Origin: Paenirhizobium selenitireducens ATCC BAA-1503 | GTDB taxonomy: Bacteria; Pseudomonadota; Alphaproteobacteria; Rhizobiales; Rhizobiaceae | Assembly (NCBI RefSeq): GCF_000518785.1 | Contig: NZ_JAEG01000009.1 | Location: 186,001 to 250,000, forward strand | Reading direction: 5' to 3' | Length of the DNA: 64,000 nt | Shown: in pieces, positions 1 to 64,000 of the stretch | Numbering within the stretch: the stretch's first letter is position 1 | How the letters are laid out: every line of letters begins with the position of its first letter | Made by a program: the position numbers and the translations under genes | The notes under the pieces: generated by a model | The model's database searches: none | What the model was told of the DNA's origin: nothing | Seen by the model: the letters and a program-made list of their open reading frames with translations, nothing else

Positions 1-392
1 CCGCCGGCGCCATCGCGCTTGGCCTCAACATCGGTGCCTATATGGCCGAGTCGATGCGCGGCGGCATCCTGTCGGTCGATCGCGGCCAGACGGAAGCCGC
101 CCGCTCGCTTGGTTTCAGCCGCACGCAGTCCATGCGCTGGATCGTTCTGCCGCAGGCCGCCAGGCTGATGATCCGCCCGCTCGGCGTCAATGCCGTGGCC
201 CTGGTCAAGGGCACGGCGCTGGTCGCCACCATCTCGGTGGTGGAACTGACCTATACGGCGCAGCGCTTCATCGGCTCGACCTACAAGCCGTTCGAGATCT
301 TCGCCGTCACGGCCGTGCTCTACATGATCATGGTCTATGGACTGACACTGCTGATCGGCTTGCTCGATCGCGCCTATGCGGAAGAGGTGTAA
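1..392 (+). CDS. Amino-acid ABC transporter permease, C-terminal part (5' end outside window)
   Basis: Inner-membrane permease of the polar amino-acid (HisM/GltK) type. The open frame runs in from the window edge (codons from base 3), so only about the last 130 residues are present. The EAA loop that docks the ATPase is clear: [12 protein letters not shown] followed by hydrophobic helices. It ends 3 bases before the next permease, which carries almost the same loop ([12 protein letters not shown]), so the two are a tandem heterodimeric pair. With the ATPase that follows they form one importer; a solute-binding protein is not visible and is probably upstream of the window. The substrate is not shown by sequence; the enzymes downstream suggest an amide or polyamine-like compound. 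Confidence 0.88.
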
Positions 393-395
393 GCG

Positions 396-1055
396 ATGCA
401 GGGTCTCGATTTCACCGTCGTCTTCGCCTACTGGCCACTGCTGGCCGAAGGGCTCGGCTGGACTGTCGTCCTGTCGGTCACCTCGGCCTTGGTCAGCGTG
501 CTTGCCGGGATCGGTTTTGCCCTGCTGGTCCTCTACGGGTCGGCGCTGGTCCGCTATCCGATCCGGCTGTTCATGTGGCTTTTCATGGGCACGCCACTTC
601 TGCTTCAGCTGTTCCTCATCTATTTCGGCCTGTCCCAGATCGGCATCGACATTCCGGCGCTCGGCGCCGGCATCATCGCGCTCAGCCTGCATTTCGCCGT
701 CTACAATGCCGATATCTTTCAGGCCGGCATTCTGTCAGTCGACAGGGGACAGACCGAGGCCGCCCGCAGCCTCGGTTTCGGCCGCCACCGCACGCTCGTC
801 TACATCATCGTGCCGCAGGCGGTTCGCAACACGCTTCCGGCGGTCGGCAGCATGATGATCGCGCTGCTGAAGGAATCGGCGATCGTCTCGATGATCGGTA
901 TTGCCGAGATCGTGCACAGCGCGCAGCTGGCCATCAGCGAGACCTACCGGCCGTTCGAGTTCTACCTGACCGCAGCCGTACTCTATTACATTCTCAACCT
1001 GATCCTCGAAGCCGGCCTGCGCCGGATCGAAGGCAAAGTGGAGCTTTCGCGATGA
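396..1055 (+). CDS. Amino-acid ABC transporter permease, second subunit
   Basis: A 219-residue inner-membrane permease of the HisQ/HisM family. About five hydrophobic segments are visible, with the EAA loop [12 protein letters not shown] around residue 120 and the family-typical phrase [15 protein letters not shown] around residue 65. It begins 3 bases after the first permease, and its TGA overlaps the ATG of the ATPase gene (ATGA), so the three genes are translationally coupled. Usual length for the family. The ligand cannot be read from the sequence. Confidence 0.9.
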
Positions 1056-1816
1056 ACGATGTCCGCCCGATGATCGACGTGCGCGGCGCGCGCAAGGCTT
1101 ACGGCCCGCTGGAGGTCCTCAAGGGGATCGATTTCAGCGTGGCGCGCGGCCAGATCATCGCCGTGATCGGGCCGAGCGGCTCGGGAAAGAGCACGCTCCT
1201 GCGCTCCATCAACCACCTGGAGACCCTCGACAGCGGCGAAGTCTGGCTCGACGGCGTGCTGGTCAACCAGACGCTGCCCGGGCGCGCCTTCGAACGGCAC
1301 ATCAATCAGGTGCGCCAGCAGATGGGCATGGTGTTCCAGCACTTCAACCTGTTTCCGCACCTGAGCGTCTGCGACAACATCGCCATCGCCCCGGCCAAGT
1401 TGAAGGGCGTCGACAAGGCTTCCGCCCGCAAGCTGGCCCTGACCATGCTCGACAAGGTCGGGCTCGCCGACAAGATCGACGCCTTCCCGGCCCGCCTTTC
1501 TGGCGGCCAGAAACAGCGCGTGGCGATTGCCCGGGCGCTCGCCATGCAGCCGAAGGTCATGCTGTTCGACGAGGCGACGTCGGCGCTTGATCCGGAACTG
1601 GTGGACGAGGTGAACCTGGTAATGAAACAGCTCGCCAGCGAGCATATGACGATGGTGATCGTCACCCATGAAATGCGTTTCGCCGCGGAAGTGGCCGACC
1701 GCGTGCTGTTCATGGCCGACGGCACGGTGATCGAGGAAGGAACGCCCGACGAGCTGTTCACGCAGCCGAAGCAGGAGCGGACGCGCACATTCCTCCGGAA
1801 ATTTCTCAATGCCTGA
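1052..1816 (+). CDS. Amino-acid ABC transporter ATP-binding protein
   Basis: A 254-residue cytoplasmic ATPase of the HisP/GlnQ type. Walker [10 protein letters not shown] lies at about residues 40-48, the signature [15 protein letters not shown] follows near residue 146, Walker B/catalytic Glu is [10 protein letters not shown], and the switch His is VTHEM. I place the start at the ATG that overlaps the permease stop; the reading frame stays open much further upstream, but that extension only shadows the permease. It powers import through the two permeases before it and is followed after a short gap by the amidase-like gene, probably in the same operon. Confidence 0.93.
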
Positions 1817-1831
1817 CAGGAGATGAGCCGA

Positions 1832-3475
1832 ATGACCATGGCAAGAGATCAGTTCCCCGACTTCGGGCTGACGCAGGCGCAGCGCCGCGAGGCCGTCAGA
1901 GGGCACTACTACGAATATCCGGGAATGGACGGAGAGCGCGGCGAGATCTGGTGCTATTCGGACCGGTTCTCCTACCATCCGGGCGACGAGGTGACGCTGT
2001 TCATCAGCTCCACGGCATCGTCCTGCGATATCGAGATCGTGCGCGACGGCGCGAGCGAACAGCATGTGATGTCGCTTTGCGGCATCCCCACCGTCTGGCA
2101 GGAGACCCCGGACCAGTGCTCGGTCGAGGGTTGCGGCTGGCAGCCGAGCCACAGCCTCCGCATTCCGGCCGACTGGACGTCCGGTGCCTATCGGCTGACG
2201 CTGACGGCGCAGGGCCGCGACGGCCAGCCGATCACAAGCCACCATCTCTTCATCCTTTGCCCCGCCGTCGGTGCAAAGCCCGGCCGCATCCTGCAGATCG
2301 CCGCGACCGGCACCTGGACTGCCTACAACACCTGGGGCGGTTCCAACCACTATCAGGGGATCACCGGGGCAAACCGGGACCAGTATGCGACGCGCGTCAG
2401 CACGCAGCGCCCATGGTGCCGCGGCTTCGTGGTGCTGCCGCAGGATGCGCCGCGCGTGCCGGTCGAGGTCAGCCTGCCGCCGGGAACCGTGCCGCGTTAT
2501 CCGCATATGGAATGGGCCTATGCGACCGGCCATTCGAAGAAATACGCGTCGTCCGGCTGGGCGAGCTATGACAGCCACTTCTTCCGCTGGGCGGAGAGCG
2601 CCGGCTACGGCATCGACCTCGCCAGCCAGCACGAGTTGCAGTTCACTCCTGAGCTGCTGGACGGCTATGACTGCGTCGTCTTCGTCGGCCACGACGAATA
2701 CTGGACCTGGGAAATGCGTGACACCGTCGACCGCTTCGTCGAGCGTGGCGGCTTTGCCGCGCGCTTCGCCGGCAACTTCATGTGGCAGACGCGGCTGGAA
2801 GACGACGGGCGCGCCCAGGTCTGCTACAAGTACCGGGCGCGCGCCGAAGACCCCGTCTACAAGACCGGCGACGTGACGCGCGCCACCAACAGCTGGGAGG
2901 CGCCGGAAATCGGCCGGCCGGGAGCCATGACCTTCGGTCTCAACTCCACCAATGGCGTCTATGCCGGCTGGGGCGGATGTTCGCCGCGCGGCGCGCGCGG
3001 TTTTCCGATTTGCCGCCCGGAACACTGGGCCTTTGCCGGCACGGGCCTGTTCTATGGCGATCTGCTCGGCGCCGAAAGCCATATCTACGGCTACGAGGTC
3101 GACGGACTGGACTACGAGATCCGCTATGGCAGGCCCTATCCGACCGCCAGCAGCGGCGCGCCCGCAGGCCTTGAAATCCTGGCGCTCGGCATGGCAAGCT
3201 CGGTCGAGGAGAACGACGTGCTGGCGCCTGAGGACCGGTTCTTCGGCGACGAGGACGGCCGTTTCATCGCCGAGACGCTCTATGGCGAGGCCAGCGATGA
3301 GAATCTCGAAAAGGTCCGCTACAGCAACGGCATGATCGTCAGCTTCCGCAAGGGAGAGGGCGAGGTCTTCCATGCCGGCACCTGTGAATGGGTCGCCGGG
3401 CTGCTGCGGTCCGACGCCATGGTCGAGAAGGTGACGCACAATGTGCTCAGCCGCGCCCTTGGCTCCTCCAACTGA
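1832..3475 (+). CDS. N,N-dimethylformamidase large-subunit-like hydrolase
   Basis: About 547 residues. The N-terminal part (residues about 40-150) is a beta-sandwich-like segment (PGDEVTLFISS), followed by the domain shared with the large (beta) subunit of N,N-dimethylformamidase; NTWGGSNHYQG around residue 165 and FVGHDEYWTWEMRD around residue 285 are recognisable family phrases. Known DMFases are iron-dependent amidohydrolases whose large subunit is about 760 residues, so this one is shorter and no small subunit is seen. An ATG nine bases upstream is in frame but sits almost on the AGGAG; the ATG at 1832 has correct spacing. Its place between an amino-acid importer and a BKACE gene suggests it opens an imported amide. 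The real substrate is unknown. Confidence 0.72.
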   Translation: MTMARDQFPDFGLTQAQRREAVRGHYYEYPGMDGERGEIWCYSDRFSYHPGDEVTLFISSTASSCDIEIVRDGASEQHVMSLCGIPTVWQETPDQCSVEGCGWQPSHSLRIPADWTSGAYRLTLTAQGRDGQPITSHHLFILCPAVGAKPGRILQIAATGTWTAYNTWGGSNHYQGITGANRDQYATRVSTQRPWCRGFVVLPQDAPRVPVEVSLPPGTVPRYPHMEWAYATGHSKKYASSGWASYDSHFFRWAESAGYGIDLASQHELQFTPELLDGYDCVVFVGHDEYWTWEMRDTVDRFVERGGFAARFAGNFMWQTRLEDDGRAQVCYKYRARAEDPVYKTGDVTRATNSWEAPEIGRPGAMTFGLNSTNGVYAGWGGCSPRGARGFPICRPEHWAFAGTGLFYGDLLGAESHIYGYEVDGLDYEIRYGRPYPTASSGAPAGLEILALGMASSVEENDVLAPEDRFFGDEDGRFIAETLYGEASDENLEKVRYSNGMIVSFRKGEGEVFHAGTCEWVAGLLRSDAMVEKVTHNVLSRALGSSN

Positions 3476-3488
3476 TAATGTGGACATC

Positions 3489-4418
3489 ATGAAATCGAAG
3501 AAAGTCATCATCACCTGCGCCGTCACCGGCTCGGTCCACACGCCGTCCATGTCGCCGCACCTGCCCTACAGGCCGGAAGACATTGCAGCGCAATCGATCG
3601 AAGCCGCGGAGGCCGGCGCCTCGATCCTGCACCTGCATGCCCGGGATCCGGAGAACGGACGACCGACCGCCGATCCGGCCGTCTTCATGCGCTTCCTGCC
3701 CGTGATCAAGCAGGCCTGCGACGCTGTCATCAACATCTCGACCGGCGGCTCGTCGCTGATGACGCTTGATGACCGGCTGGAAGCGGCCCTTTCGGCCGAG
3801 CCGGAAATGTGCTCGCTCAACATGGGATCGATGAATTTCGGCCTCTATCCGGCGCTCGACCGGCCGCGCGAATGGCAGCACGAATGGGAACCGCAACTGC
3901 TCGAGGCAACCCGCAGCACGCTGTTCAAGAATACCTTTGCCGACATCGAGGCGATCCTGAAACGGCTGGGCGAAGGCTGCGGCACGCGATTCGAATTCGA
4001 GTGCTATGACGTCGGCCACCTCTATACGCTCGCCCATTTCCGCGATCGCGGGCTGGTCTCGGGGCCATTGTTCATCCAGTTCGTCTTTGGCGTTCTCGGC
4101 GGGATCGGAGCGGATCCGGAAAACCTCGTCCACATGAAGCGGATTGCCGACAAGCTGTTCGGCGAGGATTATCGCTTCTCGGTGCTCGCCGCCGGCCGCC
4201 ACCAGATGCCGATGATCACCATGGCCGCGACCATGGGCGGCAGCGTGCGCGTCGGCCTGGAGGACAGCCTCTATGACGGCAAGGAACTCGCCCGGTCCAA
4301 TGCGACGCAGGTGAAACGCATCCGGACAATCCTTGAGGGCCTGTCGCTCGACGTGGCGACACCGGAAGAAGCGCGTGCCATGCTCGGCCTCAAGGGTGGC
4401 GACCGCGTAGCGTTCTAG
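3489..4418 (+). CDS. Beta-keto acid cleavage enzyme (BKACE, DUF849)
   Basis: A 309-residue TIM-barrel enzyme of the 3-keto-5-aminohexanoate cleavage (Kce/BKACE) family, which condenses a beta-keto acid with acetyl-CoA to give acetoacetate and a new acyl-CoA. The zinc-binding HLHARDP motif is at residues about 48-54, with INISTGGSS near residue 82 and a basic and acidic C-terminal half typical of the family. I chose the start giving MKSKKVIITCAVTGS, the normal N terminus. It lies 13 bases after the amidase-like gene, so it probably handles a keto acid released in the same pathway. BKACE substrates vary widely and cannot be named from sequence alone. Confidence 0.88.
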   Translation: MKSKKVIITCAVTGSVHTPSMSPHLPYRPEDIAAQSIEAAEAGASILHLHARDPENGRPTADPAVFMRFLPVIKQACDAVINISTGGSSLMTLDDRLEAALSAEPEMCSLNMGSMNFGLYPALDRPREWQHEWEPQLLEATRSTLFKNTFADIEAILKRLGEGCGTRFEFECYDVGHLYTLAHFRDRGLVSGPLFIQFVFGVLGGIGADPENLVHMKRIADKLFGEDYRFSVLAAGRHQMPMITMAATMGGSVRVGLEDSLYDGKELARSNATQVKRIRTILEGLSLDVATPEEARAMLGLKGGDRVAF

Positions 4419-4427
4419 GAGGGGCCT

Positions 4428-4496
4428 ATGGGGGAAGCCGTTGCGGCCAGGGGCTTGCCGATGACAAAGGCGACGCTGGCCAAGTGCAGCAGATGA
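4428..4496 (+). CDS. Possible 22-codon small ORF
   Basis: A short frame beginning ATG GGG GAA GCC just after AGGAGG that overlaps the stop of the BKACE gene. It ends at TGA 49 bases before the acetylpolyamine amidohydrolase. The strong ribosome-binding site is the only support; the peptide has no recognisable domain. It could be a leader peptide, a remnant, or chance. Confidence 0.18.
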   Translation: MGEAVAARGLPMTKATLAKCSR

Positions 4497-4545
4497 TACG
4501 AGGCGTGGGGCGTCATGCCCTCGCCCGGGAAGGGAAGTCGACCGA

Positions 4546-5574
4546 ATGAAAGTCTTCTACGCCGAAGAACAGAAACGCCACGATCCGAAATTCTTCCTGT
4601 CGAGCGGCGGCCGCCAGCCCAATCCGGAGCAGCCGGAGCGGGTCGAGAGACTGCTCAATGGCGCACGCGCCGCGGGCCTCACCGTGGCCCGGCCGATCGA
4701 GCATGGCCTTGGGCCGATCTCGGCGATCCACACGCCGGAATATCTCGACTTCCTGAAGCGCATCTACCAGCGCTGGCAGCATATCGAGGGCGCTTCCGAG
4801 GAGGTCATCCCGAACATCCACCCGATCGCCCGCGGAGGTACTTATCCGGCTTCCGCCGTCGGCCAGGCCGGCTATCACATGGCCGACACCTCCTGCCCGA
4901 TCTCGGCAGAGACCTGGGACAGCGCCTGCTGGAGCGCCTGGAGCGCGGTATCGGCCGCGGATGCGGTGGTGGCGGGTGAAAGCGCCTCCTATGCGCTTTG
5001 CCGCCCGCCGGGCCACCATGCCTTCCGCGACGTCGCCGGCGGCTTCTGCTTCTTCAACAATTCGGCGATCGCCGCGCAGCGGCTGCGCCGCTCGGCCGAA
5101 CGCGTGGCGATCATCGACGTCGACCTGCATCACGGCAACGGCACGCAAGGCGTGTTCTACGAGCGGGCCGACGTGCTGACGGTATCAATCCATGCCGATC
5201 CGGTGCGCTTCTATCCGTTCTTCTGGGGCCATGCCGACGAACGCGGCGAGGGCCTTGGCCTCGGCTACAATTTCAACCTGCCGCTGGCCCGCAAGTCGAA
5301 TGACGCGGCCTATCTGGAAGCCCTGTCGGCGGCGCTTCGCCGGGTCGAAGCCTTCAGCCCGGATGCGATCGTCATCGCGCTGGGGCTCGACGCCTTCGAG
5401 AAGGATCCCTTCGGCGGGCTTTCGGTGTCGACACCGGGCTTTGCGCTGATCGGCGAGGCCATCGCCAAACTCGGCCGTCCGGCGGTCATCGTCCAGGAGG
5501 GCGGTTATCTCTGCGATGAACTCGGCGACAACCTCACGTCCTTCCTCGATGGCTACGGCGCGAAAGCACGTTAA
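4546..5574 (+). CDS. Acetylpolyamine amidohydrolase / class II histone-deacetylase-fold deacetylase
   Basis: A 342-residue zinc amidohydrolase. Active-site phrases are RPPGHHAF (His157-His158), DVDLHHGNGT (Asp193, His195) and LGLDAFEKDPFGG (Asp282), matching the Asp/His/Asp zinc ligands and paired histidines of Mycoplana-type acetylpolyamine amidohydrolase. The N terminus MKVFYAEEQKRHDP and the length are also those of that group rather than of a eukaryote-like HDAC. It would remove an acetyl (or short acyl) group from a polyamine-like substrate in the cytoplasm. It follows the BKACE gene by 127 bases on the same strand and may be the last gene of that operon. Confidence 0.9.
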   Translation: MKVFYAEEQKRHDPKFFLSSGGRQPNPEQPERVERLLNGARAAGLTVARPIEHGLGPISAIHTPEYLDFLKRIYQRWQHIEGASEEVIPNIHPIARGGTYPASAVGQAGYHMADTSCPISAETWDSACWSAWSAVSAADAVVAGESASYALCRPPGHHAFRDVAGGFCFFNNSAIAAQRLRRSAERVAIIDVDLHHGNGTQGVFYERADVLTVSIHADPVRFYPFFWGHADERGEGLGLGYNFNLPLARKSNDAAYLEALSAALRRVEAFSPDAIVIALGLDAFEKDPFGGLSVSTPGFALIGEAIAKLGRPAVIVQEGGYLCDELGDNLTSFLDGYGAKAR

Positions 5575-5644
5575 ACCTTCGCCGACAGAGCGTCTTGGTG
5601 CAGGTCCTGACGGAAGACCGCCTCACGCCATCCCCGGATTTGCT

Positions 5645-6598
5645 TCAGGGATAGGTGCGCGTCTCGATCGGCCGGGCCGCGATTGCCTGGCGCAATTCGG
5701 CGACGAGGATGCTCTCGGCGCGGCCGCGGCGCGCGGAGCGGTCGTAGACCAGATGAACGTCGATCATCGGCACCGCTTCGTAGGGCGGCAGCCGCCAGAG
5801 CCTGCCGGCGCGCAAGTCGTCCTCGACCACATGAATCGGCAGCGGGCCGAAACCGAAGCCTGCGATGATGAGCCGCTTGACCTCCTCCAGATGCGAGGAG
5901 GTGCCGATCGTCGCGCCCTCGAAACCCTCCTGCTGGCGCAGCAGGGCGACAGGCCAAAGCGCGCCGGACATCTGGTCGGTCTTGAACGACACATAGGGTT
6001 CGTGGCGCAGGTCGGACAAGGCAATCCGCGACTTGCCGAACAGCTTGTGGCGGACGCCGCAGAAGTAGCCGAAGCCCTCGCGATAGAGGATTTCGTATTC
6101 GAGCTTGGGGTGGCGCTCCTCCATCAGGCAGACGCCGAAGCAGGCATCACGATTGGCGACGGCCGCCACGACCTCCCGGCTGGAGGAGACGGTCATCGAC
6201 AGCGTCACCTGGGGAAATGCACGGTGAAAGCTGGCAAGGACCTCGTCGAAGAAGGGACACACCACATGGCTGGCGAGCGCGATATCGATATGGCCGGTCA
6301 CGTCGCCGGGCAGTTCCTCCATGTGCTGCGGCAGGCCGGAGACGATGTCGAACAGGGCGACGCATTCGCTGAACAGGCGCTGGCCCGCCGGCGTCACGGA
6401 AAAATGCGAGGCATTGCGCTCGATGAGCCGGCAATCCATATGGATTTCCAGGCGCCTCAGGGCATTGCTGATGGTCGGCTGCTTCAGCGAGAGTTTTTCC
6501 CCCGCAGCCGTCAGCCCCTTTTCCTGCACGATCACCATGAAGGTTCGCAGCAGGTTCCAGTCCAATTCCCAAACGAAACGCCGCCTCGGACCCACCAT
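5645..6598 (-). CDS. LysR-family transcriptional regulator
   Basis: A 317-residue regulator. The winged-helix DNA-binding part is at residues about 14-73 (WNLLRTFMVIVQEKGLTAAG, then KQPTISNALRRLE), followed by a periplasmic-binding-like effector domain. It is convergent with the amidohydrolase gene and divergent from the thioesterase, with a 109-base shared promoter region. By LysR habit it probably controls the divergent thioesterase gene and itself; it might also act on the cluster to its left. The effector is unknown. Confidence 0.92.
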   Translation of the reverse strand: MVGPRRRFVWELDWNLLRTFMVIVQEKGLTAAGEKLSLKQPTISNALRRLEIHMDCRLIERNASHFSVTPAGQRLFSECVALFDIVSGLPQHMEELPGDVTGHIDIALASHVVCPFFDEVLASFHRAFPQVTLSMTVSSSREVVAAVANRDACFGVCLMEERHPKLEYEILYREGFGYFCGVRHKLFGKSRIALSDLRHEPYVSFKTDQMSGALWPVALLRQQEGFEGATIGTSSHLEEVKRLIIAGFGFGPLPIHVVEDDLRAGRLWRLPPYEAVPMIDVHLVYDRSARRGRAESILVAELRQAIAARPIETRTYP

Positions 6599-6611
6599 CG
6601 CCAGATCATTT

Positions 6612-6707
6612 CCAAACTGAATGCATGTAGCTGTATGTATTGCATGATTTGATTTATCGTCAAAGCCGAAGCCTGGCCCGGAAGAACAAGCGGAGGATGA
6701 ACACGCA
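6612..6707. promoter_or_regulatory. Divergent lysR/thioesterase promoter region with imperfect palindromes
   Basis: The region between the divergent genes is much more AT-rich than its surroundings. It holds an imperfect inverted repeat CATGTAGCTGTATG near 6625-6638 and flanking ATGCA/TGCAT pairs, a plausible LysR-type (T-N11-A) site. No convincing -35/-10 pair was picked. The thioesterase start has a GGAGG about 10 bases upstream. Confidence 0.35.
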
Positions 6708-7118
6708 ATGGCAATCCTGACCTATCAGGGGGTGGTCTACCCCGCTCAATGCGATGCGATGGGGCACATGAACGTGCAGTTCTACATCGCCGCCTTCGAC
6801 CAGTCGCTGTGGCATCTCATGGCGGCGGCCGGCTATTCGGCGTCATGGATCGCGGAACACCGACAGGGGTGGGCCGACCGTCGCTACGAGATCGACTTTC
6901 GCCAGGAGCTTCCGGTCGGCAGCCTGTTCGAGATCCACAGTTCGGTCGTCAAGGTCGGGCGCACGTCGCTCTCTACCCATCACCGCCTGACCAACAAGGC
7001 CGATGGCCAGCTTTGCGCCGAGCTTCTCGCCGTATCGGTCTATTTCGACCTGGCAGGCCGCCAATCCCTGCCCCTGCCCCAGGTCATCGTCGACGGCGCA
7101 ACCAGTCTCGTTGATTGA
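6708..7118 (+). CDS. Hotdog-fold acyl-CoA thioesterase (4HBT/YbgC type)
   Basis: A 136-residue single hotdog domain. The catalytic/structural motif CDAMGHMNVQFY is at residues about 15-26, matching the Asp-x-x-GH-x-N signature of 4-hydroxybenzoyl-CoA thioesterase/YbgC proteins, and RYEIDFRQELPVGSLF is the expected next strand and turn. These proteins hydrolyse acyl-CoA thioesters as tetramers in the cytoplasm. It is transcribed away from the LysR gene and convergent with recQ. The acyl group is not known. Confidence 0.85.
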   Translation: MAILTYQGVVYPAQCDAMGHMNVQFYIAAFDQSLWHLMAAAGYSASWIAEHRQGWADRRYEIDFRQELPVGSLFEIHSSVVKVGRTSLSTHHRLTNKADGQLCAELLAVSVYFDLAGRQSLPLPQVIVDGATSLVD

Positions 7119-7173
7119 CGCCGCGTTCCTGCGGGTGACGCGAGCTTTGGATCCGGGGCCAATGGCCGCAAAG

Positions 7174-9051
7174 CTAGCGTTGATGCGCCCGGATCACCGC
7201 CAGGAAGGCATCGCCATAGCGCTCCAGCTTTGACTGCCCGACGCCGGAGATAGAGAGCATCGCATCATGGCTCGTCGGTCGCTCGGTGGCGAAGGCCACC
7301 AGCGTGGTGTCGGGAAAGACCACGTAGGGCGGGACGGAGAGTTCCTTCGCAATCGCCATGCGCGCCGAACGCAGCGCCTCGAACAGTTCCATGTCGGAGC
7401 CCTCCAGCGCCGCCCTTGCATTGGCCGAACTTGACGACGCGCTTCTCGAAGCCTTGCCCGTCGTCGGGCGGTCCTTGCGGAAACGCACCTCGCGTTCACG
7501 CTTGAAGACGGCGCGTGCCGCGGGTTCCAGCTTCAGCGCGCCGAAGGCGGAATGGTCGACGCTGACGAGACCGGCCGCGAGAAGCTGGCGGTAGACCGAT
7601 TGCCAGGTCTTCGACGGCATGTCCTTGCCGGCACCGAAGACGGGCATGTCGACATGCCCGAAGCGGGCTGTCTTCTCGTTTTCGGCGCCGATGAGCACAT
7701 CGATCAGGTGGCCGGTGCCGAAGCGCTCGCCGGTCCGGTAGATGGCTGCCAGCGCCTTGATCGCAGCGTCCGTGCCATCCCATGTCTCGACCGGCTTGAG
7801 GCAGGTATCGCAATTGCCGCAATGGCCCGCATGGGCCTCGCCAAAATGGGCGAGGATCGCCTGGCGCCGGCAGCCGGGAGTTTCGCAGATGGCGAGCAGC
7901 GCATTGAGCTTGGCCCGTTCGACGCGCTTGATATCGTCGCCCGAAGAACCCTCGTCGATCATCCGGCCCCGCTGGATGACATCGGCCATGCCATAGGCCA
8001 TCCAGACATCCGAGGGCAGGCCGTCGCGGCCGGCGCGGCCGGTTTCCTGATAATAGGCCTCGACCGAGCCCGGCAGGTCGAGATGGGCGACATAACGCAC
8101 GTTCGGCTTGTCGATGCCCATGCCGAAGGCGACGGTGGCGACCAGGCACAGGTCTTCTTCCTTGAGGAAGGCGTCCTGGTTGGCGTCGCGCACGGCGCGG
8201 TCCATGCCGGCGTGATAGGCAAGCGACCGCACACCTTGAGTGTTCAGCCATTCGGCCGTGTCCTCGACCTTGGCGCGCGACAGGCAGTAGACGATGCCGC
8301 TCGATCCCTTGTGGCGCGACAGGAAGCGCAGCAACTGCTGGCGCGGCTGGTCGCGCTCGACGATCTCATAGGCGATGTTCGGACGATCGAAGGAGGTGGT
8401 GAAGACCTCGGCCGAGCGGAGGCCGAGCTTGTCGATGATATCTTCGCGGGTGTGCGGATCGGCGGTTGCCGTCAGGGCCAGACGCGGCACGCCCGGATAA
8501 AGCTCGGCCAACTGACCGAGCTCGCGATATTCCGGGCGAAAATCATGGCCCCACTGGGACACGCAATGCGCCTCATCGATGGCAAAGAGCGCTATCCGGG
8601 AATCTGCGATCAACTCCCGGAACCCGGGCGTGACGATGCGCTCCGGCGTGACATAGAGAAGATCGAGAGCGCCGTTGCCGATCGCCCGGCGGACCTCGAC
8701 GAATTCTTCGCGGGTCAGCGAGGAATTGAGGGCCGCGGCCCTGACGCCAAGCTGTTTCAGCGCCTCGACCTGGTCGCGCATCAGCGCGATCAGCGGCGAC
8801 ACGACGATGCCGACGCCCTCGCGGCACAGGGCCGGAATCTGGAAACAAAGCGACTTGCCGGCTCCGGTCGGAAACAGCACCACCGCATCGCCGCCCGACA
8901 CCACCTGGTCGACGACGGCGGCCTGCTTGCCGCGGAAGGCCGGATAGCCGTAGATCCTCTTCAGCACCGCGAGCGGATCTTTCCTCTCGTTCGTGTCGAA
9001 TAGGGCGTCGATGGTACGGTCGGTCTGCGGCACGGAATCACTCTCAATCAC
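7174..9051 (-). CDS. recQ: ATP-dependent DNA helicase RecQ
   Basis: About 625 residues with the full bacterial RecQ layout: superfamily 2 helicase with Walker [15 protein letters not shown] and DEAHC box, RecQ C-terminal zinc module ([12 protein letters not shown] followed by CGNCDTC), winged helix, and a C-terminal HRDC domain ([15 protein letters not shown] to [13 protein letters not shown]). It unwinds 3'-5' during recombination and fork repair. The longest start is a GTG at 9051 with no clear Shine-Dalgarno; an in-frame GTG six codons later is also possible. It stands alone, with a small RNA upstream on the same strand. Confidence 0.95.
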
Positions 9052-9170
9052 AAGGGCCGCACTATGGCACGGATCGACGTGTCGCCGCGAGGGCGGTTCT
9101 GGTCACCCGGCGCCGGATAGCCTGGCGCTGTTGGGCTTGACGATGGTTCGTGCGGAGGACGATTCCAAAA

Positions 9171-9345
9171 CGAAAAAGCCTGCCGCGGGAGGAGGTGCGG
9201 CAGGCTTTTCGAAAAGAACCGAACAGCGACTGGGAGGAGGAGTGTCGCTGCTCTGACAAACGGCCCTGGGAGGAGGAGGGGGCCGTCTGAAACACGAAGC
9301 TTTGCGGGAGGAGGTGCATCGCTTCGATGAAAATGACTATATCCG
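9171..9345 (-). ncRNA. Cuckoo-type small RNA with four CCUCCUCCC hairpin loops
   Basis: Read on the minus strand, four consecutive stem-loops each show CCTCCTCCC in the loop (plus-strand GGGAGGAGG at 9306-9314, 9268-9276, 9232-9240 and 9187-9195). Stems include 9260-9266 with 9280-9286 and 9224-9230 with 9244-9250, both 7 perfect pairs. The last stem (9171-9186 with 9197-9211) is GC-rich and runs into a T-tract, so it doubles as an intrinsic terminator and fixes the strand. Loops of this sequence are anti-Shine-Dalgarno and are the hallmark of alphaproteobacterial cuckoo/CcsR RNAs, which sequester targets in stress. The 5' end is not determined; a TATAAA at about 9358-9363 on the minus strand is one possible -10. 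It covers the only gene-free part of 9052-9492. Confidence 0.8.
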
Positions 9346-9492
9346 ATCCATGAGCATTTTATAGGCATTTTGTTGCAGTGCAGCTATGCGTAAAGCACAT
9401 AGCCGGGATCGCGGTTTTACGACCAAGCCGCCCCTCTGCGGCCGCCCTGATGAAAGGCGATGCCGCACAGGTCCCGGCTCCGTGAACGACGA

Positions 9493-10620
9493 TCAGCGCG
9501 CCAGTCTCCGGGGAGAGAAAATCCCCGGCTCCAGACCAAGACCGATGAGCCGTTCGGGCGGAGTGCCCTCGAGGAACAGGCCTGCAGCCCATTCGGACAG
9601 CGCCGGCGAGGTGAGGATGCCGCTGCCGCCCTGCCCGGCCAGCCAGAAGAAGTCCGGATCGTTGCGGTCGAAGCCGACGACCTGAAGCTTGTCGGCCGTG
9701 AAGGAGCGCAGTCCCGCCCATTTGTGCGAAATGGTCTTCACCGGAAGCGTCGTCGACTGCTCGAGGAAGTGTGCGGCATAGGCGACGTCGATATCCTCCG
9801 GCTGCGCGTCGCAAGGATCGCTTGGCGTCGCATCGGCCGGCGATACCATCAGCTTGCCCGCTTCCGGCTTGAAATAGAAATCCTCATCGACCTCGTTGAC
9901 TCCCGGCATGGGAGCCAGGTCATAGTCGGCCGGCACGTCGACGGTGATCGCGGTCCGCCGATGCGGCACGATGCCGAACGGCGCCAGCCCGGCGAGCACC
10001 GCCAGCCGGTCCGCCCAGGCCCCGCCCGCGTTGACGATACGGCGCGCCAGGATCGGGCCCTGCGGCGTCTCCAGCCGGTATAACCCGCCGTCCCGCTCGA
10101 CGGCGGAGACCGGCGAACCGGTGCGGATGTCGGCGCCGTTGCGGCGCGCGCCGCGGAGATAGCCTTGCAGGATGCTTTCGACCTCCATGTCCCAGCAGGC
10201 TGGGTCATAGAAGGCGCCCGCCATGTAGTCGGGCCGGAGGAAGGGCACCATGGCGATCGCCTCCTCGATGGAGACCGGTCGCGATTGCGCCGAGGTGGCG
10301 ATCACTTCGCGGAAGGCGGCATCCAGCTTCGGCAGCCGCTCCTCGCTGGCGATCACCAGATTGCCGCGCGGGATCAGCAGCGGCACGTCGGCGAAGCCCT
10401 CAGGCGGGTTGGCCAGGAAGTCATAGGACGCATCGGCAAGCAGGCCCGTCGTCTCGTTCTGGAACTGCCGCGAGAACTCCGCGGCCGAGCGGCCGGTCGA
10501 ATGATAGCCCACCTGCGCTTCCGCCTCGAGCAGCACGAGCGAACGATGCCCGGCCACCCGATAAGCGAAAGATGCACCGGCGATGCCGCCTCCCACGACG
10601 GCAACGTCGAAAATCTCCAT
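9493..10620 (-). CDS. FAD-dependent oxidoreductase, DAO family
   Basis: A 375-residue flavoprotein of the D-amino-acid/glycine/sarcosine oxidase-dehydrogenase superfamily. The Rossmann FAD motif VVGGGIAGASFAYR is at residues about 8-21, NAGGAWADRLA near residue 195, and the C-terminal FAD motif GQGGSGILTSPALSE near residue 340. It probably oxidises an amino acid or N-methyl amino acid at the inner face of the membrane. It lies 23 bases after the M81 peptidase gene and is the last gene of the oligopeptide-transporter operon, so it may act on the product released by that peptidase. Confidence 0.85.
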   Translation of the reverse strand: MEIFDVAVVGGGIAGASFAYRVAGHRSLVLLEAEAQVGYHSTGRSAAEFSRQFQNETTGLLADASYDFLANPPEGFADVPLLIPRGNLVIASEERLPKLDAAFREVIATSAQSRPVSIEEAIAMVPFLRPDYMAGAFYDPACWDMEVESILQGYLRGARRNGADIRTGSPVSAVERDGGLYRLETPQGPILARRIVNAGGAWADRLAVLAGLAPFGIVPHRRTAITVDVPADYDLAPMPGVNEVDEDFYFKPEAGKLMVSPADATPSDPCDAQPEDIDVAYAAHFLEQSTTLPVKTISHKWAGLRSFTADKLQVVGFDRNDPDFFWLAGQGGSGILTSPALSEWAAGLFLEGTPPERLIGLGLEPGIFSPRRLAR

Positions 10621-10643
10621 GTCGTTTCCTCCGGCGCTGTTGT

Positions 10644-12134
10644 TCAGCGCGCCACGTCCCTGTCGAGCGGAAAGATCGGCCGCGGGATCTTCTTGTAGGG
10701 CAGTCGGGCATAGTCGAGGGTGCAGAGCGCACCGCTGTCGCAGACTACGACCTTGCTGGCAATCGGCTCGAAGGCTGCGCGGAAATGCTGCATCGACTTG
10801 AGGCCGACCACGCGCTTCTTTGCCGGATCAATGCCGAAGGCGCGAAACTGCTGCAGGTCGAGCATCTGCAGCGGCACGCTGGTCACCAGCACCTCGATTC
10901 CGTCGACGACCAACACTGCGCTGGTGCCGAAGCTCTGTTCCAGACCGCCGACCATCGGGCCGTCGCCGACAAAATGGCCGTCGCTGACCAGACGGATGGT
11001 GCCGGTCACCGTCAGCGGTTCACCGCCGAAGCGCGGATCGGTCTTGCCGCCGATGGCGATCGTCACCGTCGCGCCCTCGCCCTTGGCGGCAAGTTCCGCT
11101 GCAGCCTCAGGGTCGACCATCGGGCCGAAGGCAGCGTCGTCGATGCCGGCTTCGAGCATGGCCTTCAACAGGTTGGTCGAATCCCCGTAGGAGCCGCCGC
11201 CCGGATTGTCGGCATAGTCGGCGATGATCAGAGGGCCGTTCGACTTCGGATAGGTGCGCGCCATCTCGGCGACCGTTTCGACCGGGTGGAAGGTGTTCAT
11301 CACCTCGTTGCGCTTTTCCCAGATGTCGGCGGCGAGCGTTTCGGCAAAGGCCTGGTGGCGGGCCGGATCACCGTCATAGGTGACAAGCACGGTCGGGCCG
11401 ACTTCCGGAATGTCGGCTTCCGGGAAGGCGCCGTTGATGCTGACGGCCAGTGCGCCCGGTTCGTTCTTTTCGTAGGCGCGGGCCTTGGCGATGCGCTCGA
11501 CCATGGCACCGACGTCCGTGCGGCCGCCGTTTGCCTCTTCCAACATAGGCAGCTGGATACGCAGCGTCTTCGGTGCGATCTCGCCCTTCATGGTCCGGTT
11601 GAGCAGCGTGCCGGCATGATAGGCTGTCTCGCGCAGGTCGATATGCGGGTAGGTCTTGTAGGAGACGAGGATCTGCGCCAGCGCGCACATGCGCTTCGTC
11701 ACGTTGGCGTGCAGGTCGAGCGTGACCGCGATCGGCAGGTCCGGCCCGACGATGGCGCGCAGGCGTTCCAGCAGTTCGCCCTCGCCGTCGTCCGTGTGCT
11801 CGGCCACCATGGCGCCGTGCAGGCACAGCAGAATGCCGTCAAACTTTTCCGCCTTGGCGGCTTCGACGATCTTGCCGGTCAGGTATTCATAGGCTTCGAC
11901 CGTCACCGGGCCGGACGGCTCTGTCCAGGCACTGACCGAATGGCGCATGTCCCAGCCAAATTCCTTCTGGCACACCAGCGCGCCGGCAAGGCCGGTGTTC
12001 GACTGGCTGCGCTTGGCGATCGCTTCGTCGGCGAACATCAGGGTCTCGCGCTGGAATTCCGGAATGCCGGTCTTGCGAATGCTGAATGTATTGGATTCGT
12101 GCATGAATTCGGCAGTCAAAACTTTAAACGGCAT
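10644..12134 (-). CDS. M81-family metallopeptidase (MlrC-like)
   Basis: About 496 residues. The N terminus MPFKVLTAEFMHESNTFS, a GGGSYGDSTNLLKAML segment near residue 310 and the C-terminal MlrC domain are typical of the M81 family, whose founding member cleaves linearised microcystin. Most members sit, as here, next to peptide ABC transporters and have unknown substrates. The start used overlaps the end of the upstream ABC ATPase gene by 11 bases; the frame is open further upstream but without family sequence. It is expected to be a cytoplasmic zinc hydrolase acting on the imported compound. Confidence 0.88.
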   Translation of the reverse strand: MPFKVLTAEFMHESNTFSIRKTGIPEFQRETLMFADEAIAKRSQSNTGLAGALVCQKEFGWDMRHSVSAWTEPSGPVTVEAYEYLTGKIVEAAKAEKFDGILLCLHGAMVAEHTDDGEGELLERLRAIVGPDLPIAVTLDLHANVTKRMCALAQILVSYKTYPHIDLRETAYHAGTLLNRTMKGEIAPKTLRIQLPMLEEANGGRTDVGAMVERIAKARAYEKNEPGALAVSINGAFPEADIPEVGPTVLVTYDGDPARHQAFAETLAADIWEKRNEVMNTFHPVETVAEMARTYPKSNGPLIIADYADNPGGGSYGDSTNLLKAMLEAGIDDAAFGPMVDPEAAAELAAKGEGATVTIAIGGKTDPRFGGEPLTVTGTIRLVSDGHFVGDGPMVGGLEQSFGTSAVLVVDGIEVLVTSVPLQMLDLQQFRAFGIDPAKKRVVGLKSMQHFRAAFEPIASKVVVCDSGALCTLDYARLPYKKIPRPIFPLDRDVAR

Positions 12135-13116
12135 TCTCGGTCTCCAGTATGATGGGCGCCGTACCCTTGACGTGGCAGGCCACGGCATGGGTTCCGGACA
12201 GGGATATCAGGTGAGGCAATTGGCTGTGGCAGCGATCCTCGACGAGAGGACAGCGGCTGGCGAAGGCGCAGCCCCTGGGTTCGTCATAACCGCTCGGGAT
12301 CTCGCCGCGGATGCGGGGAATGTCGCGGCGATTGTGCGGATCGGGCACGAAGGCGCTGTCGAGGAGCGCGATCGTGTAGGGATGGGTGGGCGTCGCTCCG
12401 CGGGGCAGCACCTCGACGATGCGCCCGAGATACATCACGAGGATGCGGTCGCAGAAATACTGCACCAGGGCCAGATCGTGCGAGATGAACACATAGGTGA
12501 GGTCGAGCCGGTCGCGCAGATCCTGCAGCAGGCCGATGACCTGCGCCTGGATCGAGACGTCGAGCGAGGCGGTCGGCTCGTCGAGCACCACCAGCGACGG
12601 ATTGAGCGCCAGAGCCCTGGCAATGCCGACGCGCTGCTTCTGCCCGCCGGAGAGCTGGTGCTGGTAGCTGTCGGCCATATGGGCCGGCAGCGAGACCATG
12701 GCGAGCAGTTCTGACACCTTCGCGTCGCGCTCGGCCCGGCTCATGGCGATGCCCTGGACATCGAAGGGTTCGAGCAAGGCGTCGCGGATCGACTGGCGCG
12801 GGTCGATCGAAGAATAGGGATCCTGGAACACCATCTGGAAGCGGCGGCGTAGCCCGGCAAGTGTGCGGCCCTTGAGCGGGCGGATGTCCTGGCCGTCGAA
12901 CAGAATTTCACCGGCGCTCGGCTCGATCAGGCGGGAGACGAGACGGGCGAGCGTGGACTTGCCGCAGCCGGACTCGCCGACGACGCCGAGGATTTCGCCC
13001 TTCTCCAGATCGAACGACACGTCGGTCACGGCACGGAAGCGGCGCTTCTTGGCAAACAGGCCGCCGCCACTGGAAAAGACGCGCGAGAGCGAGCGGATGG
13101 AAAGAAGCGGCGTCAT
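12124..13116 (-). CDS. Oligopeptide/dipeptide ABC transporter ATP-binding protein (OppF/DppF type)
   Basis: A 330-residue ATPase beginning [14 protein letters not shown]. Walker A GESGCGKSTLARL, signature [15 protein letters not shown] and Walker B VVLDEPTASLDVS are intact, and the C terminus has the oligopeptide-ATPase extension with Cys residues (CAFASRCPLVEDRC). The ATG overlaps the stop of the other ATPase gene (ATGA), which fixes the start although the frame is open for about 90 codons upstream. Partner of the OppD-type ATPase in one importer. Confidence 0.93.
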   Translation of the reverse strand: MTPLLSIRSLSRVFSSGGGLFAKKRRFRAVTDVSFDLEKGEILGVVGESGCGKSTLARLVSRLIEPSAGEILFDGQDIRPLKGRTLAGLRRRFQMVFQDPYSSIDPRQSIRDALLEPFDVQGIAMSRAERDAKVSELLAMVSLPAHMADSYQHQLSGGQKQRVGIARALALNPSLVVLDEPTASLDVSIQAQVIGLLQDLRDRLDLTYVFISHDLALVQYFCDRILVMYLGRIVEVLPRGATPTHPYTIALLDSAFVPDPHNRRDIPRIRGEIPSGYDEPRGCAFASRCPLVEDRCHSQLPHLISLSGTHAVACHVKGTAPIILETENAV

Positions 13117-14075
13117 GCGCTTTCTCCTTCGGCGAGGAAGCAGGCAACCGAGCGGCCGGCCTCGATCACGCTTGGCGGGCTTGCGCTGCGGCAGATGTCG
13201 ATCGCCTGCGGGCAGCGCGGATTGAAGCGGCAACCGGCGGGCATGGCGCTTGCCGGCGGCACCATGCCGGGGATGCCGGCGAGACTGCGCGGCAGCATTC
13301 CGGGCTGCGGGATGCAGCCGATCAGCGCGCGGGTGTAGGGATGGCGCGGCGCATCGAAGATGGCGTTGACCTGGCCGTATTCGACGACCTTGCCGCAATA
13401 CATCACCGCCACCTCGTCGCAGGTCTGGGCGACGACGCCCATGTCATGGGTGATGAGGATGAGGCCCAGACCCTTTTCCTGAACCAGCTCCGAGAGCAGT
13501 GCGATGATCTGCGCCTGGACGGTGACGTCCAGCGCCGTGGTCGGCTCGTCGGCGATCAGCAGGTCCGGATCGCCGGCCAGCGCCATGGCGATGACGATGC
13601 GCTGGCGAAGCCCGCCGGACAGTTGGTGCGGGAAAAGGTCGTAGGTCATTTCCGGCGAGGGAATGCGCATGCGCGCCATCAGGCCGATGGTCTTTTCCTT
13701 TGCCGCCTTGCGGTCGAGTTTCAGATGAAGCTCGGCGACCTGATCGATCTGGCGGCCGACGCGCATCACCGGATCGAGCGATGTCATCGGATTCTGGGTG
13801 ATGAGGGCGATGCGCCCGCCGCGCAGGTTGCGGTAGTCCCTTTCGCTGATCGTCGTCAGGTCGGTGCCATCGAAGAGGATGCTGCCGGACTTGATGCGCC
13901 CGCCCATCAACGGCAGAAGCCCCATGACGCTCATGGCGGTCATCGACTTGCCGGAGCCGGATTCGCCCACGAGGCCGAGGATGCGGCCGCGATCGACGGC
14001 GATATCGACGCCTGCCAGCGGTTCGAGCGGGCCAAAACCGATATGCAGCTGCTCGACTTTGAGAAGGGGCGCCAT
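13113..14075 (-). CDS. Oligopeptide/dipeptide ABC transporter ATP-binding protein (OppD/DppD type)
   Basis: A 320-residue ATPase beginning [15 protein letters not shown]. It carries Walker [14 protein letters not shown], signature [15 protein letters not shown], Walker [14 protein letters not shown] and the C-terminal Cys-rich extension ([14 protein letters not shown]). Start and stop both overlap neighbouring genes by about a base to four bases, showing tight coupling in the order SBP, B, C, D, F, peptidase, oxidoreductase. Confidence 0.93.
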
Positions 14076-14938
14076 CAGCTTCTCATCCTCGCCTTGACGT
14101 CGAGGGACTTCAGTACGCCCTGACCGAACAGATTGATGAAGATCACCGAAGCGGCGACGAAGATGCCGGGCCACAGGATGACCCACGGCGCATTGAAGAG
14201 CTGGGCGGAACCTGTGCTCATCATGCCGCCCCAGCTCGGCACCGGCGGCTGGGCGCCCATACCGAAGAAGCCGAGGGTCGCCTCGAGCAGGATGGCGTTG
14301 CCGGTCGACAGCATGGCGACGACGACGACGGGGGCGATCGCATTGGGCAGCAGCCGGCGCATCATGATGTGCAGCGGGCCGGCGCCCATGCTGCGGCTCG
14401 CCTCGACGAAGGTCTGGCGCTTCAGGGTGATGATCTGGGTGCGGGTCAGGCGGGTGAACTGGGCGAGATAGGCAATCGCGATGGCGAGCACCGTGCTGCC
14501 GGAGCCGGGGCCCAGGATCGCGACGATCAGCAGCGCCAGCAGGATTTCCGGGAAGCACCAGGTGAGGTCGACGGCCGACATCATCAGGCGATCGAAGCGG
14601 CCGCCGAGATAGCCACAGACGGAGCCGATCAGAATGCCGCCGAGAAGCGACAAGGTGATCGACACGACGGAAACGCTCAGCGAGGTGCGTGCGCCGTAGA
14701 TCACGCGGGAGAGAATGTCGCGACCGAATTCGTCGGTTCCAAACCAGTGCAAGACAGAGGGTGCCTGATTGGCGATCGACAGGTTCTGCGCGTCATAGGC
14801 ATAGGGCGACAGCCACGGGGCACCGATCGCGGCGATGGCGAGCGCGGCAAGCGCGATGCCGGAGAGGGCAGCGCCCGGCGTGGGGGCGAGTGCCGCGAGG
14901 CGCGACAACAGGGGGGCTCGATGGGTGCGCGAAGTCAT
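14075..14938 (-). CDS. Oligopeptide/dipeptide ABC transporter permease (DppC type)
   Basis: A 287-residue inner-membrane permease. It opens MTSRTHRAPLLSRL, has the FGTDEFGRDILSRVIYGAR motif near residue 75 that marks DppC/OppC proteins, and the EAA loop EASRSMGAGPLHIMMRRLLP near residue 185. Its ATG overlaps the TGA of the DppB-type gene (ATGA). Confidence 0.93.
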   Translation of the reverse strand: MTSRTHRAPLLSRLAALAPTPGAALSGIALAALAIAAIGAPWLSPYAYDAQNLSIANQAPSVLHWFGTDEFGRDILSRVIYGARTSLSVSVVSITLSLLGGILIGSVCGYLGGRFDRLMMSAVDLTWCFPEILLALLIVAILGPGSGSTVLAIAIAYLAQFTRLTRTQIITLKRQTFVEASRSMGAGPLHIMMRRLLPNAIAPVVVVAMLSTGNAILLEATLGFFGMGAQPPVPSWGGMMSTGSAQLFNAPWVILWPGIFVAASVIFINLFGQGVLKSLDVKARMRS

Positions 14939-15864
14939 GCCGCGGCTTCCTCCCGCTGGCGCGGGTCCATGGCGGCCTGCAGCAGATCTCCGAGCAGCGT
15001 GCCGAGCATGACCGCCATGGCGAGAAACAGCAGACAGCCCTGAATCAGGGGATAGTCGCGCTGGCCGAGTGCGCGGATCAGCAGCGAGCCGAGGCCGGGG
15101 CGGGCGAAGACATATTCGACGGTCACCGAGCCGCCGACGATCAGGCCGATGCGCAGGCTGAGGATGGTGACGACGGGGATCAGCGCATGGCGGAGCACAT
15201 GGGCGATCTGGATGCGAAAGCGCGACAGGCCCTTGGCATGCAGCAACATGACGAAATCCTCGCGCGCCGTCTCGATCATGGCGACCCGCGTCACTTGGGC
15301 TACGAGCGCCATGCCGCCAAGGCCGACCGTCAGGACCGGGAGGATGAGGGAGGTCCAATGGCGCGCGCCGGAGACCGGAACCCAGCCGAGCTGGACGGCA
15401 AACAGCATGATCATCAGCAGGCCGAGCCAGAAGGTCGGCACGGTGGAACCGAGCAGCGACAGTCCCATCAGCGAATGGTCGACGAAACGGTCGCGATAGG
15501 TGGCGGCGAGCGCGCCGGCGAGAATGCCGAATACGGCGGAGAAAGCGAGCGCCCAGGTTCCGAGCGCGAGGCTCGGAGCCAGATTGGCGAGGATGAGGTC
15601 GGCCACGGGGCGGCGCATGACAATCGCCGTCCCGAGGTCACCCTGGGCGACATTGCCGAGCCAGGTGAGGTATTGCTCGACAATGCTCCGGTCCAGCCCG
15701 TAGCGGGCGATGATCGCCGCCCGCTGATCGGGTGAGGAGCCGGTCCTGATCAGATTGTCCACCGGATCACCCGGCACGAGATGGACGATCAGGAAGACCA
15801 CGCCGGAGACGACGAAGAAGACCGGTATCATCGCAAGGAGGCGCCTGAGCGCATAACCCATCAT
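14935..15864 (-). CDS. Oligopeptide/dipeptide ABC transporter permease (DppB type)
   Basis: A 309-residue inner-membrane permease with the typical N terminus MMGYALRRLLAMIPVFFVVS, the HLVPGDPVDNLI segment near residue 30 and the EAA loop ARTAREDFVMLLHAKGLSR-like stretch (here ETAREDFVMLLHAKGLSRFR) near residue 205. It lies 19 bases after the solute-binding protein gene. Confidence 0.93.
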   Translation of the reverse strand: MMGYALRRLLAMIPVFFVVSGVVFLIVHLVPGDPVDNLIRTGSSPDQRAAIIARYGLDRSIVEQYLTWLGNVAQGDLGTAIVMRRPVADLILANLAPSLALGTWALAFSAVFGILAGALAATYRDRFVDHSLMGLSLLGSTVPTFWLGLLMIMLFAVQLGWVPVSGARHWTSLILPVLTVGLGGMALVAQVTRVAMIETAREDFVMLLHAKGLSRFRIQIAHVLRHALIPVVTILSLRIGLIVGGSVTVEYVFARPGLGSLLIRALGQRDYPLIQGCLLFLAMAVMLGTLLGDLLQAAMDPRQREEAAA

Positions 15865-15883
15865 ATCCGTCGTCCCCGAACCA

Positions 15884-17470
15884 TCATTCCTTGACTTCGA
15901 TGTCGAGGACGGTCTGTGCGGAGAACTGCGGGCCGTTGATCTTGGCCGGCACGCTCAGCCGCTCCTTGTTGAAGACGACCGTCTGGACCGGTTCGTAGAT
16001 CGGCGCGAAGGGAACCTCGCTCAACACATATTCATGATAGGTGATGAAGTTGGCGACGCGCTCTTCCGGGGTCTTCGACGCCGTCAGGGCCTTGACGCGC
16101 AGCTCTTCGGCCTTCGGGTCCTTCCACATCGAAACGTTCGGGTAGCCCAGACGCTCGCCGGAGAAGAACCAGTCGAGAATATCGGCATTGTTCCAGCCAT
16201 AGCTGCGCACCGCGAGCTGCTGGGTGCCCTTCTTGTATTCGGCGCGGATCGAGCTTGTGTCGAAGACGGTGATTTCGGCATTGATGCCGACGGCCTTCAG
16301 CTGTGCCTGAATGACTTCGGAGAGGCGCTTGAACTCGGTGTCGCTCTGGGTCCAGAGCGTAACCGTCAGCGGCTTGCCGTCCTTGGAGCGGCTGCCGTCA
16401 GCACCGGCCTTCCAGCCGGCTTCCTCGAGCAGGGCTTTCGCCTGTTCCGGGTCGTACGAGATGTTGAACTTCGGATCGACCTTGGATTCCGGCAGTGAGG
16501 CGATCAGGAAGTTGTGGGCTGCAAGTCCCCTGCCGCCGAACAGCTTGTCGAGAATTTCCTGCTGATTGACGGCAAGCGCGGTGGCCTTGCGGACCTTGAG
16601 GTCGGTGAAGGGCTCGACCGTGGTGTTGATCGGCATGTAGAAGGTGCCGAAGCCAGCCATGCTCTGCACGGTGGCGTTGTCGAGCGTCGCATATTGCGGG
16701 AGGATATCGCTTGGAACGTCGAGAACGGCATCGACGCCGCCGGTCTTCAGTTCGAGGAAGCTGGTCGAGGAATCGGCGATTTCGCGCAGCGTCAGGCGAT
16801 CGATCTTGGCCGGACCCTTGTTTTCCGAGGCAGCGCTGCCCCAGGTGTAGTCTTCGTTGCGCACCAGGACGGATTCGACGCCGGTGGTGAAGCTCTCGAG
16901 CTTGTAGGGGCCCGTGCCGACGGCAACGGTCACGCCGTAATTGGTGCCCTCGGCATCAAAGGCCTTGGGGCTCGGAACGCCCATGAAGGCGCTCGACAGG
17001 TTGTAGAGCAGGTTGGCGTCCGGGTGCTTCATGACGAAACGCACGGTCAGGTCATCGACCACCTCGACCTTGTCGATGCCGCCGACGAGATATTCGTTCT
17101 CGGTGCCGGCGAATTTCGGGATCCACCATTCGATGGTCTTGGCGTTGAAGGGCTCGCCGTCATGGAACTTGACGCCGTCCTTGAGGTGGAAGGTCCAGGT
17201 CATGCCGTCCGGCGACGTTTCCCAGCTCGTCGCCAGGTGCGGGTAGTAACCCTGATCGGCGCCCTGAACGACGAGCCGGTCGTAGATCAGCGCATCAGCG
17301 AGCGTCATCAGCGTGCCACGGATCGGATCGTGGTTGGCCGCGCCGGCTTCCGACGACGGCAGCACGAAGACGGCTTCCGCCGCCATGAGCGCCGATGCCG
17401 GCATGGTGCCGGCGCAGGCGAGTGTCAGCGCGATCATCGCACCTTTGAATTCCCACTTCATCTTGGTCAT
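15884..17470 (-). CDS. Peptide-type ABC transporter solute-binding protein (SBP_bac_5)
   Basis: A 528-residue periplasmic binding protein with an N-terminal signal peptide (cleavage probably after ALMA, about residue 30). Family-5 features are visible: HLKDGVKFHDGEPFNAKT near residue 95 and DPEQAKALLEEAGWKAG near residue 345. It supplies the ligand to the DppBCDF-like importer encoded next. First gene of the operon, 53 bases after the RpiR regulator on the same strand. Confidence 0.93.
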   Translation of the reverse strand: MTKMKWEFKGAMIALTLACAGTMPASALMAAEAVFVLPSSEAGAANHDPIRGTLMTLADALIYDRLVVQGADQGYYPHLATSWETSPDGMTWTFHLKDGVKFHDGEPFNAKTIEWWIPKFAGTENEYLVGGIDKVEVVDDLTVRFVMKHPDANLLYNLSSAFMGVPSPKAFDAEGTNYGVTVAVGTGPYKLESFTTGVESVLVRNEDYTWGSAASENKGPAKIDRLTLREIADSSTSFLELKTGGVDAVLDVPSDILPQYATLDNATVQSMAGFGTFYMPINTTVEPFTDLKVRKATALAVNQQEILDKLFGGRGLAAHNFLIASLPESKVDPKFNISYDPEQAKALLEEAGWKAGADGSRSKDGKPLTVTLWTQSDTEFKRLSEVIQAQLKAVGINAEITVFDTSSIRAEYKKGTQQLAVRSYGWNNADILDWFFSGERLGYPNVSMWKDPKAEELRVKALTASKTPEERVANFITYHEYVLSEVPFAPIYEPVQTVVFNKERLSVPAKINGPQFSAQTVLDIEVKE

Positions 17471-17523
17471 CGTCTGCGTTCCCCTTTTTTAGCTTTGCAT
17501 GACGGGTGGAGGTTTAGGCCTTG

Positions 17524-18393
17524 TCAGTCTTCCGGGGTGCCTCCGGCATAGCCCGTGAAGGTCTTGTAGCAATTGAACATCTGGCCGAGCCGGTTCTCGA
17601 CCTCGGCGCCCAGCTGGCCGAAAACGCCGTTGATCGCCAGTTGGACGAGCGAGACAAGCGGGCTCAGAGAATCCCAGAACTGGTTCAGCGCGGTCGGGAC
17701 GGCGAAGACCTCGCTCGAGACGGACGTCGCCCAATCGCAGTAGGTGTCGGTGATAATGGTGACCGGAATGCCCCTGGCATGGGCAGCCTCGGCCAGCAGC
17801 TTGCTCTGGCGCGAATAGCGGCGCGTATCGATCACCACCAGCATGATGCCGGTCGGATCCGTCAGCAGCACGTCGACGAAATTGCCGGCGGCCACGTCGA
17901 CGACGTGGACCTCGTCGCGCAGATACTGGAGCTGGTGGGCGAGCACGGATGCGACGCCGCGCTCGGTCTGGAAGCCGGCGCAGTAAACCTTGCGTGCGGT
18001 GCTGAGGCGGGTGATGAAACGGTCGAATTCCGGCGTCTGGGCCAGTTCGTAGACCCGGACGAGCGCGCCGATCTCCATTTCGAGGCCGGCCGCCAGCTGA
18101 TCATTGCCGGACCGGGCGCGGGCGGCGAAATCCTTCAGCCGGTCGCCGACCAGCCAGGGGCTGTCGCCGAAGTCATCCTTCAGGTCGGCCTTCAGTTCCT
18201 TGAAGTGATTGTAGCCCAGCGAGCGGCAGAAGCGTCCGACCGTCATCTCGCCGACGCCGACCTTGGCGGCGATGCTGGCGGCCGTCTCGAAAGGCAATTC
18301 GCTCAGGTTCGACAACATATACGTAGCGATCGCACGGCCGGCGGCCGTCGAATTCTCCATACTGTCGAGCAATCTTTCCTTGACCGTCGCCAT
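17524..18393 (-). CDS. RpiR/MurR-family transcriptional regulator
   Basis: A 289-residue regulator: N-terminal HTH (residues about 1-80; VGVGEMTVGRFCRSLGYNHF is the recognition part) and a C-terminal SIS domain (residues about 125-255) that usually binds a phosphosugar or amino sugar. It precedes the transporter-peptidase operon on the same strand and is likely its local regulator. An SIS sensor suggests the operon handles an amino-sugar-containing or sugar-related ligand, but this is inference. Confidence 0.9.
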   Translation of the reverse strand: MATVKERLLDSMENSTAAGRAIATYMLSNLSELPFETAASIAAKVGVGEMTVGRFCRSLGYNHFKELKADLKDDFGDSPWLVGDRLKDFAARARSGNDQLAAGLEMEIGALVRVYELAQTPEFDRFITRLSTARKVYCAGFQTERGVASVLAHQLQYLRDEVHVVDVAAGNFVDVLLTDPTGIMLVVIDTRRYSRQSKLLAEAAHARGIPVTIITDTYCDWATSVSSEVFAVPTALNQFWDSLSPLVSLVQLAINGVFGQLGAEVENRLGQMFNCYKTFTGYAGGTPED

Positions 18394-18775
18394 TCCGTTC
18401 CCACATCGAAAATGTTATTTTTATATCTCGATTGGCCTACGGTATATTTTAATACCATCGCGTCAAGAGCCCTTCAGAAAAAGTTGCGACAGACCGTCCG
18501 GACTGCGGAACGGCATATGCCATGCCACAGTGGCCGCACTCCTCCCCTGGGGAAGTGCGCTCACATGAAGCTTCGGATTGTTTCGCGAGCATGGTCGAGG
18601 ACGGCAGAGTCGCGGCCGCGCGGCCGGAGGCTGATGCCGCGCTCAAGCGGACGCGTCCAGCACCGAACAAATAGTTCGCCGGCTACTGAATAAATGTTTC
18701 GGAGAGATCTGGAACCGTCCATCGCAGCTGCGACGGACGGCAAAGCGGCTCAGGAGGGCGAGCCGAGGTTGTCTG
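18394..18775. promoter_or_regulatory. Gene-free region with rpiR promoter and candidate operator
   Basis: About 380 bases without a supportable gene between the end of the paa/liv operon and rpiR. The half next to rpiR is AT-rich and contains the inverted repeat GGTAT-N6-ATACC at 18441-18456, with a minus-strand TTGACG at 18461-18466, so this is probably the rpiR promoter and operator. The rest is GC-rich and shows no clear signal. Confidence 0.4.
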
Positions 18776-20716
18776 TCAGGTCGAGGTCGACCGGGTGCCG
18801 AACATCGGGCCGCCGCGCCAGCGCGGGAAACCGTAGCCGTGGATTTCCACGAGGTCGATGTCGGAGGTCTTTTCTGCGATGCCCTCCGACAGAATCGCTT
18901 CGCCCTCGCGGGCCATGGCCCCGACCAGACGATCGGCGATCGCCTCGGCATCCAGTGCCAGGCCGGGCTCGATCCGAGCGCCGAGGAGGCGGGCCACCTC
19001 CTCCGAGGGAACAGGCCGGCGATCGCCGGGCTTGTAGTCATACCAGCCGCCGCCGGTCTTCTGGCCCTTGCGTCCGGCCCGCACCAGAATGTCGCCGAGC
19101 GTTTCCGGCACATCCTGGCCCGCCGCCCTCACGCCCTCGCGCTGGAGGAACGCGATATCGAGACCGCCGAGGTCCTGCGCCTCGAAAGGACCCATGGCGA
19201 AGCCGTAGCCGCGCATGGCCGCATCGACGGCGGCAATCGCCACGCCTTGGCCGACCAGCGCCTCCGCCTCGGCGCGATAGCGCTTGAGGATGCGGTTGCC
19301 GATGAAGCCTTCGCAGATTCCGGCGCGCACCGGCACCTTGCCGAGCATTCGCCCGAGCGCAAAACCGGTGGCCAGCGTCTGCTCGGCGGTCTGCGGCGTC
19401 GGCACGATCTCCAGGAGCTTCATGACATTGGCCGGGCTGAAGAAATGCAGGCCGATGAAGCGGCCGGGATTGGGCAGGCCCTCGGCGATCGCCCGCGGAT
19501 CGAGATAGGAGGTGTTGGTCGCCAGCACCGCATCGGGACGGCAGACGCGGCCGAGTTGCTCGAACACCTGGCGCTTGACGGAAAGCTCCTCGAACACGGC
19601 CTCGATCACGAGGTCGGTATCGGCAAGGGCTGCATAGTCCGTCGAACCCGTCACGCCGGCAAGCCGCGCTTCGGCGGCAGCTTCGGTCAGGCGCCCGCGC
19701 TTGACGGCGCCGGCGAAGATGTCTCTCAGATTGGCGATGCCACGCTCGACGGCCGCATCGTCCCGCTCGATCAGGATGACCGGCAGGCCTGCATCGCGCA
19801 GCGCGGCAGCAATGCCCGCGCCCATCGTGCCGCCGCCGATGACGGCGGTATTGCGAAGCGGCAGGACCTGAACGCCGGACAAGCCCGCCGGCCGGGGGGC
19901 CGCCCGCTCGGCGAAGAAGACGTGGCGCAGCGCCGCTGCCTGTTCAGAAGCCCGCAGCTCCAGGAAGGTGGCGCGCTCGAACTGCAGCGCTGCGGCAAAG
20001 TCGGTTTCGCTCGCCCGGCGCAGGCAGGCGAGAGCCCTGAGCGGCGCGACTTCGCCCCTCGCCCGCTTGGCGATGGCCGCTTCGGTCTCCATCCAGAAGG
20101 CATCCGGCACCGTTGGCGCCGGGCGAAGCGATAGCGGCTGGGGAAGCGCAAGCGCGTCGCCGGCAAAGGCGATGGCGGCGGCGCGCAGGTCACCCTCGAC
20201 GATCCTGTCGATGAGGCCAAGCTCCAGCGCCCGCGGCGCACGCACGGGCTTGCCCGTGGTCACCAGATCGACGGCGGCCTCGACGCCGGCGAGCCGCAGC
20301 GTGCGCACCGTTCCGCCGGCACCGGGAACGATCCCGAGCGTCACTTCCGGCAAGCCGACCGAGGCATCCGCTGTCGCAAGCCGGAAACGGCAGCCCAGCG
20401 CCACCTCGAAGCCGCCGCCAAGGGCAGAGCCATGGATCGCCGCGATCCAGGGCTTGGCCGCCAGTTCAATGGCCGAGACGACATCGGGCAGATGCGGCGG
20501 CTGCGGCGGCTTGTCGAATTCGCTGACATCGGCACCGGCGATGAAGGTGCGCCCGGCGCAGACGAGCACCACGGCCGAGATATGGGGATCGCCGTCAAGC
20601 GCGCTCACCGCATCGACGAGACCCTGGCGCACGGCCTGGCTCAGTGCGTTGACGGGCGGATTGTCGATCGTGACGACGGCGATGGTTCCCTGACGGGCGA
20701 TGGTGACGACGGACAT
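18776..20716 (-). CDS. Fused enoyl-CoA hydratase / 3-hydroxyacyl-CoA dehydrogenase (FadB/FadJ type), C terminus short
   Basis: A 646-residue bifunctional beta-oxidation enzyme. The enoyl-CoA hydratase domain is residues 1 to about 190 (oxyanion-hole region AGADVSEFDKPP; SALGGGFEVALGC). The NAD-binding dehydrogenase domain begins near residue 290 with VIGGGTMGAGIAAALRDAG, then HFFSPANVMKLLEIVP and two C-terminal dehydrogenase repeats. After GYGFPRWRGGPMF it ends within eight residues, whereas relatives continue for some 45 more. It is the last gene of the paaN-liv operon and could supply the PaaF and PaaH steps, which have no separate genes here. Confidence 0.85.
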   Translation of the reverse strand: MSVVTIARQGTIAVVTIDNPPVNALSQAVRQGLVDAVSALDGDPHISAVVLVCAGRTFIAGADVSEFDKPPQPPHLPDVVSAIELAAKPWIAAIHGSALGGGFEVALGCRFRLATADASVGLPEVTLGIVPGAGGTVRTLRLAGVEAAVDLVTTGKPVRAPRALELGLIDRIVEGDLRAAAIAFAGDALALPQPLSLRPAPTVPDAFWMETEAAIAKRARGEVAPLRALACLRRASETDFAAALQFERATFLELRASEQAAALRHVFFAERAAPRPAGLSGVQVLPLRNTAVIGGGTMGAGIAAALRDAGLPVILIERDDAAVERGIANLRDIFAGAVKRGRLTEAAAEARLAGVTGSTDYAALADTDLVIEAVFEELSVKRQVFEQLGRVCRPDAVLATNTSYLDPRAIAEGLPNPGRFIGLHFFSPANVMKLLEIVPTPQTAEQTLATGFALGRMLGKVPVRAGICEGFIGNRILKRYRAEAEALVGQGVAIAAVDAAMRGYGFAMGPFEAQDLGGLDIAFLQREGVRAAGQDVPETLGDILVRAGRKGQKTGGGWYDYKPGDRRPVPSEEVARLLGARIEPGLALDAEAIADRLVGAMAREGEAILSEGIAEKTSDIDLVEIHGYGFPRWRGGPMFGTRSTST

Positions 20717-20722
20717 GAATGA

Positions 20723-21424
20723 TCAGATTCCCAGATAGGCTTCTCGAATGCGGGGATCGGCGAGCAATTCGCTGGCCGGTCCTTCCATGGTGATCTTGCC
20801 GGTTTCCATGACATAGCCGCGGTCGGCCACCGACAGGGCGCCGAAGGCGTTCTGCTCGACCAGGAGCACGGTGACCTTGAGATCGCGCATGCTTTTCACC
20901 ACGTCGAAGATCTGCTGGACCAGGATGGGCGCCAGGCCCATCGAGGGCTCGTCGAGCAGCAGGCAGGAGGGGCGCCCCATCAGCGCGCGGGCGATCGCCA
21001 GCATCTGCTGCTGGCCGCCCGACAGGCCGCCGGCGGCGAGATTGCGCTTTTCCTTGAGGATCGGGAACATCTGGAAAGCGTTTTCCATGTCCCGGTCCAC
21101 CCGGTCGTCGGTGAAGAGAAAGGCCCCTAGACGCAGGTTTTCCTCGACCGTGAGGTTGGTGAAGATCTGCCGGCCTTCGGGAGACTGGGCAAGCCCGCGC
21201 TTCAGGCGCTTGTAGGCGGGTGTGGACGTCAGCGTCTCACCGCGGAAGATGATCTGCCCGGCACTGATCGGCTGCAGGCCGGACAGGCAGCGCAGCAGCG
21301 TCGTCTTGCCGGCGCCATTGGCGCCGACGATGGTGACAATCTCGCCGGAATCAATGTGCAGGTCGATGCCGTGCAGCGCTTCGATGCGGCCATAGCGCGA
21401 CCGCAGTCCCTCAACTGTGAGCAT
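20723..21424 (-). CDS. livF: Branched-chain-type ABC transporter ATP-binding protein LivF
   Basis: A 233-residue ATPase beginning MLTVEGLRSRYG. Walker A GANGAGKTTLLR, signature LSGGQQQMLAIARAL and Walker B LLLDEPSMGLAP are as in LivF. The longer open frame upstream overlaps LivG further and lacks family sequence, so I use the ATG at 21424. Six bases separate it from the bifunctional enzyme gene. In a paa locus this importer probably carries phenylacetate or a related aromatic acid rather than leucine (inference). Confidence 0.92.
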   Translation of the reverse strand: MLTVEGLRSRYGRIEALHGIDLHIDSGEIVTIVGANGAGKTTLLRCLSGLQPISAGQIIFRGETLTSTPAYKRLKRGLAQSPEGRQIFTNLTVEENLRLGAFLFTDDRVDRDMENAFQMFPILKEKRNLAAGGLSGGQQQMLAIARALMGRPSCLLLDEPSMGLAPILVQQIFDVVKSMRDLKVTVLLVEQNAFGALSVADRGYVMETGKITMEGPASELLADPRIREAYLGI

Positions 21425-22196
21425 GGGACGCCTCCTGTGCCTGGGTTCCGAGATAGGCCGCGATGACATCCGGATTGCGGGCGACGGCCGCGGGGTCGCC
21501 TTCGGCGATCTTCACCCCATGATCGAGGACGACGATGTGGTTGGAGATGCGCATCACCATCTTCATGTCGTGCTCGACGAGAAGGATGGCGACGCCGGAA
21601 GCAGCCACCTCGGCGATCAGGTGGTCGATTTCCTCGGTTTCGACCGCGTTGCAGCCGGCAGCCGGCTCGTCGAGCAGCAGGACCTTGGTGTCGAGGGCGA
21701 GCGCGCGTGCGATCTCCAGCCGCTTCAGCGCGCCGTAGGACAGATTTCCGGCCTCGAGTTCGGCGGCATTGGCAAGACCGACCCGTGCCAAGAGTTCGCG
21801 CGCGCCGGCCTGCGCATCCCTGGAGCGCCGGCGCGACGCCGGAAGCCCGAGCAGGTCGGCGAATACCGAACCCTTTTCCCGCAGATGGAAGCCGGCAATG
21901 GCGTTTTCCAGCACTGTCATGTTCTGGAAGATCTGCAGATTCTGGAAGGTGCGCGACATGCCGCGGCGCGCCAGAAGATGCGGAGAGAACCCGGTCACTT
22001 CTTCGCCGTTCAGTCGCACCTTGCCGGATCTGGGCATGTAGACGCCGGAGATCATGTTGAACAGGGTGGTCTTGCCCGCCCCGTTCGGCCCGATGACGGA
22101 GACGATTTCCCCCGGATTGACGGAAAAGCTGACATTGTCGACGGCCTTCAGGCCACCGAAGGCAATGCCCAGTCCTTCGACGCTGAGAAGTGTCAT
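21411..22196 (-). CDS. livG: Branched-chain-type ABC transporter ATP-binding protein LivG
   Basis: A 261-residue ATPase with Walker A GPNGAGKTTLFNMISG, the LivG-typical RTFQNLQIF phrase near residue 83, signature LSYGALKRLEIARAL and Walker B LLLDEPAAGCN. Its ATG overlaps the LivM stop. Confidence 0.92.
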   Translation of the reverse strand: MTLLSVEGLGIAFGGLKAVDNVSFSVNPGEIVSVIGPNGAGKTTLFNMISGVYMPRSGKVRLNGEEVTGFSPHLLARRGMSRTFQNLQIFQNMTVLENAIAGFHLREKGSVFADLLGLPASRRRSRDAQAGARELLARVGLANAAELEAGNLSYGALKRLEIARALALDTKVLLLDEPAAGCNAVETEEIDHLIAEVAASGVAILLVEHDMKMVMRISNHIVVLDHGVKIAEGDPAAVARNPDVIAAYLGTQAQEASHAHS

Positions 22197-23152
22197 GCTC
22201 CCCTCCCGGTGAATTGACGCAGCAGCGACGGCAACAGGCCTTCGCGCAGGAAGATCATGACCAGCATCATCACCAGCCCGAGCATGACCTGCTCGTATTC
22301 GGCAAACACGGTGAGTACCTGCGGCAGGAGGGTGAGGATGCCGGCGCCGAGGATCGCACCCAGCACCGATCCGGCACCGCCGAGCACGGCCATGGTGACC
22401 AGTTCGATCGAGTGCATGTAGCCCGCGACGTCCGGCGTGATGAACTTGTTCTGCAAGGCCAGCAGCGAACCGGAGACCGAGGCATAGACCGCCGAGATGA
22501 CGAAGGCCTGCAGCTTCAGTCTGGGCACGTCGACACCGACGGTGCTGGCGGCAATCTCCGAACCGTGGAGGGCCCGAAGCGCCCGGCCCGTCGGGCTGTC
22601 ATAGAGGTTGAGCGCCAGCCACGCACCGACCAGCAGGCAGAACCCGCAAAAGAAGTACCAGAATTCCGGTGCAGAAAGCTTGAGCCCCAGCGCACCGAGC
22701 GCCTGGCGCAGGCCAAGATCGGCCACCGCTATGCCGTCCGGTCCACCGGTGAGCCAGGCCTCGTTGGACAGAACCATGGAGACCAGGATGCCGAAGCCGA
22801 GCGAGGCGACGGCCAGGTAGTAGCCCTTGAGCCGCAGGATCGGGCGGCCGACCACATAGGCGATCGCAGCCGAAAGTGCCGCGCCGAGGACGGCGGCGAA
22901 AGCCGGATGCAGGCCGAGATGCACGGGCGCCAGCGCCGAGGCATAGGCACCGATGCCGGCAAAGCCCGCATGGCCGAGGCTGATCTGTCCGGCGAAACCC
23001 GTCAGGATGACGATGCCGAGCACCGCCACGCCGTTGACGAACAGCAGCGAGCCGACGCGGAAATAGAAGGCCGACGGAAAGAAGAAAGGCGTTGCCGCGA
23101 TCAGCAGTGCAAGCACCAGGAGGGTGGTCTGTTTTGTCGTGAGCCGCATCAT
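22193..23152 (-). CDS. livM: Branched-chain-type ABC transporter permease LivM
   Basis: A 319-residue inner-membrane permease. GHAGFAGIGAYASA near residue 60 and the C-terminal GGAGSVLGAILGAG are diagnostic of LivM. A GTG three bases upstream overlapping the LivH stop is an alternative start; I prefer the following ATG. Coupled to LivH and LivG by overlaps. Confidence 0.91.
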   Translation of the reverse strand: MMRLTTKQTTLLVLALLIAATPFFFPSAFYFRVGSLLFVNGVAVLGIVILTGFAGQISLGHAGFAGIGAYASALAPVHLGLHPAFAAVLGAALSAAIAYVVGRPILRLKGYYLAVASLGFGILVSMVLSNEAWLTGGPDGIAVADLGLRQALGALGLKLSAPEFWYFFCGFCLLVGAWLALNLYDSPTGRALRALHGSEIAASTVGVDVPRLKLQAFVISAVYASVSGSLLALQNKFITPDVAGYMHSIELVTMAVLGGAGSVLGAILGAGILTLLPQVLTVFAEYEQVMLGLVMMLVMIFLREGLLPSLLRQFTGRGA

Positions 23153-24024
23153 CACACCCGATTGACCGAATTGCGTCCGAACAGGCCTTGCGGCATGGCG
23201 AAGAGGACGGCGAGGATGACGACGAAGGCAACGGCGTCCTTGTATTGCGAACTGATGAAACCGGCCGTCAGCGCCTCGAACAAGCCGAGCAAGATGCCCC
23301 CGACGAGCGCACCCTTCGGATTGCCCATGCCGCCGAGCATGGCTGCGGCAAAGCCTTTAAGCGCCAGCGCGATGCCGAGGTCGTAGCTGGTCAGCGTGAT
23401 CGGGGTGACCAGCACGCCGGCGAGCGCGCCGATGGCCGCCGAAAGCGCAAAGGAGAGCGTCATCACCCAGTTGGTGTTGATCCCGACGAGCTGGGCCGCC
23501 AGGCGATTGTTGGACGTCGCGAGCACCGCCTTGCCGGTCAAGGTGCGGGTGAAGAAGAGCCAGAGACCAACGAACACGACAACGGCGCCGGCAATGACCC
23601 ACAGGCTCTGCGGCAGGATGGTGGCGGCCAGGATCTGGATCGGCTCGTCGCCGGTAAACGCCGGAAAACGATGGAGCTGCTTGTCGAAGACCAGCTGGGT
23701 CACGCCGCGGATGAAGATCGACGCGCCGATGGTGATGATGATCAGCGACACCACAGGCGCGCCGCGCGCGGGTCCGATCGCCAGCTTGTTCAGCGCGACG
23801 CCAATGGCTGCGGTCACGGTGATGGCGATCAGCGCGGCCAGCGGCAGCGGCAGGCCGGCGTCGAAGGCGAACACCGTGATCATGCCGCCCAGCATGACGA
23901 ATTCGCCCTGGGCGAAATTCACCACGTCCGAGGCGTTGTAGATGATGGTGAAGCCCAGCGCGACGAGCGCATAGACTGCCCCGACCGTCAGGCCGGAAAG
24001 AAGGAACTGCATCAGTTCAGGCAT
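23152..24024 (-). CDS. livH: Branched-chain-type ABC transporter permease LivH
   Basis: A 290-residue inner-membrane permease starting MPELMQFLLSGLTVGAVYAL, with NFAQGEFVMLGG near residue 40 and GMGNPKGALVGGILLG near residue 230, both LivH hallmarks. The frame is open for 21 codons upstream of the chosen ATG but that part covers the intergenic hairpins. Confidence 0.91.
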   Translation of the reverse strand: MPELMQFLLSGLTVGAVYALVALGFTIIYNASDVVNFAQGEFVMLGGMITVFAFDAGLPLPLAALIAITVTAAIGVALNKLAIGPARGAPVVSLIIITIGASIFIRGVTQLVFDKQLHRFPAFTGDEPIQILAATILPQSLWVIAGAVVVFVGLWLFFTRTLTGKAVLATSNNRLAAQLVGINTNWVMTLSFALSAAIGALAGVLVTPITLTSYDLGIALALKGFAAAMLGGMGNPKGALVGGILLGLFEALTAGFISSQYKDAVAFVVILAVLFAMPQGLFGRNSVNRV

Positions 24025-24056
24025 CGAAGACCCCACTGTGGCCGATTGTTCTTGAG

Positions 24057-24116
24057 GTGGAGCCCGCCTGTGACAGGCAGGCTCCACGCCAATGCCGTCG
24101 CCCCGAAGACGGGGCG
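24057..24116 (-). other. Two stem-loops between livK and livH
   Basis: Between the livK stop and livH are two perfect stems: CGCCCCG/CGGGGCG (24099-24105 with 24110-24116, AAGA loop) and GTGGAGCC/GGCTCCAC (24057-24064 with 24080-24087, with an inner GCCTG/CAGGC). Such hairpins after a binding-protein gene usually protect its mRNA and lower expression of the genes downstream. Confidence 0.6.
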
Positions 24117-24126
24117 GCCCGGGTGC

Positions 24127-25269
24127 TTACTCGATGATGGTCCAGCCGCCGTCCTTGATCTCCAGCATGCGGAATGCCGAGAGATCGAGGCCGAGGTGGT
24201 CCTCCGCCGTCATGGTCACGACACCGGTGGTGCCGACCAGGCCGGAGGTGGATTCGATCGCGTCGCGGATCGCTTCGGGTTCTGCCGAGCCGGCGCGGCC
24301 GATCGAATCGACCAGGATGCGCAGCGCGTCATGGGCGTAGCCGCCAAAGGTCGAGACGGCAGAGCCGGTCTTCTTCTCGTAGGCCGACTTGTAGGCCGTG
24401 ACGACAGCCTTCTGAGCATCGCCATCCGCCAGGATACCGGCGACCAGCAGGGCAGTACCGGGAAGGCGCACACCCTCGGCGGCCTTCGCGCCGGCAAGCT
24501 CGATGAAACCGTCGGAGGCAACACCGTGCGACTGATAGAGCGGCAGGCCGACGGCCAGCTGCGAATAGTTGCGCGTCACGATGGACGGGCCCTGGCCGAA
24601 GCCGGCATTCAACACGGCCTGCACGCCGGCCGTGCCCTTGATGTTGGTCAGCTGCGGGGTCATGTCCGCGTCCTGCGGGCCGTAGGTTTCGTCGGCGGCG
24701 ATCTCGATGCCGTAGTCGCCGGCAACGGCGACGCACTGCTTGTGCATCGAAGCGCCGAAGCCATCGGTGCCGGAAATCACGCCGATCTTGGTGATCGCGT
24801 TCTTCTTCATGTTCTCGAAGATCTTCTGGCAGGCCATGCGGTCGGTATGCGGGGTCTTGAAGACCCAATGCTTGACCGGATCGATGATTTCGATCGCGCC
24901 GGCGAGCGAGATGAACGGAACCTCGGAGTCCTCGGCGACCGGAATGATCGACATGGTCGTGCCGGTCGTCGTGCCGCCGATGATGGCCACCACTTCGTCG
25001 TCCTCGACGAGGCGGGTGGCGAAGGTGCGCGCCTTGTTCGGGTCACCGCCGTCGTCATAGAGCACGAGCTTCAGCGGTTCACCGTTGACGCCGCCGGCGG
25101 CATTGATTTCTTCCACCAGCATTTCAAGCGTCTTGGCTTCCGGGTCGCCGAGGAACGAGGCGGGACCGGTTGCCGATACGGTCGCACCGATCTTGATCTC
25201 GGCCTGGGCTGCGGTTGCGATACCCAGTGCCATCAGCGTGGCGAGTGCGGTTGTCGTGGTGATTTTCAT
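24127..25269 (-). CDS. livK: Branched-chain-type ABC transporter solute-binding protein LivK
   Basis: A 380-residue periplasmic protein with a signal peptide (MKITTTTALATLMALGIATAA, cut near AQA-E). Peripla_BP_6 features: IKIGATVSATGPASFLGDPE and VNGEPLKLVLYDDGGDPNKA. The start chosen has GGAGGAGACACA just upstream. It lies 38 bases after paaN on the same strand, placing the importer under the paa promoter. Confidence 0.92.
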   Translation of the reverse strand: MKITTTTALATLMALGIATAAQAEIKIGATVSATGPASFLGDPEAKTLEMLVEEINAAGGVNGEPLKLVLYDDGGDPNKARTFATRLVEDDEVVAIIGGTTTGTTMSIIPVAEDSEVPFISLAGAIEIIDPVKHWVFKTPHTDRMACQKIFENMKKNAITKIGVISGTDGFGASMHKQCVAVAGDYGIEIAADETYGPQDADMTPQLTNIKGTAGVQAVLNAGFGQGPSIVTRNYSQLAVGLPLYQSHGVASDGFIELAGAKAAEGVRLPGTALLVAGILADGDAQKAVVTAYKSAYEKKTGSAVSTFGGYAHDALRILVDSIGRAGSAEPEAIRDAIESTSGLVGTTGVVTMTAEDHLGLDLSAFRMLEIKDGGWTIIE

Positions 25270-25307
25270 TGTGTCTCCTCCCTGAGAACGTTGAACTAAG
25301 AAGTCGA

Positions 25308-26960
25308 TTACGCCGCTTTCGGGCGGCGCCACATCGCCAGCCGGAACCGGTTGGCGACGAAGGCTGTGTCGGTCAGGCTGGCATTTCCGGCGGGGTTGCC
25401 ACCGGTGACGTGAAAGTCGGAAAACGCCGCGGACTGGTTGACGAAAATGTTGCCGGTCAGGTTGATCGACAGGTTGACGCCGGCGCGGGCGAAGGACTTC
25501 ACCGCGTAGGCAATGCGCGCTTCTTCGGTGTCGTACAGTGCGGCGGTGATCGCGCCCTTGCGACGGGCCAGGCTGGCTGCGGCATCAATGCCCGCCTCGG
25601 CGCTGTCGACGGCGACAATGAAGGCTACCGGTCCGAAGCACTCCTCCTCGTGGGCCTTGGTCTCGGTGGCGTCGACGGCGACAATCAGCGGAGTGGCGCT
25701 GGAGCCGCTAGCCAGCGGCTGCGAATCGCGCACGATGCGGCCAAAGCTGCGCGCCTTGTCGATCCGTGCCAACGTCGCCGGGTTGGCGATCGCGCCGCAG
25801 ACGCCGGACGCGCGGGCCGGATCGCTCAGCAGAGCGTCGACCGCAGCGCCGATCGCGGCTGCCACCTCGTCGAAGCTCTTGTGGCCTTCATTGGTCTCGA
25901 TGCCTGCGCGGGGTGCGAAAATGTCCTGCGGGGCGGTGCACATCTGGCCGGAATAGAGCGACAGCGAGAAGGCGATGTTGGCGCACATGCCGGAAAAGTC
26001 GTCGGTCGCGGCGACGACGATCGAGTTCACGCCGGCTTCCTCGGTAAACACCTGGGCCGAACGCGCGTTGTTCCGCACCCATTCGCCGAAGGCGCTGGAA
26101 CCGGTGTAGTCGATGATGCCGATGTCCGGATGAGTGACCAGTTCCTTGGTGATCTCGGCGCCGGCCTGATCGACAGCCAGCAGGACCACGTCAGCCGGGA
26201 AGCCCGCATCGACCAGGACTTCGCGCGCCACCTTCACGGTCAGTGCGAGCGGCAGGATGGCGCCGGGATGGGGCTTGACGATCACGGTATTGCCGGTCGC
26301 GAGGCTCGCGAACAGGCCCGGATAGGTGTTCCAGGTCGGGAAAGTCTGGCAGCCGATGGCCAGCGCCACGCCGCGCGGCACGACCTGCCAGTTCTTTTCC
26401 AGAACGATCGGCGCCGCCTTGCCCTGCGGCTTCTCCCAGGTGGCCTGGCCCGGCGTGCGGGTCATTTCCACCCAGGCCGTGGCGACCGCCTCGAGGCCGC
26501 GATCCTGCGCATGCGGACCGCCGGCCTGGAAGGCCATGGGAAAGGCCTGGCCGGTCGTGTGCATCACGGCATTGGCCATTTCAAAGCTGATGCGGTTCAA
26601 GCGCGTCAGGATTTCGAGGCACACGCCAACGCGCAGCTCGGGCGAGGCATCGGCCCAGGCATCGCCGGCCGCTTTGGAGGCGGCAACGAGCGTCGCGGCA
26701 CCGGTTGCCGGATAAAGGATCTTGAGATCGGGCCCCCAGGGCGACACCTCGGAACCGAGGCGCTTGTCTTCCGGGTGGCCGGGCAAGTCAAATTTCGTTC
26801 CGAGCAAGGCCTTGAAGGATGCCTCGCCGTCGTCCTTGGCGGTCTCGCCATAGATCTTGCCGCTCGGAACTTCCGGGAAGGGCGACCAGAAACCCCGATC
26901 GGACAGGGCCTTGACAGCCGTCTCCAGCAGACCGCGATGACGGCCGAACAGGTCTTCCAT
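25308..26960 (-). CDS. paaN: Phenylacetic acid degradation protein PaaN (aldehyde dehydrogenase family)
   Basis: A 550-residue member of the aldehyde dehydrogenase superfamily, of the PaaN subgroup distinct from PaaZ. Visible features are QTFPTWNTYPGLFASLATGN (cofactor region) near residue 205, VFTEEAGVNS and the catalytic-Cys stretch SLYSGQMCTAPQDIF near residue 340. It has no MaoC domain. PaaZ is also present at 30428-32491, so PaaN probably oxidises another aldehyde or serves as a detoxifying back-up; its exact reaction is not settled. First gene of the minus operon, divergent from paaG. Confidence 0.88.
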   Translation of the reverse strand: MEDLFGRHRGLLETAVKALSDRGFWSPFPEVPSGKIYGETAKDDGEASFKALLGTKFDLPGHPEDKRLGSEVSPWGPDLKILYPATGAATLVAASKAAGDAWADASPELRVGVCLEILTRLNRISFEMANAVMHTTGQAFPMAFQAGGPHAQDRGLEAVATAWVEMTRTPGQATWEKPQGKAAPIVLEKNWQVVPRGVALAIGCQTFPTWNTYPGLFASLATGNTVIVKPHPGAILPLALTVKVAREVLVDAGFPADVVLLAVDQAGAEITKELVTHPDIGIIDYTGSSAFGEWVRNNARSAQVFTEEAGVNSIVVAATDDFSGMCANIAFSLSLYSGQMCTAPQDIFAPRAGIETNEGHKSFDEVAAAIGAAVDALLSDPARASGVCGAIANPATLARIDKARSFGRIVRDSQPLASGSSATPLIVAVDATETKAHEEECFGPVAFIVAVDSAEAGIDAAASLARRKGAITAALYDTEEARIAYAVKSFARAGVNLSINLTGNIFVNQSAAFSDFHVTGGNPAGNASLTDTAFVANRFRLAMWRRPKAA

Positions 26961-26991
26961 GGCAAATTCCTCCCAACTCCTGCCTTTATCA

Positions 26992-27009
26992 TTGACCGTC
27001 CGGTCGGTT
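26992..27009. promoter_or_regulatory. TetR-type (PaaR-like) operator in the paaN/paaG divergent region
   Basis: TTGACCGTCCGGTCGGTT contains an ACCG-N6-CGGT inverted repeat with one mismatch in the inner arms. It sits 32 bases from the paaN start and 58 from the paaG start, and resembles the site before paaJ. ACCG..CGGT palindromes are known for PaaR-type TetR regulators, and a TetR gene closes this cluster. Confidence 0.65.
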
Positions 27010-27066
27010 TATGCAAGATCTTTTTACGCCCCCGGGAAAATTCGGAGCGGGGACAGGGAGAGAGCG

Positions 27067-27861
27067 ATGCACCAATCCGACACCGTTCTGGTGACGATGG
27101 ATCACGGGGTTCTGCGGCTGACGCTGAACCGGCCGGACAAACTCAATTCGTTCAATGAAGAGATGCACCTCGCCCTGCGCGCGGCGATGCAGCGCGCCCA
27201 CGACGATGCCGGCGTGCGCGCCGTCCTGCTGACCGGAGCGGGCCGCGGCTTCTCCGCCGGCCAGGATCTCGGCGACCGCGATCCGCGCAAGGGGGGCCCT
27301 GCCCCCGATCTCGGCCACACGCTCGAGACCTTCTACAATCCGACGCTGCGGCTGATCCGCTCGCTGGAAAAACCGGTGATCTGCGCGGTCAACGGGGTGG
27401 CGGCCGGTGCCGGCGCCAACATCGCCTTCGCCTGCGACATCGTGCTGGCCGCCCGCTCAGCGAAGTTCATCCAGGCCTTCGCCAAGATCGGCCTGATCCC
27501 CGATGCCGGCGGCAGCTGGAGCCTCGCCCGCATTCTCGGCGAACCGCGCGCCAAGGCGCTCGCCATGACCGCCGAGCCGCTGATGGCCAAGCGCGCCGCC
27601 GAATGGGGCCTGATCTGGAAGGCGGTCGACGACGACCAGCTGATCGGCGAGGCCGAGACGCTGGCCCGCTCGCTGGCCGAAGGCGCAACGCGCGGCCTCG
27701 GCCTCACCAAGCGCCTCATCCAGGCCGCGGCGACCAACAGCCTCGACGAACAGCTCGACATGGAGCGCGACTGCCAGCGCGAAGCCGGCCGCACGGCCGA
27801 CTATGCCGAAGGGGTGACCGCCTTCCTCGAGAAGCGCAAGCCGGAGTTTTCGGGCAAATGA
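27067..27861 (+). CDS. paaG: 1,2-epoxyphenylacetyl-CoA isomerase PaaG
   Basis: A 264-residue crotonase-fold enzyme, the usual PaaG length. It has LNRPDKLNSFN near residue 18, the oxyanion-hole segments GRGFSAGQDLGDRDP and NGVAAGAGANIAFACD, and a catalytic acidic residue in LIPDAGGSWSLAR. PaaG converts ring-epoxide phenylacetyl-CoA to the oxepin form and later isomerises a double bond. First gene of paaGIK-tetR; its stop overlaps paaI. Confidence 0.92.
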   Translation: MHQSDTVLVTMDHGVLRLTLNRPDKLNSFNEEMHLALRAAMQRAHDDAGVRAVLLTGAGRGFSAGQDLGDRDPRKGGPAPDLGHTLETFYNPTLRLIRSLEKPVICAVNGVAAGAGANIAFACDIVLAARSAKFIQAFAKIGLIPDAGGSWSLARILGEPRAKALAMTAEPLMAKRAAEWGLIWKAVDDDQLIGEAETLARSLAEGATRGLGLTKRLIQAAATNSLDEQLDMERDCQREAGRTADYAEGVTAFLEKRKPEFSGK

Positions 27862-28295
27862 CGATGAACGCACAGGAAATGGCCGAGGCCTGCGCCAAGG
27901 CGATGTGGGACCTCGACACGGCATCGCAAAATCTCGGCATGCGCATCGAGCACATCGCGCCCGGACAGGCGACCCTGTCGATGGAGATCACCAAACTGAT
28001 GTCCAACGGGCACGGCAACTGCCACGGCGGCTACATCTTCACGCTCGCCGACAGCGCCTTCGCCTTTGCCTGCAACGGCTATAATCAGCTGACCGTCGCG
28101 CAGAACTGCTCGATCACCTATATCAGTCCGGGGAGGATCGGCGACCGACTGACGGCGGAGGCGCGTGAGATTTCGCGCAAGGGCCGGTCGGGCATCTACG
28201 ACATTCGCATTTCAAATCAGAACGGCGACCTGGTCGCCGAGTTTCGCGGCCTGTCGCGAACGGTGAAGGGCACCCACCTGCCCGATCCCGCCTGA
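27858..28295 (+). CDS. paaI: Hydroxyphenylacetyl-CoA thioesterase PaaI
   Basis: A 145-residue hotdog thioesterase. NGHGNCHGGYIFTLADSAFAF near residues 53-73 contains the HGG-x-(8)-D catalytic motif of PaaI. It frees CoA from dead-end hydroxylated or epoxidised phenylacetyl-CoA. The start overlaps the paaG stop (ATGA); a second ATG two codons later is possible. Confidence 0.92.
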   Translation: MTMNAQEMAEACAKAMWDLDTASQNLGMRIEHIAPGQATLSMEITKLMSNGHGNCHGGYIFTLADSAFAFACNGYNQLTVAQNCSITYISPGRIGDRLTAEAREISRKGRSGIYDIRISNQNGDLVAEFRGLSRTVKGTHLPDPA

Positions 28296-28322
28296 ACCAA
28301 GACGCATTCCAGGGAGGAAATC

Positions 28323-29633
28323 ATGCTCGACTTTGTAACCCGTCCCCAAGATCTGGACCCGATCGAAATCGCCTCGCGGGATGAAATCTCGGCGCTCCAG
28401 TTTCACCGGATGAAGCGCTCGCTGAAGCATTCCTACGAAAACTCGCCGTTCTATCGCCAGCGATTCGACGAGCACGGCGTGCATCCAGAAGATCTGAAGA
28501 CCCTGTCGGATCTTGCCAAGTTCCCCTTCACGACCAAGACCGATCTGCGCGACACCTATCCCTTCGGCATGTTCGCCGTGCCCCGGGAAAAGCTGGTCCG
28601 TATCCACGGCTCGTCCGGCACCACCGGCAAGCCGACGGTGGTCGGCTATACCAAGCATGATATCGATGTCTGGGCCGACGTCGTCGCCCGCTCCATCCGG
28701 GCGTCCGGCGGCCGTCCCGGCGACATCGTGCATGTCGCCTATGGCTACGGCCTGTTCACCGGCGGCCTTGGTGCACACTATGGCGCCGAACGGCTCGGCT
28801 GCACCGTCGTGCCGATCTCGGGCGGCATGACCGAGCGCCAGGTCACCCTGATGAACGACTTCAAGCCGCGCATCATCATGGTCACACCTTCCTACATGCT
28901 GTCGATCCTCGACGAGTTCCGCCGCCAGGGCATCGATCCGCGCGAGAGCTCGATCGAGGTCGGCATCTTCGGTGCCGAACCCTGGACCAATGCGATGCGC
29001 AGCGAGATCGAGCAGGCCTTCAACATGCATGCCGTCGATATCTATGGCCTCTCCGAGGTCATGGGACCGGGTGTCGCCAACGAATGCGTGGAAACCAAGG
29101 ACGGCCTGCACGTCTGGGAAGACCATTTCTATCCGGAAATCATCGACCCGGTGACAGGTGCCGTATTGCCCGATGGCGAACTCGGCGAGCTTGTCTTCAC
29201 CACGCTGACCAAGGAAGGCCTGCCGATGGTGCGCTACCGCACCCGCGACCTGACGCGCCTTCTGCCGGGAACGGCACGTTCGATGCGGCGCATCGAGAAG
29301 ATCACCGGCCGCAGCGACGACATGATCATCCTGCGCGGCGTCAACGTCTTCCCGACGCAGATCGAGGAACAGATCCTGAAATGCGGCGGCCTTGCCCCGC
29401 ACTTCCAGATCGAACTCACGCGCGCCGGCCGCATGGACAACATGACGGTGCATGTCGAATGCGCGGCCAATTACACCGATGCGGCAGCGCGCGCCCAGTC
29501 GGCCAAGGAACTGGCACACCACATCAAGAGCGTGGTGGGCATCAGCACCAAGATCGAGGTTCAGGACCCGACGTCCATCGCCCGCTCCGAAGGCAAGGCC
29601 AAGCGCGTGGTGGACAACCGCCCCAAGAGCTGA
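28323..29633 (+). CDS. paaK: Phenylacetate-CoA ligase PaaK
   Basis: A 436-residue adenylate-forming ligase that activates phenylacetate to phenylacetyl-CoA with ATP. The P-loop-like AMP motif is HGSSGTTGKPTVVGYT near residue 97; GLSEVMGPGVANEC and the RTRDLTR and GRSDDMIILRGVNVFP motifs follow in order. Good AGGGAGG before the ATG. Entry step of the paa pathway. Confidence 0.95.
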   Translation: MLDFVTRPQDLDPIEIASRDEISALQFHRMKRSLKHSYENSPFYRQRFDEHGVHPEDLKTLSDLAKFPFTTKTDLRDTYPFGMFAVPREKLVRIHGSSGTTGKPTVVGYTKHDIDVWADVVARSIRASGGRPGDIVHVAYGYGLFTGGLGAHYGAERLGCTVVPISGGMTERQVTLMNDFKPRIIMVTPSYMLSILDEFRRQGIDPRESSIEVGIFGAEPWTNAMRSEIEQAFNMHAVDIYGLSEVMGPGVANECVETKDGLHVWEDHFYPEIIDPVTGAVLPDGELGELVFTTLTKEGLPMVRYRTRDLTRLLPGTARSMRRIEKITGRSDDMIILRGVNVFPTQIEEQILKCGGLAPHFQIELTRAGRMDNMTVHVECAANYTDAAARAQSAKELAHHIKSVVGISTKIEVQDPTSIARSEGKAKRVVDNRPKS

Positions 29634-29677
29634 ACGGCCACCCCGTGACAGCGCAAAGGCAATTGTTATAGTGAAGC

Positions 29678-29700
29678 GGGGGCGTAGATGCCCCCCTTTT
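29678..29700 (+). terminator. Stem-loop and T-run between paaK and tetR
   Basis: GGGGGC/GCCCCC stem (29678-29683 with 29690-29695) followed by CTTTT. It looks like an intrinsic terminator or attenuator for paaGIK; a TTGTTATAGTG just before it may be part of a separate tetR promoter. Confidence 0.5.
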
Positions 29701-29731
29701 GCAGGCGTTCTGCAAGCAGGAAAGCGAAAAC

Positions 29732-30331
29732 ATGGCTCGGACCCGGGCAACCGACTTTGAGGAAAAACGCCGCGGCATTCTCGACAATGCCGCCGCCGTA
29801 TTTGCCGAGCAGGGCATGGAAAAGGCATCCATGTCCCAGATCGCAACCCATTCGAGCGTCTCCAAGGCGCTACTGTACCACTACTACCCCAGCAAGGATG
29901 CGCTGATCTACGCGATCATCATCACCCACCTGGAGGAGCTCGACGAGGCGATCCAGGCGGCCGACAACCCGAACGAGGCAGCGGAAAAGCGGCTTCGACA
30001 ACTGGTCGGCGTGGTGCTGGAGAATTATCGCGGCGCCGACAACCAGCACAAGGTGCAGCTCAACGCCACCTCGGCCCTCTCCGACGAACAGAAGGCGGGC
30101 ATCACCGCGGTGGAACGGCGGATCGTGCGCCGCTTTTCGAACCTGCTCAAGGAAATCAATCCGCAGCTCGACAGCAAGGAGAGACCCCTGCTGATGCCCG
30201 TCACCATGTCGCTGTTCGGCATGATGAACTGGGTCTACATGTGGTTCCGCGACGGCGGGCGCATCACGCGGGAAGACTATGCCGATGTCGCGACGACGCT
30301 CATTCTCGAAGGCATCAAGGCGGTTCGCTGA
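29732..30331 (+). CDS. TetR-family regulator of the paa genes (PaaR-like)
   Basis: A 199-residue repressor. The N-terminal HTH (residues about 10-58; MSQIATHSSVSKALLYHYYPSKDALI) is typical; the C-terminal ligand domain is long and mostly helical. From its place after paaK it is the best candidate to bind the two ACCG..CGGT sites before paaG/paaN and paaJ, probably released by phenylacetyl-CoA as in other PaaR proteins. The start used gives MARTRATDFEEK. Confidence 0.85.
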   Translation: MARTRATDFEEKRRGILDNAAAVFAEQGMEKASMSQIATHSSVSKALLYHYYPSKDALIYAIIITHLEELDEAIQAADNPNEAAEKRLRQLVGVVLENYRGADNQHKVQLNATSALSDEQKAGITAVERRIVRRFSNLLKEINPQLDSKERPLLMPVTMSLFGMMNWVYMWFRDGGRITREDYADVATTLILEGIKAVR

Positions 30332-30382
30332 ACCCGGTCCCCCAACCCTCTCCTGACGACCATTTTTCGTGAACCCATTCTT

Positions 30383-30423
30383 GAACCGACGGCCGGCCTT
30401 TCGCCCGCCGTCGGTTCTTGTTT
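30383..30423. terminator. Bidirectional intrinsic terminator between tetR and paaZ
   Basis: An 11-bp perfect stem GAACCGACGGC/GCCGTCGGTTC (30383-30393 with 30407-30417) followed by TTGTTT lies between the convergent ends of tetR and paaZ. Confidence 0.7.
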
Positions 30424-30427
30424 GCCG

Positions 30428-32491
30428 CTAAGCGGCGTCCCAGGTCTTGGCGACCATGGTGAGCACGTCGTATTGCGCGACGACCGCACCGTCCTGGTTG
30501 GTCACCTGGCAGTCCCAGCGCACCTCGCCATGATCGGCATTGGCACGCGGATTGATCTCCTTGCAGGTCAGCCGCACCTGCAGCGTATCACCGGGATTGA
30601 CCGGGGTGAGGAAGCGCAGATTGTCGACGCCGTAGTTGGCGAGCACCGGACCCGGATCGGGATCGACGAACAGGCCGGCAGCGAACGAGACGATCAGGTA
30701 GCCATGGGCGACGCGCCCGTCGAAGAACGGATTGGCCTTGGCGGCCGCTTCATCCATGTGGGCGTAGAAGGTGTCGCCGGTGAAGCGGGCGAAATGCTCG
30801 ATGTCCTCGAGCGTCACCGTCCGCTTGGCCGTGACGATCTGGTCGCCGATCTTCAGCTCGGCAAGCGACTTGCGGAACGGATGCACACTCGTGTCGGCGG
30901 CGCCCGCCCCTTCGAGCCAGCGGCCGGTGACGGCCGAGAGAAGTCGCGGCGTGCCCTGCACGGCCGTGCGCTGCATGTAGTGCTTGACGCCGCGCATGCC
31001 GCCCATTTCCTCGCCGCCGCCGGCGCGGCCCGGGCCGCCATGCACCAGGCCAGCGAGCGGCGATCCATGGCCGGTCGAGGTCTTGGCCGAAGCACGGTTT
31101 CCGATCAGGATACGGCCGTGATACGGCGCCATGCCGATCACCATCTCTTCGGCGACCTTCGGATCATTGGTGAACACCGACGCCGCCAGCGAACCCTTGC
31201 CCATCTGGGCGAGCGCGATCGCTTCCTCCAGCCCCTCATAGGGCATCACGGTGGAAACCGGACCGAACGCCTCGACATCATGGACCGCAGAAGCCGTAAA
31301 CGGCTTGTCGCAGTAGAGGAGCACCGGATTGAGGAAGGCGCCCTTGTCGGCGTCGCCGGAGAAGATGCGGACATTGTCCGGATCGCCGGAGACGATCTCG
31401 GCATCGGCGGACAGGTCGCGGATGCGCTCAAGTACTTCGTCACGCTGGGCAAGGCTTGCCAGCGGCCCCATGCGCACGCCCTCGTCAGAGGGGTTGCCGA
31501 GCGTGGTCTTCGAGAGACGCTCGCCGAGCGCGGCGACCAGGGCCTGGACATGGGCCTTGGGCGCGATAACGCGTCGGATCGCCGTGCACTTCTGGCCGGC
31601 CTTGGACGTCATCTCGCGCGCCACTTCCTTGACGAAGAGGTCGAACTCCTCCGTACCCGGACCGGCATCAGGCCCGAGGATCGAGGCGTTCAGGCTGTCG
31701 GCCTCCATGGTGAAGCGAACCGAGTTGGCAACCACGGCCGGATGCGACTTGAGCTTGCGGCCGGTCCAGGCCGAGCCGGTGAAGGTCACGGCGTCCTGCC
31801 CCCCGACATGGTCGAGCAGATCCCCGACCGAGCCGGAAACGAGCTGTAACGCACCCTCCGGCAGGATGCCGGTTTCGATGATCCGCCGGACCACGAGTTC
31901 CGTGAGGTAGGCGGTCTGGCTTGCCGGCTTGACCAGCGACGGCACGCCGGCGATCAGCGTCGGGGCGATCTTCTCGAGCATGCCCCAGACGGGGAAGTTG
32001 AAGGCGTTGATGTGGACGGCGATGCCGTGCAGCGGGGTGAGGATGTGCTGGGCGGAAAAGCTGTTGTCCTTGGACAGCAGCTCCACGTCACCGTCGATCA
32101 GTACGCGGGTGTTCGGCAGCTCGCGGCGCGCCTTGGACGAATAGGACAGCATCGTGCCGATGCCGCCCTCGATGTCAACCCAGCCGTCGGCACGGGTGGC
32201 GCCGGTGAGAGCGCTCTCGGCGTAGAACTCCTCTTTCATGTCCATCAGGACCTGGCCGAGGGCTTTCAGCATCTGCGCCCGTTCGTGGAACGACAGGGCG
32301 CGCAAGTTCGGTCCGCCGACCTCGCGGCCATAGGCGAGTGCTGCGGCAAAATCGATGCCGGTCGAGTCGATGAATGCGATTGCGGCACCCGTCGAGGCAT
32401 CGAGCAGCGGTACGCCTTGCTTCTCGCCGGGTGTCCAGCGGCCACAGACATAGCTTTCGAGACGGCGCGGAACGCGAGCCGAAACATTCAT
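30428..32491 (-). CDS. paaZ: Bifunctional oxepin-CoA hydrolase / semialdehyde dehydrogenase PaaZ
   Basis: A 687-residue fusion of an aldehyde dehydrogenase (residues 1 to about 520) and a MaoC hydratase (about 530-687). The dehydrogenase has the Glu in TMEADSLNAS and the catalytic Cys in AGQKCTAIRRV; the hydratase has TGDTFYAHMDEAAA, with the Asp and His of the active site, and PFFDGRVAHGYL. It opens the oxepin ring and oxidises the aldehyde. Last gene of the paaJABCDEZ operon. Confidence 0.95.
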   Translation of the reverse strand: MNVSARVPRRLESYVCGRWTPGEKQGVPLLDASTGAAIAFIDSTGIDFAAALAYGREVGGPNLRALSFHERAQMLKALGQVLMDMKEEFYAESALTGATRADGWVDIEGGIGTMLSYSSKARRELPNTRVLIDGDVELLSKDNSFSAQHILTPLHGIAVHINAFNFPVWGMLEKIAPTLIAGVPSLVKPASQTAYLTELVVRRIIETGILPEGALQLVSGSVGDLLDHVGGQDAVTFTGSAWTGRKLKSHPAVVANSVRFTMEADSLNASILGPDAGPGTEEFDLFVKEVAREMTSKAGQKCTAIRRVIAPKAHVQALVAALGERLSKTTLGNPSDEGVRMGPLASLAQRDEVLERIRDLSADAEIVSGDPDNVRIFSGDADKGAFLNPVLLYCDKPFTASAVHDVEAFGPVSTVMPYEGLEEAIALAQMGKGSLAASVFTNDPKVAEEMVIGMAPYHGRILIGNRASAKTSTGHGSPLAGLVHGGPGRAGGGEEMGGMRGVKHYMQRTAVQGTPRLLSAVTGRWLEGAGAADTSVHPFRKSLAELKIGDQIVTAKRTVTLEDIEHFARFTGDTFYAHMDEAAAKANPFFDGRVAHGYLIVSFAAGLFVDPDPGPVLANYGVDNLRFLTPVNPGDTLQVRLTCKEINPRANADHGEVRWDCQVTNQDGAVVAQYDVLTMVAKTWDAA

Positions 32492-32529
32492 GAAGTCATC
32501 CTTCCTGGATCGGTTTATTCAGTGCGGTC

Positions 32530-32551
32530 GGCGGGGCGCCATGGCCCCGCC
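32530..32551 (-). other. Stem-loop between paaE and paaZ
   Basis: A perfect 8-bp stem GGCGGGGC/GCCCCGCC (32530-32537 with 32544-32551) begins 10 bases after the paaE stop. There is no T-run, so it is more likely an mRNA-stability element than a terminator. Confidence 0.5.
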
Positions 32552-32561
32552 GCCTGGGAGG

Positions 32562-33638
32562 TTATTCGTCGTAGGAGAGCACGACCTTCTCGGTCAGCGG
32601 GTGACACTGGCAGGTCAATACGTAGCCGGCTTCGACCTCGTAGTCCTCGAGCGCATGGTTGGTGTCCATCTCGACCTCGCCTTCCAGCACCTTCGCCCGG
32701 CAGGTGGAGCAGACGCCCGCCTTGCAGGAGAAGGGGGCATCCATGCTCTGGGCGATCGCGGCTTCGAGAATGCTGACGCCGTGCTTGGGCATGTTGAAGG
32801 TTCGCGTCGTGCCGTCGAGCGTAATCGTCGCCTCGACCACGGCCGCCGCCTCCTCGGCGCTGACCGAAGCGACACGGTTCTTGGCGCGGCCCGGCTGGCC
32901 CGAAGCGAAGAGTTCGAACTTGATCTGCTCGTCCTTCAGCCCATGCGCCTTGAGGCTCGCGACGATGGTCAGCATCATCGGTTCCGGTCCGCAGATGAAG
33001 GCGGCGTCGATCGACTTCGGGTCGATCCAGGTGGAAAACAGCGCCGAGAGCTTGTTCTCGTCGAGGCGGCCGGTGAACAGGTCGATCTCCTGCACTTCGC
33101 TTTCCAGCACATGCAGGACGGAGAAACGGCCGAGATAGGTGTTCTTCAGATCCTCCAGCTCCTCGCGGAACATGATCGAGTTGATCTGGCGGTTGGCATA
33201 GACCAGCGTGAACTGGGACTTCGGCTCGCGCGCCAGGACCGTCTTGATGATCGACAGCAGCGGCGTGATGCCGGAACCGCCGGCGAAACCGAGATACTGC
33301 TTCCCGGCAGCCGGATCGATGTCCATGTAGAAGCGGCCCATCGGCGGCATGGCCTCGATCACGTCGCCCGGCGCCAGATTGCCATTGGCCCAGTTGCTGA
33401 ACGCGCCGCCGTCGACGCGCTTGATTCCGACGCGCAGGACACCCTCGTCCTTGCCCGCACAGATCGAGTAGGACCGGCGCAGTTCCTCACCGTCGAAATC
33501 ATGACGGAAAGTCAGGTACTGGCCCTGGGTGAAGTCGAAGGCTGCGCGATCCTCCTCGCGCGGCTTGAGCGTGACAACCACCGCATCACGGGTCTCGTGG
33601 CGGATGTCGGTCACGGTCAGGGGATGAAAGCGTGCCAT
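32562..33638 (-). CDS. paaE: Phenylacetyl-CoA epoxidase reductase PaaE
   Basis: A 358-residue reductase: FAD/NAD(P)H domain with RRSYSICAG near residue 54 and GGSGITPLLSII near residue 116, then a C-terminal plant-type [2Fe-2S] ferredoxin domain with CKAGVCSTC near residue 311 and the fourth Cys in LTCQCHPL. It feeds electrons to the PaaABC di-iron epoxidase. Confidence 0.94.
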   Translation of the reverse strand: MARFHPLTVTDIRHETRDAVVVTLKPREEDRAAFDFTQGQYLTFRHDFDGEELRRSYSICAGKDEGVLRVGIKRVDGGAFSNWANGNLAPGDVIEAMPPMGRFYMDIDPAAGKQYLGFAGGSGITPLLSIIKTVLAREPKSQFTLVYANRQINSIMFREELEDLKNTYLGRFSVLHVLESEVQEIDLFTGRLDENKLSALFSTWIDPKSIDAAFICGPEPMMLTIVASLKAHGLKDEQIKFELFASGQPGRAKNRVASVSAEEAAAVVEATITLDGTTRTFNMPKHGVSILEAAIAQSMDAPFSCKAGVCSTCRAKVLEGEVEMDTNHALEDYEVEAGYVLTCQCHPLTEKVVLSYDE

Positions 33639-33658
33639 GCGTTATGTCCTCCGCATCC

Positions 33659-34180
33659 TCAGATGCACTTGAAATAGTCGAAGGGTTCCAGGCAGTCGCA
33701 GCATCGGTAGCTCGCCTTGCACGGGGTCGAGCCGAACTGGCTGACTTTCTCCGTCCTGGTCGAGCCGCATCGCGGGCAGGCGACGGCCAGATTGGAGCCG
33801 GCAAGCCGGTTGGCCCGGGCCATCAGTCGCCCGTCGGCAGCCGTTCCGTCGATCGGAGGGGCAATGCCGTAGGCGCGGAGCTTGTCGCGCCCCTCGGCAC
33901 TGATCCAGTCCGAGGTCCAGGCCGGAGACAACCGTCGTTCGAGGCGGAGCTTGTCGATGCCACGGGCTTTCAGCGCCGACTCGATGTCGAGGTTGATCAC
34001 CGTCGTTGCCGGACAGCCCGAATAGGTCGGCGTGACGGCGACGACGAGGGTATCGCCATCCCAGGCGACATCCCGGATGATGCCGAGATCGGTCAGGCTG
34101 ATGACGGGAATTTCCGGATCCGGCACCTCGCCCAGCCAACGCCAGACCTCTTCCGGTTCAGGCAGTGTCCTGGCGTCCAT
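33659..34180 (-). CDS. paaD: PaaD, epoxidase iron-sulfur/maturation protein
   Basis: A 173-residue protein with an MIP18/DUF59 domain (EVPDPEIPVISLTDLGIIRD; TPTYSGCPAT) and a C-terminal Cys cluster CPRCGSTRTEKV with CKASYRCCDC, as in PaaD. It is needed for maturation of the epoxidase, probably of its metal centres. The frame is open upstream into paaC, but MDARTLPEPEE is the family-like start. Confidence 0.92.
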   Translation of the reverse strand: MDARTLPEPEEVWRWLGEVPDPEIPVISLTDLGIIRDVAWDGDTLVVAVTPTYSGCPATTVINLDIESALKARGIDKLRLERRLSPAWTSDWISAEGRDKLRAYGIAPPIDGTAADGRLMARANRLAGSNLAVACPRCGSTRTEKVSQFGSTPCKASYRCCDCLEPFDYFKCI

Positions 34181-34190
34181 GGCATGACCC

Positions 34191-34967
34191 TCACCAGACC
34201 GAGTTCGGATAGGCCCGCTGCAGGAACTGCATGTCGGCGAGAATGTAGCCCAGATGCTCCGTATGGATGCCGCGCTTGCCGCCCTTGTGCTGGTAGCTGC
34301 CCTCGGGAACAGCAAGCGTCGCCTCGGAAAGCACCTCACCGACCGAACTGTCCCATGCCGCCTTGAGCGCCGAGGGAAGCGGAGCGATGCCCGCTGCCGC
34401 AACCGCCTCGTCGGCGGAATCGGCCAGGAACATCTCGGCCGTATAGGGCCACAGATCATCGAGCGCCTTCTGCATCCGGCGATGGCTTTCCTCGGTTCCG
34501 TCACCGAGACGGATGACGAGGTCGGCCGAGCGTTCGAAGTGGTAGGACACTTCCTTCAGCGCCTTCTGAGCGATTTCCGCCACGCGCGGATCGCTCGAGG
34601 CGACGAGCGCGCGGAGCATTTCGATGTGGAAGGCATCGAAGAGGAACTGCCGCATCAGCGTCTTGCCGAAATCGCCGTTCGGGCGCTCGACGAGCAGCAC
34701 GTTGCGGAAGGCCGCAGCATCGCGCAGATAGGCGAGATTGTCGGCGGTGCGCCCCTTGCCTTCGACCTCACCCGCCAGACCCAGCCAGAACTGGGTCTGG
34801 CCGATTAGGTCGAGCGCGACGTTGGCAAGCGCGATGTCCTCTTCCAGCACGGGCGAGTGACCGCACCATTCGGACACGCGGTGCCCGAGGATCAGCGTGT
34901 TGTCGCCCATTCTGAGCAGCCATTCGAAGAATGCGGCCTGATCGACCGCCGGGATCGCGGTTGCCAT
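34191..34967 (-). CDS. paaC: Phenylacetyl-CoA epoxidase structural subunit PaaC
   Basis: A 258-residue ferritin-like helical subunit that pairs with PaaA. LRMGDNTLILGHRVSEWCGHSP at the N terminus and DAFHIEMLRALVAS, HFERSADLVIRLGDGTEESH in the middle are PaaC phrases. A GTG three bases further upstream is possible; the ATG at 34967 shares its A with the paaB stop. Confidence 0.94.
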   Translation of the reverse strand: MATAIPAVDQAAFFEWLLRMGDNTLILGHRVSEWCGHSPVLEEDIALANVALDLIGQTQFWLGLAGEVEGKGRTADNLAYLRDAAAFRNVLLVERPNGDFGKTLMRQFLFDAFHIEMLRALVASSDPRVAEIAQKALKEVSYHFERSADLVIRLGDGTEESHRRMQKALDDLWPYTAEMFLADSADEAVAAAGIAPLPSALKAAWDSSVGEVLSEATLAVPEGSYQHKGGKRGIHTEHLGYILADMQFLQRAYPNSVW

Positions 34968-35251
34968 CACATGTGCCCCACTTCAGCCGGGATGTCGAAG
35001 AAGGTCGGGTGACGATAGACCTTGGAGTTCGACGGTTCGAACAACGGGCCCTTTTCCGACGGCGACGACGCCGTGATGTCGACCGACTTCACCACCCAGA
35101 TCGACACGCCTTCGTTGCGACGGGTGTAGACATCACGGGCATTGCGGATCGCCATCTCGGCATCCGGGGCATGCAGGCTGCCGACATGGCGATGGTTGAG
35201 GCCATGTTGACCGCGGATAAAGACTTCCCAAAGGGGCCATTCGCTGGACAT
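34967..35251 (-). CDS. paaB: Phenylacetyl-CoA epoxidase subunit PaaB
   Basis: A 94-residue subunit, almost exactly the usual length, with SSEWPLWEVFIRGQHGLNH and a C-terminal PTFFDIP. It bridges PaaAC dimers. The chosen ATG has GGGAGGA seven bases upstream. Confidence 0.94.
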   Translation of the reverse strand: MSSEWPLWEVFIRGQHGLNHRHVGSLHAPDAEMAIRNARDVYTRRNEGVSIWVVKSVDITASSPSEKGPLFEPSNSKVYRHPTFFDIPAEVGHM

Positions 35252-35281
35252 TGCTATTCCTCCCAAGTTCAGGTGACGAAG

Positions 35282-35302
35282 GGGAGCGGGTGCGCCGCTC
35301 CC
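35282..35302 (-). other. Stem-loop between paaA and paaB
   Basis: GGGAGCGG/CCGCTCCC (35282-35289 with 35295-35302) starts 12 bases after the paaA stop and lacks a T-run. Same placement as the hairpins after paaE, livK and others in this window. Confidence 0.5.
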
Positions 35303-35314
35303 GAATTGGATTGA

Positions 35315-36313
35315 TCAGGCAGCCTTGCGACCGGCCCGGCGCGCCTCTTGCTTTTCGGCATGGGCCATCAGGCCATCGCGGAACCACGCGCCCTCTTCCC
35401 AGGCGGTGACGCGGGCGCCAAGGCGCTCGGCATTGCAGGGTCCGTTGCCGGCGATGACGTTGAAGAACTCTTCCCAGTCCGGCTCGGAGAAGTCGTGACC
35501 GCCCTTCTCCTCGTTCCAGCGCAGGTTCTCGTCGGGAATGGTCAGCCCGAGATACTTGGCCTGCGGCACCGTTTGGTCGACGAATTTCTGGCGCAGTTCG
35601 TCATTGGTGTTGATCTTGATCTTCCACTGCATCGACTGCGCGGAATGCACGGAATCCTTGTCGGACGGTCCGAACATCATCAGCGACGGGTACCAGAAGC
35701 GGTTGAGCGCATCCTGCGCCATGGCCTTCTGCTCCGGCGTGCCGGCGGCCATCTTCATCATGATGTCGTAGCCTTGGCGCTGGTGAAAACTCTCTTCCTT
35801 GCAGATGCGGATCATCGCACGGCTGTAGGGACCGTAGGAGGTCTTCTGCAGCTGCACCTGGTTCATGATCGCCGCGCCGTCGACCAGCCAGCCGACCGCG
35901 CCAATATCCGCCCAGTTGAGCGTCGGGTAGTTGAAGATCGACGAATACTTCATCTTGCCGGAATGCAGCAGCGCCAGAAGCTCGTCGCGGCTGACGCCGA
36001 GCGTCTCGGCGGCGGAGTAGAGATAGAGGCCATGGCCCGCTTCGTCCTGCACCTTGGCAAGCAGGATCGCCTTGCGCTCAAGCGTCGGCGCACGGGTGAT
36101 CCAGTTGCCTTCCGGCAGCTGGCCGACGATCTCGGAATGGGCGTGCTGGCCGACCTGGCGGATCAGCGTCTTGCGGTAGCTCTCCGGCATCCACTCCTTG
36201 GGCTCGATCTTTTCGCCGCGGTCGATGCGCTCCTGAAAGGCCCGCTCCTCCGGCGACATCTCGTTCAGCGATTTCACCCGATCACTGTCGGTCTTGACCA
36301 TTTGCGCATACAT
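35315..36313 (-). CDS. paaA: Phenylacetyl-CoA epoxidase catalytic subunit PaaA
   Basis: A 332-residue di-iron monooxygenase subunit. Carboxylate/His ligands are in [14 protein letters not shown] near residue 89 and [15 protein letters not shown] near residue 170; [14 protein letters not shown] near the N terminus is conserved in PaaA. It epoxidises the ring of phenylacetyl-CoA with O2. Confidence 0.96.
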
Positions 36314-36330
36314 GGCGGTTTCCTCCCTGC

Positions 36331-37536
36331 TCAGATCCGTTCAATGATGATAGCAATGCCCTGGCCGACCCCGATGCACATGGTGCAGAGCGCGTAGCGC
36401 CCGCCGGTGCGGTGCAGCTGGTACATGGCCGTGGTGACGAGGCGGGCGCCCGACATGCCGAGCGGATGGCCAAGCGCGATGGCGCCGCCATTCGGATTGA
36501 CGTGCGCGGCGTCGTCGGGAAGCCCGAGTTCCCGAAGGACCGCCAACGCCTGGGCGGCGAAAGCCTCGTTGAGCTCGATGACGTCCATCTGCGACAGCGA
36601 CAGGCCGGCGCGGGCCAGGACCTTGCGAACCGCCGGCACCGGGCCGACACCCATGATGCGCGGCTCGACACCGGCCGCGGCCATCGCGACGACCCGGGCG
36701 CGCGGCACGAGGCCCTGTTCCCTGGCCATGGCTTCCGACGCGATCGCCAGAGCGGCCGCACCGTCGTTGACGCCCGAGGCATTGCCGGCGGTGACGCTGA
36801 GGTCCGGGCCATTGACGCCCTTGAGCTTCGACAGCTGTTCGGCCGTGGTGCCGGGACGCGGATGTTCGTCGACCGAGACGACAAGCGGCTCGCCCTTCTT
36901 CTGCGGGATCGTGACGGGCACGATCTCGTCGGCAAAGACGCCGGCGGCCTGGGCGGCGGCCCAGCGGGCCTGGCTACGGGCGGCGAAGGCGTCCTGGTCA
37001 GCGCGGCTGACATTGTACTGCTCGGCGACATTGTCGGCCGTCTCCGGCATGGAATGGGTGCCGAACTTCTTTTTCAGTTCCGGATTGGGAAAGCGCCAGC
37101 CGATCGTCGTGTCATAGACCGCGTTCGAACGGGAAAAGGCCGCATCCGCCTTGGGCATGACGAAGGGCGCACGCGTCATGCTTTCGACGCCGCCGGCGAT
37201 CACCAGATCGCAATCGCCACCGCGAATGGCGCGTGCCGCCATGCCGACGGCGTCCATGCCGGAACCGCAGAGACGGTTGACGGTGGTTGCCGGCACGTTG
37301 ATCGGCATGCCGGACAGGAGCACGGCCATGCGGCCGACATTGCGGTTGTCTTCGCCGGCCTGGTTGGCGCAGCCATAGATCAGGTCGTCGACCTTGGACC
37401 AGTCGACGCCGGGATTGCGCGCCATCAGCGCGGCGAGCGGCAAGGCAGCGAGATCATCGGCCCGCACGGATGCGAGTGCCCCGCCATAACGGCCGACGGG
37501 CGTGCGCACGGCATCACAGATGAAGGCTTGCTGCAT
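36331..37536 (-). CDS. paaJ: 3-oxoadipyl-CoA / 3-oxo-5,6-dehydrosuberyl-CoA thiolase PaaJ
   Basis: A 401-residue thiolase. The nucleophilic Cys lies in [11 protein letters not shown] near residue 90, [13 protein letters not shown] follows, and the C-terminal catalytic phrases [30 protein letters not shown] and [10 protein letters not shown] are intact. It does the two thiolytic steps of the pathway. First gene of the operon, 17 bases before paaA. Confidence 0.94.
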
Positions 37537-37588
37537 TGATCGACTCCTCCTCGAGCATCAGACGCGACCGGCTTGTCTCCAATTCGCC

Positions 37589-37602
37589 AACCGATCGGTC
37601 AA
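37589..37602. promoter_or_regulatory. TetR-type (PaaR-like) operator upstream of paaJ
   Basis: AACCGATCGGTCAA contains the perfect palindrome ACCGATCGGT. Read on the minus strand it is TTGACCGATCGGTT, close to TTGACCGTCCGGTCGG before paaG/paaN. It is about 55 bases upstream of paaJ, in the 172-base gap between paaX and paaJ, and so probably governs the paaJABCDEZ operon. Confidence 0.62.
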
Positions 37603-37708
37603 CTTATAGCGCCAAAACATCACACAGGAAAGCGATTTTTTCTTCATAGCGTGATGTTTGGACTGGCGGGTTCGATCTCACGAGAATTGTTCGTTTTCTT
37701 TCAGATAC

Positions 37709-38584
37709 TTAGTTTTCGATGTCGAGCGCCAGCGATTGCAACCGTGTCGCGGTTTCGGCCGTTTCGACCGGCAGGTGGGCATCGCGGCCCTCGAACTGCG
37801 CCGCGATATAGGCATCGGCCATGGGCGAGAGCGAGCGGTAAAGCCGGGCAAAGAGACGGCGGGCCGCAAGACCCGGCCAATCCCGGGGGAGCGCGTCGGC
37901 CGGCAGTCGCGGATCGCGCAGCAGTACGGCGCGATAGGCCTGGACCAGCAGAAGCCGCGCGCTTACCGCATCGGCCGGAAGCAATGTCTCACCCCGCTCC
38001 AGCGCCGCCGAGAGCGGCGAGAAGAGATCGATCATCGCGCGGTACTCGTCGGCGAAGGACTGAAGGTTCCACAGCGTCGCCGCATAGTCGGCCAGCAAGA
38101 CGCCATCCTTCATAACCTCGGCGCGGAAGGTAAGCCCCAGAAACGGAACGCTCCCCGGATGATTGGGGCGCAGATAGAGGTCCGGCCCCATGCGGCCGAG
38201 CCCGGCACGGCGGATCATCTCGTCGGAAAGTCCCGGCGCATGATGGATGAGGAAGCCGTCGGCATCAGCCGGCGGGCCGTAGAGAAGTCTTGCCGCGGCG
38301 GCAAATTCCGTGCGTGCGCCGGATGCCAGCCGATAGTAGGACCGCCGGCCATCACGCTCCCCGACCAGTTGCTCGGCCGCGACCAGACGCGAAACCGCAG
38401 TGCGCACCAGTGTCTCGCTGATCCCGAGCCGCGCGCAGATCTCGACCAGCGTGCCCATCCAGAGCACGCCGCCACGCGGCACGACGATATCGCCGTAGAT
38501 GGTGACGATCATTGCCGGGGCACGCACCGTGAACTGCTGCTGGATCTGTGAAAACCCTTCGAATCCGCACGCAGCCTCGGCCAT
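37709..38584 (-). CDS. paaX: Phenylacetate-responsive regulator PaaX
   Basis: A 291-residue GntR-like winged-helix repressor, close to the usual PaaX length. DNA-binding part: GTLVEICARLGISETLVRTA, VSRLVAAEQLVGERDGRRSYYRL near residues 45-95. The start MAEAACGFEGF follows GGGAGG; the open frame upstream has no family sequence. PaaX is usually released by phenylacetyl-CoA. Two possible repressors (PaaX and the TetR protein) in one locus is notable. Confidence 0.87.
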   Translation of the reverse strand: MAEAACGFEGFSQIQQQFTVRAPAMIVTIYGDIVVPRGGVLWMGTLVEICARLGISETLVRTAVSRLVAAEQLVGERDGRRSYYRLASGARTEFAAAARLLYGPPADADGFLIHHAPGLSDEMIRRAGLGRMGPDLYLRPNHPGSVPFLGLTFRAEVMKDGVLLADYAATLWNLQSFADEYRAMIDLFSPLSAALERGETLLPADAVSARLLLVQAYRAVLLRDPRLPADALPRDWPGLAARRLFARLYRSLSPMADAYIAAQFEGRDAHLPVETAETATRLQSLALDIEN

Positions 38585-39148
38585 CTTACCTCCCGATACC
38601 TGTCCGGCGGACACGCTCGCCCGTCCGGAAAATATTACAACATCGCGGCCGCAGGAGGTAGGGCCGTGACATATGAATGTCAAATCACGGGGCCGTCCGA
38701 CGGCTTGCCACACCTCCAGATTGGCCGCGGCACAACGACAGAAGGCAAAGATAGCCTGAGGCGTCGAGGCGATGATCCTCTGGTGCAGTTTCCGCCGCGG
38801 GGCCGGGAAATCGAACGCACGCACCGTGATTTCAACCCGTGCTGAAGGCCGATCGATGAAGATGCCGGCAACTGCGCCGAGCTTCGCCCGGCCGGGCCGA
38901 TCATGCCGCCCGGATGTTCGAACCGCTCAACGATGAGCGGTTCTTCGCTGATCCGGACGGCGCCGCACGCATTTATCCGGCATCGGCTTCAATCAAGCGG
39001 CTTGCGCGCCCTTGTCGCGAGCGATCCATCATAAGTGGTCACGCAACGCCTTTCACGGGCCTGAACGACGCGCTGCCTGCCGCATGGAATCGGGCGGCAG
39101 GTCGCACTGCTTGTGCATAGATGGCGGTACAGCTTAGCGCAAACGATC
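38585..39148. other. Gene-free region between paaX and the alcohol dehydrogenase
   Basis: About 560 bases with no ORF I can support on either strand. It should hold the paaX promoter. The one clear structure is a perfect 10-bp hairpin GAACCGCTCA/TGAGCGGTTC with an ACGA loop at 38920-38943, without a good T-run. Confidence 0.4.
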
Positions 39149-40273
39149 TCAGAACAGGATGACCTGCCGGATTGCCTCGCCGGATGCCAGACGCTCGAAG
39201 CCTTCGTTGATCTCGTCCAGCGTGATCCTGTGCGTCATCAGTTTCTCAATTGGAAGTTTTCCGGATTGCATCATCGCGGCAAAGCGCGGGATGTCGCGCA
39301 CCGGTACGCAGGAGCCGACATAGGAGCCCTTTAGCGTCTGCTCGCCCACGGTCAGCGAAACGGCCGGGATTACCAGCTCGGCCTTCGGATTGGGCAAGCC
39401 ACCCGTCACCGTGGTTCCGCCGCGCTTCGTGATGTCATAGGCGAATTTTAGTGCAGACGCTGCGCCCGCCAGTTCAACGGCCAGATCAACACCTCCGTGC
39501 GTGATCGACTTGACCTCGGCAATGGCATTCTCAACCGTCGGGTCGATCGCATGGGTGGCCCCGAGTTCAAGCGCCATGGCACGCTTGCTTTGCGAGGGGT
39601 CGACCGCAATGATCGTTTCGGCCCCCGCAGCGATAGCCCCGAGCAGGCCGGAAAGACCGACGCCTCCCAGTCCGATGACGGCACAGCTTTGCCCCATCTT
39701 CAGCTCGCCGGAATTGAGCACGGCCCCGACACCGGTCAGCACAGCGCAACCGAGCAGCGCTGCCTTGTCCAGGGGAATGGACTTGTCGATCTTCACGCAG
39801 GAATTCTCCGATACGACCGCATGGGTCGAGAAGGCGGACACGCCGATGTGATGGTTGACCGCTTCGCCCTTGTAGCGAAGGCGCCGCTCGCCGCAGATCA
39901 AGGTTCCCTTGGCCGCCGAGACCGCACCGGGCTCGCAAAGGGCGGGCCGGCCGGAGGCGCAGGGCACGCAGTGGCCGCAAGACGGCACGAAGACAAGCAC
40001 GACGTGATCGCCGGGGGCGAAGCGGGTCACACCCGGCCCCACCGCCTCGACAATGCCGGAGGCTTCATGACCCAGCGCCACCGGCATGTCGCGTGGCCGA
40101 TCGCCGTTGATCACCGAAAGATCAGAGTGGCAGAGCCCCGCTGCGGCCATCTTCACACGCAGTTCGCCGGCACCGGGTTCATCGAGATCCACCTCGACGA
40201 TTTCGAGCGGCCTGGTGTCTTGGTAGGGACGTCCTGCTCCCATCGATCTCAGAAGCGCAATCCTGGCTTTCAT
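39149..40273 (-). CDS. Zinc-dependent alcohol dehydrogenase
   Basis: A 374-residue medium-chain dehydrogenase. The catalytic zinc region is GLCHSDLSVINGD with GHEASGIVEAVG, the structural zinc Cys cluster is CGHCVPCASGRPALC near residues 97-111, and the NAD motif GLGGVGLSGLLGA lies near residue 200. It resembles class III/aryl-alcohol type enzymes. Last gene of the long minus-strand run, 27 bases after the symporter, so it probably oxidises an alcohol released in that pathway. Confidence 0.88.
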   Translation of the reverse strand: MKARIALLRSMGAGRPYQDTRPLEIVEVDLDEPGAGELRVKMAAAGLCHSDLSVINGDRPRDMPVALGHEASGIVEAVGPGVTRFAPGDHVVLVFVPSCGHCVPCASGRPALCEPGAVSAAKGTLICGERRLRYKGEAVNHHIGVSAFSTHAVVSENSCVKIDKSIPLDKAALLGCAVLTGVGAVLNSGELKMGQSCAVIGLGGVGLSGLLGAIAAGAETIIAVDPSQSKRAMALELGATHAIDPTVENAIAEVKSITHGGVDLAVELAGAASALKFAYDITKRGGTTVTGGLPNPKAELVIPAVSLTVGEQTLKGSYVGSCVPVRDIPRFAAMMQSGKLPIEKLMTHRITLDEINEGFERLASGEAIRQVILF

Positions 40274-40300
40274 CTCACTCTTTCCTTGTGTCGGTGGTTC

Positions 40301-42220
40301 TCAGTGACGTCCGAAGGACAGCGCGGTGACGACCGCTATGCTGAATCCGATGGCTATCGCGATCATGAAGGTGTTGCGCCGGCGGGCGCGTTCGTCCGCT
40401 GTCTGGACGGGCCTCAGACGGGGGCGCGGTGAATAGGCGGGTATGACCATGGCAAGCGGGCTTGCCATTTCCATCTTGTAGGAGAGGAACCAGACAAGGC
40501 CGAGCCCCGCGACCCACATCATCAGGCTCCAGCCCCACAGGGACGGCATTCCCAGCACCCACTGTCCATCCAGACCGACAAAGGCGAAATTGCCGAAGAC
40601 GAGGCCCGGACCAACCGCGAGAAACATCCAGGCAAGCGAGACGGACCACGCGGTGGAACGAAGCGCCCGCACGCGGGGGCTGCTGCGCAGTTGATCGAAC
40701 AGGAAGCGTCGTGCTTCCTCGCCCTCCTCGCCAAGGCCACGGCGCTGCGTAAAGGCCGACACGAGCAGCGTGACCGCAGCGTTGGCCGCAAAGCCCCAGG
40801 CGGCGGAATGGATGGTCCAGGGATTGCGGCCCCAGGGAAGGTCAAGACCAAAGGAGGACAGGACAGCGATGCCGAGCGGCTCTGTCAGCACCACGCCGGC
40901 AATGCCGAAACCGACGCCCGTGACCGCCCCAGGCCTGGTGATCCAGCGCAGCCAGGTCATGCCAAGCAGCGGGGTCCAGAGCTGAAAGGCCAGCGGTAGG
41001 GCCAGCGATGCAAGGAGCGAAAGCGCGACGGGCGTGAGAACCTGCATGAACACGCTGATCAAGGCCAGGATGCCGATCACCACACGCGTGATGGTGACCG
41101 TATCGCGACGCGACAGGGCATTGTGGAATATGGGTTTGTAGACATGCCGCACGAGTGACTCGCCGGCGGAAAGCAGGGCAAGCCCGGACATCAGCTGCAC
41201 ACCGGCCAGCAGGCCGATGAACAGCCACGCGGAGAACCAGGGCGAGAGGCCGGCGAGCAGGCCCGCGACACCGCGCGCGGGATCGATCAGTTCTCCAGCA
41301 CCGATGATGGCCATGCAGAGCGCCATCACCGCGCCGAACGCTCCTGCCATCACCCAGGTCTGCCCGGCTGCAAACCCACGCGGGCTGGAGGTTGAAAGCA
41401 CCACCTTCAGCGCCATCGGACTGGCCTGCAGCCCCATCAGGGCGAAGGCGAATGAGAGGTTTGCCAGTGCCGTGCCTTCGTGACCGGCCGCGGCTTCCTT
41501 GCCGACGCCCGCGGTGAACTGGACGATGCCTGCCACGACGAAACGGCTGGCCGTGGCGGGGTCTGCGGCAATCTTGGCAAGCCCTGCGTTGAGCGCCGCA
41601 AAGCCTCCGATGCCGATCAGCGAGAAACCTGCAAGGCCGATTATGGCCGCGACCGCAAACAGGGCCTGGAGCGCGCCCAGATACCCGACGGCTCGCATGC
41701 CGCCGATGGCTACATAGGCGAACAGCATGAGGCCGATGAGCGCCGCGGCCATTTCATGGGATACCGCACCCCCTCCCAGCAACTGCACCAGACGGGACAG
41801 GGCCGACATCTGCAAGCCGGCAAAGGCGACGGCAAAAAGGACCGCAACGATAGCTGAAAAGGCCGTCAGGAACTCCGATTGCCAATAGGCGCGCAGCAAT
41901 TCTGCAAGCGAGGAGACCCGCAAGCGCTGGCCGAGCAGCCAGATGCGTTTGAAAAAGACGACGCCCGGCAGAGCAAGGGCGATGCCCGCCTGCAACAGGA
42001 CCGCAAGGCCGAAACCGTGCCTGCCAATCTCCTCCGTACCGGCCAGAGCGGCCCAGCCGGAAATGCTGGCCCCGGCAAGAACGAGCGCCGAGATCCAGGG
42101 GGAAAGGCCATGCGCGGCCGAGAAGAAGGTCTGATAATCGCCATTTGCCCGCGCGCTGAGACGTGCCCAGTAGAGCGTGACGACGGCGTAGAACAATGCG
42201 TAGAGCGGTAGCCAGATCAC
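40301..42220 (-). CDS. Sodium:solute symporter-family transporter
   Basis: A 639-residue membrane protein with about 13-14 hydrophobic segments, of the SSS (PutP-like) family: ASISGWAALAGTEEIGRHG near residue 50 and AGVGKEAAAGHEGTALANLS near residue 235 match the sodium-symporter core. The start is a GTG that overlaps the TGA of the small membrane-protein gene, so the two are translationally coupled, as in SSS systems with a small partner (for example DUF4212 or YhdT types). Solute unknown. Confidence 0.85.
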   Translation of the reverse strand: MIWLPLYALFYAVVTLYWARLSARANGDYQTFFSAAHGLSPWISALVLAGASISGWAALAGTEEIGRHGFGLAVLLQAGIALALPGVVFFKRIWLLGQRLRVSSLAELLRAYWQSEFLTAFSAIVAVLFAVAFAGLQMSALSRLVQLLGGGAVSHEMAAALIGLMLFAYVAIGGMRAVGYLGALQALFAVAAIIGLAGFSLIGIGGFAALNAGLAKIAADPATASRFVVAGIVQFTAGVGKEAAAGHEGTALANLSFAFALMGLQASPMALKVVLSTSSPRGFAAGQTWVMAGAFGAVMALCMAIIGAGELIDPARGVAGLLAGLSPWFSAWLFIGLLAGVQLMSGLALLSAGESLVRHVYKPIFHNALSRRDTVTITRVVIGILALISVFMQVLTPVALSLLASLALPLAFQLWTPLLGMTWLRWITRPGAVTGVGFGIAGVVLTEPLGIAVLSSFGLDLPWGRNPWTIHSAAWGFAANAAVTLLVSAFTQRRGLGEEGEEARRFLFDQLRSSPRVRALRSTAWSVSLAWMFLAVGPGLVFGNFAFVGLDGQWVLGMPSLWGWSLMMWVAGLGLVWFLSYKMEMASPLAMVIPAYSPRPRLRPVQTADERARRRNTFMIAIAIGFSIAVVTALSFGRH

Positions 42221-42645
42221 AGGCCTTCCTCCCGCTTGTCTTTGGGCCTTACGTGGAAACGCGAAAACGCGCCGCGCAATCCGTGGCGGGTGAAGAGATA
42301 GGCAAGGAAACCGAGGGCCAGGACGCCGAACAGGGTAAGCCCGGAATAGTAATCCGTCGCGGTCATCGTGCTGCCGGTGGCGGAGAGCACAAAGACCAGA
42401 CCCAGCAACCCGTATGCACCGAGCCCCAGGGAGGTTTCGCCGGCGGAAAAGCCGGCATTGAACACGCCGTTGACGATGATGTGGGCAACAAAGGCCACGA
42501 CGATAATGGAGACGCCGGAGGCCGAAACAAGCCAGATGTCGGTCTTGATGCCTTCGAGAAACACCCCGAGCCCCAGAAAGCCGAGCACGGCCCATATCGC
42601 GAAGATCAGGATGGAGCGTTCTATACTGGAGCCGGATGTATTCAT
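42217..42645 (-). CDS. Small membrane protein, putative symporter partner
   Basis: A 142-residue protein with about four transmembrane segments (residues about 10-30, 36-60, 70-92 and 98-118) and a basic C-terminal tail. I do not recognise a named family. The 4-base overlap with the symporter gene suggests a subunit or assembly partner. The start MNTSGSSIERSI is preferred over an ATG 13 codons earlier that covers the 3' hairpin of the flotillin gene. Confidence 0.7.
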   Translation of the reverse strand: MNTSGSSIERSILIFAIWAVLGFLGLGVFLEGIKTDIWLVSASGVSIIVVAFVAHIIVNGVFNAGFSAGETSLGLGAYGLLGLVFVLSATGSTMTATDYYSGLTLFGVLALGFLAYLFTRHGLRGAFSRFHVRPKDKREEGL

Positions 42646-42672
42646 GGCACGTCTTCCTGCGAGCGGAGGGAC

Positions 42673-42694
42673 CCGGCCGGGCAAGCCCGGCCGG
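42673..42694 (-). other. Stem-loop after the flotillin gene
   Basis: CCGGCCGGGC/GCCCGGCCGG (42673-42682 with 42685-42694), 25 bases after the flotillin stop. With only two central bases the real loop must be larger. No T-run. Confidence 0.45.
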
Positions 42695-42719
42695 CGTTCA
42701 CGATCAGTTGGGGACGGGT

Positions 42720-44381
42720 CTAGTCCTTGCCGGCTGGTGCGGCAGCGGACGGTTCGGTGTAGACGATCTTCGAAAGATCGCTCAGCGTGTGCGGCCTGTG
42801 GATGGTATCGGCAGACAACCCGATTTCACCGAGAAGCGTGTCGACGAAGGGGGCCTGGGTGCGATAGCGCAGCGCCGAACTGACGACCTGTTCGGCAAGG
42901 TTACCCTCGCGCGGCGCGCCGCCGTCGGGGCCTGCGCCGAGCTGGCCGGAACCGCCATATCCGCCCGAAAGGCCGGGAAGTCCTTCGACATGCACGATCT
43001 TGATGCCGTCGATCTTCTCCATCGGCTTGACGCTTTCGCGGATGATGGCCGGCAGGTTTTCCACCAGCGCCTTGTGCAGGGCGGAGCGGCGGCTGGCATC
43101 GGAACGCATGTTTTCGGCCGCGTTCAGCTTTTCCCTCCCTTCGGCTTCCACCTTCATGCGACCTTCGAGCGCGGCAACGGCTATGCGATCGGCATCGGCC
43201 CGATCTTGGGCGGCTGCCTTCTCAGCTTCGGCAAGGATGCGCACCCGCACGCCTTCCGACTCGGCCTGACGTTCAGCCTCGATGATCTCGATGGCCTTCT
43301 GGCGATTGGCGATCTCGGTATCCCTGATCGTCTGGACGTTTTCCTGCGCCGCCACCATGGCCGCACGCGCGCCTTCTGCCTGGGTCTGCGCCTCGGAGCG
43401 CTCCTTTGACTTCAGCGATACCGCGATCTCGCGGGTCTGTTCCTCGATCTGGATGACTTCGCGGCGCCGAATTTCCATCATCTCCACTTCGCGTTCCATC
43501 TCGATGCGGATGCGCTCGACGGCTTCGCGTTCGCGCAGCTTTATCGATTCGATCTCGCGCTCGCGCTGGGCGTTCTCGGCGGCGATTTCAGATTTCTTCG
43601 ACGCCCGCTCGATAGAGACCTGGGCCTCGTGCGACAGGCGGGCATATTCGCTGTCACGCTCGATCTCCAGGCTGCGTTTTTCGGCTTCGAGGTTCTTGGC
43701 CCGGATGGCGACGGCCGTATCCTTCTCGATATCGTTGCGCTTCTTTTTGCGGCTTTCGATCTGCTCGGTCAGGTGCGTCAACCCTTCGGCGTCGAAGGCG
43801 TTGGACGGGTCGAAGAGCTTGATGTCCGTCTGGTCGAGCGAAGTGAGCGAGACGGATTCGAGTTCGAGACCATCGAGGGCGAGGCTCTCGGCCACTTCCT
43901 GCTTCACCTCCTTCACGAAGGCCTGGCGGTTTTCGTGAATGTGCTCGAGCGTCATCTTGGCAGCAGCGCCACCCATGGCATCGACGAAGCGGCCCTGGAT
44001 CAGATCCTTCAGCTGCTCGGCGTTCATGGTGCGGTTGCCAAGACTGCGCGCGGCGGTAGCCACGGCATCGGTATTGGGCGCGACCCGGACGTAGAACTCC
44101 ACCGTCAACTCGACGCGCATGCGATCCTTGGTGATCAGCGATTTCTCGCGGGCACGGGTCACCTCCAGCCGCAGGGTGTTCATGTTGACTTCCGTGAAGT
44201 CGTGAAGGATCGGCAACACCAGAGCGCCGCCGCCCATGACGACCTTTTCGCCACCGAAGCCAGTGCGCACGAAGCTCACGTCCTTCGTGGAGCGGCGGTA
44301 GAGCCAGTGCAGCAGATAGGCGGCGACAGCAATGACGATGGCCGCCAGGATGATGATGGCAATGACGTCTGCACCCTTCAT
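42720..44381 (-). CDS. Flotillin-family (SPFH) membrane scaffold protein
   Basis: A 553-residue protein: one N-terminal membrane segment (residues about 5-28), an SPFH/PHB domain (about 30-205, with FGGEKVVMGGGALVLPILH), then a very long charged coiled coil (about 210-450) rich in Glu, Arg and Ala, and a Gly-rich C-terminal linker (GGYGGSGQLGAG) before a short tail. This matches the YqiK/flotillin type that forms detergent-resistant membrane platforms. It sits between the rhodopsin-like gene and the symporter pair, suggesting it organises those membrane proteins. Confidence 0.88.
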   Translation of the reverse strand: MKGADVIAIIILAAIVIAVAAYLLHWLYRRSTKDVSFVRTGFGGEKVVMGGGALVLPILHDFTEVNMNTLRLEVTRAREKSLITKDRMRVELTVEFYVRVAPNTDAVATAARSLGNRTMNAEQLKDLIQGRFVDAMGGAAAKMTLEHIHENRQAFVKEVKQEVAESLALDGLELESVSLTSLDQTDIKLFDPSNAFDAEGLTHLTEQIESRKKKRNDIEKDTAVAIRAKNLEAEKRSLEIERDSEYARLSHEAQVSIERASKKSEIAAENAQREREIESIKLREREAVERIRIEMEREVEMMEIRRREVIQIEEQTREIAVSLKSKERSEAQTQAEGARAAMVAAQENVQTIRDTEIANRQKAIEIIEAERQAESEGVRVRILAEAEKAAAQDRADADRIAVAALEGRMKVEAEGREKLNAAENMRSDASRRSALHKALVENLPAIIRESVKPMEKIDGIKIVHVEGLPGLSGGYGGSGQLGAGPDGGAPREGNLAEQVVSSALRYRTQAPFVDTLLGEIGLSADTIHRPHTLSDLSKIVYTEPSAAAPAGKD

Positions 44382-44429
44382 GGACGTGTTCCTTTTGAAT
44401 GAGCAGGGGTTTCAGGCGAGTGATGAAGT

Positions 44430-45137
44430 TCACGCATGCGCGTTCTCCTCGGTGACGAGAATGGCCGTCGTCAGGACCGCGACGCCAAAGGCCATTCGGT
44501 TGAGTATATCGGCCAGGTTGTAGGCCACCGACAGGCTGCCATCATCGGTCAAGCCGGCGAAAGCGGTCAGGAAATTGCCCAGCGGATAGATGGCCCAGCC
44601 GATCGTGACGATCAGCCTCAGCCAGAAATAGCCGCGGCGCAGGTGGTCACCCGTGGAAGTGCGCACCACATCGTCCATGTGGCCGAAGAAGAACTCTCCC
44701 AGCAGGTAGAGCCAGAAGACCAGCCCGATGAGGAAGGAGAGCGTGGGATGCATGATCTGCGCCTCGCCGAGATAGCGGACGAAGACCATCAGCACGGAAA
44801 CCACCAGGAGGCGCCAGAACAATCCGGCTGACAGCTTGCCGGCCGTGCGAGCAAGGAAGAACAGCGCGACCACCTGCAACGGCATGGACACCAGCCAGCC
44901 CTCATAGTGGTAGACAACCGGCACGCCGTGGCCGGCAAGCCAGACATCGCGCGCCTCGTGGACAGCGCCTATGCCGACAAGCGCGGCGATGGCGCAGAGT
45001 GATACGGGTAGCCGCCAGTTGCGGCCGACCCAGGCCGTGCCAATCAGCAAAAGTACAGTGGTCGCGGCCAGGCCGAACAGGGCGATCGAGAAGCTCGCCG
45101 CAGTCAGGTCGGAAGTCTGATAGACCGCCATCGTCAT
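44430..45137 (-). CDS. Proteorhodopsin-family seven-helix protein lacking the retinal lysine
   Basis: A 235-residue seven-helix protein. It aligns with proteorhodopsin through YLGEA (helix D), IGLVFWLYLLGEFF (helix E), IGWAIYPLG (helix F) and YNLADILNRMAFG (helix G). The Schiff-base lysine of helix G (Lys231 in proteorhodopsin) is Arg214 (codon CGA at 44496-44498), while the neighbouring Asp (Asp210) is kept. In helix C, YHYEGWLVSMPLQVVA, the Arg, proton acceptor Asp and donor Glu are His77, Gly80 and Ala91. His60 matches proteorhodopsin His75. It cannot form a normal retinal Schiff base or pump protons in the standard way. No retinal-synthesis gene is nearby. Role unknown; lysine-less rhodopsins are known elsewhere. 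Confidence 0.85.
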   Translation of the reverse strand: MTMAVYQTSDLTAASFSIALFGLAATTVLLLIGTAWVGRNWRLPVSLCAIAALVGIGAVHEARDVWLAGHGVPVVYHYEGWLVSMPLQVVALFFLARTAGKLSAGLFWRLLVVSVLMVFVRYLGEAQIMHPTLSFLIGLVFWLYLLGEFFFGHMDDVVRTSTGDHLRRGYFWLRLIVTIGWAIYPLGNFLTAFAGLTDDGSLSVAYNLADILNRMAFGVAVLTTAILVTEENAHA

Positions 45138-45179
45138 TGTCTCCCTTCAAGGAAATCGTCGTGTCGCATTGCGTCCTCC

Positions 45180-46541
45180 TCAGATCTGCGTCCGGATGTG
45201 CGGCGACCGTGCATAGAGCGCCACCATGGGAAGAATGAGCAGGCCGAAGATGAACTGCTGCCATTTGAAATCGAGCCCGATGCCCACCAGGAAGCTCGAA
45301 AGCACCTGGAGCACGAGCACGCCGATTACGGTGAAACCGTATCCGCCGGCGCCGCCGAGCAACGAGGTGCCCCCGACCACGACTGCGGCAAGTGTGAGGA
45401 AAAGATACTGGTCGCCCACCCCGATGAAGCCGCCGCCGGACCAGCCAAGCAGCAGACCGCCGGTGAGCGCGGCAAAGAAGCCGGAGAGCGCGTACATGAT
45501 CACCCAGTAGCGCATTTCCGAAATCATCACGCGGCTCGCCGAGGTGCGGTTCACACCCAGCGCATAGAGGTAGCGGCCATAGACGGTCGTTCTCAGCCCG
45601 ATGATGAGAATGAGGGAAATCAGCGCCCAGATGGCGATTACCGGCGGGAAGGGCAGACCGAAGGTCGAGCCGTTCATGGCCGAGATATTGGAGAGCCACG
45701 GGGGAACCGTGCCGAACACGTTGCCGGAATAGGCAGAACCGATCGACGTGACGATCTGGACCCCGCCGGAGATGGCAAAGCCGGTGCCGAGCGTGACGAT
45801 GAGTGCCTGACCCTGAAGACGATAACTCAGCAGCCCATTGATCACGCCGAAAATCAGGCCGGTGAGCAGCACGATCATCGTGGCAAGCCATGGCGGAACG
45901 CCAAGGCCGATCAGGTAGAGCAGGCCGACATTGGCACCGCCGATGATGAAGGGAATGGAAAGGTCAAGCCCGCCCAGCAGCGCGACCAGCGTCTGGCCAA
46001 TCGATGCGATGCCAAGGAAGGAGGCGAAAAGCAGCATCGACTTGATGTTGTTACCGGAGGCAAACCCCTCGATGTTCATCGATCCCACGGAAAACAGGCC
46101 GGCGAGCACCATGATGCCGATGAAGGCTGACCGGTTCTGCTGGAATTGCCGACCGAGCGTCCGCGTCAGGACAAGGATGGCGAGCAGGATGGCGAGCGAG
46201 ATGACATTCCAGATGCTGAAAAAGCCTTCGATCGACAAGGACAGCAAAAGGAAGGCGGCAAGCACCAGTGCCAGGCCGATGAGCGGCCAGCGATACTGCA
46301 CCCATGCCTGGCGGAGCGGACCCGGTCCGTCCGGCATGACAGCTTCTCCTTCGAGGAACTGCCCGATGATATAGCGCCACGCCCAGACGAAAAGCGCGAG
46401 CGTCGCGATTGCTGACAGGATGACGACCTGTACCGCCATGCCCTGGGCAAAGCCGAAGCCAGCCCCCAGTCCTGCCAGGATAGTGCCGATGACCAGGCCG
46501 AGGATACGCGCGGGGAGGCTGATCTGTTGCAGCTTTTCCAT
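45180..46541 (-). CDS. Sugar/autoinducer-type ABC transporter permease
   Basis: A 453-residue inner-membrane permease of the BPD_transp_2 (RbsC) family. The family motif GLDLSIPFIIGGANVGLLY is near residue 195, YGRYLYALGVNRTSASRVM near residue 325, and GGTSLLGGAGGYGFTVIG near residue 395. It is longer than RbsC because of an extra N-terminal helical region (about 120 residues). Start and stop overlap by TGATG with the companion permease. Confidence 0.9.
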   Translation of the reverse strand: MEKLQQISLPARILGLVIGTILAGLGAGFGFAQGMAVQVVILSAIATLALFVWAWRYIIGQFLEGEAVMPDGPGPLRQAWVQYRWPLIGLALVLAAFLLLSLSIEGFFSIWNVISLAILLAILVLTRTLGRQFQQNRSAFIGIMVLAGLFSVGSMNIEGFASGNNIKSMLLFASFLGIASIGQTLVALLGGLDLSIPFIIGGANVGLLYLIGLGVPPWLATMIVLLTGLIFGVINGLLSYRLQGQALIVTLGTGFAISGGVQIVTSIGSAYSGNVFGTVPPWLSNISAMNGSTFGLPFPPVIAIWALISLILIIGLRTTVYGRYLYALGVNRTSASRVMISEMRYWVIMYALSGFFAALTGGLLLGWSGGGFIGVGDQYLFLTLAAVVVGGTSLLGGAGGYGFTVIGVLVLQVLSSFLVGIGLDFKWQQFIFGLLILPMVALYARSPHIRTQI

Positions 46542-47932
46542 CAGTCTACGGCCTCCGTGTCACGGGAACTGCTATTTTCATGAATGACATAGGTGCCGCC
46601 CAGAACCAGGGCCCCGATGATCACCGCAACGGCCGGACCGATGCTCTTGCGGCTCGACTGGCTGAGCGCGATTCTGAGGAACACGGCGATGATGACGAGA
46701 AGGATGGCAAAGAAGGCCAGCGGCGCCGCTTCCAGCAGCAATGCGAGCGTTTCGGGCGACAGGGTGGAGATTTCGAGCGGACCGGTCAGAGCGGCCTGCA
46801 TGTCCATCGGCCCGGGCACGTAGGCGGGCGCCGCGCCAAGGCTCGCATAATCGAAGGTCGCGTGCAGGATGATGCCGAGCACCACCACCGAAAGGGCGAC
46901 GAAGTAAAGCAGCGGCGAGAAGTTGCGGATGTAGCGCTGGATCACCGGAATGAGCAGCGTCAGCAACAGCGAGATGACCAGGATTGCGCCGTAGGCAAGG
47001 TTGGTCACGAAGCTCTGCACGGCTCCGAAGTTATAGGTCGAGAGGACATAGGTGATCATGTAGAGGTTAAGCGCGCCGAGCGCCGAGCCGAATACGCCGC
47101 CGCGTCCACCTGCAAGGGACGCCCCCCCGAGTACCAGCGCAGTCACCGCAATCAGCGTGTAGGTCGTGCCCTGCGACGGGTCCCCGGACGAGATCAGCGC
47201 CGTGAAACAGATCGAGGCCAGTCCGGCAAAGGCGCCGGAGATGAGGTGGGCGCCGATGCGCACCACGGTGATCGGCACGCCGGAGGTGTAGGCCGCGCGC
47301 TCGTCCGAGCCCATCAGCCGCAGATGCGTATAGAAGGCGGTGGTGGTGAACAGCAGCCAGGCAACCGTCGCCAGAATCAGGATGATCAGCACCGGCGAGA
47401 AGATCGAGGTGCCATAGCCCCATTCGGCCATGAAGGACGGCGCCATCCCGCCTGGGCGTGGCAAGATGACCAGGTTGATGCCTGACAGCGCGAGATAGCC
47501 GGACAACGAGACAATGATCGGCTGCACGCGGACATAAATGACGATCAGCGCGAAAATCAGCTGGTAGGCAGCGCCGACAGCCATGCAGTACAGGAAGACC
47601 GGAATGGGATTTTCCAGCATGCCGGCGGCCGTCAGTTGGATCATCGTGACGTTGATGAAACCGATCAGCGGGCCAACTGACAGATCGACCGTGCCGCGGC
47701 CGGAAATGGTCGATGCCATCAGCGCATAGGTGGCAAGGATCAGCGGTGTGACCACGATGATCGCTGCCCCGATGCCGGAGGCCGTCATCAGGGTTGGCGT
47801 ACGCAGCACCGCGATGGACAGCAGGGCAAAGAACAGCGTGATCGGCATCAACAGGTAAGGATTGGACCGTGCCCCCTGCAAGTCGGCTTTTGCCGCTGCC
47901 TGCGGCGATGTCTCGGTAACGGGAAGGCTCAT
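46541..47932 (-). CDS. Sugar/autoinducer-type ABC transporter permease, partner subunit
   Basis: A 463-residue permease of the same family as its neighbour. STISGRGTVDLSVGPLIGF near residue 75 and VLGGASLAGGRGGVFGSALG near residue 260 are the BPD_transp_2 landmarks. The C terminus carries an extra pair of helices not usual in RbsC. Its gene overlaps the ATPase gene by 4 bases and the other permease by 3. Confidence 0.9.
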   Translation of the reverse strand: MSLPVTETSPQAAAKADLQGARSNPYLLMPITLFFALLSIAVLRTPTLMTASGIGAAIIVVTPLILATYALMASTISGRGTVDLSVGPLIGFINVTMIQLTAAGMLENPIPVFLYCMAVGAAYQLIFALIVIYVRVQPIIVSLSGYLALSGINLVILPRPGGMAPSFMAEWGYGTSIFSPVLIILILATVAWLLFTTTAFYTHLRLMGSDERAAYTSGVPITVVRIGAHLISGAFAGLASICFTALISSGDPSQGTTYTLIAVTALVLGGASLAGGRGGVFGSALGALNLYMITYVLSTYNFGAVQSFVTNLAYGAILVISLLLTLLIPVIQRYIRNFSPLLYFVALSVVVLGIILHATFDYASLGAAPAYVPGPMDMQAALTGPLEISTLSPETLALLLEAAPLAFFAILLVIIAVFLRIALSQSSRKSIGPAVAVIIGALVLGGTYVIHENSSSRDTEAVD

Positions 47933-49770
47933 TGCCGCCCTCCTTCGATCCGTGCGCCATTCTCCCCGAACTCGACGATCCTGATCGGCTTGACGGATGG
48001 CGCAGCGTTCGGCCGAAGCCCTGGCCTGCCCGGCGAGACCGCCACGGCATCGTCCGCAGACCGTGGGGCAACCGTTGCCAGCACCTTGGGATTGAGATGA
48101 TCGGGGACATTTACACGGGCACTCAGACCGTCCTCGAGAACCGGAGCGCTGCCCGATCCAGCCGATGCGGGCGCGCCGGGACGAAGACCGTACGAAGATG
48201 TCAGCCCCTGGCCGCCGGTATGGCCGAACATCGCTTCCAGCACACGCTTCGGCTCCAGTCCCTGTCCGTCGAAGGCATCGAAGGGCGCGCCATCGCGGAA
48301 CACGATGACTCGTGTGGCAAAGCCGAGGAATTCCTCGATTTCGGACGAGAGATAGATGACCCCCCTGCCCTCTTCGGCGTAGGTGCGCAAGTGCTTGTAG
48401 AGCTCGGCCTTGGCGCCGACATCGATCCCGCGTGCCGGGTCATTGAGGATGATCACGTCGGGCCGCATGGCAAAGCCGCGCCCGATCAGCACCTTCTGCT
48501 GATTGCCGCCCGAAAGGGAGGTAATGCGATCTTCCTTCACGCCAAACTTGATCAGCAGATTTTCAGCTTCCCTTTTGAAAAGAACGGAAAGCGTCGAGCG
48601 GTCGATGAAGCCGAGAATGCCGCCACGTTTCTTCTCGCGATACAGCGGCATCACCAGGTTTTCGAAGATGGAAAGCGATGCGAAGATGCCCTCGCGCTTG
48701 CGGTCGCCGGAGACATAGGCGACCTTTCCCGCGACGGCTTCGGCAAGGGTGCGCACGGGCGACCAGGCACCATCACGGCCCGCCACCTGCACCAGTCCCT
48801 CGCTGGCAGCCATCACGCCAGCCAGGATGCGAACAAAGGCATCCTGGCCCTGCCCGTCGAGACCGGCGACACCGACAACCTCGCCGCGGCGCAGGTCGAA
48901 ATCGAAGGGCTTCGAACCGGGCCAGACGACCAGTTTTCTCGCCTTCATGGCGCGTTCTGCCGTCTTCGGCACCGGCACTGCCGCCTGGCCATTCTTGTCC
49001 GAGCGATCCTCGCCGGTCATCAACCGGAGCAGGTTCTTCTCGGTAATGTCGGCCTTTTCCAGCACGCCGACATCGCGACCGTCACGAAACACGGTGGCAC
49101 GATCGGAAATGCGGACAAGCTCGGCAATGCGATGGGTCACGATCAGGATCGTCGTTCCGCGGTCGCGCAAGGCGCGCATTCTGGAGAACAGCCGCTCGGT
49201 GGAGTCAAAATCAAGGGCCGCGGAGCTCTCGTCCAGGATCAGGATCTTTGGCTCGGAAAGAAGCGCGCGGGCAATCGTGATCCACTGCTTGAGCCCGAGC
49301 GGCAGCGTGCCGACCACGGCATGGGGGTCCACCGGCTCGCCGGACAGCTCTTCCATCAGCTCGGCCGCACGCGCCACCTTCCGCTCCTGCGAGAGCGTCT
49401 TGGTAAACAGCCGGTCCGATCCCATGAAAATGTTGTCGACAACCGAGCTTTCATCCGCGACCAGCACTTCCTGGTAAACGGTCGATATCCCGAGCGCCCG
49501 GCTCTCGGCCGGTGTGGAGGGCGTTTCTCCGAGGATGGAAACTGTTCCACTGTCTACGGGCAGTATGCCCGAGACGACCTTGGCCATGGTGCTCTTGCCG
49601 CAACCGTTTCCGCCAACGATGGCATGTATCTCACCAGCCCGGGCAGAAAAGGAAGCGCCATCGAGCGCCCGGGTCGGCCCGAAATACTTTTTCACGCCGC
49701 GCACCAGGATAGTCTCCCGGCCGGCAGGCTCTGCGATATCTGGGACGGAGAACGTCATGGATCTACCCAT
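47929..49770 (-). CDS. Sugar-type ABC transporter double ATPase (RbsA-like) with C-terminal tail
   Basis: A 613-residue protein with two ABC cassettes. First: Walker A GGNGCGKSTMAKV near residue 54, degenerate signature LPLGLKQ, Walker B ILILDESSAALD. Second: altered P-loop GLDGQGQDAF, signature LSGGNQQKVLIGRG, and ILNDPARGIDVG where the usual DEP is NDP, so the second site is probably inactive for hydrolysis, common for the RbsA type. After about residue 525 a Pro/Ser/Gly-rich tail of some 85 residues ends IRIVEFGENGARIEGG, which resembles the N terminus of the nearby lactonase-like protein. A second ATG four codons on is a possible start. Confidence 0.9.
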   Translation of the reverse strand: MGRSMTFSVPDIAEPAGRETILVRGVKKYFGPTRALDGASFSARAGEIHAIVGGNGCGKSTMAKVVSGILPVDSGTVSILGETPSTPAESRALGISTVYQEVLVADESSVVDNIFMGSDRLFTKTLSQERKVARAAELMEELSGEPVDPHAVVGTLPLGLKQWITIARALLSEPKILILDESSAALDFDSTERLFSRMRALRDRGTTILIVTHRIAELVRISDRATVFRDGRDVGVLEKADITEKNLLRLMTGEDRSDKNGQAAVPVPKTAERAMKARKLVVWPGSKPFDFDLRRGEVVGVAGLDGQGQDAFVRILAGVMAASEGLVQVAGRDGAWSPVRTLAEAVAGKVAYVSGDRKREGIFASLSIFENLVMPLYREKKRGGILGFIDRSTLSVLFKREAENLLIKFGVKEDRITSLSGGNQQKVLIGRGFAMRPDVIILNDPARGIDVGAKAELYKHLRTYAEEGRGVIYLSSEIEEFLGFATRVIVFRDGAPFDAFDGQGLEPKRVLEAMFGHTGGQGLTSSYGLRPGAPASAGSGSAPVLEDGLSARVNVPDHLNPKVLATVAPRSADDAVAVSPGRPGLRPNAAPSVKPIRIVEFGENGARIEGGRQ

Positions 49771-49827
49771 CTGGCCGGAGTGCGACCGATGAAACGAATG
49801 AACAGTCAGGGAAGGGGCGTCATTGGC

Positions 49828-49860
49828 GGGGTAGCCGCGCCACTGCGGCGCGACTACCCC
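49828..49860 (-). other. 14-bp stem-loop between binding-protein and ATPase genes
   Basis: GGGGTAGCCGCGCC pairs with GGCGCGACTACCCC (49828-49841 with 49847-49860); in the minus-strand RNA the one mismatch becomes a G-U pair. It begins 8 bases after the binding-protein stop. A strong hairpin here usually protects the binding-protein mRNA so that it is made in excess over the membrane parts. Confidence 0.6.
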
Positions 49861-49867
49861 GTCATTG

Positions 49868-51034
49868 TCAGGGCTTGTAGGCGCGAGGATCGGCCGGCCG
49901 CAGGAAGAAGTCGTCCAGGTAGGACGGATCGTAACCCCAGCCCTTGGCGCCGACCTTGAGCCATTCGGCGCTGTCGAGATTGCAGTTCTCGTCCATTACC
50001 TTGGTGAGATCGTCATAGGTGAGCTTCACCGGATCGACGAGGACCGACTGAATCTTCGGGCCCTGGCCTTGAAGCGTGCGCATCATGATGTGCCACATCA
50101 GCTGGATATCGTCGGCTGCAGGCCACAGCTGGTAGGAGGCGTTGATGTATTCCGGGTTCTTGCGCCAGTAGCACAGCGCACCGAGTTCCCCCCCGATCGC
50201 CACCGGAATTTCGCCACGGCCAGCCTGCTGAACGGCGCGCAGAACACCCATTTCAGCGGCGGACTGCACGACGATGCCGTCCAGCTTGCCGGGATTGGTG
50301 GCAAGCCATTTTTGCACTTCGCCCTGGGCCACCTGGTCGGTCCACATGCCGGCGACCGAGCCGACGACCTTGATGTCCGGCGACGATGCAAGACCGGCGA
50401 GAACGCCACGATTCTGGCTGTCGGAGCCCGAGGTGCCGGGAATGCCCTCGACGACGAGCACGTTGCCCTTGCCACCCAGCTGGTCAACCATGGCCTTGCC
50501 GATCTCGTAGCCGCCAACCTGATAGTTTACCGAGGAATTGATGGCGTATTCGGAGGTCAGGTAACCGGTCATCGAGAAGACCGGCACGCCCTTGTCGGCG
50601 GCATACTTGACCGACGCATTGAGGGCCGTCGGGTTGGAGCAGCACAGGATGATGGCATCGGCGCCCTGATCCACCAGCTGGCGGATCTGCTGGATCTGCG
50701 TGGAGTCGTTCAGGTTGGACTGCGTAACGATCACTTCAGAAAGAAGTCCGAGCTTCTGCCACTCCGGCACGATGACCTTCTGCAGCTCGTCCATGGCAGC
50801 CGCACGCCACGTATTGCCGGCATAGGAGGAGGCATAGCCGATCTTCCACGGCGGGCCCTTCTTCGCCTTGAAATCCCTCCACTTGCTCGGCCCGATGGGC
50901 TGCATCGGATCGAGCATTTCCTTGTTGTAGAGCCTCTTGGCCACATCGGGTTTCAACTCGTCGACGCCCTCGGCAAAGGCTCCGGTAGCGGCAACAGCGA
51001 ACATCGCGGCCGTGCAGAGTATTCTCGTTAGCAT
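49868..51034 (-). CDS. Sugar/autoinducer-type ABC transporter solute-binding protein
   Basis: A 388-residue periplasmic protein (Peripla_BP_4) with signal peptide MLTRILCTAAMFAVAATGA cut near FA-E. It has an extra N-terminal segment of about 50 residues before WKIGYASSYAGNTWRAAAM, then DQGADAIILCCSNPTALN near residue 120. The start has GGAGGAGAG seven bases upstream. With two permeases and the double ATPase it forms a full importer; the ligand is unknown and could be a lactone, glycoside or sugar acid in view of the hydrolases before it. Confidence 0.9.
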   Translation of the reverse strand: MLTRILCTAAMFAVAATGAFAEGVDELKPDVAKRLYNKEMLDPMQPIGPSKWRDFKAKKGPPWKIGYASSYAGNTWRAAAMDELQKVIVPEWQKLGLLSEVIVTQSNLNDSTQIQQIRQLVDQGADAIILCCSNPTALNASVKYAADKGVPVFSMTGYLTSEYAINSSVNYQVGGYEIGKAMVDQLGGKGNVLVVEGIPGTSGSDSQNRGVLAGLASSPDIKVVGSVAGMWTDQVAQGEVQKWLATNPGKLDGIVVQSAAEMGVLRAVQQAGRGEIPVAIGGELGALCYWRKNPEYINASYQLWPAADDIQLMWHIMMRTLQGQGPKIQSVLVDPVKLTYDDLTKVMDENCNLDSAEWLKVGAKGWGYDPSYLDDFFLRPADPRAYKP

Positions 51035-51079
51035 TTCAACTCTCCTCCTAGTTGCAGTCTTGATCATTCAGTCATGCGT

Positions 51080-52015
51080 TTAGTCGTAGAAATCCTGCGG
51101 GGACTTGCGGAAACCGGGCCACGTCACCGGATCGTGGCCGGTGACCACCATGGCATTGGTGTCGTGCGCAATGCGCCGCAGCTTGGCCACGGAATCGGCG
51201 GCCTGTGCCGACGATACGACGAGCCCCGGAAGGGCCCTGTTCTCCCAGTGGTCCACCGTATAGGCCGCATCGATGGTCAACAGGATCGGGCCGCTCTCCG
51301 GCAGTGTGATCAGGAAGGACTGGTGCCCCGGCGAATGGCCCGGCGTGAAGATCATCCGCACCGTCCCGTCGCCGAACAGGTCGTAATTGTCGGTGAATTC
51401 GCCCCCCAGGAACTTCCAGTTCAGGCCCGGTCGATCGAAATCGGCGCGGATATAGGCGCCGGCCGAAAACCAGTGCGGCTTGAAGGCGTAGTCATATTCA
51501 ATGCGCTGGACGATGTGCTGCGCTTTCGGGAAGCGCCCGATGGCGCCTGTATGATCGAGATGCAGATGCGACTGCACGACGTAACGAACATCCTGCGGAT
51601 TGATGTCGATCATCTTCAACTGATCGACGCAGTTCTCCGAGACCGCCATCACGGGATCATAGGCATCCACGACCGAGCCCCAGTGGCCGCGCTTGTCGAT
51701 GGCGGTTTCCACCGCATTGCCGCCATCGATAACGACAAGACCCTGCGGATGCCTGATCAGGAACCACGGCACGGGAATTTCGAAATCATCCTCGCCCTGG
51801 TTCATCTTGATGTACTTGGTCTTGGTCTTCAGGGTTCCCGTCTGGAACATGTGCAATTCGATCCCCGAAGACTTGCGCCGCGAGCGCGACGCCTCCTTCG
51901 GGGCCGGGGAGAAACTGGGGCGCGGTGCCAGCGACGAGGTGTTGGTTGGCCGCGAGGGGGACGAGGCATCGGTTTCGATGCGGCGCCCCTTGTCGTCGAA
52001 TTCAATGATCTTCAT
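51080..52015 (-). CDS. Metallo-beta-lactamase-fold hydrolase, AHL-lactonase-like
   Basis: A 311-residue dinuclear-metal hydrolase. The motif HLHLDHTGAIG at residues 150-160 (His150, His152, Asp154, His155), the third His in FTPGHSPGHQS near residue 225 and the bridging Asp in LTIDAAY near residue 245 are all present. The layout follows the AttM/AiiA lactonase group. The first 50 residues are a Ser/Pro/Arg-rich extension starting MKIIEFDDKGRRIETD. It may open a lactone brought in by the adjacent importer; a quorum-signal substrate is possible but not shown. Confidence 0.82.
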   Translation of the reverse strand: MKIIEFDDKGRRIETDASSPSRPTNTSSLAPRPSFSPAPKEASRSRRKSSGIELHMFQTGTLKTKTKYIKMNQGEDDFEIPVPWFLIRHPQGLVVIDGGNAVETAIDKRGHWGSVVDAYDPVMAVSENCVDQLKMIDINPQDVRYVVQSHLHLDHTGAIGRFPKAQHIVQRIEYDYAFKPHWFSAGAYIRADFDRPGLNWKFLGGEFTDNYDLFGDGTVRMIFTPGHSPGHQSFLITLPESGPILLTIDAAYTVDHWENRALPGLVVSSAQAADSVAKLRRIAHDTNAMVVTGHDPVTWPGFRKSPQDFYD

Positions 52016-52043
52016 CGTTCAATACCCGCTTTCGGAATCGGCT

Positions 52044-52892
52044 TCAGGTGCGCGCTTCAACAAGACGAAGCGCCTCTTTCAAATAGACTGCGAAGAGCGG
52101 ATAGTTTTCGGACATCGGGAAGTGACCGATGTCCTCCATCTCGATGTAGATGCCACCGGGAATTTGGCGGGCGGTGTTTTCGGTGGCTTCCGGCGGCGTC
52201 AGGTAGTCGTAGGTTCCAGTCATCATGATAACGGGGCACCGCTTCGTATCGATATTGCCGAGCTTGCCCCTGAGATCATGGTCGATCGAGTAGAAGAACA
52301 GGTCGCCTTTGAAGACCTCGGAACCCTGGGTGTAATAGTGCCATGTCAGCCAGCGATCCATGTCCGGGCTCTGCGGAGCCATGAGGTCCCACACGCCGCT
52401 GGCGCAGACCTGCGCCGCGTTGGCATGGGGATGCCGCCACCAGTCCAGATAGAAGCCAGGCGCGTGTTCCGCCGCCTCGACGGGAATGACCGCGCGGAAC
52501 TTGTCCGGGTGATGAAGCGCCAGTTGCAGGGCCACGTTGCCACCAAAGCTTGATCCCATGAAGATGGGACGGTCGAGCTCGAGCGCATCGCAAAGCGTGA
52601 TGATGAAGTTCATGTAGTGGCGCGCGGTCAGCGTATACTCTTCCTTCCACCACTCCCGATTGAGTGGCGGGTCAGTCTTTCCATGCCGCGCCAGGTCATA
52701 GGCGATGACGTCGTAGCGGTCCGTGATCGTCTCGTCCTCGAGAAGGCCGCGCCATTGGTGGTTATGGCAACCGGCCGTATGCTGACAGACAAGCGGGATG
52801 CCCGTGCCGTTCCTGAGGTAGAAAACCTTGTATTCGTAGCCGTCCACATCGATTGTGACGTAACGGCCTATAACGGGTGAGTGCTTCGCCAT
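52044..52892 (-). CDS. Alpha/beta hydrolase
   Basis: A 282-residue alpha/beta-hydrolase-fold enzyme. The nucleophile elbow is FMGSSFGGNVAL near residue 118, the oxyanion region CQHTAGCHNHQWRG near residue 38, and the catalytic His is in DIGHFPMSENYP near residue 262, with Asp in TGTYDYLTPP. It belongs to the operon with the importer and the lactonase-like enzyme, 28 bases before the latter, and probably cleaves an ester, lactone or C-C bond of the imported compound. Confidence 0.85.
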   Translation of the reverse strand: MAKHSPVIGRYVTIDVDGYEYKVFYLRNGTGIPLVCQHTAGCHNHQWRGLLEDETITDRYDVIAYDLARHGKTDPPLNREWWKEEYTLTARHYMNFIITLCDALELDRPIFMGSSFGGNVALQLALHHPDKFRAVIPVEAAEHAPGFYLDWWRHPHANAAQVCASGVWDLMAPQSPDMDRWLTWHYYTQGSEVFKGDLFFYSIDHDLRGKLGNIDTKRCPVIMMTGTYDYLTPPEATENTARQIPGGIYIEMEDIGHFPMSENYPLFAVYLKEALRLVEART

Positions 52893-52922
52893 TCCGGATT
52901 TCCTATAAGTGATGGGACGTCA

Positions 52923-53312
52923 TCAGACCGGCACGCCGACCTTGCGAAGCAGCTCGAACTGGACGGTGAAGTTGCGCAGATTCTGGAACATCGCGAGAAG
53001 ATTGCCTTCGATCTTCAGGTCGCGACGAAAGCTCGCCGACCAGATGCCGTGATACATCGGCTCCGGAACAGGCTTGGCGAACTCACGCCATGTGGCGGGG
53101 CTCGCTCTCAATGCAAAATCATAGGAATCAAGTGGTTGCGGATCCGTGTTGATGCGGTAGACCTTACCGTCCACCATCTCCACGATCACCTTCTGGACCC
53201 CCATGTCCCACAGATAGCTGCACGTGAAATACCGCGCCATGGCACCGATCGTCGGGTCCCGGTCCGAGGCCTCGCCGAAACGGACCGCCCAGTCGCGCAC
53301 GCTCATGACCAT
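52923..53312 (-). CDS. Small SCP2-like protein
   Basis: A 129-residue protein. The strand and loop pattern VIVEMVDGKVYR, then FALRASPATWREFAKP and LKIEGNLLAMFQNLR, resembles the sterol-carrier-protein-2 fold, a hydrophobic-ligand binding domain. The similarity is a judgement from pattern only. It is the first gene of the long minus-strand run, divergent from the IclR gene. Two ATGs two codons apart can start it; the longer frame upstream has no support. Confidence 0.55.
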   Translation of the reverse strand: MVMSVRDWAVRFGEASDRDPTIGAMARYFTCSYLWDMGVQKVIVEMVDGKVYRINTDPQPLDSYDFALRASPATWREFAKPVPEPMYHGIWSASFRRDLKIEGNLLAMFQNLRNFTVQFELLRKVGVPV

Positions 53313-53383
53313 GCCTAAAGCCTCCACCGCTGTTCCATTCTGCTCGAAGCACCGGCATAGGCGCTTTCCGCATTTCAATCTAT

Positions 53384-53399
53384 GTTCAGTATCTTGAAC
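53384..53399. promoter_or_regulatory. Candidate IclR operator between the operon and iclR
   Basis: The inverted repeat GTTCA-N6-TGAAC lies in the 175-base AT-rich divergent region, 72 bases from the first operon gene and 89 from the IclR gene. Length and placement suit an IclR-family dimer site. Confidence 0.5.
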
Positions 53400-53487
53400 A
53401 CTTTTCAGTGGACGGGACGCTAATCGCCATAATATATAGATGTCAAGAAAAAAAGCAGTTCCTCGTTGAAAGCTTCCGGATCTCTTC

Positions 53488-54312
53488 ATGGCCACCAGCG
53501 ACAGCAAGCAGCAACAGACGCCTGCACTGGAAAAGGGCGCCCGCATCCTTGATCTCGTTGCGAGATCAAGGGGCTTTCTCAGCCTCTCGGATCTCTCGCG
53601 GGAGTTGAAGATCGCCCCATCCAGCGTCCACTCGCTCTGCCACACGCTGGTCGGGCTGGAGCTGCTCATCAGGCGCACCGACCAGACATTCCAGCTCGGG
53701 CCGCATGTGATGCGCTGGTCGAACGCCTTCACCCTGCAATCCGACGTGGCCACCGAGTTTGCCGCGATCTGGGATCACGAACCGGCCCTTCCCCGCGCAA
53801 CATTCACGCTGACGGTCCAAGACGGCACCGAAGTGGTCTATATCGCGGCACGCAATTGGGAGGGGTTCCGCACTGCGATCGAGTTTCGCGTGGGCATGCG
53901 CCTGCCCGCCGCCTTCACGGCGACGGGGAAAGCGTTTCTCAGCCACATGAGCGACCATGAAATCCGCCGCCTCTTCGCCGATGGCCTGCCGGCGGCAAGA
54001 ACCGTCCGGAGCGTGCAGAATGTGGACGCGCTGCTGCTGGAATTGCGCGACATCCGCCGCGATGGCTACAGCTGCGACGAAGAGCAGATTGCTGACGGCA
54101 TGGTGTGTTTCGGAGCGACCGTGCTGGACGCACAGCACCGGCCGATCGCCGGAGTTGCCGTCAGTCTCGCTTCTGATTCCGACGCCATGGCCGATCGTGC
54201 ATCGATCATTGCAAACGTGCTGGGGATGGCGGCCCGCCTCTCCCATCGCATGGGCGCCGATATCGCCCGGTCCGGCGAGACGACCGCCAGGCTGCGCCGG
54301 GATCCATTCTAA
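53488..54312 (+). CDS. IclR-family transcriptional regulator
   Basis: A 274-residue regulator: N-terminal winged HTH (residues about 10-75; LSDLSRELKIAPSSVHSLCH) and C-terminal IclR effector domain (about 90-260). It is divergent from the 12-gene operon and likely controls it. It shares the strong phrase LIRR.DQTF.LGPH...WSNAF with the second IclR gene at 55365-56150, so the two are paralogues. Confidence 0.92.
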   Translation: MATSDSKQQQTPALEKGARILDLVARSRGFLSLSDLSRELKIAPSSVHSLCHTLVGLELLIRRTDQTFQLGPHVMRWSNAFTLQSDVATEFAAIWDHEPALPRATFTLTVQDGTEVVYIAARNWEGFRTAIEFRVGMRLPAAFTATGKAFLSHMSDHEIRRLFADGLPAARTVRSVQNVDALLLELRDIRRDGYSCDEEQIADGMVCFGATVLDAQHRPIAGVAVSLASDSDAMADRASIIANVLGMAARLSHRMGADIARSGETTARLRRDPF

Positions 54313-54449
54313 AAAATGAGATTCTTTGGTAAGTTCCAGCAGGGCTGAGGCCTTATCAGCTACCTCTCATGGTGACATGATCCCCCACGGGAAGGCGCAA
54401 GGTCGGCATGACGACGCGACCGCGCAAGCCCGGCCTTGGGAGGGGATCA

Positions 54450-55319
54450 ATGCTGCACTTCAGTCAGGACAGATGTTCGAATGCTGCGCGGATGACGAAA
54501 CTGCCGGCCTCGCGGAGACGGCTTGTCAAGACCGACGCGGGGGTCTTGGACGTGCTGGATATCGGTAGCGGACAGACGCACGCTATCATTCTCATCACGC
54601 ACGGGCTCGGCAGCCTGGAGTCGTTCCAGGAAGTCGCGGAAGGGCTGGAAACGAGATTTCCAGGCAAGCGCATCATTGCCTATTCACGCCCCGGCCGCGG
54701 TCGCAGCGAGGGTCCGAACCGGCTCGAGCCCGCCGACTACCTCTCCTTCGAAGCTTGCCTGACCATTCCGGCAATCATGCGTGCGCTGGGCCTCGTCTCC
54801 GCCGATTTCGTAGCCCACAGCGACGGCGCGGCAGTTGCCATGCTGTTTGCCTGCATGACACCCTGGATGGTCAACCGAATTGTTGCCATCGCTCCGCAGG
54901 TCTGTGCCGATCCGCAGTATGTCGCATCGACCGCGGCTCTACGCGCGGCTCAGAATCTGCCCGAGGCGCTCGAACGACTTGGAGCGACCCACCTCGATCC
55001 AGCGCTGGCCGTGCATTATTGGACCATGGCCCGGTTGGCCCTTTGCGCCAACCCCGATTATGTCCTCGACCGCCTCCAGAAGCTGAATGCACCTCTCCTG
55101 CTGATCCAGGGCCTGAAGGACGATCTTGGCGCTCCTCAGCAGATGTCCGCCATTTCTGCGCGCGTGCCGGGCCAGATGAACTGGGTGATCCTTCGCCAGG
55201 ATGGCCACTACCCGCAGCATGACAGCACCGACGTGGTGCTGGACATGATTTCCGGACACCTGAAGCAGCCAGTAGCAAATATCCGAACGGAGCGCCTCCT
55301 GGCGCATGCAGCAATCTGA
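54450..55319 (+). CDS. Alpha/beta hydrolase
   Basis: A 289-residue hydrolase. The oxyanion region is LITHGLGSLESFQEVA, the nucleophile elbow is ADFVAHSDGAAVAM near residue 127 (Ala-His-Ser-Asp-Gly in place of the usual Gly-x-Ser-x-Gly), and the catalytic His is in RQDGHYPQHDS near residue 253. I chose the ATG preceded by GGGAGGGG over one 14 codons earlier. It lies between the two paralogous IclR genes and follows the first on the same strand. Confidence 0.82.
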   Translation: MLHFSQDRCSNAARMTKLPASRRRLVKTDAGVLDVLDIGSGQTHAIILITHGLGSLESFQEVAEGLETRFPGKRIIAYSRPGRGRSEGPNRLEPADYLSFEACLTIPAIMRALGLVSADFVAHSDGAAVAMLFACMTPWMVNRIVAIAPQVCADPQYVASTAALRAAQNLPEALERLGATHLDPALAVHYWTMARLALCANPDYVLDRLQKLNAPLLLIQGLKDDLGAPQQMSAISARVPGQMNWVILRQDGHYPQHDSTDVVLDMISGHLKQPVANIRTERLLAHAAI

Positions 55320-55364
55320 ATGGCAGATCAGCGTTCTTTCCAATCCGCCCGCCGCATCGGGGTC

Positions 55365-56150
55365 TCAGCCGACCACCTCGGCTCCAAGCCGCTGCGAAAG
55401 CCGGGATGCAACACTGCATACATTGGCGGAGAAAGCTGCACGGTCATCCGCCGACAGATCTTCGGAATCCACGCTGATCAAGACCGCAGCAACCGGGCGG
55501 TTGAGCGAGTTGACGACTGCGGCGGCGAAATTCGTGACGCCACGCTGACATTGGCCAATCTCGACAGCAACGCCCTCGATCCTGATCTGGCGAAGCTCGG
55601 AACCGAGCGCTTCTACCCCCGCCACCGAATTTTCCGTAAGTGCCTCGGGGAAGCGCGCATTGAAGACCCTTTGGACCTCGTGATCTGGCCAACGCGCCAG
55701 GATCGCCTTGCCGGCAGCGCAGAAGGCGGCAGGCAAACGCATTCCGGGCCTGACGGCAAAGCGCGCCAGGGCGTTGGTCTGGCGGGCGGCGATGAACACC
55801 ACGTCGACGTCGTCCAGAATACACAGGGAGACGACGGAATCGCTGACCTCCCCGGATTGATCCCAAATCGCCGCGAACTCCACCGCGATATCGGTCTGCC
55901 GCTCGAAAGCGTTGGACCATTTCACGATATGCGGACCCAGAACGAAAGTCTGGTCCGGACGGCGGATGAGCAAGCCGAGCTGCGCCAGGGTGGTGCAAAG
56001 CCCATGCACGGTACTCTTGGGAAGCGCGGTTGCACGCGCGAGGTCGGAAACGGTGGGATACCGTTTGGCACCGGAAACGATGTCCAGGATGATAGACGCC
56101 CTTTCCACCGCAGGAACCAGCTTCTGCCGCAGGGTCTCCTCTTCGCCCAA
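55365..56150 (-). CDS. IclR-family transcriptional regulator (paralogue)
   Basis: A 261-residue regulator with HTH (VSDLARATALPKSTVHGLC) and IclR effector domain. It starts at a TTG with GGGAGG eight bases upstream. It is convergent with the hydrolase gene and divergent from the AraC gene. It is clearly related to the IclR protein at 53488-54312, sharing LIRR.DQTF.LGPH and EFAAIWD, so one probably arose by duplication. Confidence 0.9.
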   Translation of the reverse strand: MGEEETLRQKLVPAVERASIILDIVSGAKRYPTVSDLARATALPKSTVHGLCTTLAQLGLLIRRPDQTFVLGPHIVKWSNAFERQTDIAVEFAAIWDQSGEVSDSVVSLCILDDVDVVFIAARQTNALARFAVRPGMRLPAAFCAAGKAILARWPDHEVQRVFNARFPEALTENSVAGVEALGSELRQIRIEGVAVEIGQCQRGVTNFAAAVVNSLNRPVAAVLISVDSEDLSADDRAAFSANVCSVASRLSQRLGAEVVG

Positions 56151-56240
56151 CTGGTTCCTCCCGGATCGCTTGTCACTGTCGATATCCTATCACTTCACCC
56201 ATCGGGCAAGTCAATTCGCCTTGACCGCACTTGCCTTGGT

Positions 56241-56281
56241 CGAGCTCTTTTTCAAACCGGGAATCTTGCTATAGTGACATC
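56241..56281 (+). promoter_or_regulatory. Candidate araC promoter, possibly leaderless
   Basis: A good -10 box TATAGT at 56270-56275 stands only six bases before the ATG, with a weak CTTTTT 17 bases upstream. No Shine-Dalgarno precedes the start, so the mRNA may begin at or next to the ATG. Confidence 0.35.
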
Positions 56282-57124
56282 ATGACGGCAGCTGTACGTG
56301 TCATGTTGGGTAGTTTTGGCCGGGTTGCGCTCGTCGAACTGGGGCATTGCCTGGTACGACATGCGCATCCCCATTACCATATGCTGTTCAAGGTGGCCGG
56401 CGCGGATACCAATTTCATTGTCGATGACAAGCTGACCCCCCTGACGGATGGCTCCGCTGTACTCGTCGATGCGTGGCGCCCGCACGAATTCGTCTACCGT
56501 CCCGGACAGCCTTCGACGCAGATCCTCGCACTCTACATGGATTCCGATTGGCTGGCCTCACTCGGCGCCGATAGCGGCGAAACAAACCCGCTGCATTTCT
56601 TCAGATCCGCTGCAGGTCACGTTTCCCAGTCCAGTCATCGCATCCTAATGGCGATCGTGGAATGCATGAATGGCACCTCACCTTCGAAGGCCGATACCGA
56701 ATTTCTCCTGAGCCAGCTGGTGCTCTCCATTCTTTTTCAGCCTTCATGGTCGGACAATGCCCCGTCGCAAGCTGGAAGGCTCAACCTCGTCGACTGGCGC
56801 ATTCGCAAGGCTGTCAAATACCTTCAGCACAGTCACGGCGACTTCGAAACGATCGCGGACGTCATTGCGGAAATGGGCATGAGCCGGGCGAATTTCTTTC
56901 GCCAGTTCAAAGCCTGCACCGGCATGTCCCCGGGCCTGTTCCAGAACGTGGTTCGCCTTGAGCAAGCCATCCGGCTTACGATCGATTCCCAGGACAGCTT
57001 GAGCGCTGCGGCAAGCAGTCTCGGCTTCTCAGATCCCGCTCATTTCAGCCGCTTCTTCCGGAACCACACTGCCGTCTCTCCACGGCTCTACCGACAGGGT
57101 GCATCCGATCTATTGGCACGTTAG
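56282..57124 (+). CDS. AraC-family transcriptional regulator
   Basis: A 280-residue regulator: N-terminal cupin-like sensing domain (RHAHPHYHMLFKVAG near residue 25, with HxHxH) and C-terminal double HTH (residues about 180-275; IADVIAEMGMSRANFFRQFK and AASSLGFSDPAHFSRFFRNH). It is divergent from the second IclR gene. An upstream ATG at 56231 is in frame but lies in the intergenic region. Target unknown; the nearby catabolic operon is the natural candidate. Confidence 0.88.
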   Translation: MTAAVRVMLGSFGRVALVELGHCLVRHAHPHYHMLFKVAGADTNFIVDDKLTPLTDGSAVLVDAWRPHEFVYRPGQPSTQILALYMDSDWLASLGADSGETNPLHFFRSAAGHVSQSSHRILMAIVECMNGTSPSKADTEFLLSQLVLSILFQPSWSDNAPSQAGRLNLVDWRIRKAVKYLQHSHGDFETIADVIAEMGMSRANFFRQFKACTGMSPGLFQNVVRLEQAIRLTIDSQDSLSAAASSLGFSDPAHFSRFFRNHTAVSPRLYRQGASDLLAR

Positions 57125-57400
57125 GCTCTGCCATCCGCCGACCGCCATCAGCTTGATGAAGGATGCCGGCCCTTGACCGGGCGAGACACGCACGGCGCTG
57201 ATCCATTCGGATGTTGTGACCCATTTCGCGCGGCCCTCAAAGTGCAACCGGCCAGTCTCCTGAACCAGCCGAACTGCGTGTCTTTGCGGGAGAGATCCAG
57301 CCCAACCTGCTGTTTCATTGTGATGTCCTCCCCTTCTCAGCGGGAACAGAGTGCCGTCGTCGGGGTGACCGGGATATGCCGGCAGCAATTGCGTCGCCAT
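57125..57400 (-). pseudogene. Decayed IS110-type transposase start
   Basis: On the minus strand an ATG at 57318, after GGGGAGGAC, opens MKQQVGLDLSRKDTQF, which looks like the DEDD-transposase N terminus of IS110 elements. The expected continuation, LVQETGRLHFEGRAK, is found only in the next reading frame from about 57265, so there is a frameshift, and the sequence stops matching soon after. No inverted repeats are seen. Assignment from pattern only; the rest of the gap to the Rrf2 gene shows its promoter and little else. Confidence 0.45.
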
Positions 57401-57512
57401 GCAGAGACGCCAGACAGGGCGCCCTGCCCGGCGTAGGCGTCAATCCCGACCCGGCCAGCCGAATTGCCGCGAACGCCATCCGAACACGCGGGGCTTTCAA
57501 GGCCTCCATGGA

Positions 57513-57541
57513 TTGACAAATCGAATATAAGAAACGATATG
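57513..57541 (+). promoter_or_regulatory. Candidate promoter of the Rrf2/NsrR gene
   Basis: A perfect -35 TTGACA (57513-57518) and a weak -10 GATATG (57536-57541) with 17-base spacing, in an AT-rich patch between the transposase remnant and the Rrf2 gene. Confidence 0.4.
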
Positions 57542-57592
57542 AATCGCTTGCGCCCCTGATTGTACAGGGTTTGCTTTTCTGCGGCCCCTACG

Positions 57593-58021
57593 ATGCAACT
57601 CACACAGTTCTCTGACTACGCACTTCGTCTCATGATGGTTGTCGCTTGCAAGAAGGGCGAACTCATCACGATAGAAGAGGCCGCAGTTACTTACGGCATT
57701 TCTCGCGCACACCTGATGAAGGTCGCTCAATTGCTTGTAAGGCAGGGTTTCCTGATCTCGGTTCGCGGGCGTTCAGGCGGCTTGACACTTTCGAGGCCGC
57801 CGGCAAGCATTTTGATCGGTGACATCGTGCGGGCGACCGAAACCGATTTCGCGATGGTCGAATGCATGCAGCGCGGCAATCGCTGCAAGATCACGCCGGC
57901 GTGCCGCTTGCGCGGGATTCTTGGCGATGCCGTTGCCGCCTTCCTGAACGTGTTGGATCGCTTTAGTCTTGAGGACTTGCTCCTGTCGCCTGAGGATTTC
58001 GGATTTCCTGCTGCGGCTTGA
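57593..58021 (+). CDS. nsrR: Rrf2-family iron-sulfur regulator, NsrR-like
   Basis: A 142-residue regulator with a winged HTH (ITIEEAAVTYGISRAHLMKV) and three Cys (Cys91, Cys98, Cys104) in ECMQRGNRCKITPACRL, the C-x6-C-x5-C pattern that holds the [4Fe-4S] or [2Fe-2S] cluster of NsrR. The start MQLTQFSDYALR is the family N terminus. It would sense nitric oxide. Its position beside the nos genes supports NsrR over other Rrf2 types such as RirA. Confidence 0.82.
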   Translation: MQLTQFSDYALRLMMVVACKKGELITIEEAAVTYGISRAHLMKVAQLLVRQGFLISVRGRSGGLTLSRPPASILIGDIVRATETDFAMVECMQRGNRCKITPACRLRGILGDAVAAFLNVLDRFSLEDLLLSPEDFGFPAAA

Positions 58022-58050
58022 GACGTGATGGGCTGCCCACCTACCGATAG

Positions 58051-58893
58051 CTAGCCCTGTGCCCTGACTGCGTGAAGGCATCGGATGAGACTACCCGCCA
58101 GTTCCTGCGCACGGAGCTTGGTCTCCTCGTTCCTCGCCCTGTCCGAGAAATCCAGATAAAAGTCCAACAGAAACTGGCAAAGTGGCAGCAGACCTCCAGC
58201 GACGCGGTCAGAAACCGCTCCAAGCGACGGACAGGGGGATAGCGGCGGCACCAAGAGCTCCCGGCTTCTTTGTCGGGCCTCGCTGGCCAGCGCCGCCAAT
58301 TGCTCTGCTTCCTTGCCCGTGGAGCGGAGAGCCCGTTCCTCCAGCAATTGCGAGAGCCGCGCTTCGAGGCTCGATGGCGTGGTGCCGGCGCCACTCACAG
58401 CAAGGTTTCGCTCATCGTGAAACGCAAGGCGCCGTGCTCGCCTGAGCGTCGCGACATGAGCCAGTTCCTCCCTCGCCATGCGCTCGGCGGCGTGGCGGAT
58501 ATCGTCGTTTTGCGCATGCGCCGCGACATAGGTCCAGAAGACGAAGGCGCGCTCCTCATTGCGCACCGCAGTGGAAAAGGCGCGGTAGGAACTGAGCAAT
58601 TCGGGCGCGACGAGGAACGCACCCTCGTCATCGAACATCGGCGGCAGTTGAGGCACGGCGGGTGGAGTAGCGAGGTGCGCCCGCCCGATCCAGCGCTCGA
58701 CATTGCCGAGATGCCCTTCTTCCTCCGCCCTCAGCGCCTCGAAGACCTCGGCAAGATCTGGACGGTCCTCGTGTCGCATGCGCTCAGCAAGCGCCACATA
58801 GCCGGCGATCGCCTCCTGCTCCATCGCCCGGGCGAGCGCCAACAGCTCGTCCATCGACTTGACGGCCCAGGGCTCGCCTCTGTTGTCCGTCAT
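58051..58893 (-). CDS. Ferritin-like diiron protein (rubrerythrin-like)
   Basis: A 280-residue helical protein with two ferritin-like half-motifs: Glu near residue 27 with EEGH (Glu58, His61), and Glu113/114 with EELAH (Glu143, His146). The first 150 residues are a four-helix diiron bundle; the rest is a basic helical C-terminal region without a rubredoxin-type Cys domain. It is divergent from nosR and shares its promoter region, so it may be made in low oxygen or under nitric-oxide stress. Its reaction (peroxide, NO or iron handling) cannot be told from sequence. Confidence 0.75.
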   Translation of the reverse strand: MTDNRGEPWAVKSMDELLALARAMEQEAIAGYVALAERMRHEDRPDLAEVFEALRAEEEGHLGNVERWIGRAHLATPPAVPQLPPMFDDEGAFLVAPELLSSYRAFSTAVRNEERAFVFWTYVAAHAQNDDIRHAAERMAREELAHVATLRRARRLAFHDERNLAVSGAGTTPSSLEARLSQLLEERALRSTGKEAEQLAALASEARQRSRELLVPPLSPCPSLGAVSDRVAGGLLPLCQFLLDFYLDFSDRARNEETKLRAQELAGSLIRCLHAVRAQG

Positions 58894-58968
58894 GACACTC
58901 CTCCAGATTGATCTCTCAGGCCTTCACTCGACCATTTACATCATGCCTAATAGATACATGTGTTATAT

Positions 58969-58982
58969 TTGATTTGAATCAA
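58969..58982. promoter_or_regulatory. FNR/NnrR-type box before nosR
   Basis: TTGATTTGAATCAA is a perfect match to TTGAT-N4-ATCAA, the site of FNR-, FixK- and NnrR-type regulators. It lies about 78 bases before the nosR ATG and 82 before the divergent ferritin-like gene, so both may be induced without oxygen or by nitric oxide. Confidence 0.82.
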
Positions 58983-59053
58983 CGAGTTTTTGCATTAGCC
59001 TGAATAAACACCGCTTTGCCCCACGGGGCGGACCCCTGAAAAAGACGAGGCCG

Positions 59054-61372
59054 ATGACAGAGCGCGCGACACTTCAGCACCGCATTCCTTCACTTCCGGC
59101 CTTGTCTGCGCTTGTCGTGGTCGTCCTGCTGGCGATCATTTCCTTCGCGTCACCCGGCCATGCCGCAGGCCAGCTTGCCGCCTATCTGGAAAAGGTCGAG
59201 CCGGGCGAGCTGTTCGACGGAGCCGACCGGTTCGGCGAGCTCAGCGGCGATCCGGCGATCGCGCCGGTCACGCGCGGTGACGAACTGCTCGGCTATGCCT
59301 ATCTCAATTCCGACTTCTCCAGCTCCATCGGATATTCGGGCAAGCCGATCCATATCGTCGTCGGCATCGATCCAAAGGGCGTGATCCGCGGCTTCAAGCT
59401 GGTCGACCACAAGGAGCCGATCGTCCTGATCGGCATTCCGGAGGAAAAGGTCGTCGCCTCCATGAATGCCCTGATCGACAAGGACATGGGCCGCGTCGCC
59501 TCGGGCGCCGAGCGCCCGCCGCAGGTCGACATCGTCAGCGGCGCAACCGTCACCGTGCTGGTCATGGGCGACAGCGTGTCACGCGCCGCCGTTCAGCTCA
59601 TTCGCAGCAATCGCCTCGGCGTGGACCTGGCGACCGGCGTGGCGGCCGCGACCGAAATTCGCAAGCTCGACCTGTCAAAGACCGAAACCGGCGACTGGCA
59701 GACGCTGCTCGGCGACGGCTCGGTACGCAGCCTGCGCATGACGGTCGGCGAGGTCTCCGACGCCTTCCGCCAAGCGGGACAGACGATCTCGGCCGACAAG
59801 CCGGAAACGAAGACGCCACAGGACCGCTTCATCGACCTCTATCTCGCCCCTGTCAGCGTTCCGGCGATCGGCCGGTCCCTTCTCGGCGACGCCGCCTATG
59901 ACCGTCTGGCCCACAAGCTGAAGCCCGGGCAGTCGGCCATTCTCGTCGCCGGCGAAGGCGCCTATTCGTTCAAGGGCTCGGGCTATGTGCGCGGCGGCAT
60001 CTTCGACCGGATCGAGCTGCTGCAGAGCGGCCAGGGCGTGCGCTTCCGCGACCGGGACCATACCCGCATTCCCGCCCTTGCCGCCGACGGCGCGCCGCGC
60101 CTGCGTGAAATCGCGCTCTTCGTCGTGCCGACCGAATTCGTCTTCGACGTCACCCAGCCGTTCGAATTGCAGATGCTCGTGCAGCGCAGTGCCGAGGGGC
60201 GCAACAAATCGGTGCTGCCCTACAACCTTTCCTACATCCTGCCCGACAAGTATGTGACCGTCGAAAAGCTCGCAGCACCGGCCGCCCCCCCGGCCGCGGC
60301 CGTTCCGGCGGCAGGGGCCGATCAGGCGCCGGCTCCCGGCGGCGACAGGCTGACCGACCAGCAGGTCGCAGACGGCCAGCCGCTGTGGATGCGCATCTGG
60401 GACATGAACCGCATCAACATCGGCATCACCATCGCCGCGCTCCTCGTGCTGACCGGCATCTTCTTCTTCCAGGACTGGCTGGTGAAGCGCCCGGTGCTGT
60501 TTGCCTGGGTTCGCCGCGGCTATCTCCTGTTCACGCTCGTCTGGCTCGGATGGTACGCCAATGCCCAGTTGTCGGTGGTCAATGTCCTGACCTTCGCCAA
60601 TTCGCTGATGACGGGCTTCAACTGGGAATTCTTCCTGTCGGCGCCGCTGATCTTCATTCTCTGGGCCTCGGTCGCTGCCGGGCTGCTGTTCTGGGGCCGC
60701 GGACCGTTCTGCGGCTGGCTCTGCCCCTTCGGCGCGCTGCAGGAGCTGACCAACAACGTCGCGCAATGGCTGAAGGTGCCGCAGATCCGCCTGCCCTGGG
60801 GCCTGCACGAACGCCTCTGGCCGATCAAGTACATCATCTTCCTTGGGCTTTTCGGTCTGTCGCTCTATTCGCTGGCGCTCGCCGAAATGTTCTCGGAGGT
60901 CGAGCCGTTCAAGACCGCGATCGTGCTGAAATTCGCCCGCGAATGGCCCTTCGTCATCTTCGCGCTCACCATGCTGTCGGCCGGCCTGTTCATCGAGCGC
61001 TTCTACTGCCGCTATCTGTGCCCGCTTGGTGCCGCACTCGCCATCCCCGGCCGCATCCGCATGTTCGAATGGCTGAAGCGCTATCCCGAATGCGGTTCGC
61101 CCTGCCAGCGCTGCGCCAAGGAATGTCCCGTCCAGTCGATTCATCCGGAGGGGCAGATCAACGTCAACGAGTGCATCTACTGCATGCACTGTCAGGAACT
61201 CTACCACGACGACCACCGCTGTCCGCACATGATCCAGGTGCGGCTGAAGCGGGAGAAGTTCTCCGCCCTTTCGACGTCGACGTCCCGGGGCGAGGCCCCG
61301 GCCAAGGTCGCCGTCACCCACAATGGCGCTCCGATCGGCAAAGCCGGCGGCGCGACCGAACAGACTGCGTGA
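59054..61372 (+). CDS. nosR: NosR, membrane flavo-iron-sulfur protein for nitrous oxide reduction
   Basis: A 772-residue protein. After a signal-anchor (residues about 17-38) comes a periplasmic FMN-binding domain with the covalent-flavin motif SGAT at residues 162-165, an Ala/Pro-rich linker near 405-430, five or so transmembrane helices, the CGWLCP and CRYLCP motifs, and two cytoplasmic [4Fe-4S] clusters (CGSPCQRCAKECP; CIYCMHCQELY). NosR passes electrons toward, and is needed for expression and activity of, NosZ. First gene of the nos operon. Confidence 0.95.
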   Translation: MTERATLQHRIPSLPALSALVVVVLLAIISFASPGHAAGQLAAYLEKVEPGELFDGADRFGELSGDPAIAPVTRGDELLGYAYLNSDFSSSIGYSGKPIHIVVGIDPKGVIRGFKLVDHKEPIVLIGIPEEKVVASMNALIDKDMGRVASGAERPPQVDIVSGATVTVLVMGDSVSRAAVQLIRSNRLGVDLATGVAAATEIRKLDLSKTETGDWQTLLGDGSVRSLRMTVGEVSDAFRQAGQTISADKPETKTPQDRFIDLYLAPVSVPAIGRSLLGDAAYDRLAHKLKPGQSAILVAGEGAYSFKGSGYVRGGIFDRIELLQSGQGVRFRDRDHTRIPALAADGAPRLREIALFVVPTEFVFDVTQPFELQMLVQRSAEGRNKSVLPYNLSYILPDKYVTVEKLAAPAAPPAAAVPAAGADQAPAPGGDRLTDQQVADGQPLWMRIWDMNRINIGITIAALLVLTGIFFFQDWLVKRPVLFAWVRRGYLLFTLVWLGWYANAQLSVVNVLTFANSLMTGFNWEFFLSAPLIFILWASVAAGLLFWGRGPFCGWLCPFGALQELTNNVAQWLKVPQIRLPWGLHERLWPIKYIIFLGLFGLSLYSLALAEMFSEVEPFKTAIVLKFAREWPFVIFALTMLSAGLFIERFYCRYLCPLGAALAIPGRIRMFEWLKRYPECGSPCQRCAKECPVQSIHPEGQINVNECIYCMHCQELYHDDHRCPHMIQVRLKREKFSALSTSTSRGEAPAKVAVTHNGAPIGKAGGATEQTA

Positions 61373-61396
61373 TCAACCAACCAAGGAGAGGCAATC

Positions 61397-63316
61397 ATGT
61401 CAAACGAAGAGAACCAGATGCGCTTGAACCGGCGCCAGATGCTGGGTTCCACGGCTTTCGTGGCGGCAGCGGGTGCAGCGACCGTCGGGGGAGCGATCAG
61501 CCTCACCGGTGGCTCGGCGACGCCGGCGGCAGCTCAAGGCTCGGATGAGCACAGCTATGAAGTGAAGCCCGGCGAACTGGATGAATATTATACCTTCTTC
61601 TCCAGCGGTCAGTCAGGCGAAGTCCGCATCGTCGGCCTGCCGTCGATGCGCGAACTCATGCGCATCCCCGTATTCAACCGCTGCAGCGCCACCGGCTGGG
61701 GCCTGACCAACGAGAGCCGCAAGGTGCTGTCCGAGGGCATGCTGCCGGAAGACCGCGAATTCATGGCGGATCGCGGCGGCATCTTCATGAACGGCGACCT
61801 TCACCACCCGCATCTCTCCTTCACCGACGGCACCTATGACGGCCGCTATCTCTATGCCAACGACAAGGCCAATACGCGCGTCTGCCGCATTCGCCTCGAC
61901 GTCATGAAGTGCGACAAGATCATCCAGCTGCCGAACCAGCACACGGTTCATGGCCTGCGCGTGCAGAAATATCCGAAGACCGGCTATGTCTTCTGCAACG
62001 GCGAAGACCGCGTGCCGATCCCGAACGACGGCAAGATCCTCGACGACCACAAGCAGTACCACGCCATCTTCACCGCCGTGGACGGCGAGACGATGAAGGT
62101 CGCCTGGCAGGTCATGGTCGACGGCAATCTCGACAATGTCGACGCCGACTATCAGGGCAAATACGCGTTTGCGACCTGCTACAACTCGGAGGAAGGCGTC
62201 AATCTCGCCGAGATGATGGGCAACGAGCAGGACTGGATCGTCGTCTTCAATCTGAAGCGGATCGAGGAAGCCGTGGCCAAGGGCGACTTCAAGGAAATGG
62301 GCGGCGTCCCCGTCATCGACGGCCGCCACGGTTCGCCCTATACGCGTTACATCCCCGTCTCCAACAGCCCGCACGGCATGAACACAGCCCCCGACGGCAT
62401 CCACATCGTCGCCAACGGCAAGCTGTCGCCGACCGTCACCGTCTTCGACGTGCGCAAGTTCGACGACCTGTTCGACGACAAGATCAAGCCGCGCGACTGC
62501 GTTGTCGCCGAGCCGGAACTGGGCCTCGGACCGCTCCACACAGCCTATGACGGCAAGGGCAATGCCTACACCACGCTGTTCATCGACAGCCAGGTCTGCA
62601 AGTGGAACATCGAGGACGCCAGGAAGGCCTATGCCGGCGAGAAGGTCGATCCGATCCGCCAGAAGCTCGACGTGCACTATCAGCCGGGCCACAATCACAC
62701 CTCGATGGGCCAGACCAAGGAAGCCGACGGCAAGTGGCTGATCTCGCTCAACAAGTTCTCCAAGGACCGTTACCTGAACGTCGGTCCGCTGAAGCCGGAG
62801 AACGATCAGCTGATCGACATTTCCGGCGACGAGATGGTCATCGTCCACGACGGCCCGTCCTTCGCCGAGCCGCATGACGCCACCATCGTCCATGCCTCGA
62901 AGATCAACCCGGTGCATGTCTGGGATCGCAATGACCCGTTCTTCGCCGATGCGGTCGCCCAGGCCAAGATCGACGGCGTCGACCTGATGGCCGACAGCAC
63001 GGTCATCCGCGACGGCGACAAGGTCCGTGTCTACATGACCTCGGTCGCTCCGGCCTTTGGTCTGGAAAGCTTCCAGGTCAAGCAGGGCGACGAAGTCACC
63101 GTCTACGTGACCAATATCGACGAGGTGGAAGACCTGACCCACGGCTTCGCCATCATCAACTACGGCATCAACATGGAAGTCGGCCCGCAGGCCACCGCCT
63201 CGGTCACCTTCAAGGCCAACAAGCCGGGTGTCTGGTGGTATTACTGCTCGTGGTTCTGCCATGCCATGCACATGGAGATGAAGGGCCGCATGTTCGTCGA
63301 ACCCAAGGCGGCATGA
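61397..63316 (+). CDS. nosZ: Nitrous-oxide reductase NosZ (TAT-exported, clade I)
   Basis: A 639-residue periplasmic copper enzyme reducing N2O to N2. The twin-arginine signal is NRRQMLG near residue 12, followed by an Ala/Gly-rich segment. The beta-propeller carrying the CuZ histidines includes [21 protein letters not shown] and [10 protein letters not shown]. The C-terminal cupredoxin has the CuA motif [15 protein letters not shown] (C-x3-C-x3-H-x2-M). TAT export and the NosR partner indicate clade I. Good AGGAGAGG before the ATG; stop overlaps nosD. Confidence 0.97.
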
Positions 63317-64000
63317 TGATTGCTCGTCTCCTGACGACACGACTTGGAATGGCGGCCGTCCTGGCCGCCATTCCAGCCATGGCCAGTGCGGCGGACCTTG
63401 CGGTCTCGCCGACCGGTCCCGCATTGCAGGAAATCATCGCCGGGGCGACCGCCGGAGACGTGCTCGCCCTCGAGCCGGGCGCCTATGCCGGGCCGATCAC
63501 CATCGACAAGCCGCTGGTCATTGCAGGCAAGCCGGGGGCGACGATTGCCGGCAACGGCAAGGGCAGCGTGGTAACGATCGGGGCCCCGGGCGTGACCGTG
63601 CGCGGGCTTTCCGTCAGCGGCTCGGGCCGCGATCTCACCACCCGCGATTCGGGCATCTATGCCGGCCAGGCGGCAACCGGCGCGATCATCGAGGACAACA
63701 CCGTCACCGACAACCTGTTCGGCATCTACCTCTATGGCGCAGTGGACTCCGTTGCGCGCAACAACCGCATCACCGGCCTCCAGAGCGGACGCATGAGCGA
63801 GGCCGGCAGCGGTGTGACCATCTGGAATGCGCCGGGCGCCAAGGTGCTCGGCAACGACATCCGCTTCGGCCGCGACGGTATCGCCACCATGGCCAGCAAG
63901 CGCAACGTCTTCAGCCACAACCGGTTCAGCGACCTGCGCTTCGCCATTCACTACATGTACACGGACGACAGCGAAGTCACCGACAACGTCTCCACGCGCA
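63313..64000 (+). CDS. nosD: NosD, periplasmic copper-site maturation protein (3' end outside window)
   Basis: The first about 229 residues of NosD. A signal peptide ([19 protein letters not shown], cut near SA-A) is followed by parallel-beta-helix repeats (CASH type): [18 protein letters not shown] and [14 protein letters not shown]. NosD belongs to the NosDFY machinery that assembles the CuZ sulfide-bridged centre of NosZ. The ATG overlaps the nosZ stop (ATGA). NosF, NosY and NosL should follow beyond the window. Confidence 0.93.

Follow-up and report, generated by a model that had tools for sequence, protein, structure and literature searches.

The locus lies in a window of 64,000 nucleotides, which is the whole stretch of DNA analysed here, from Paenirhizobium selenitireducens ATCC BAA-1503 (contig NZ_JAEG01000009.1, positions 186,001 to 250,000). 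On the minus strand of the window runs an ABC importer operon, in which a gene for a rhodopsin-fold protein stands between a permease gene and a flotillin gene. The operon and its surroundings consist of the following features, given in window coordinates:

55365..56150, minus strand: IclR-family regulator; nearest solved structure BlcR (3mq0, E 5.1e-38; next 9.7e-17)
53488..54312, plus strand: IclR-family regulator; nearest solved structure BlcR (3mq0, E 6.6e-46; next 3.9e-17)
52923..53312, minus strand: small conserved protein of 129 amino acids
52044..52892, minus strand: alpha/beta hydrolase
51080..52015, minus strand: AttM/BlcC-family lactonase (NF045700, 431 bits against a cut-off of 390)
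49868..51067, minus strand: periplasmic substrate-binding protein (Peripla_BP_4)
47929..49770, minus strand: sugar-type (CUT2) ABC ATPase
46541..47932, minus strand: ABC permease PERM1, with a C-terminal membrane extension
45180..46541, minus strand: ABC permease PERM2, with an N-terminal helical extension of about 130 residues
44430..45137, minus strand: lysine-less flotillin-associated rhodopsin, a 235-codon frame without internal stop
42720..44381, minus strand: flotillin with Band_7 and Flot domains (PF15975, E 6.5e-34; PF01145, E 2.4e-17), 48 bases past the rhodopsin stop
42217..42648, minus strand: small membrane protein, conserved in the operon
40301..42208 (start approximate), minus strand: sodium:solute-symporter-like membrane protein
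39149..40273, minus strand: zinc-type alcohol dehydrogenase; in some relatives an iron-type enzyme stands here

The order of binding protein, ATPase, two permeases, rhodopsin, flotillin, small membrane protein and symporter was found in 23 named relatives, read as far as the contigs reach (those of L008 and L017 are cut). The lactonase leads the operon in the relatives with uncut contigs, except in L023 and L024, which have it inverted and at a separate place. The hydrolase (79%), the small protein (66-67%), both permeases, the ATPase, the binding protein and the symporter are common to the window and to two genomes of 1.4 Mb that hold a second rhodopsin. The gene for the 129-residue protein is likely the "sterol carrier" of the published marine cluster; that name is unconfirmed here, because Pfam reported no domain in the protein from the window, L047 or L154. 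The initial annotation rightly placed the rhodopsin gene among transport and hydrolase genes but overlooked the flotillin encoded by the gene that follows on the same strand. Near the operon, at 59054-63316 on the plus strand, are a nosR-like gene (788 bits, cut-off 1000) and a nosZ nitrous-oxide reductase gene above cut-off. On the other side of the operon, at 28323-38824, lie phenylacetate degradation genes, with paaK and paaA above and paaX below cut-off.

The rhodopsin frame is intact, as the initial annotation had stated without naming a strand. Its true start is probably Met3, at window position 45131, since the first ATG nearly abuts the ribosome site and reads ATA in a number of relatives (L002, L003, L006-L008); the site, GGGAGA, lies 8 bases ahead of Met3 and just 2 ahead of the first ATG. 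The promoter-side overlap earlier called normal was described inexactly, because the preceding coding gene, PERM2, does not overlap and ends 42 bases upstream. This gap between the PERM2 stop and the rhodopsin start (45138-45179, minus strand) holds a leader frame of 11 codons with its own ribosome-site-like sequence, and the stop of the leader touches the rhodopsin start region. The same gap was inspected by eye in L002-L022; among relatives the leader frame is open in most and absent in some (e.g. L023), and it possibly serves translational coupling. The rhodopsin gene is under purifying selection, with a dN/dS of 0.10-0.24 against all eight relatives compared, which agrees with the earlier view of a maintained gene rather than a decaying one. 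The ratio is above that of flotillin and that of PERM2 in 8 of 8 pairs, yet inside the range of the operon.

The encoded protein matches Pfam Bac_rhodopsin (E 2.3e-19), and the nearest chains in a PDB search were PsFAR (9r21, E 1e-36) and then proteorhodopsins. NCBIfam gave no family for the rhodopsin itself, the best match being at E 0.88, below cut-off. The AlphaFold model shows seven helices at pLDDT 90.9 and pTM 0.88; it was built on a 47-row alignment that omits, among others, L037, which has a stop codon, and L105, which has unread bases. Against PsFAR (9r21/9r23), the closest solved structure at 32% identity, the model gives TM 0.94, rmsd 1.4 and Z 31.7-31.9. A match to another seven-helix family was also sought, and all rows listed by Pfam and by two fold searches were microbial rhodopsins. 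In a tree of 60 rows, Lys-, Arg- and Leu-type flotillin-associated rhodopsins (FArhodopsins) form one clade with PsFAR (100/95) inside the proteorhodopsin family. The lysine-less types make up a single clade within it (100/100), so that one loss of lysine suffices in the tree sample. Support for the Arg group by itself is lower (68/76), and for the Leu group the tree program gave a long-branch warning. The protein is therefore a lysine-less FArhodopsin, with the fold, the clade, the missing lysine and the adjacent flotillin all observed. The broader label Rh-noK, invoked earlier, conceals this more fitting one. Because the helix G lysine is missing, the protein is presumably retinal-free.

The tree omits four near-copies (L083, L085, L087, L088), two rows of another family (L095, L102) and three that failed the profile match (L094, L096, L103). 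Together, L094, L095, L096, L102 and L103, from one genus of the same order (genomes G100, G159, G226, G245 and G064), encode another rhodopsin-domain protein, in frames of 370-394 residues whose C-terminal tail is long. The 3.6 kb around these five loci gave no match to the window's flotillin. In L095 and L102, the two alignable rows, the helix G lysine column holds Phe and Leu, and this type may be a separate lysine-less group.

Key residues were compared in 31 Arg-type rows, 4 Leu-type rows, 19 pump-type proteorhodopsin rows and 9 lysine-bearing FArhodopsin rows. The Arg-type rows are the window and 30 relatives, namely all those examined at 53% identity or above (at least 53%): 23 named loci and 7 from a draw of genomes of the order. 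Alignment upholds the four replacements read earlier from the sequence, i.e. helix G Lys to Arg214, helix C Arg to His77, the acceptor Asp to Gly80 and the donor Glu to Ala91, as well as the retention of helix G Asp210. The helix B histidine, said to remain as His60, does not: the proteorhodopsin histidine (19 of 19 rows), whose column we take to be His75, aligns to Ala58, and residue 60 is His in just 5 of the 31 Arg-type rows and thus not conserved. A substitute lysine in helix G was looked for and is absent; the sole lysine of the protein is Lys101 in the C-D loop, and therefore no other helix G lysine can take over.

Free variation of Arg214 between close relatives was not seen. It is Arg in 30 of 30 relatives at 53% identity or above and, in a draw from the family, in 23 of 23 other relatives at 63% or above, which may overlap the 30. 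Gly80 and Arg121, like Arg214, are invariant in the 31 Arg-type rows, and Trp81, Trp181, Tyr184 and Pro185 are kept in all of them. Position 77 is His in 28, Gln in 1, Pro in 1 and unread in 1; position 91 is Ala in 29 and Thr in 2; position 188 is Asn in 29, Ser in 1 and unread in 1; and position 210 is Asp in 29 and Glu in 2. In the family draw, all 24 loci at 63% or above, window included, read His77-Gly80-Ala91-Arg121-Asn188-Asp210-Arg214. More distant relatives at 39-44% identity have Leu214 (4 of 4), as do all four loci at 39-43% in the family draw, which also have Arg77 and Ala80, so that Arg is not universal among lysine-less relatives. Across both types, 17 columns split the 35 lysine-less from the 28 lysine-bearing rows without overlap. 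The pocket aromatics Trp81, Trp181 and Tyr184 as well as Arg121 are present in 35 of the 35 lysine-less rows, and residue 61 is acidic in 34. Position 121, presumably that of bacteriorhodopsin Gly122 near the ring end of retinal, is Gly in proteorhodopsins, Glu in PsFAR and Arg here. The old retinal pocket thus keeps Trp81, Trp181 and Tyr184 and has lost its Asp counterion (Gly80), with Arg121 at the ring end and Arg214 at the Schiff-base end. In PsFAR, by contrast, lysine and Asp are both retained. Two changes, H84V/E120G, are named in the PDB title of 9r23, and the second of them is at the Glu in the Arg121 position; no publication on the PsFAR structure was found in the open literature.

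The window genome, of 5 Mb and 99.82% complete, carries one Bac_rhodopsin gene, and no second rhodopsin was found in it. No match to Blh (PF15461) or to an RPE65-type oxygenase (PF03055) was found there either. A first search for Blh was positive nowhere, and it was rerun with genomes that bear pumps serving as control. The order draw contains 29 genomes with a rhodopsin, out of 297; each has a single one, and 14 of the 29 are flotillin-associated. Blh was found in none of the 14, compared with 5 of 10 control genomes with another, lysine-bearing rhodopsin (10 of the other 15). An RPE65-type gene occurs in 1 of the 14 (G092). Apart from G553 and G630, such genes occur in 4 of 27 genomes (G480, G573, G650 and the genome of L006), and one Blh fragment was found in the genome of L024. 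With a carotenoid-oxygenase homologue in this minority and a Blh fragment in one, retinal is possible in some FArhodopsin genomes. G553 and G630, of 1.4 Mb each, hold two rhodopsins and Blh. A single rhodopsin per genome was found in 23 of 23 named relatives (L002-L024), as well as in the genome of the Kiloniellaceae locus L047 and in the lysine-bearing G480, G573 and G650. Lysine-bearing FArhodopsins were seen in L150, L151, L152 and L047, each the single rhodopsin of a genome of 3.8-4.5 Mb; RPE65-type genes are present in 3 of these 4 genomes, and no match to Blh was found in them.

The lysine column was first read in 32 of 80 loci, comprising all 23 at 53% identity or above and 9 of the other 57. 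The named relatives have genomes of 2.9-8.0 Mb and include Gellertiella hungarica as well as Rhizobium, Ensifer and Hoeflea strains. The family draw found the gene in 28 of 394 genomes, and in each of the 28 it has the permease and flotillin as neighbours. Its distribution is patchy, the gene being absent from all 5 other genomes listed of the window's genus. The operon was also seen on plasmids, in L156 (Pararhizobium gei, typed conjugative), L157 (Martelella sp. AD-3) and L159 (Hoeflea sp. IMCC20628), where the gene is annotated "bacteriorhodopsin". There were six plasmid matches, of which four regions were read; a Shinella match, at 37% identity, has a record without annotation.

The tie between the rhodopsin and the importer was examined with PERM2 as bait in draws from the order (297 genomes), the class (385) and the phylum (398). 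PERM2 matches were found in 17 genomes of the order draw. Thirteen of them are long, carrying the N-terminal extension, and rhodopsin and flotillin are adjacent in all 13; the other four are short permeases with neither gene nearby, and no rhodopsin was found anywhere in the genomes of those four loci. The class draw gave 7 matches in 385, i.e. the window genome, 5 further long permeases, each with rhodopsin and flotillin, and a short one (G541). The contig of G541 ends just past the short permease, and in its genome the only rhodopsin signal is a weak piece at E 7.4e-4, with nothing above cut-off. The 4 matches in the phylum draw are all in genomes already counted. In total, rhodopsin and flotillin accompany 18 of 18 long-permease loci, and either gene accompanies none of the 4 readable short ones; these counts are of non-independent events, because the loci are related by descent. 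Furthermore, the C-terminal extension of PERM1 is absent too from the four short loci aligned out of five, in a permease alignment made without L129. The PERM2 extension is predicted to be helical (helices 9-32 and 37-62, pLDDT near 80), and the model as a whole, at pLDDT 65, was too weak to be entered in the fold search. In this sample the permease extensions occur only together with rhodopsin and flotillin, and the relation is shown as co-occurrence. As five related short-permease importers were found without rhodopsin, this ABC type can do without it.

The cargo cannot be read from the importer itself, because the NCBIfam sugar equivalogs are all far below their cut-offs. The neighbouring genes resemble the blcABC operon (attKLM) of Agrobacterium, which serves gamma-butyrolactone use and is repressed by BlcR (PMC5924552). 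Like that system, as described there, the operon has an AttM/BlcC-type lactonase, and its regulators resemble BlcR; some relatives further hold an iron alcohol dehydrogenase and a succinate-semialdehyde dehydrogenase (SSADH). The operon here differs in adding an ABC importer, a hydrolase, a flotillin, a symporter and the rhodopsin-fold protein, and in having a zinc-type dehydrogenase in the window. In NCBIfam, all matches of the two IclR genes are below cut-off, the best being BhcR. All three annotated plasmid regions (Pararhizobium gei, Martelella sp. AD-3 and Hoeflea sp. IMCC20628) carry the iron alcohol dehydrogenase, one of them (Martelella) carries SSADH, and L134 has both, with TIGR01780 above cut-off; the iron enzymes fall below the 4-hydroxybutyrate-dehydrogenase cut-off. 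The blc-like interpretation depends largely on relatives, since beside the window operon there is the zinc-type enzyme and no semialdehyde dehydrogenase was identified. Arg- and Lys-type loci with the alpha/beta hydrolase, the two 1.4-Mb genomes included, show 79-97% identity in it (L014 over 211 residues only, L143 as a 28-residue piece). Its identity drops to 44% in the Leu-type loci in which it was detected, three in number, and to 39-40% next to three of the short importers. Rhodopsin identity, compared between Arg and Lys types, goes down to about 30%, so that the cargo pathway stays while the light chemistry goes.

Based on these findings, we propose that the protein works independently of light, as a rhodopsin-fold subunit of an importer that is scaffolded by flotillin and takes up lactone or hydroxy-acid nutrients, a proposal with about an even chance of being correct, in which the physical link and the ligand are what we infer. 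The non-light function suggested earlier from the operon stands as probable. The protein would be an extra membrane subunit of the co-encoded ABC importer, working in the dark. It would be docked by the added permease helices, and the assembly would be enclosed by flotillin in an SPFH ring or cage, by analogy with stomatin, which is reported to surround aquaporin-1 and urea transporter B (UT-B) (PMC12407830). Judged by gene content, the importer probably takes up a lactone, ester or hydroxy acid of the gamma-butyrolactone or 4-hydroxybutyrate type. Breakdown of this cargo, under BlcR-like control, would fall to the AttM lactonase, the alpha/beta hydrolase and the dehydrogenases. The pocket may be either plugged by its own side chains or occupied by a non-covalent carboxylate ligand, in the way that retinal-free proteo-opsin is reported to bind decanoate, there through its lysine (PMC11322631). 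An Arg-bound ligand cannot be general, because the Leu-type relatives are without Arg214. Contact among rhodopsin, permeases and flotillin is hypothetical, and joint inheritance of the operon would look similar. The faster evolution of the rhodopsin, relative to flotillin and PERM2 in 8 of 8 pairs, also counts against the proposal, as do the short-permease importers without rhodopsin and the low confidence of the permease model. A more detailed form of the proposal is rather improbable: within the flotillin-enclosed complex an amphipathic carboxylate or lactone from the membrane would be held between Arg214 and Arg121 and would be passed to the helix-extended permeases or used to gate them, and the change of Lys to Arg together with the loss of Asp would mark a switch from covalent retinal to a salt-bridged ligand.

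The fold could instead act as a chemosensor, binding a lactone, hydroxy acid or fatty-acid-like ligand in the former retinal pocket and reporting it to flotillin or the importer, of which it would form no structural part. The kept aromatics, the newly fixed Arg121 and the acidic residue 61 of the lysine-less rows would suit a binding pocket, as would the decanoate of proteo-opsin, and non-light sensing has been proposed for haloarchaeal opsin homologues (PMC4915679). However, no transducer gene was recognised among the annotated operon genes, the Leu-type relatives lack a charged anchor at position 214, and the ligand is hypothetical; a sensor is thus possible but unlikely. Somewhat lower in probability is a scaffold or chaperone, i.e. 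a ligand-free protein that fills space in the membrane and either gives order to the flotillin domain or aids the folding of other membrane proteins. It would fit the flotillin found adjacent in all loci read that reach it, and fungal lysine-less opsins have been described as chaperone-like and as acting on the plasma-membrane proton ATPase. Such a role leaves unexplained, however, why the protein's presence tracks the extended permeases and why the Arg group shows no variation at the internal positions 80, 121 and 214.

A protein that is still a light receptor, through non-covalent or scavenged retinal or another pigment, is very improbable. The Trp/Tyr walls of the pocket and the carotenoid-oxygenase homologues in a minority of FArhodopsin genomes speak for it, but the lysine and the Asp counterion are gone, an Arg occupies the ring-end position, and no Blh or RPE65-family gene was found in the window genome. 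Scarcely credible here is a helper of a proteorhodopsin pump, the role proposed for marine FArhodopsins, whose genomes are reported always to hold a pump. The two 1.4-Mb genomes with a second rhodopsin and Blh would fit it, but no second rhodopsin was found in the window genome, in the 23 named relatives or in the four lysine-bearing FArhodopsin genomes of 3.8-4.5 Mb; with the rhodopsin alone and no pump found in these genomes, the idea is contradicted for this lineage. A decaying proteorhodopsin copy, which would explain the loss of every pumping residue named in the initial annotation, was rejected as next to impossible in view of the purifying selection and of Arg214, Gly80 and Arg121 being kept in all Arg-type rows.

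FArhodopsins were described from marine genomes and freshwater metagenomes by Haro-Moreno et al. 2023 (PMC10308929), the sources being aquatic bacteria known from single-cell genomes and metagenomes. In their account the marine proteins keep the lysine, most freshwater ones are without it and have Gln, Thr, Leu or Arg instead, and flotillin is present in every long-enough FArhodopsin contig. The authors count the lysine-less freshwater sequences as FArhodopsins, and the DTT/DTL/DNI motif characterises the marine group; here the motif is absent and Gly80-Ser84-Ala91 is found. A proteorhodopsin is co-resident in all their marine FArhodopsin genomes, and for the freshwater genomes they could not tell. 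Because freshwater Arg variants are thus published, a lysine-less FArhodopsin, even one with Arg, was already known. The present protein falls in the clade of the solved PsFAR and has, like them, a same-strand flotillin next to it, and a hydrolase, a permease and a symporter are also reported in the marine cluster. It differs in being the lone rhodopsin of a 5-Mb genome with named relatives, and in a full ABC importer and blc-like genes tied to the presence of the rhodopsin.

Two other groups can be likened to it by description. The xanthorhodopsin-type Rh-noK (Yamauchi et al. 2019, via PMC10308929 and PMC7714340), which stands outside the tree, is likewise a lysine-less microbial rhodopsin; as described, it lies in tandem with a pump gene, unlike the present one. 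The haloarchaeal opsin homologues (Becker et al. 2016, PMC4915679) are also lysine-less, are expressed there and have a proposed non-light role, but they belong to other hosts, and the abstract names no flotillin or importer. Within the open literature, which leaves subscription papers and most preprints outside its scope, no paper was found that joins such a rhodopsin to an ABC transporter in rhizobia.

In conclusion, the gene is real, conserved and not ordinary, and its product is a variant of a published group. What is new is Arg214, kept in 30 of 30 relatives under purifying selection, the lone occurrence of the rhodopsin, its tie to long permeases and its blc-like operon. A lysine-less, lone FArhodopsin in named isolates argues against the pump-helper idea for this branch. 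Since the protein is linked with a single kind of importer, one whose permeases are extended, and with a single likely catabolic pathway, its role becomes testable in culturable bacteria.
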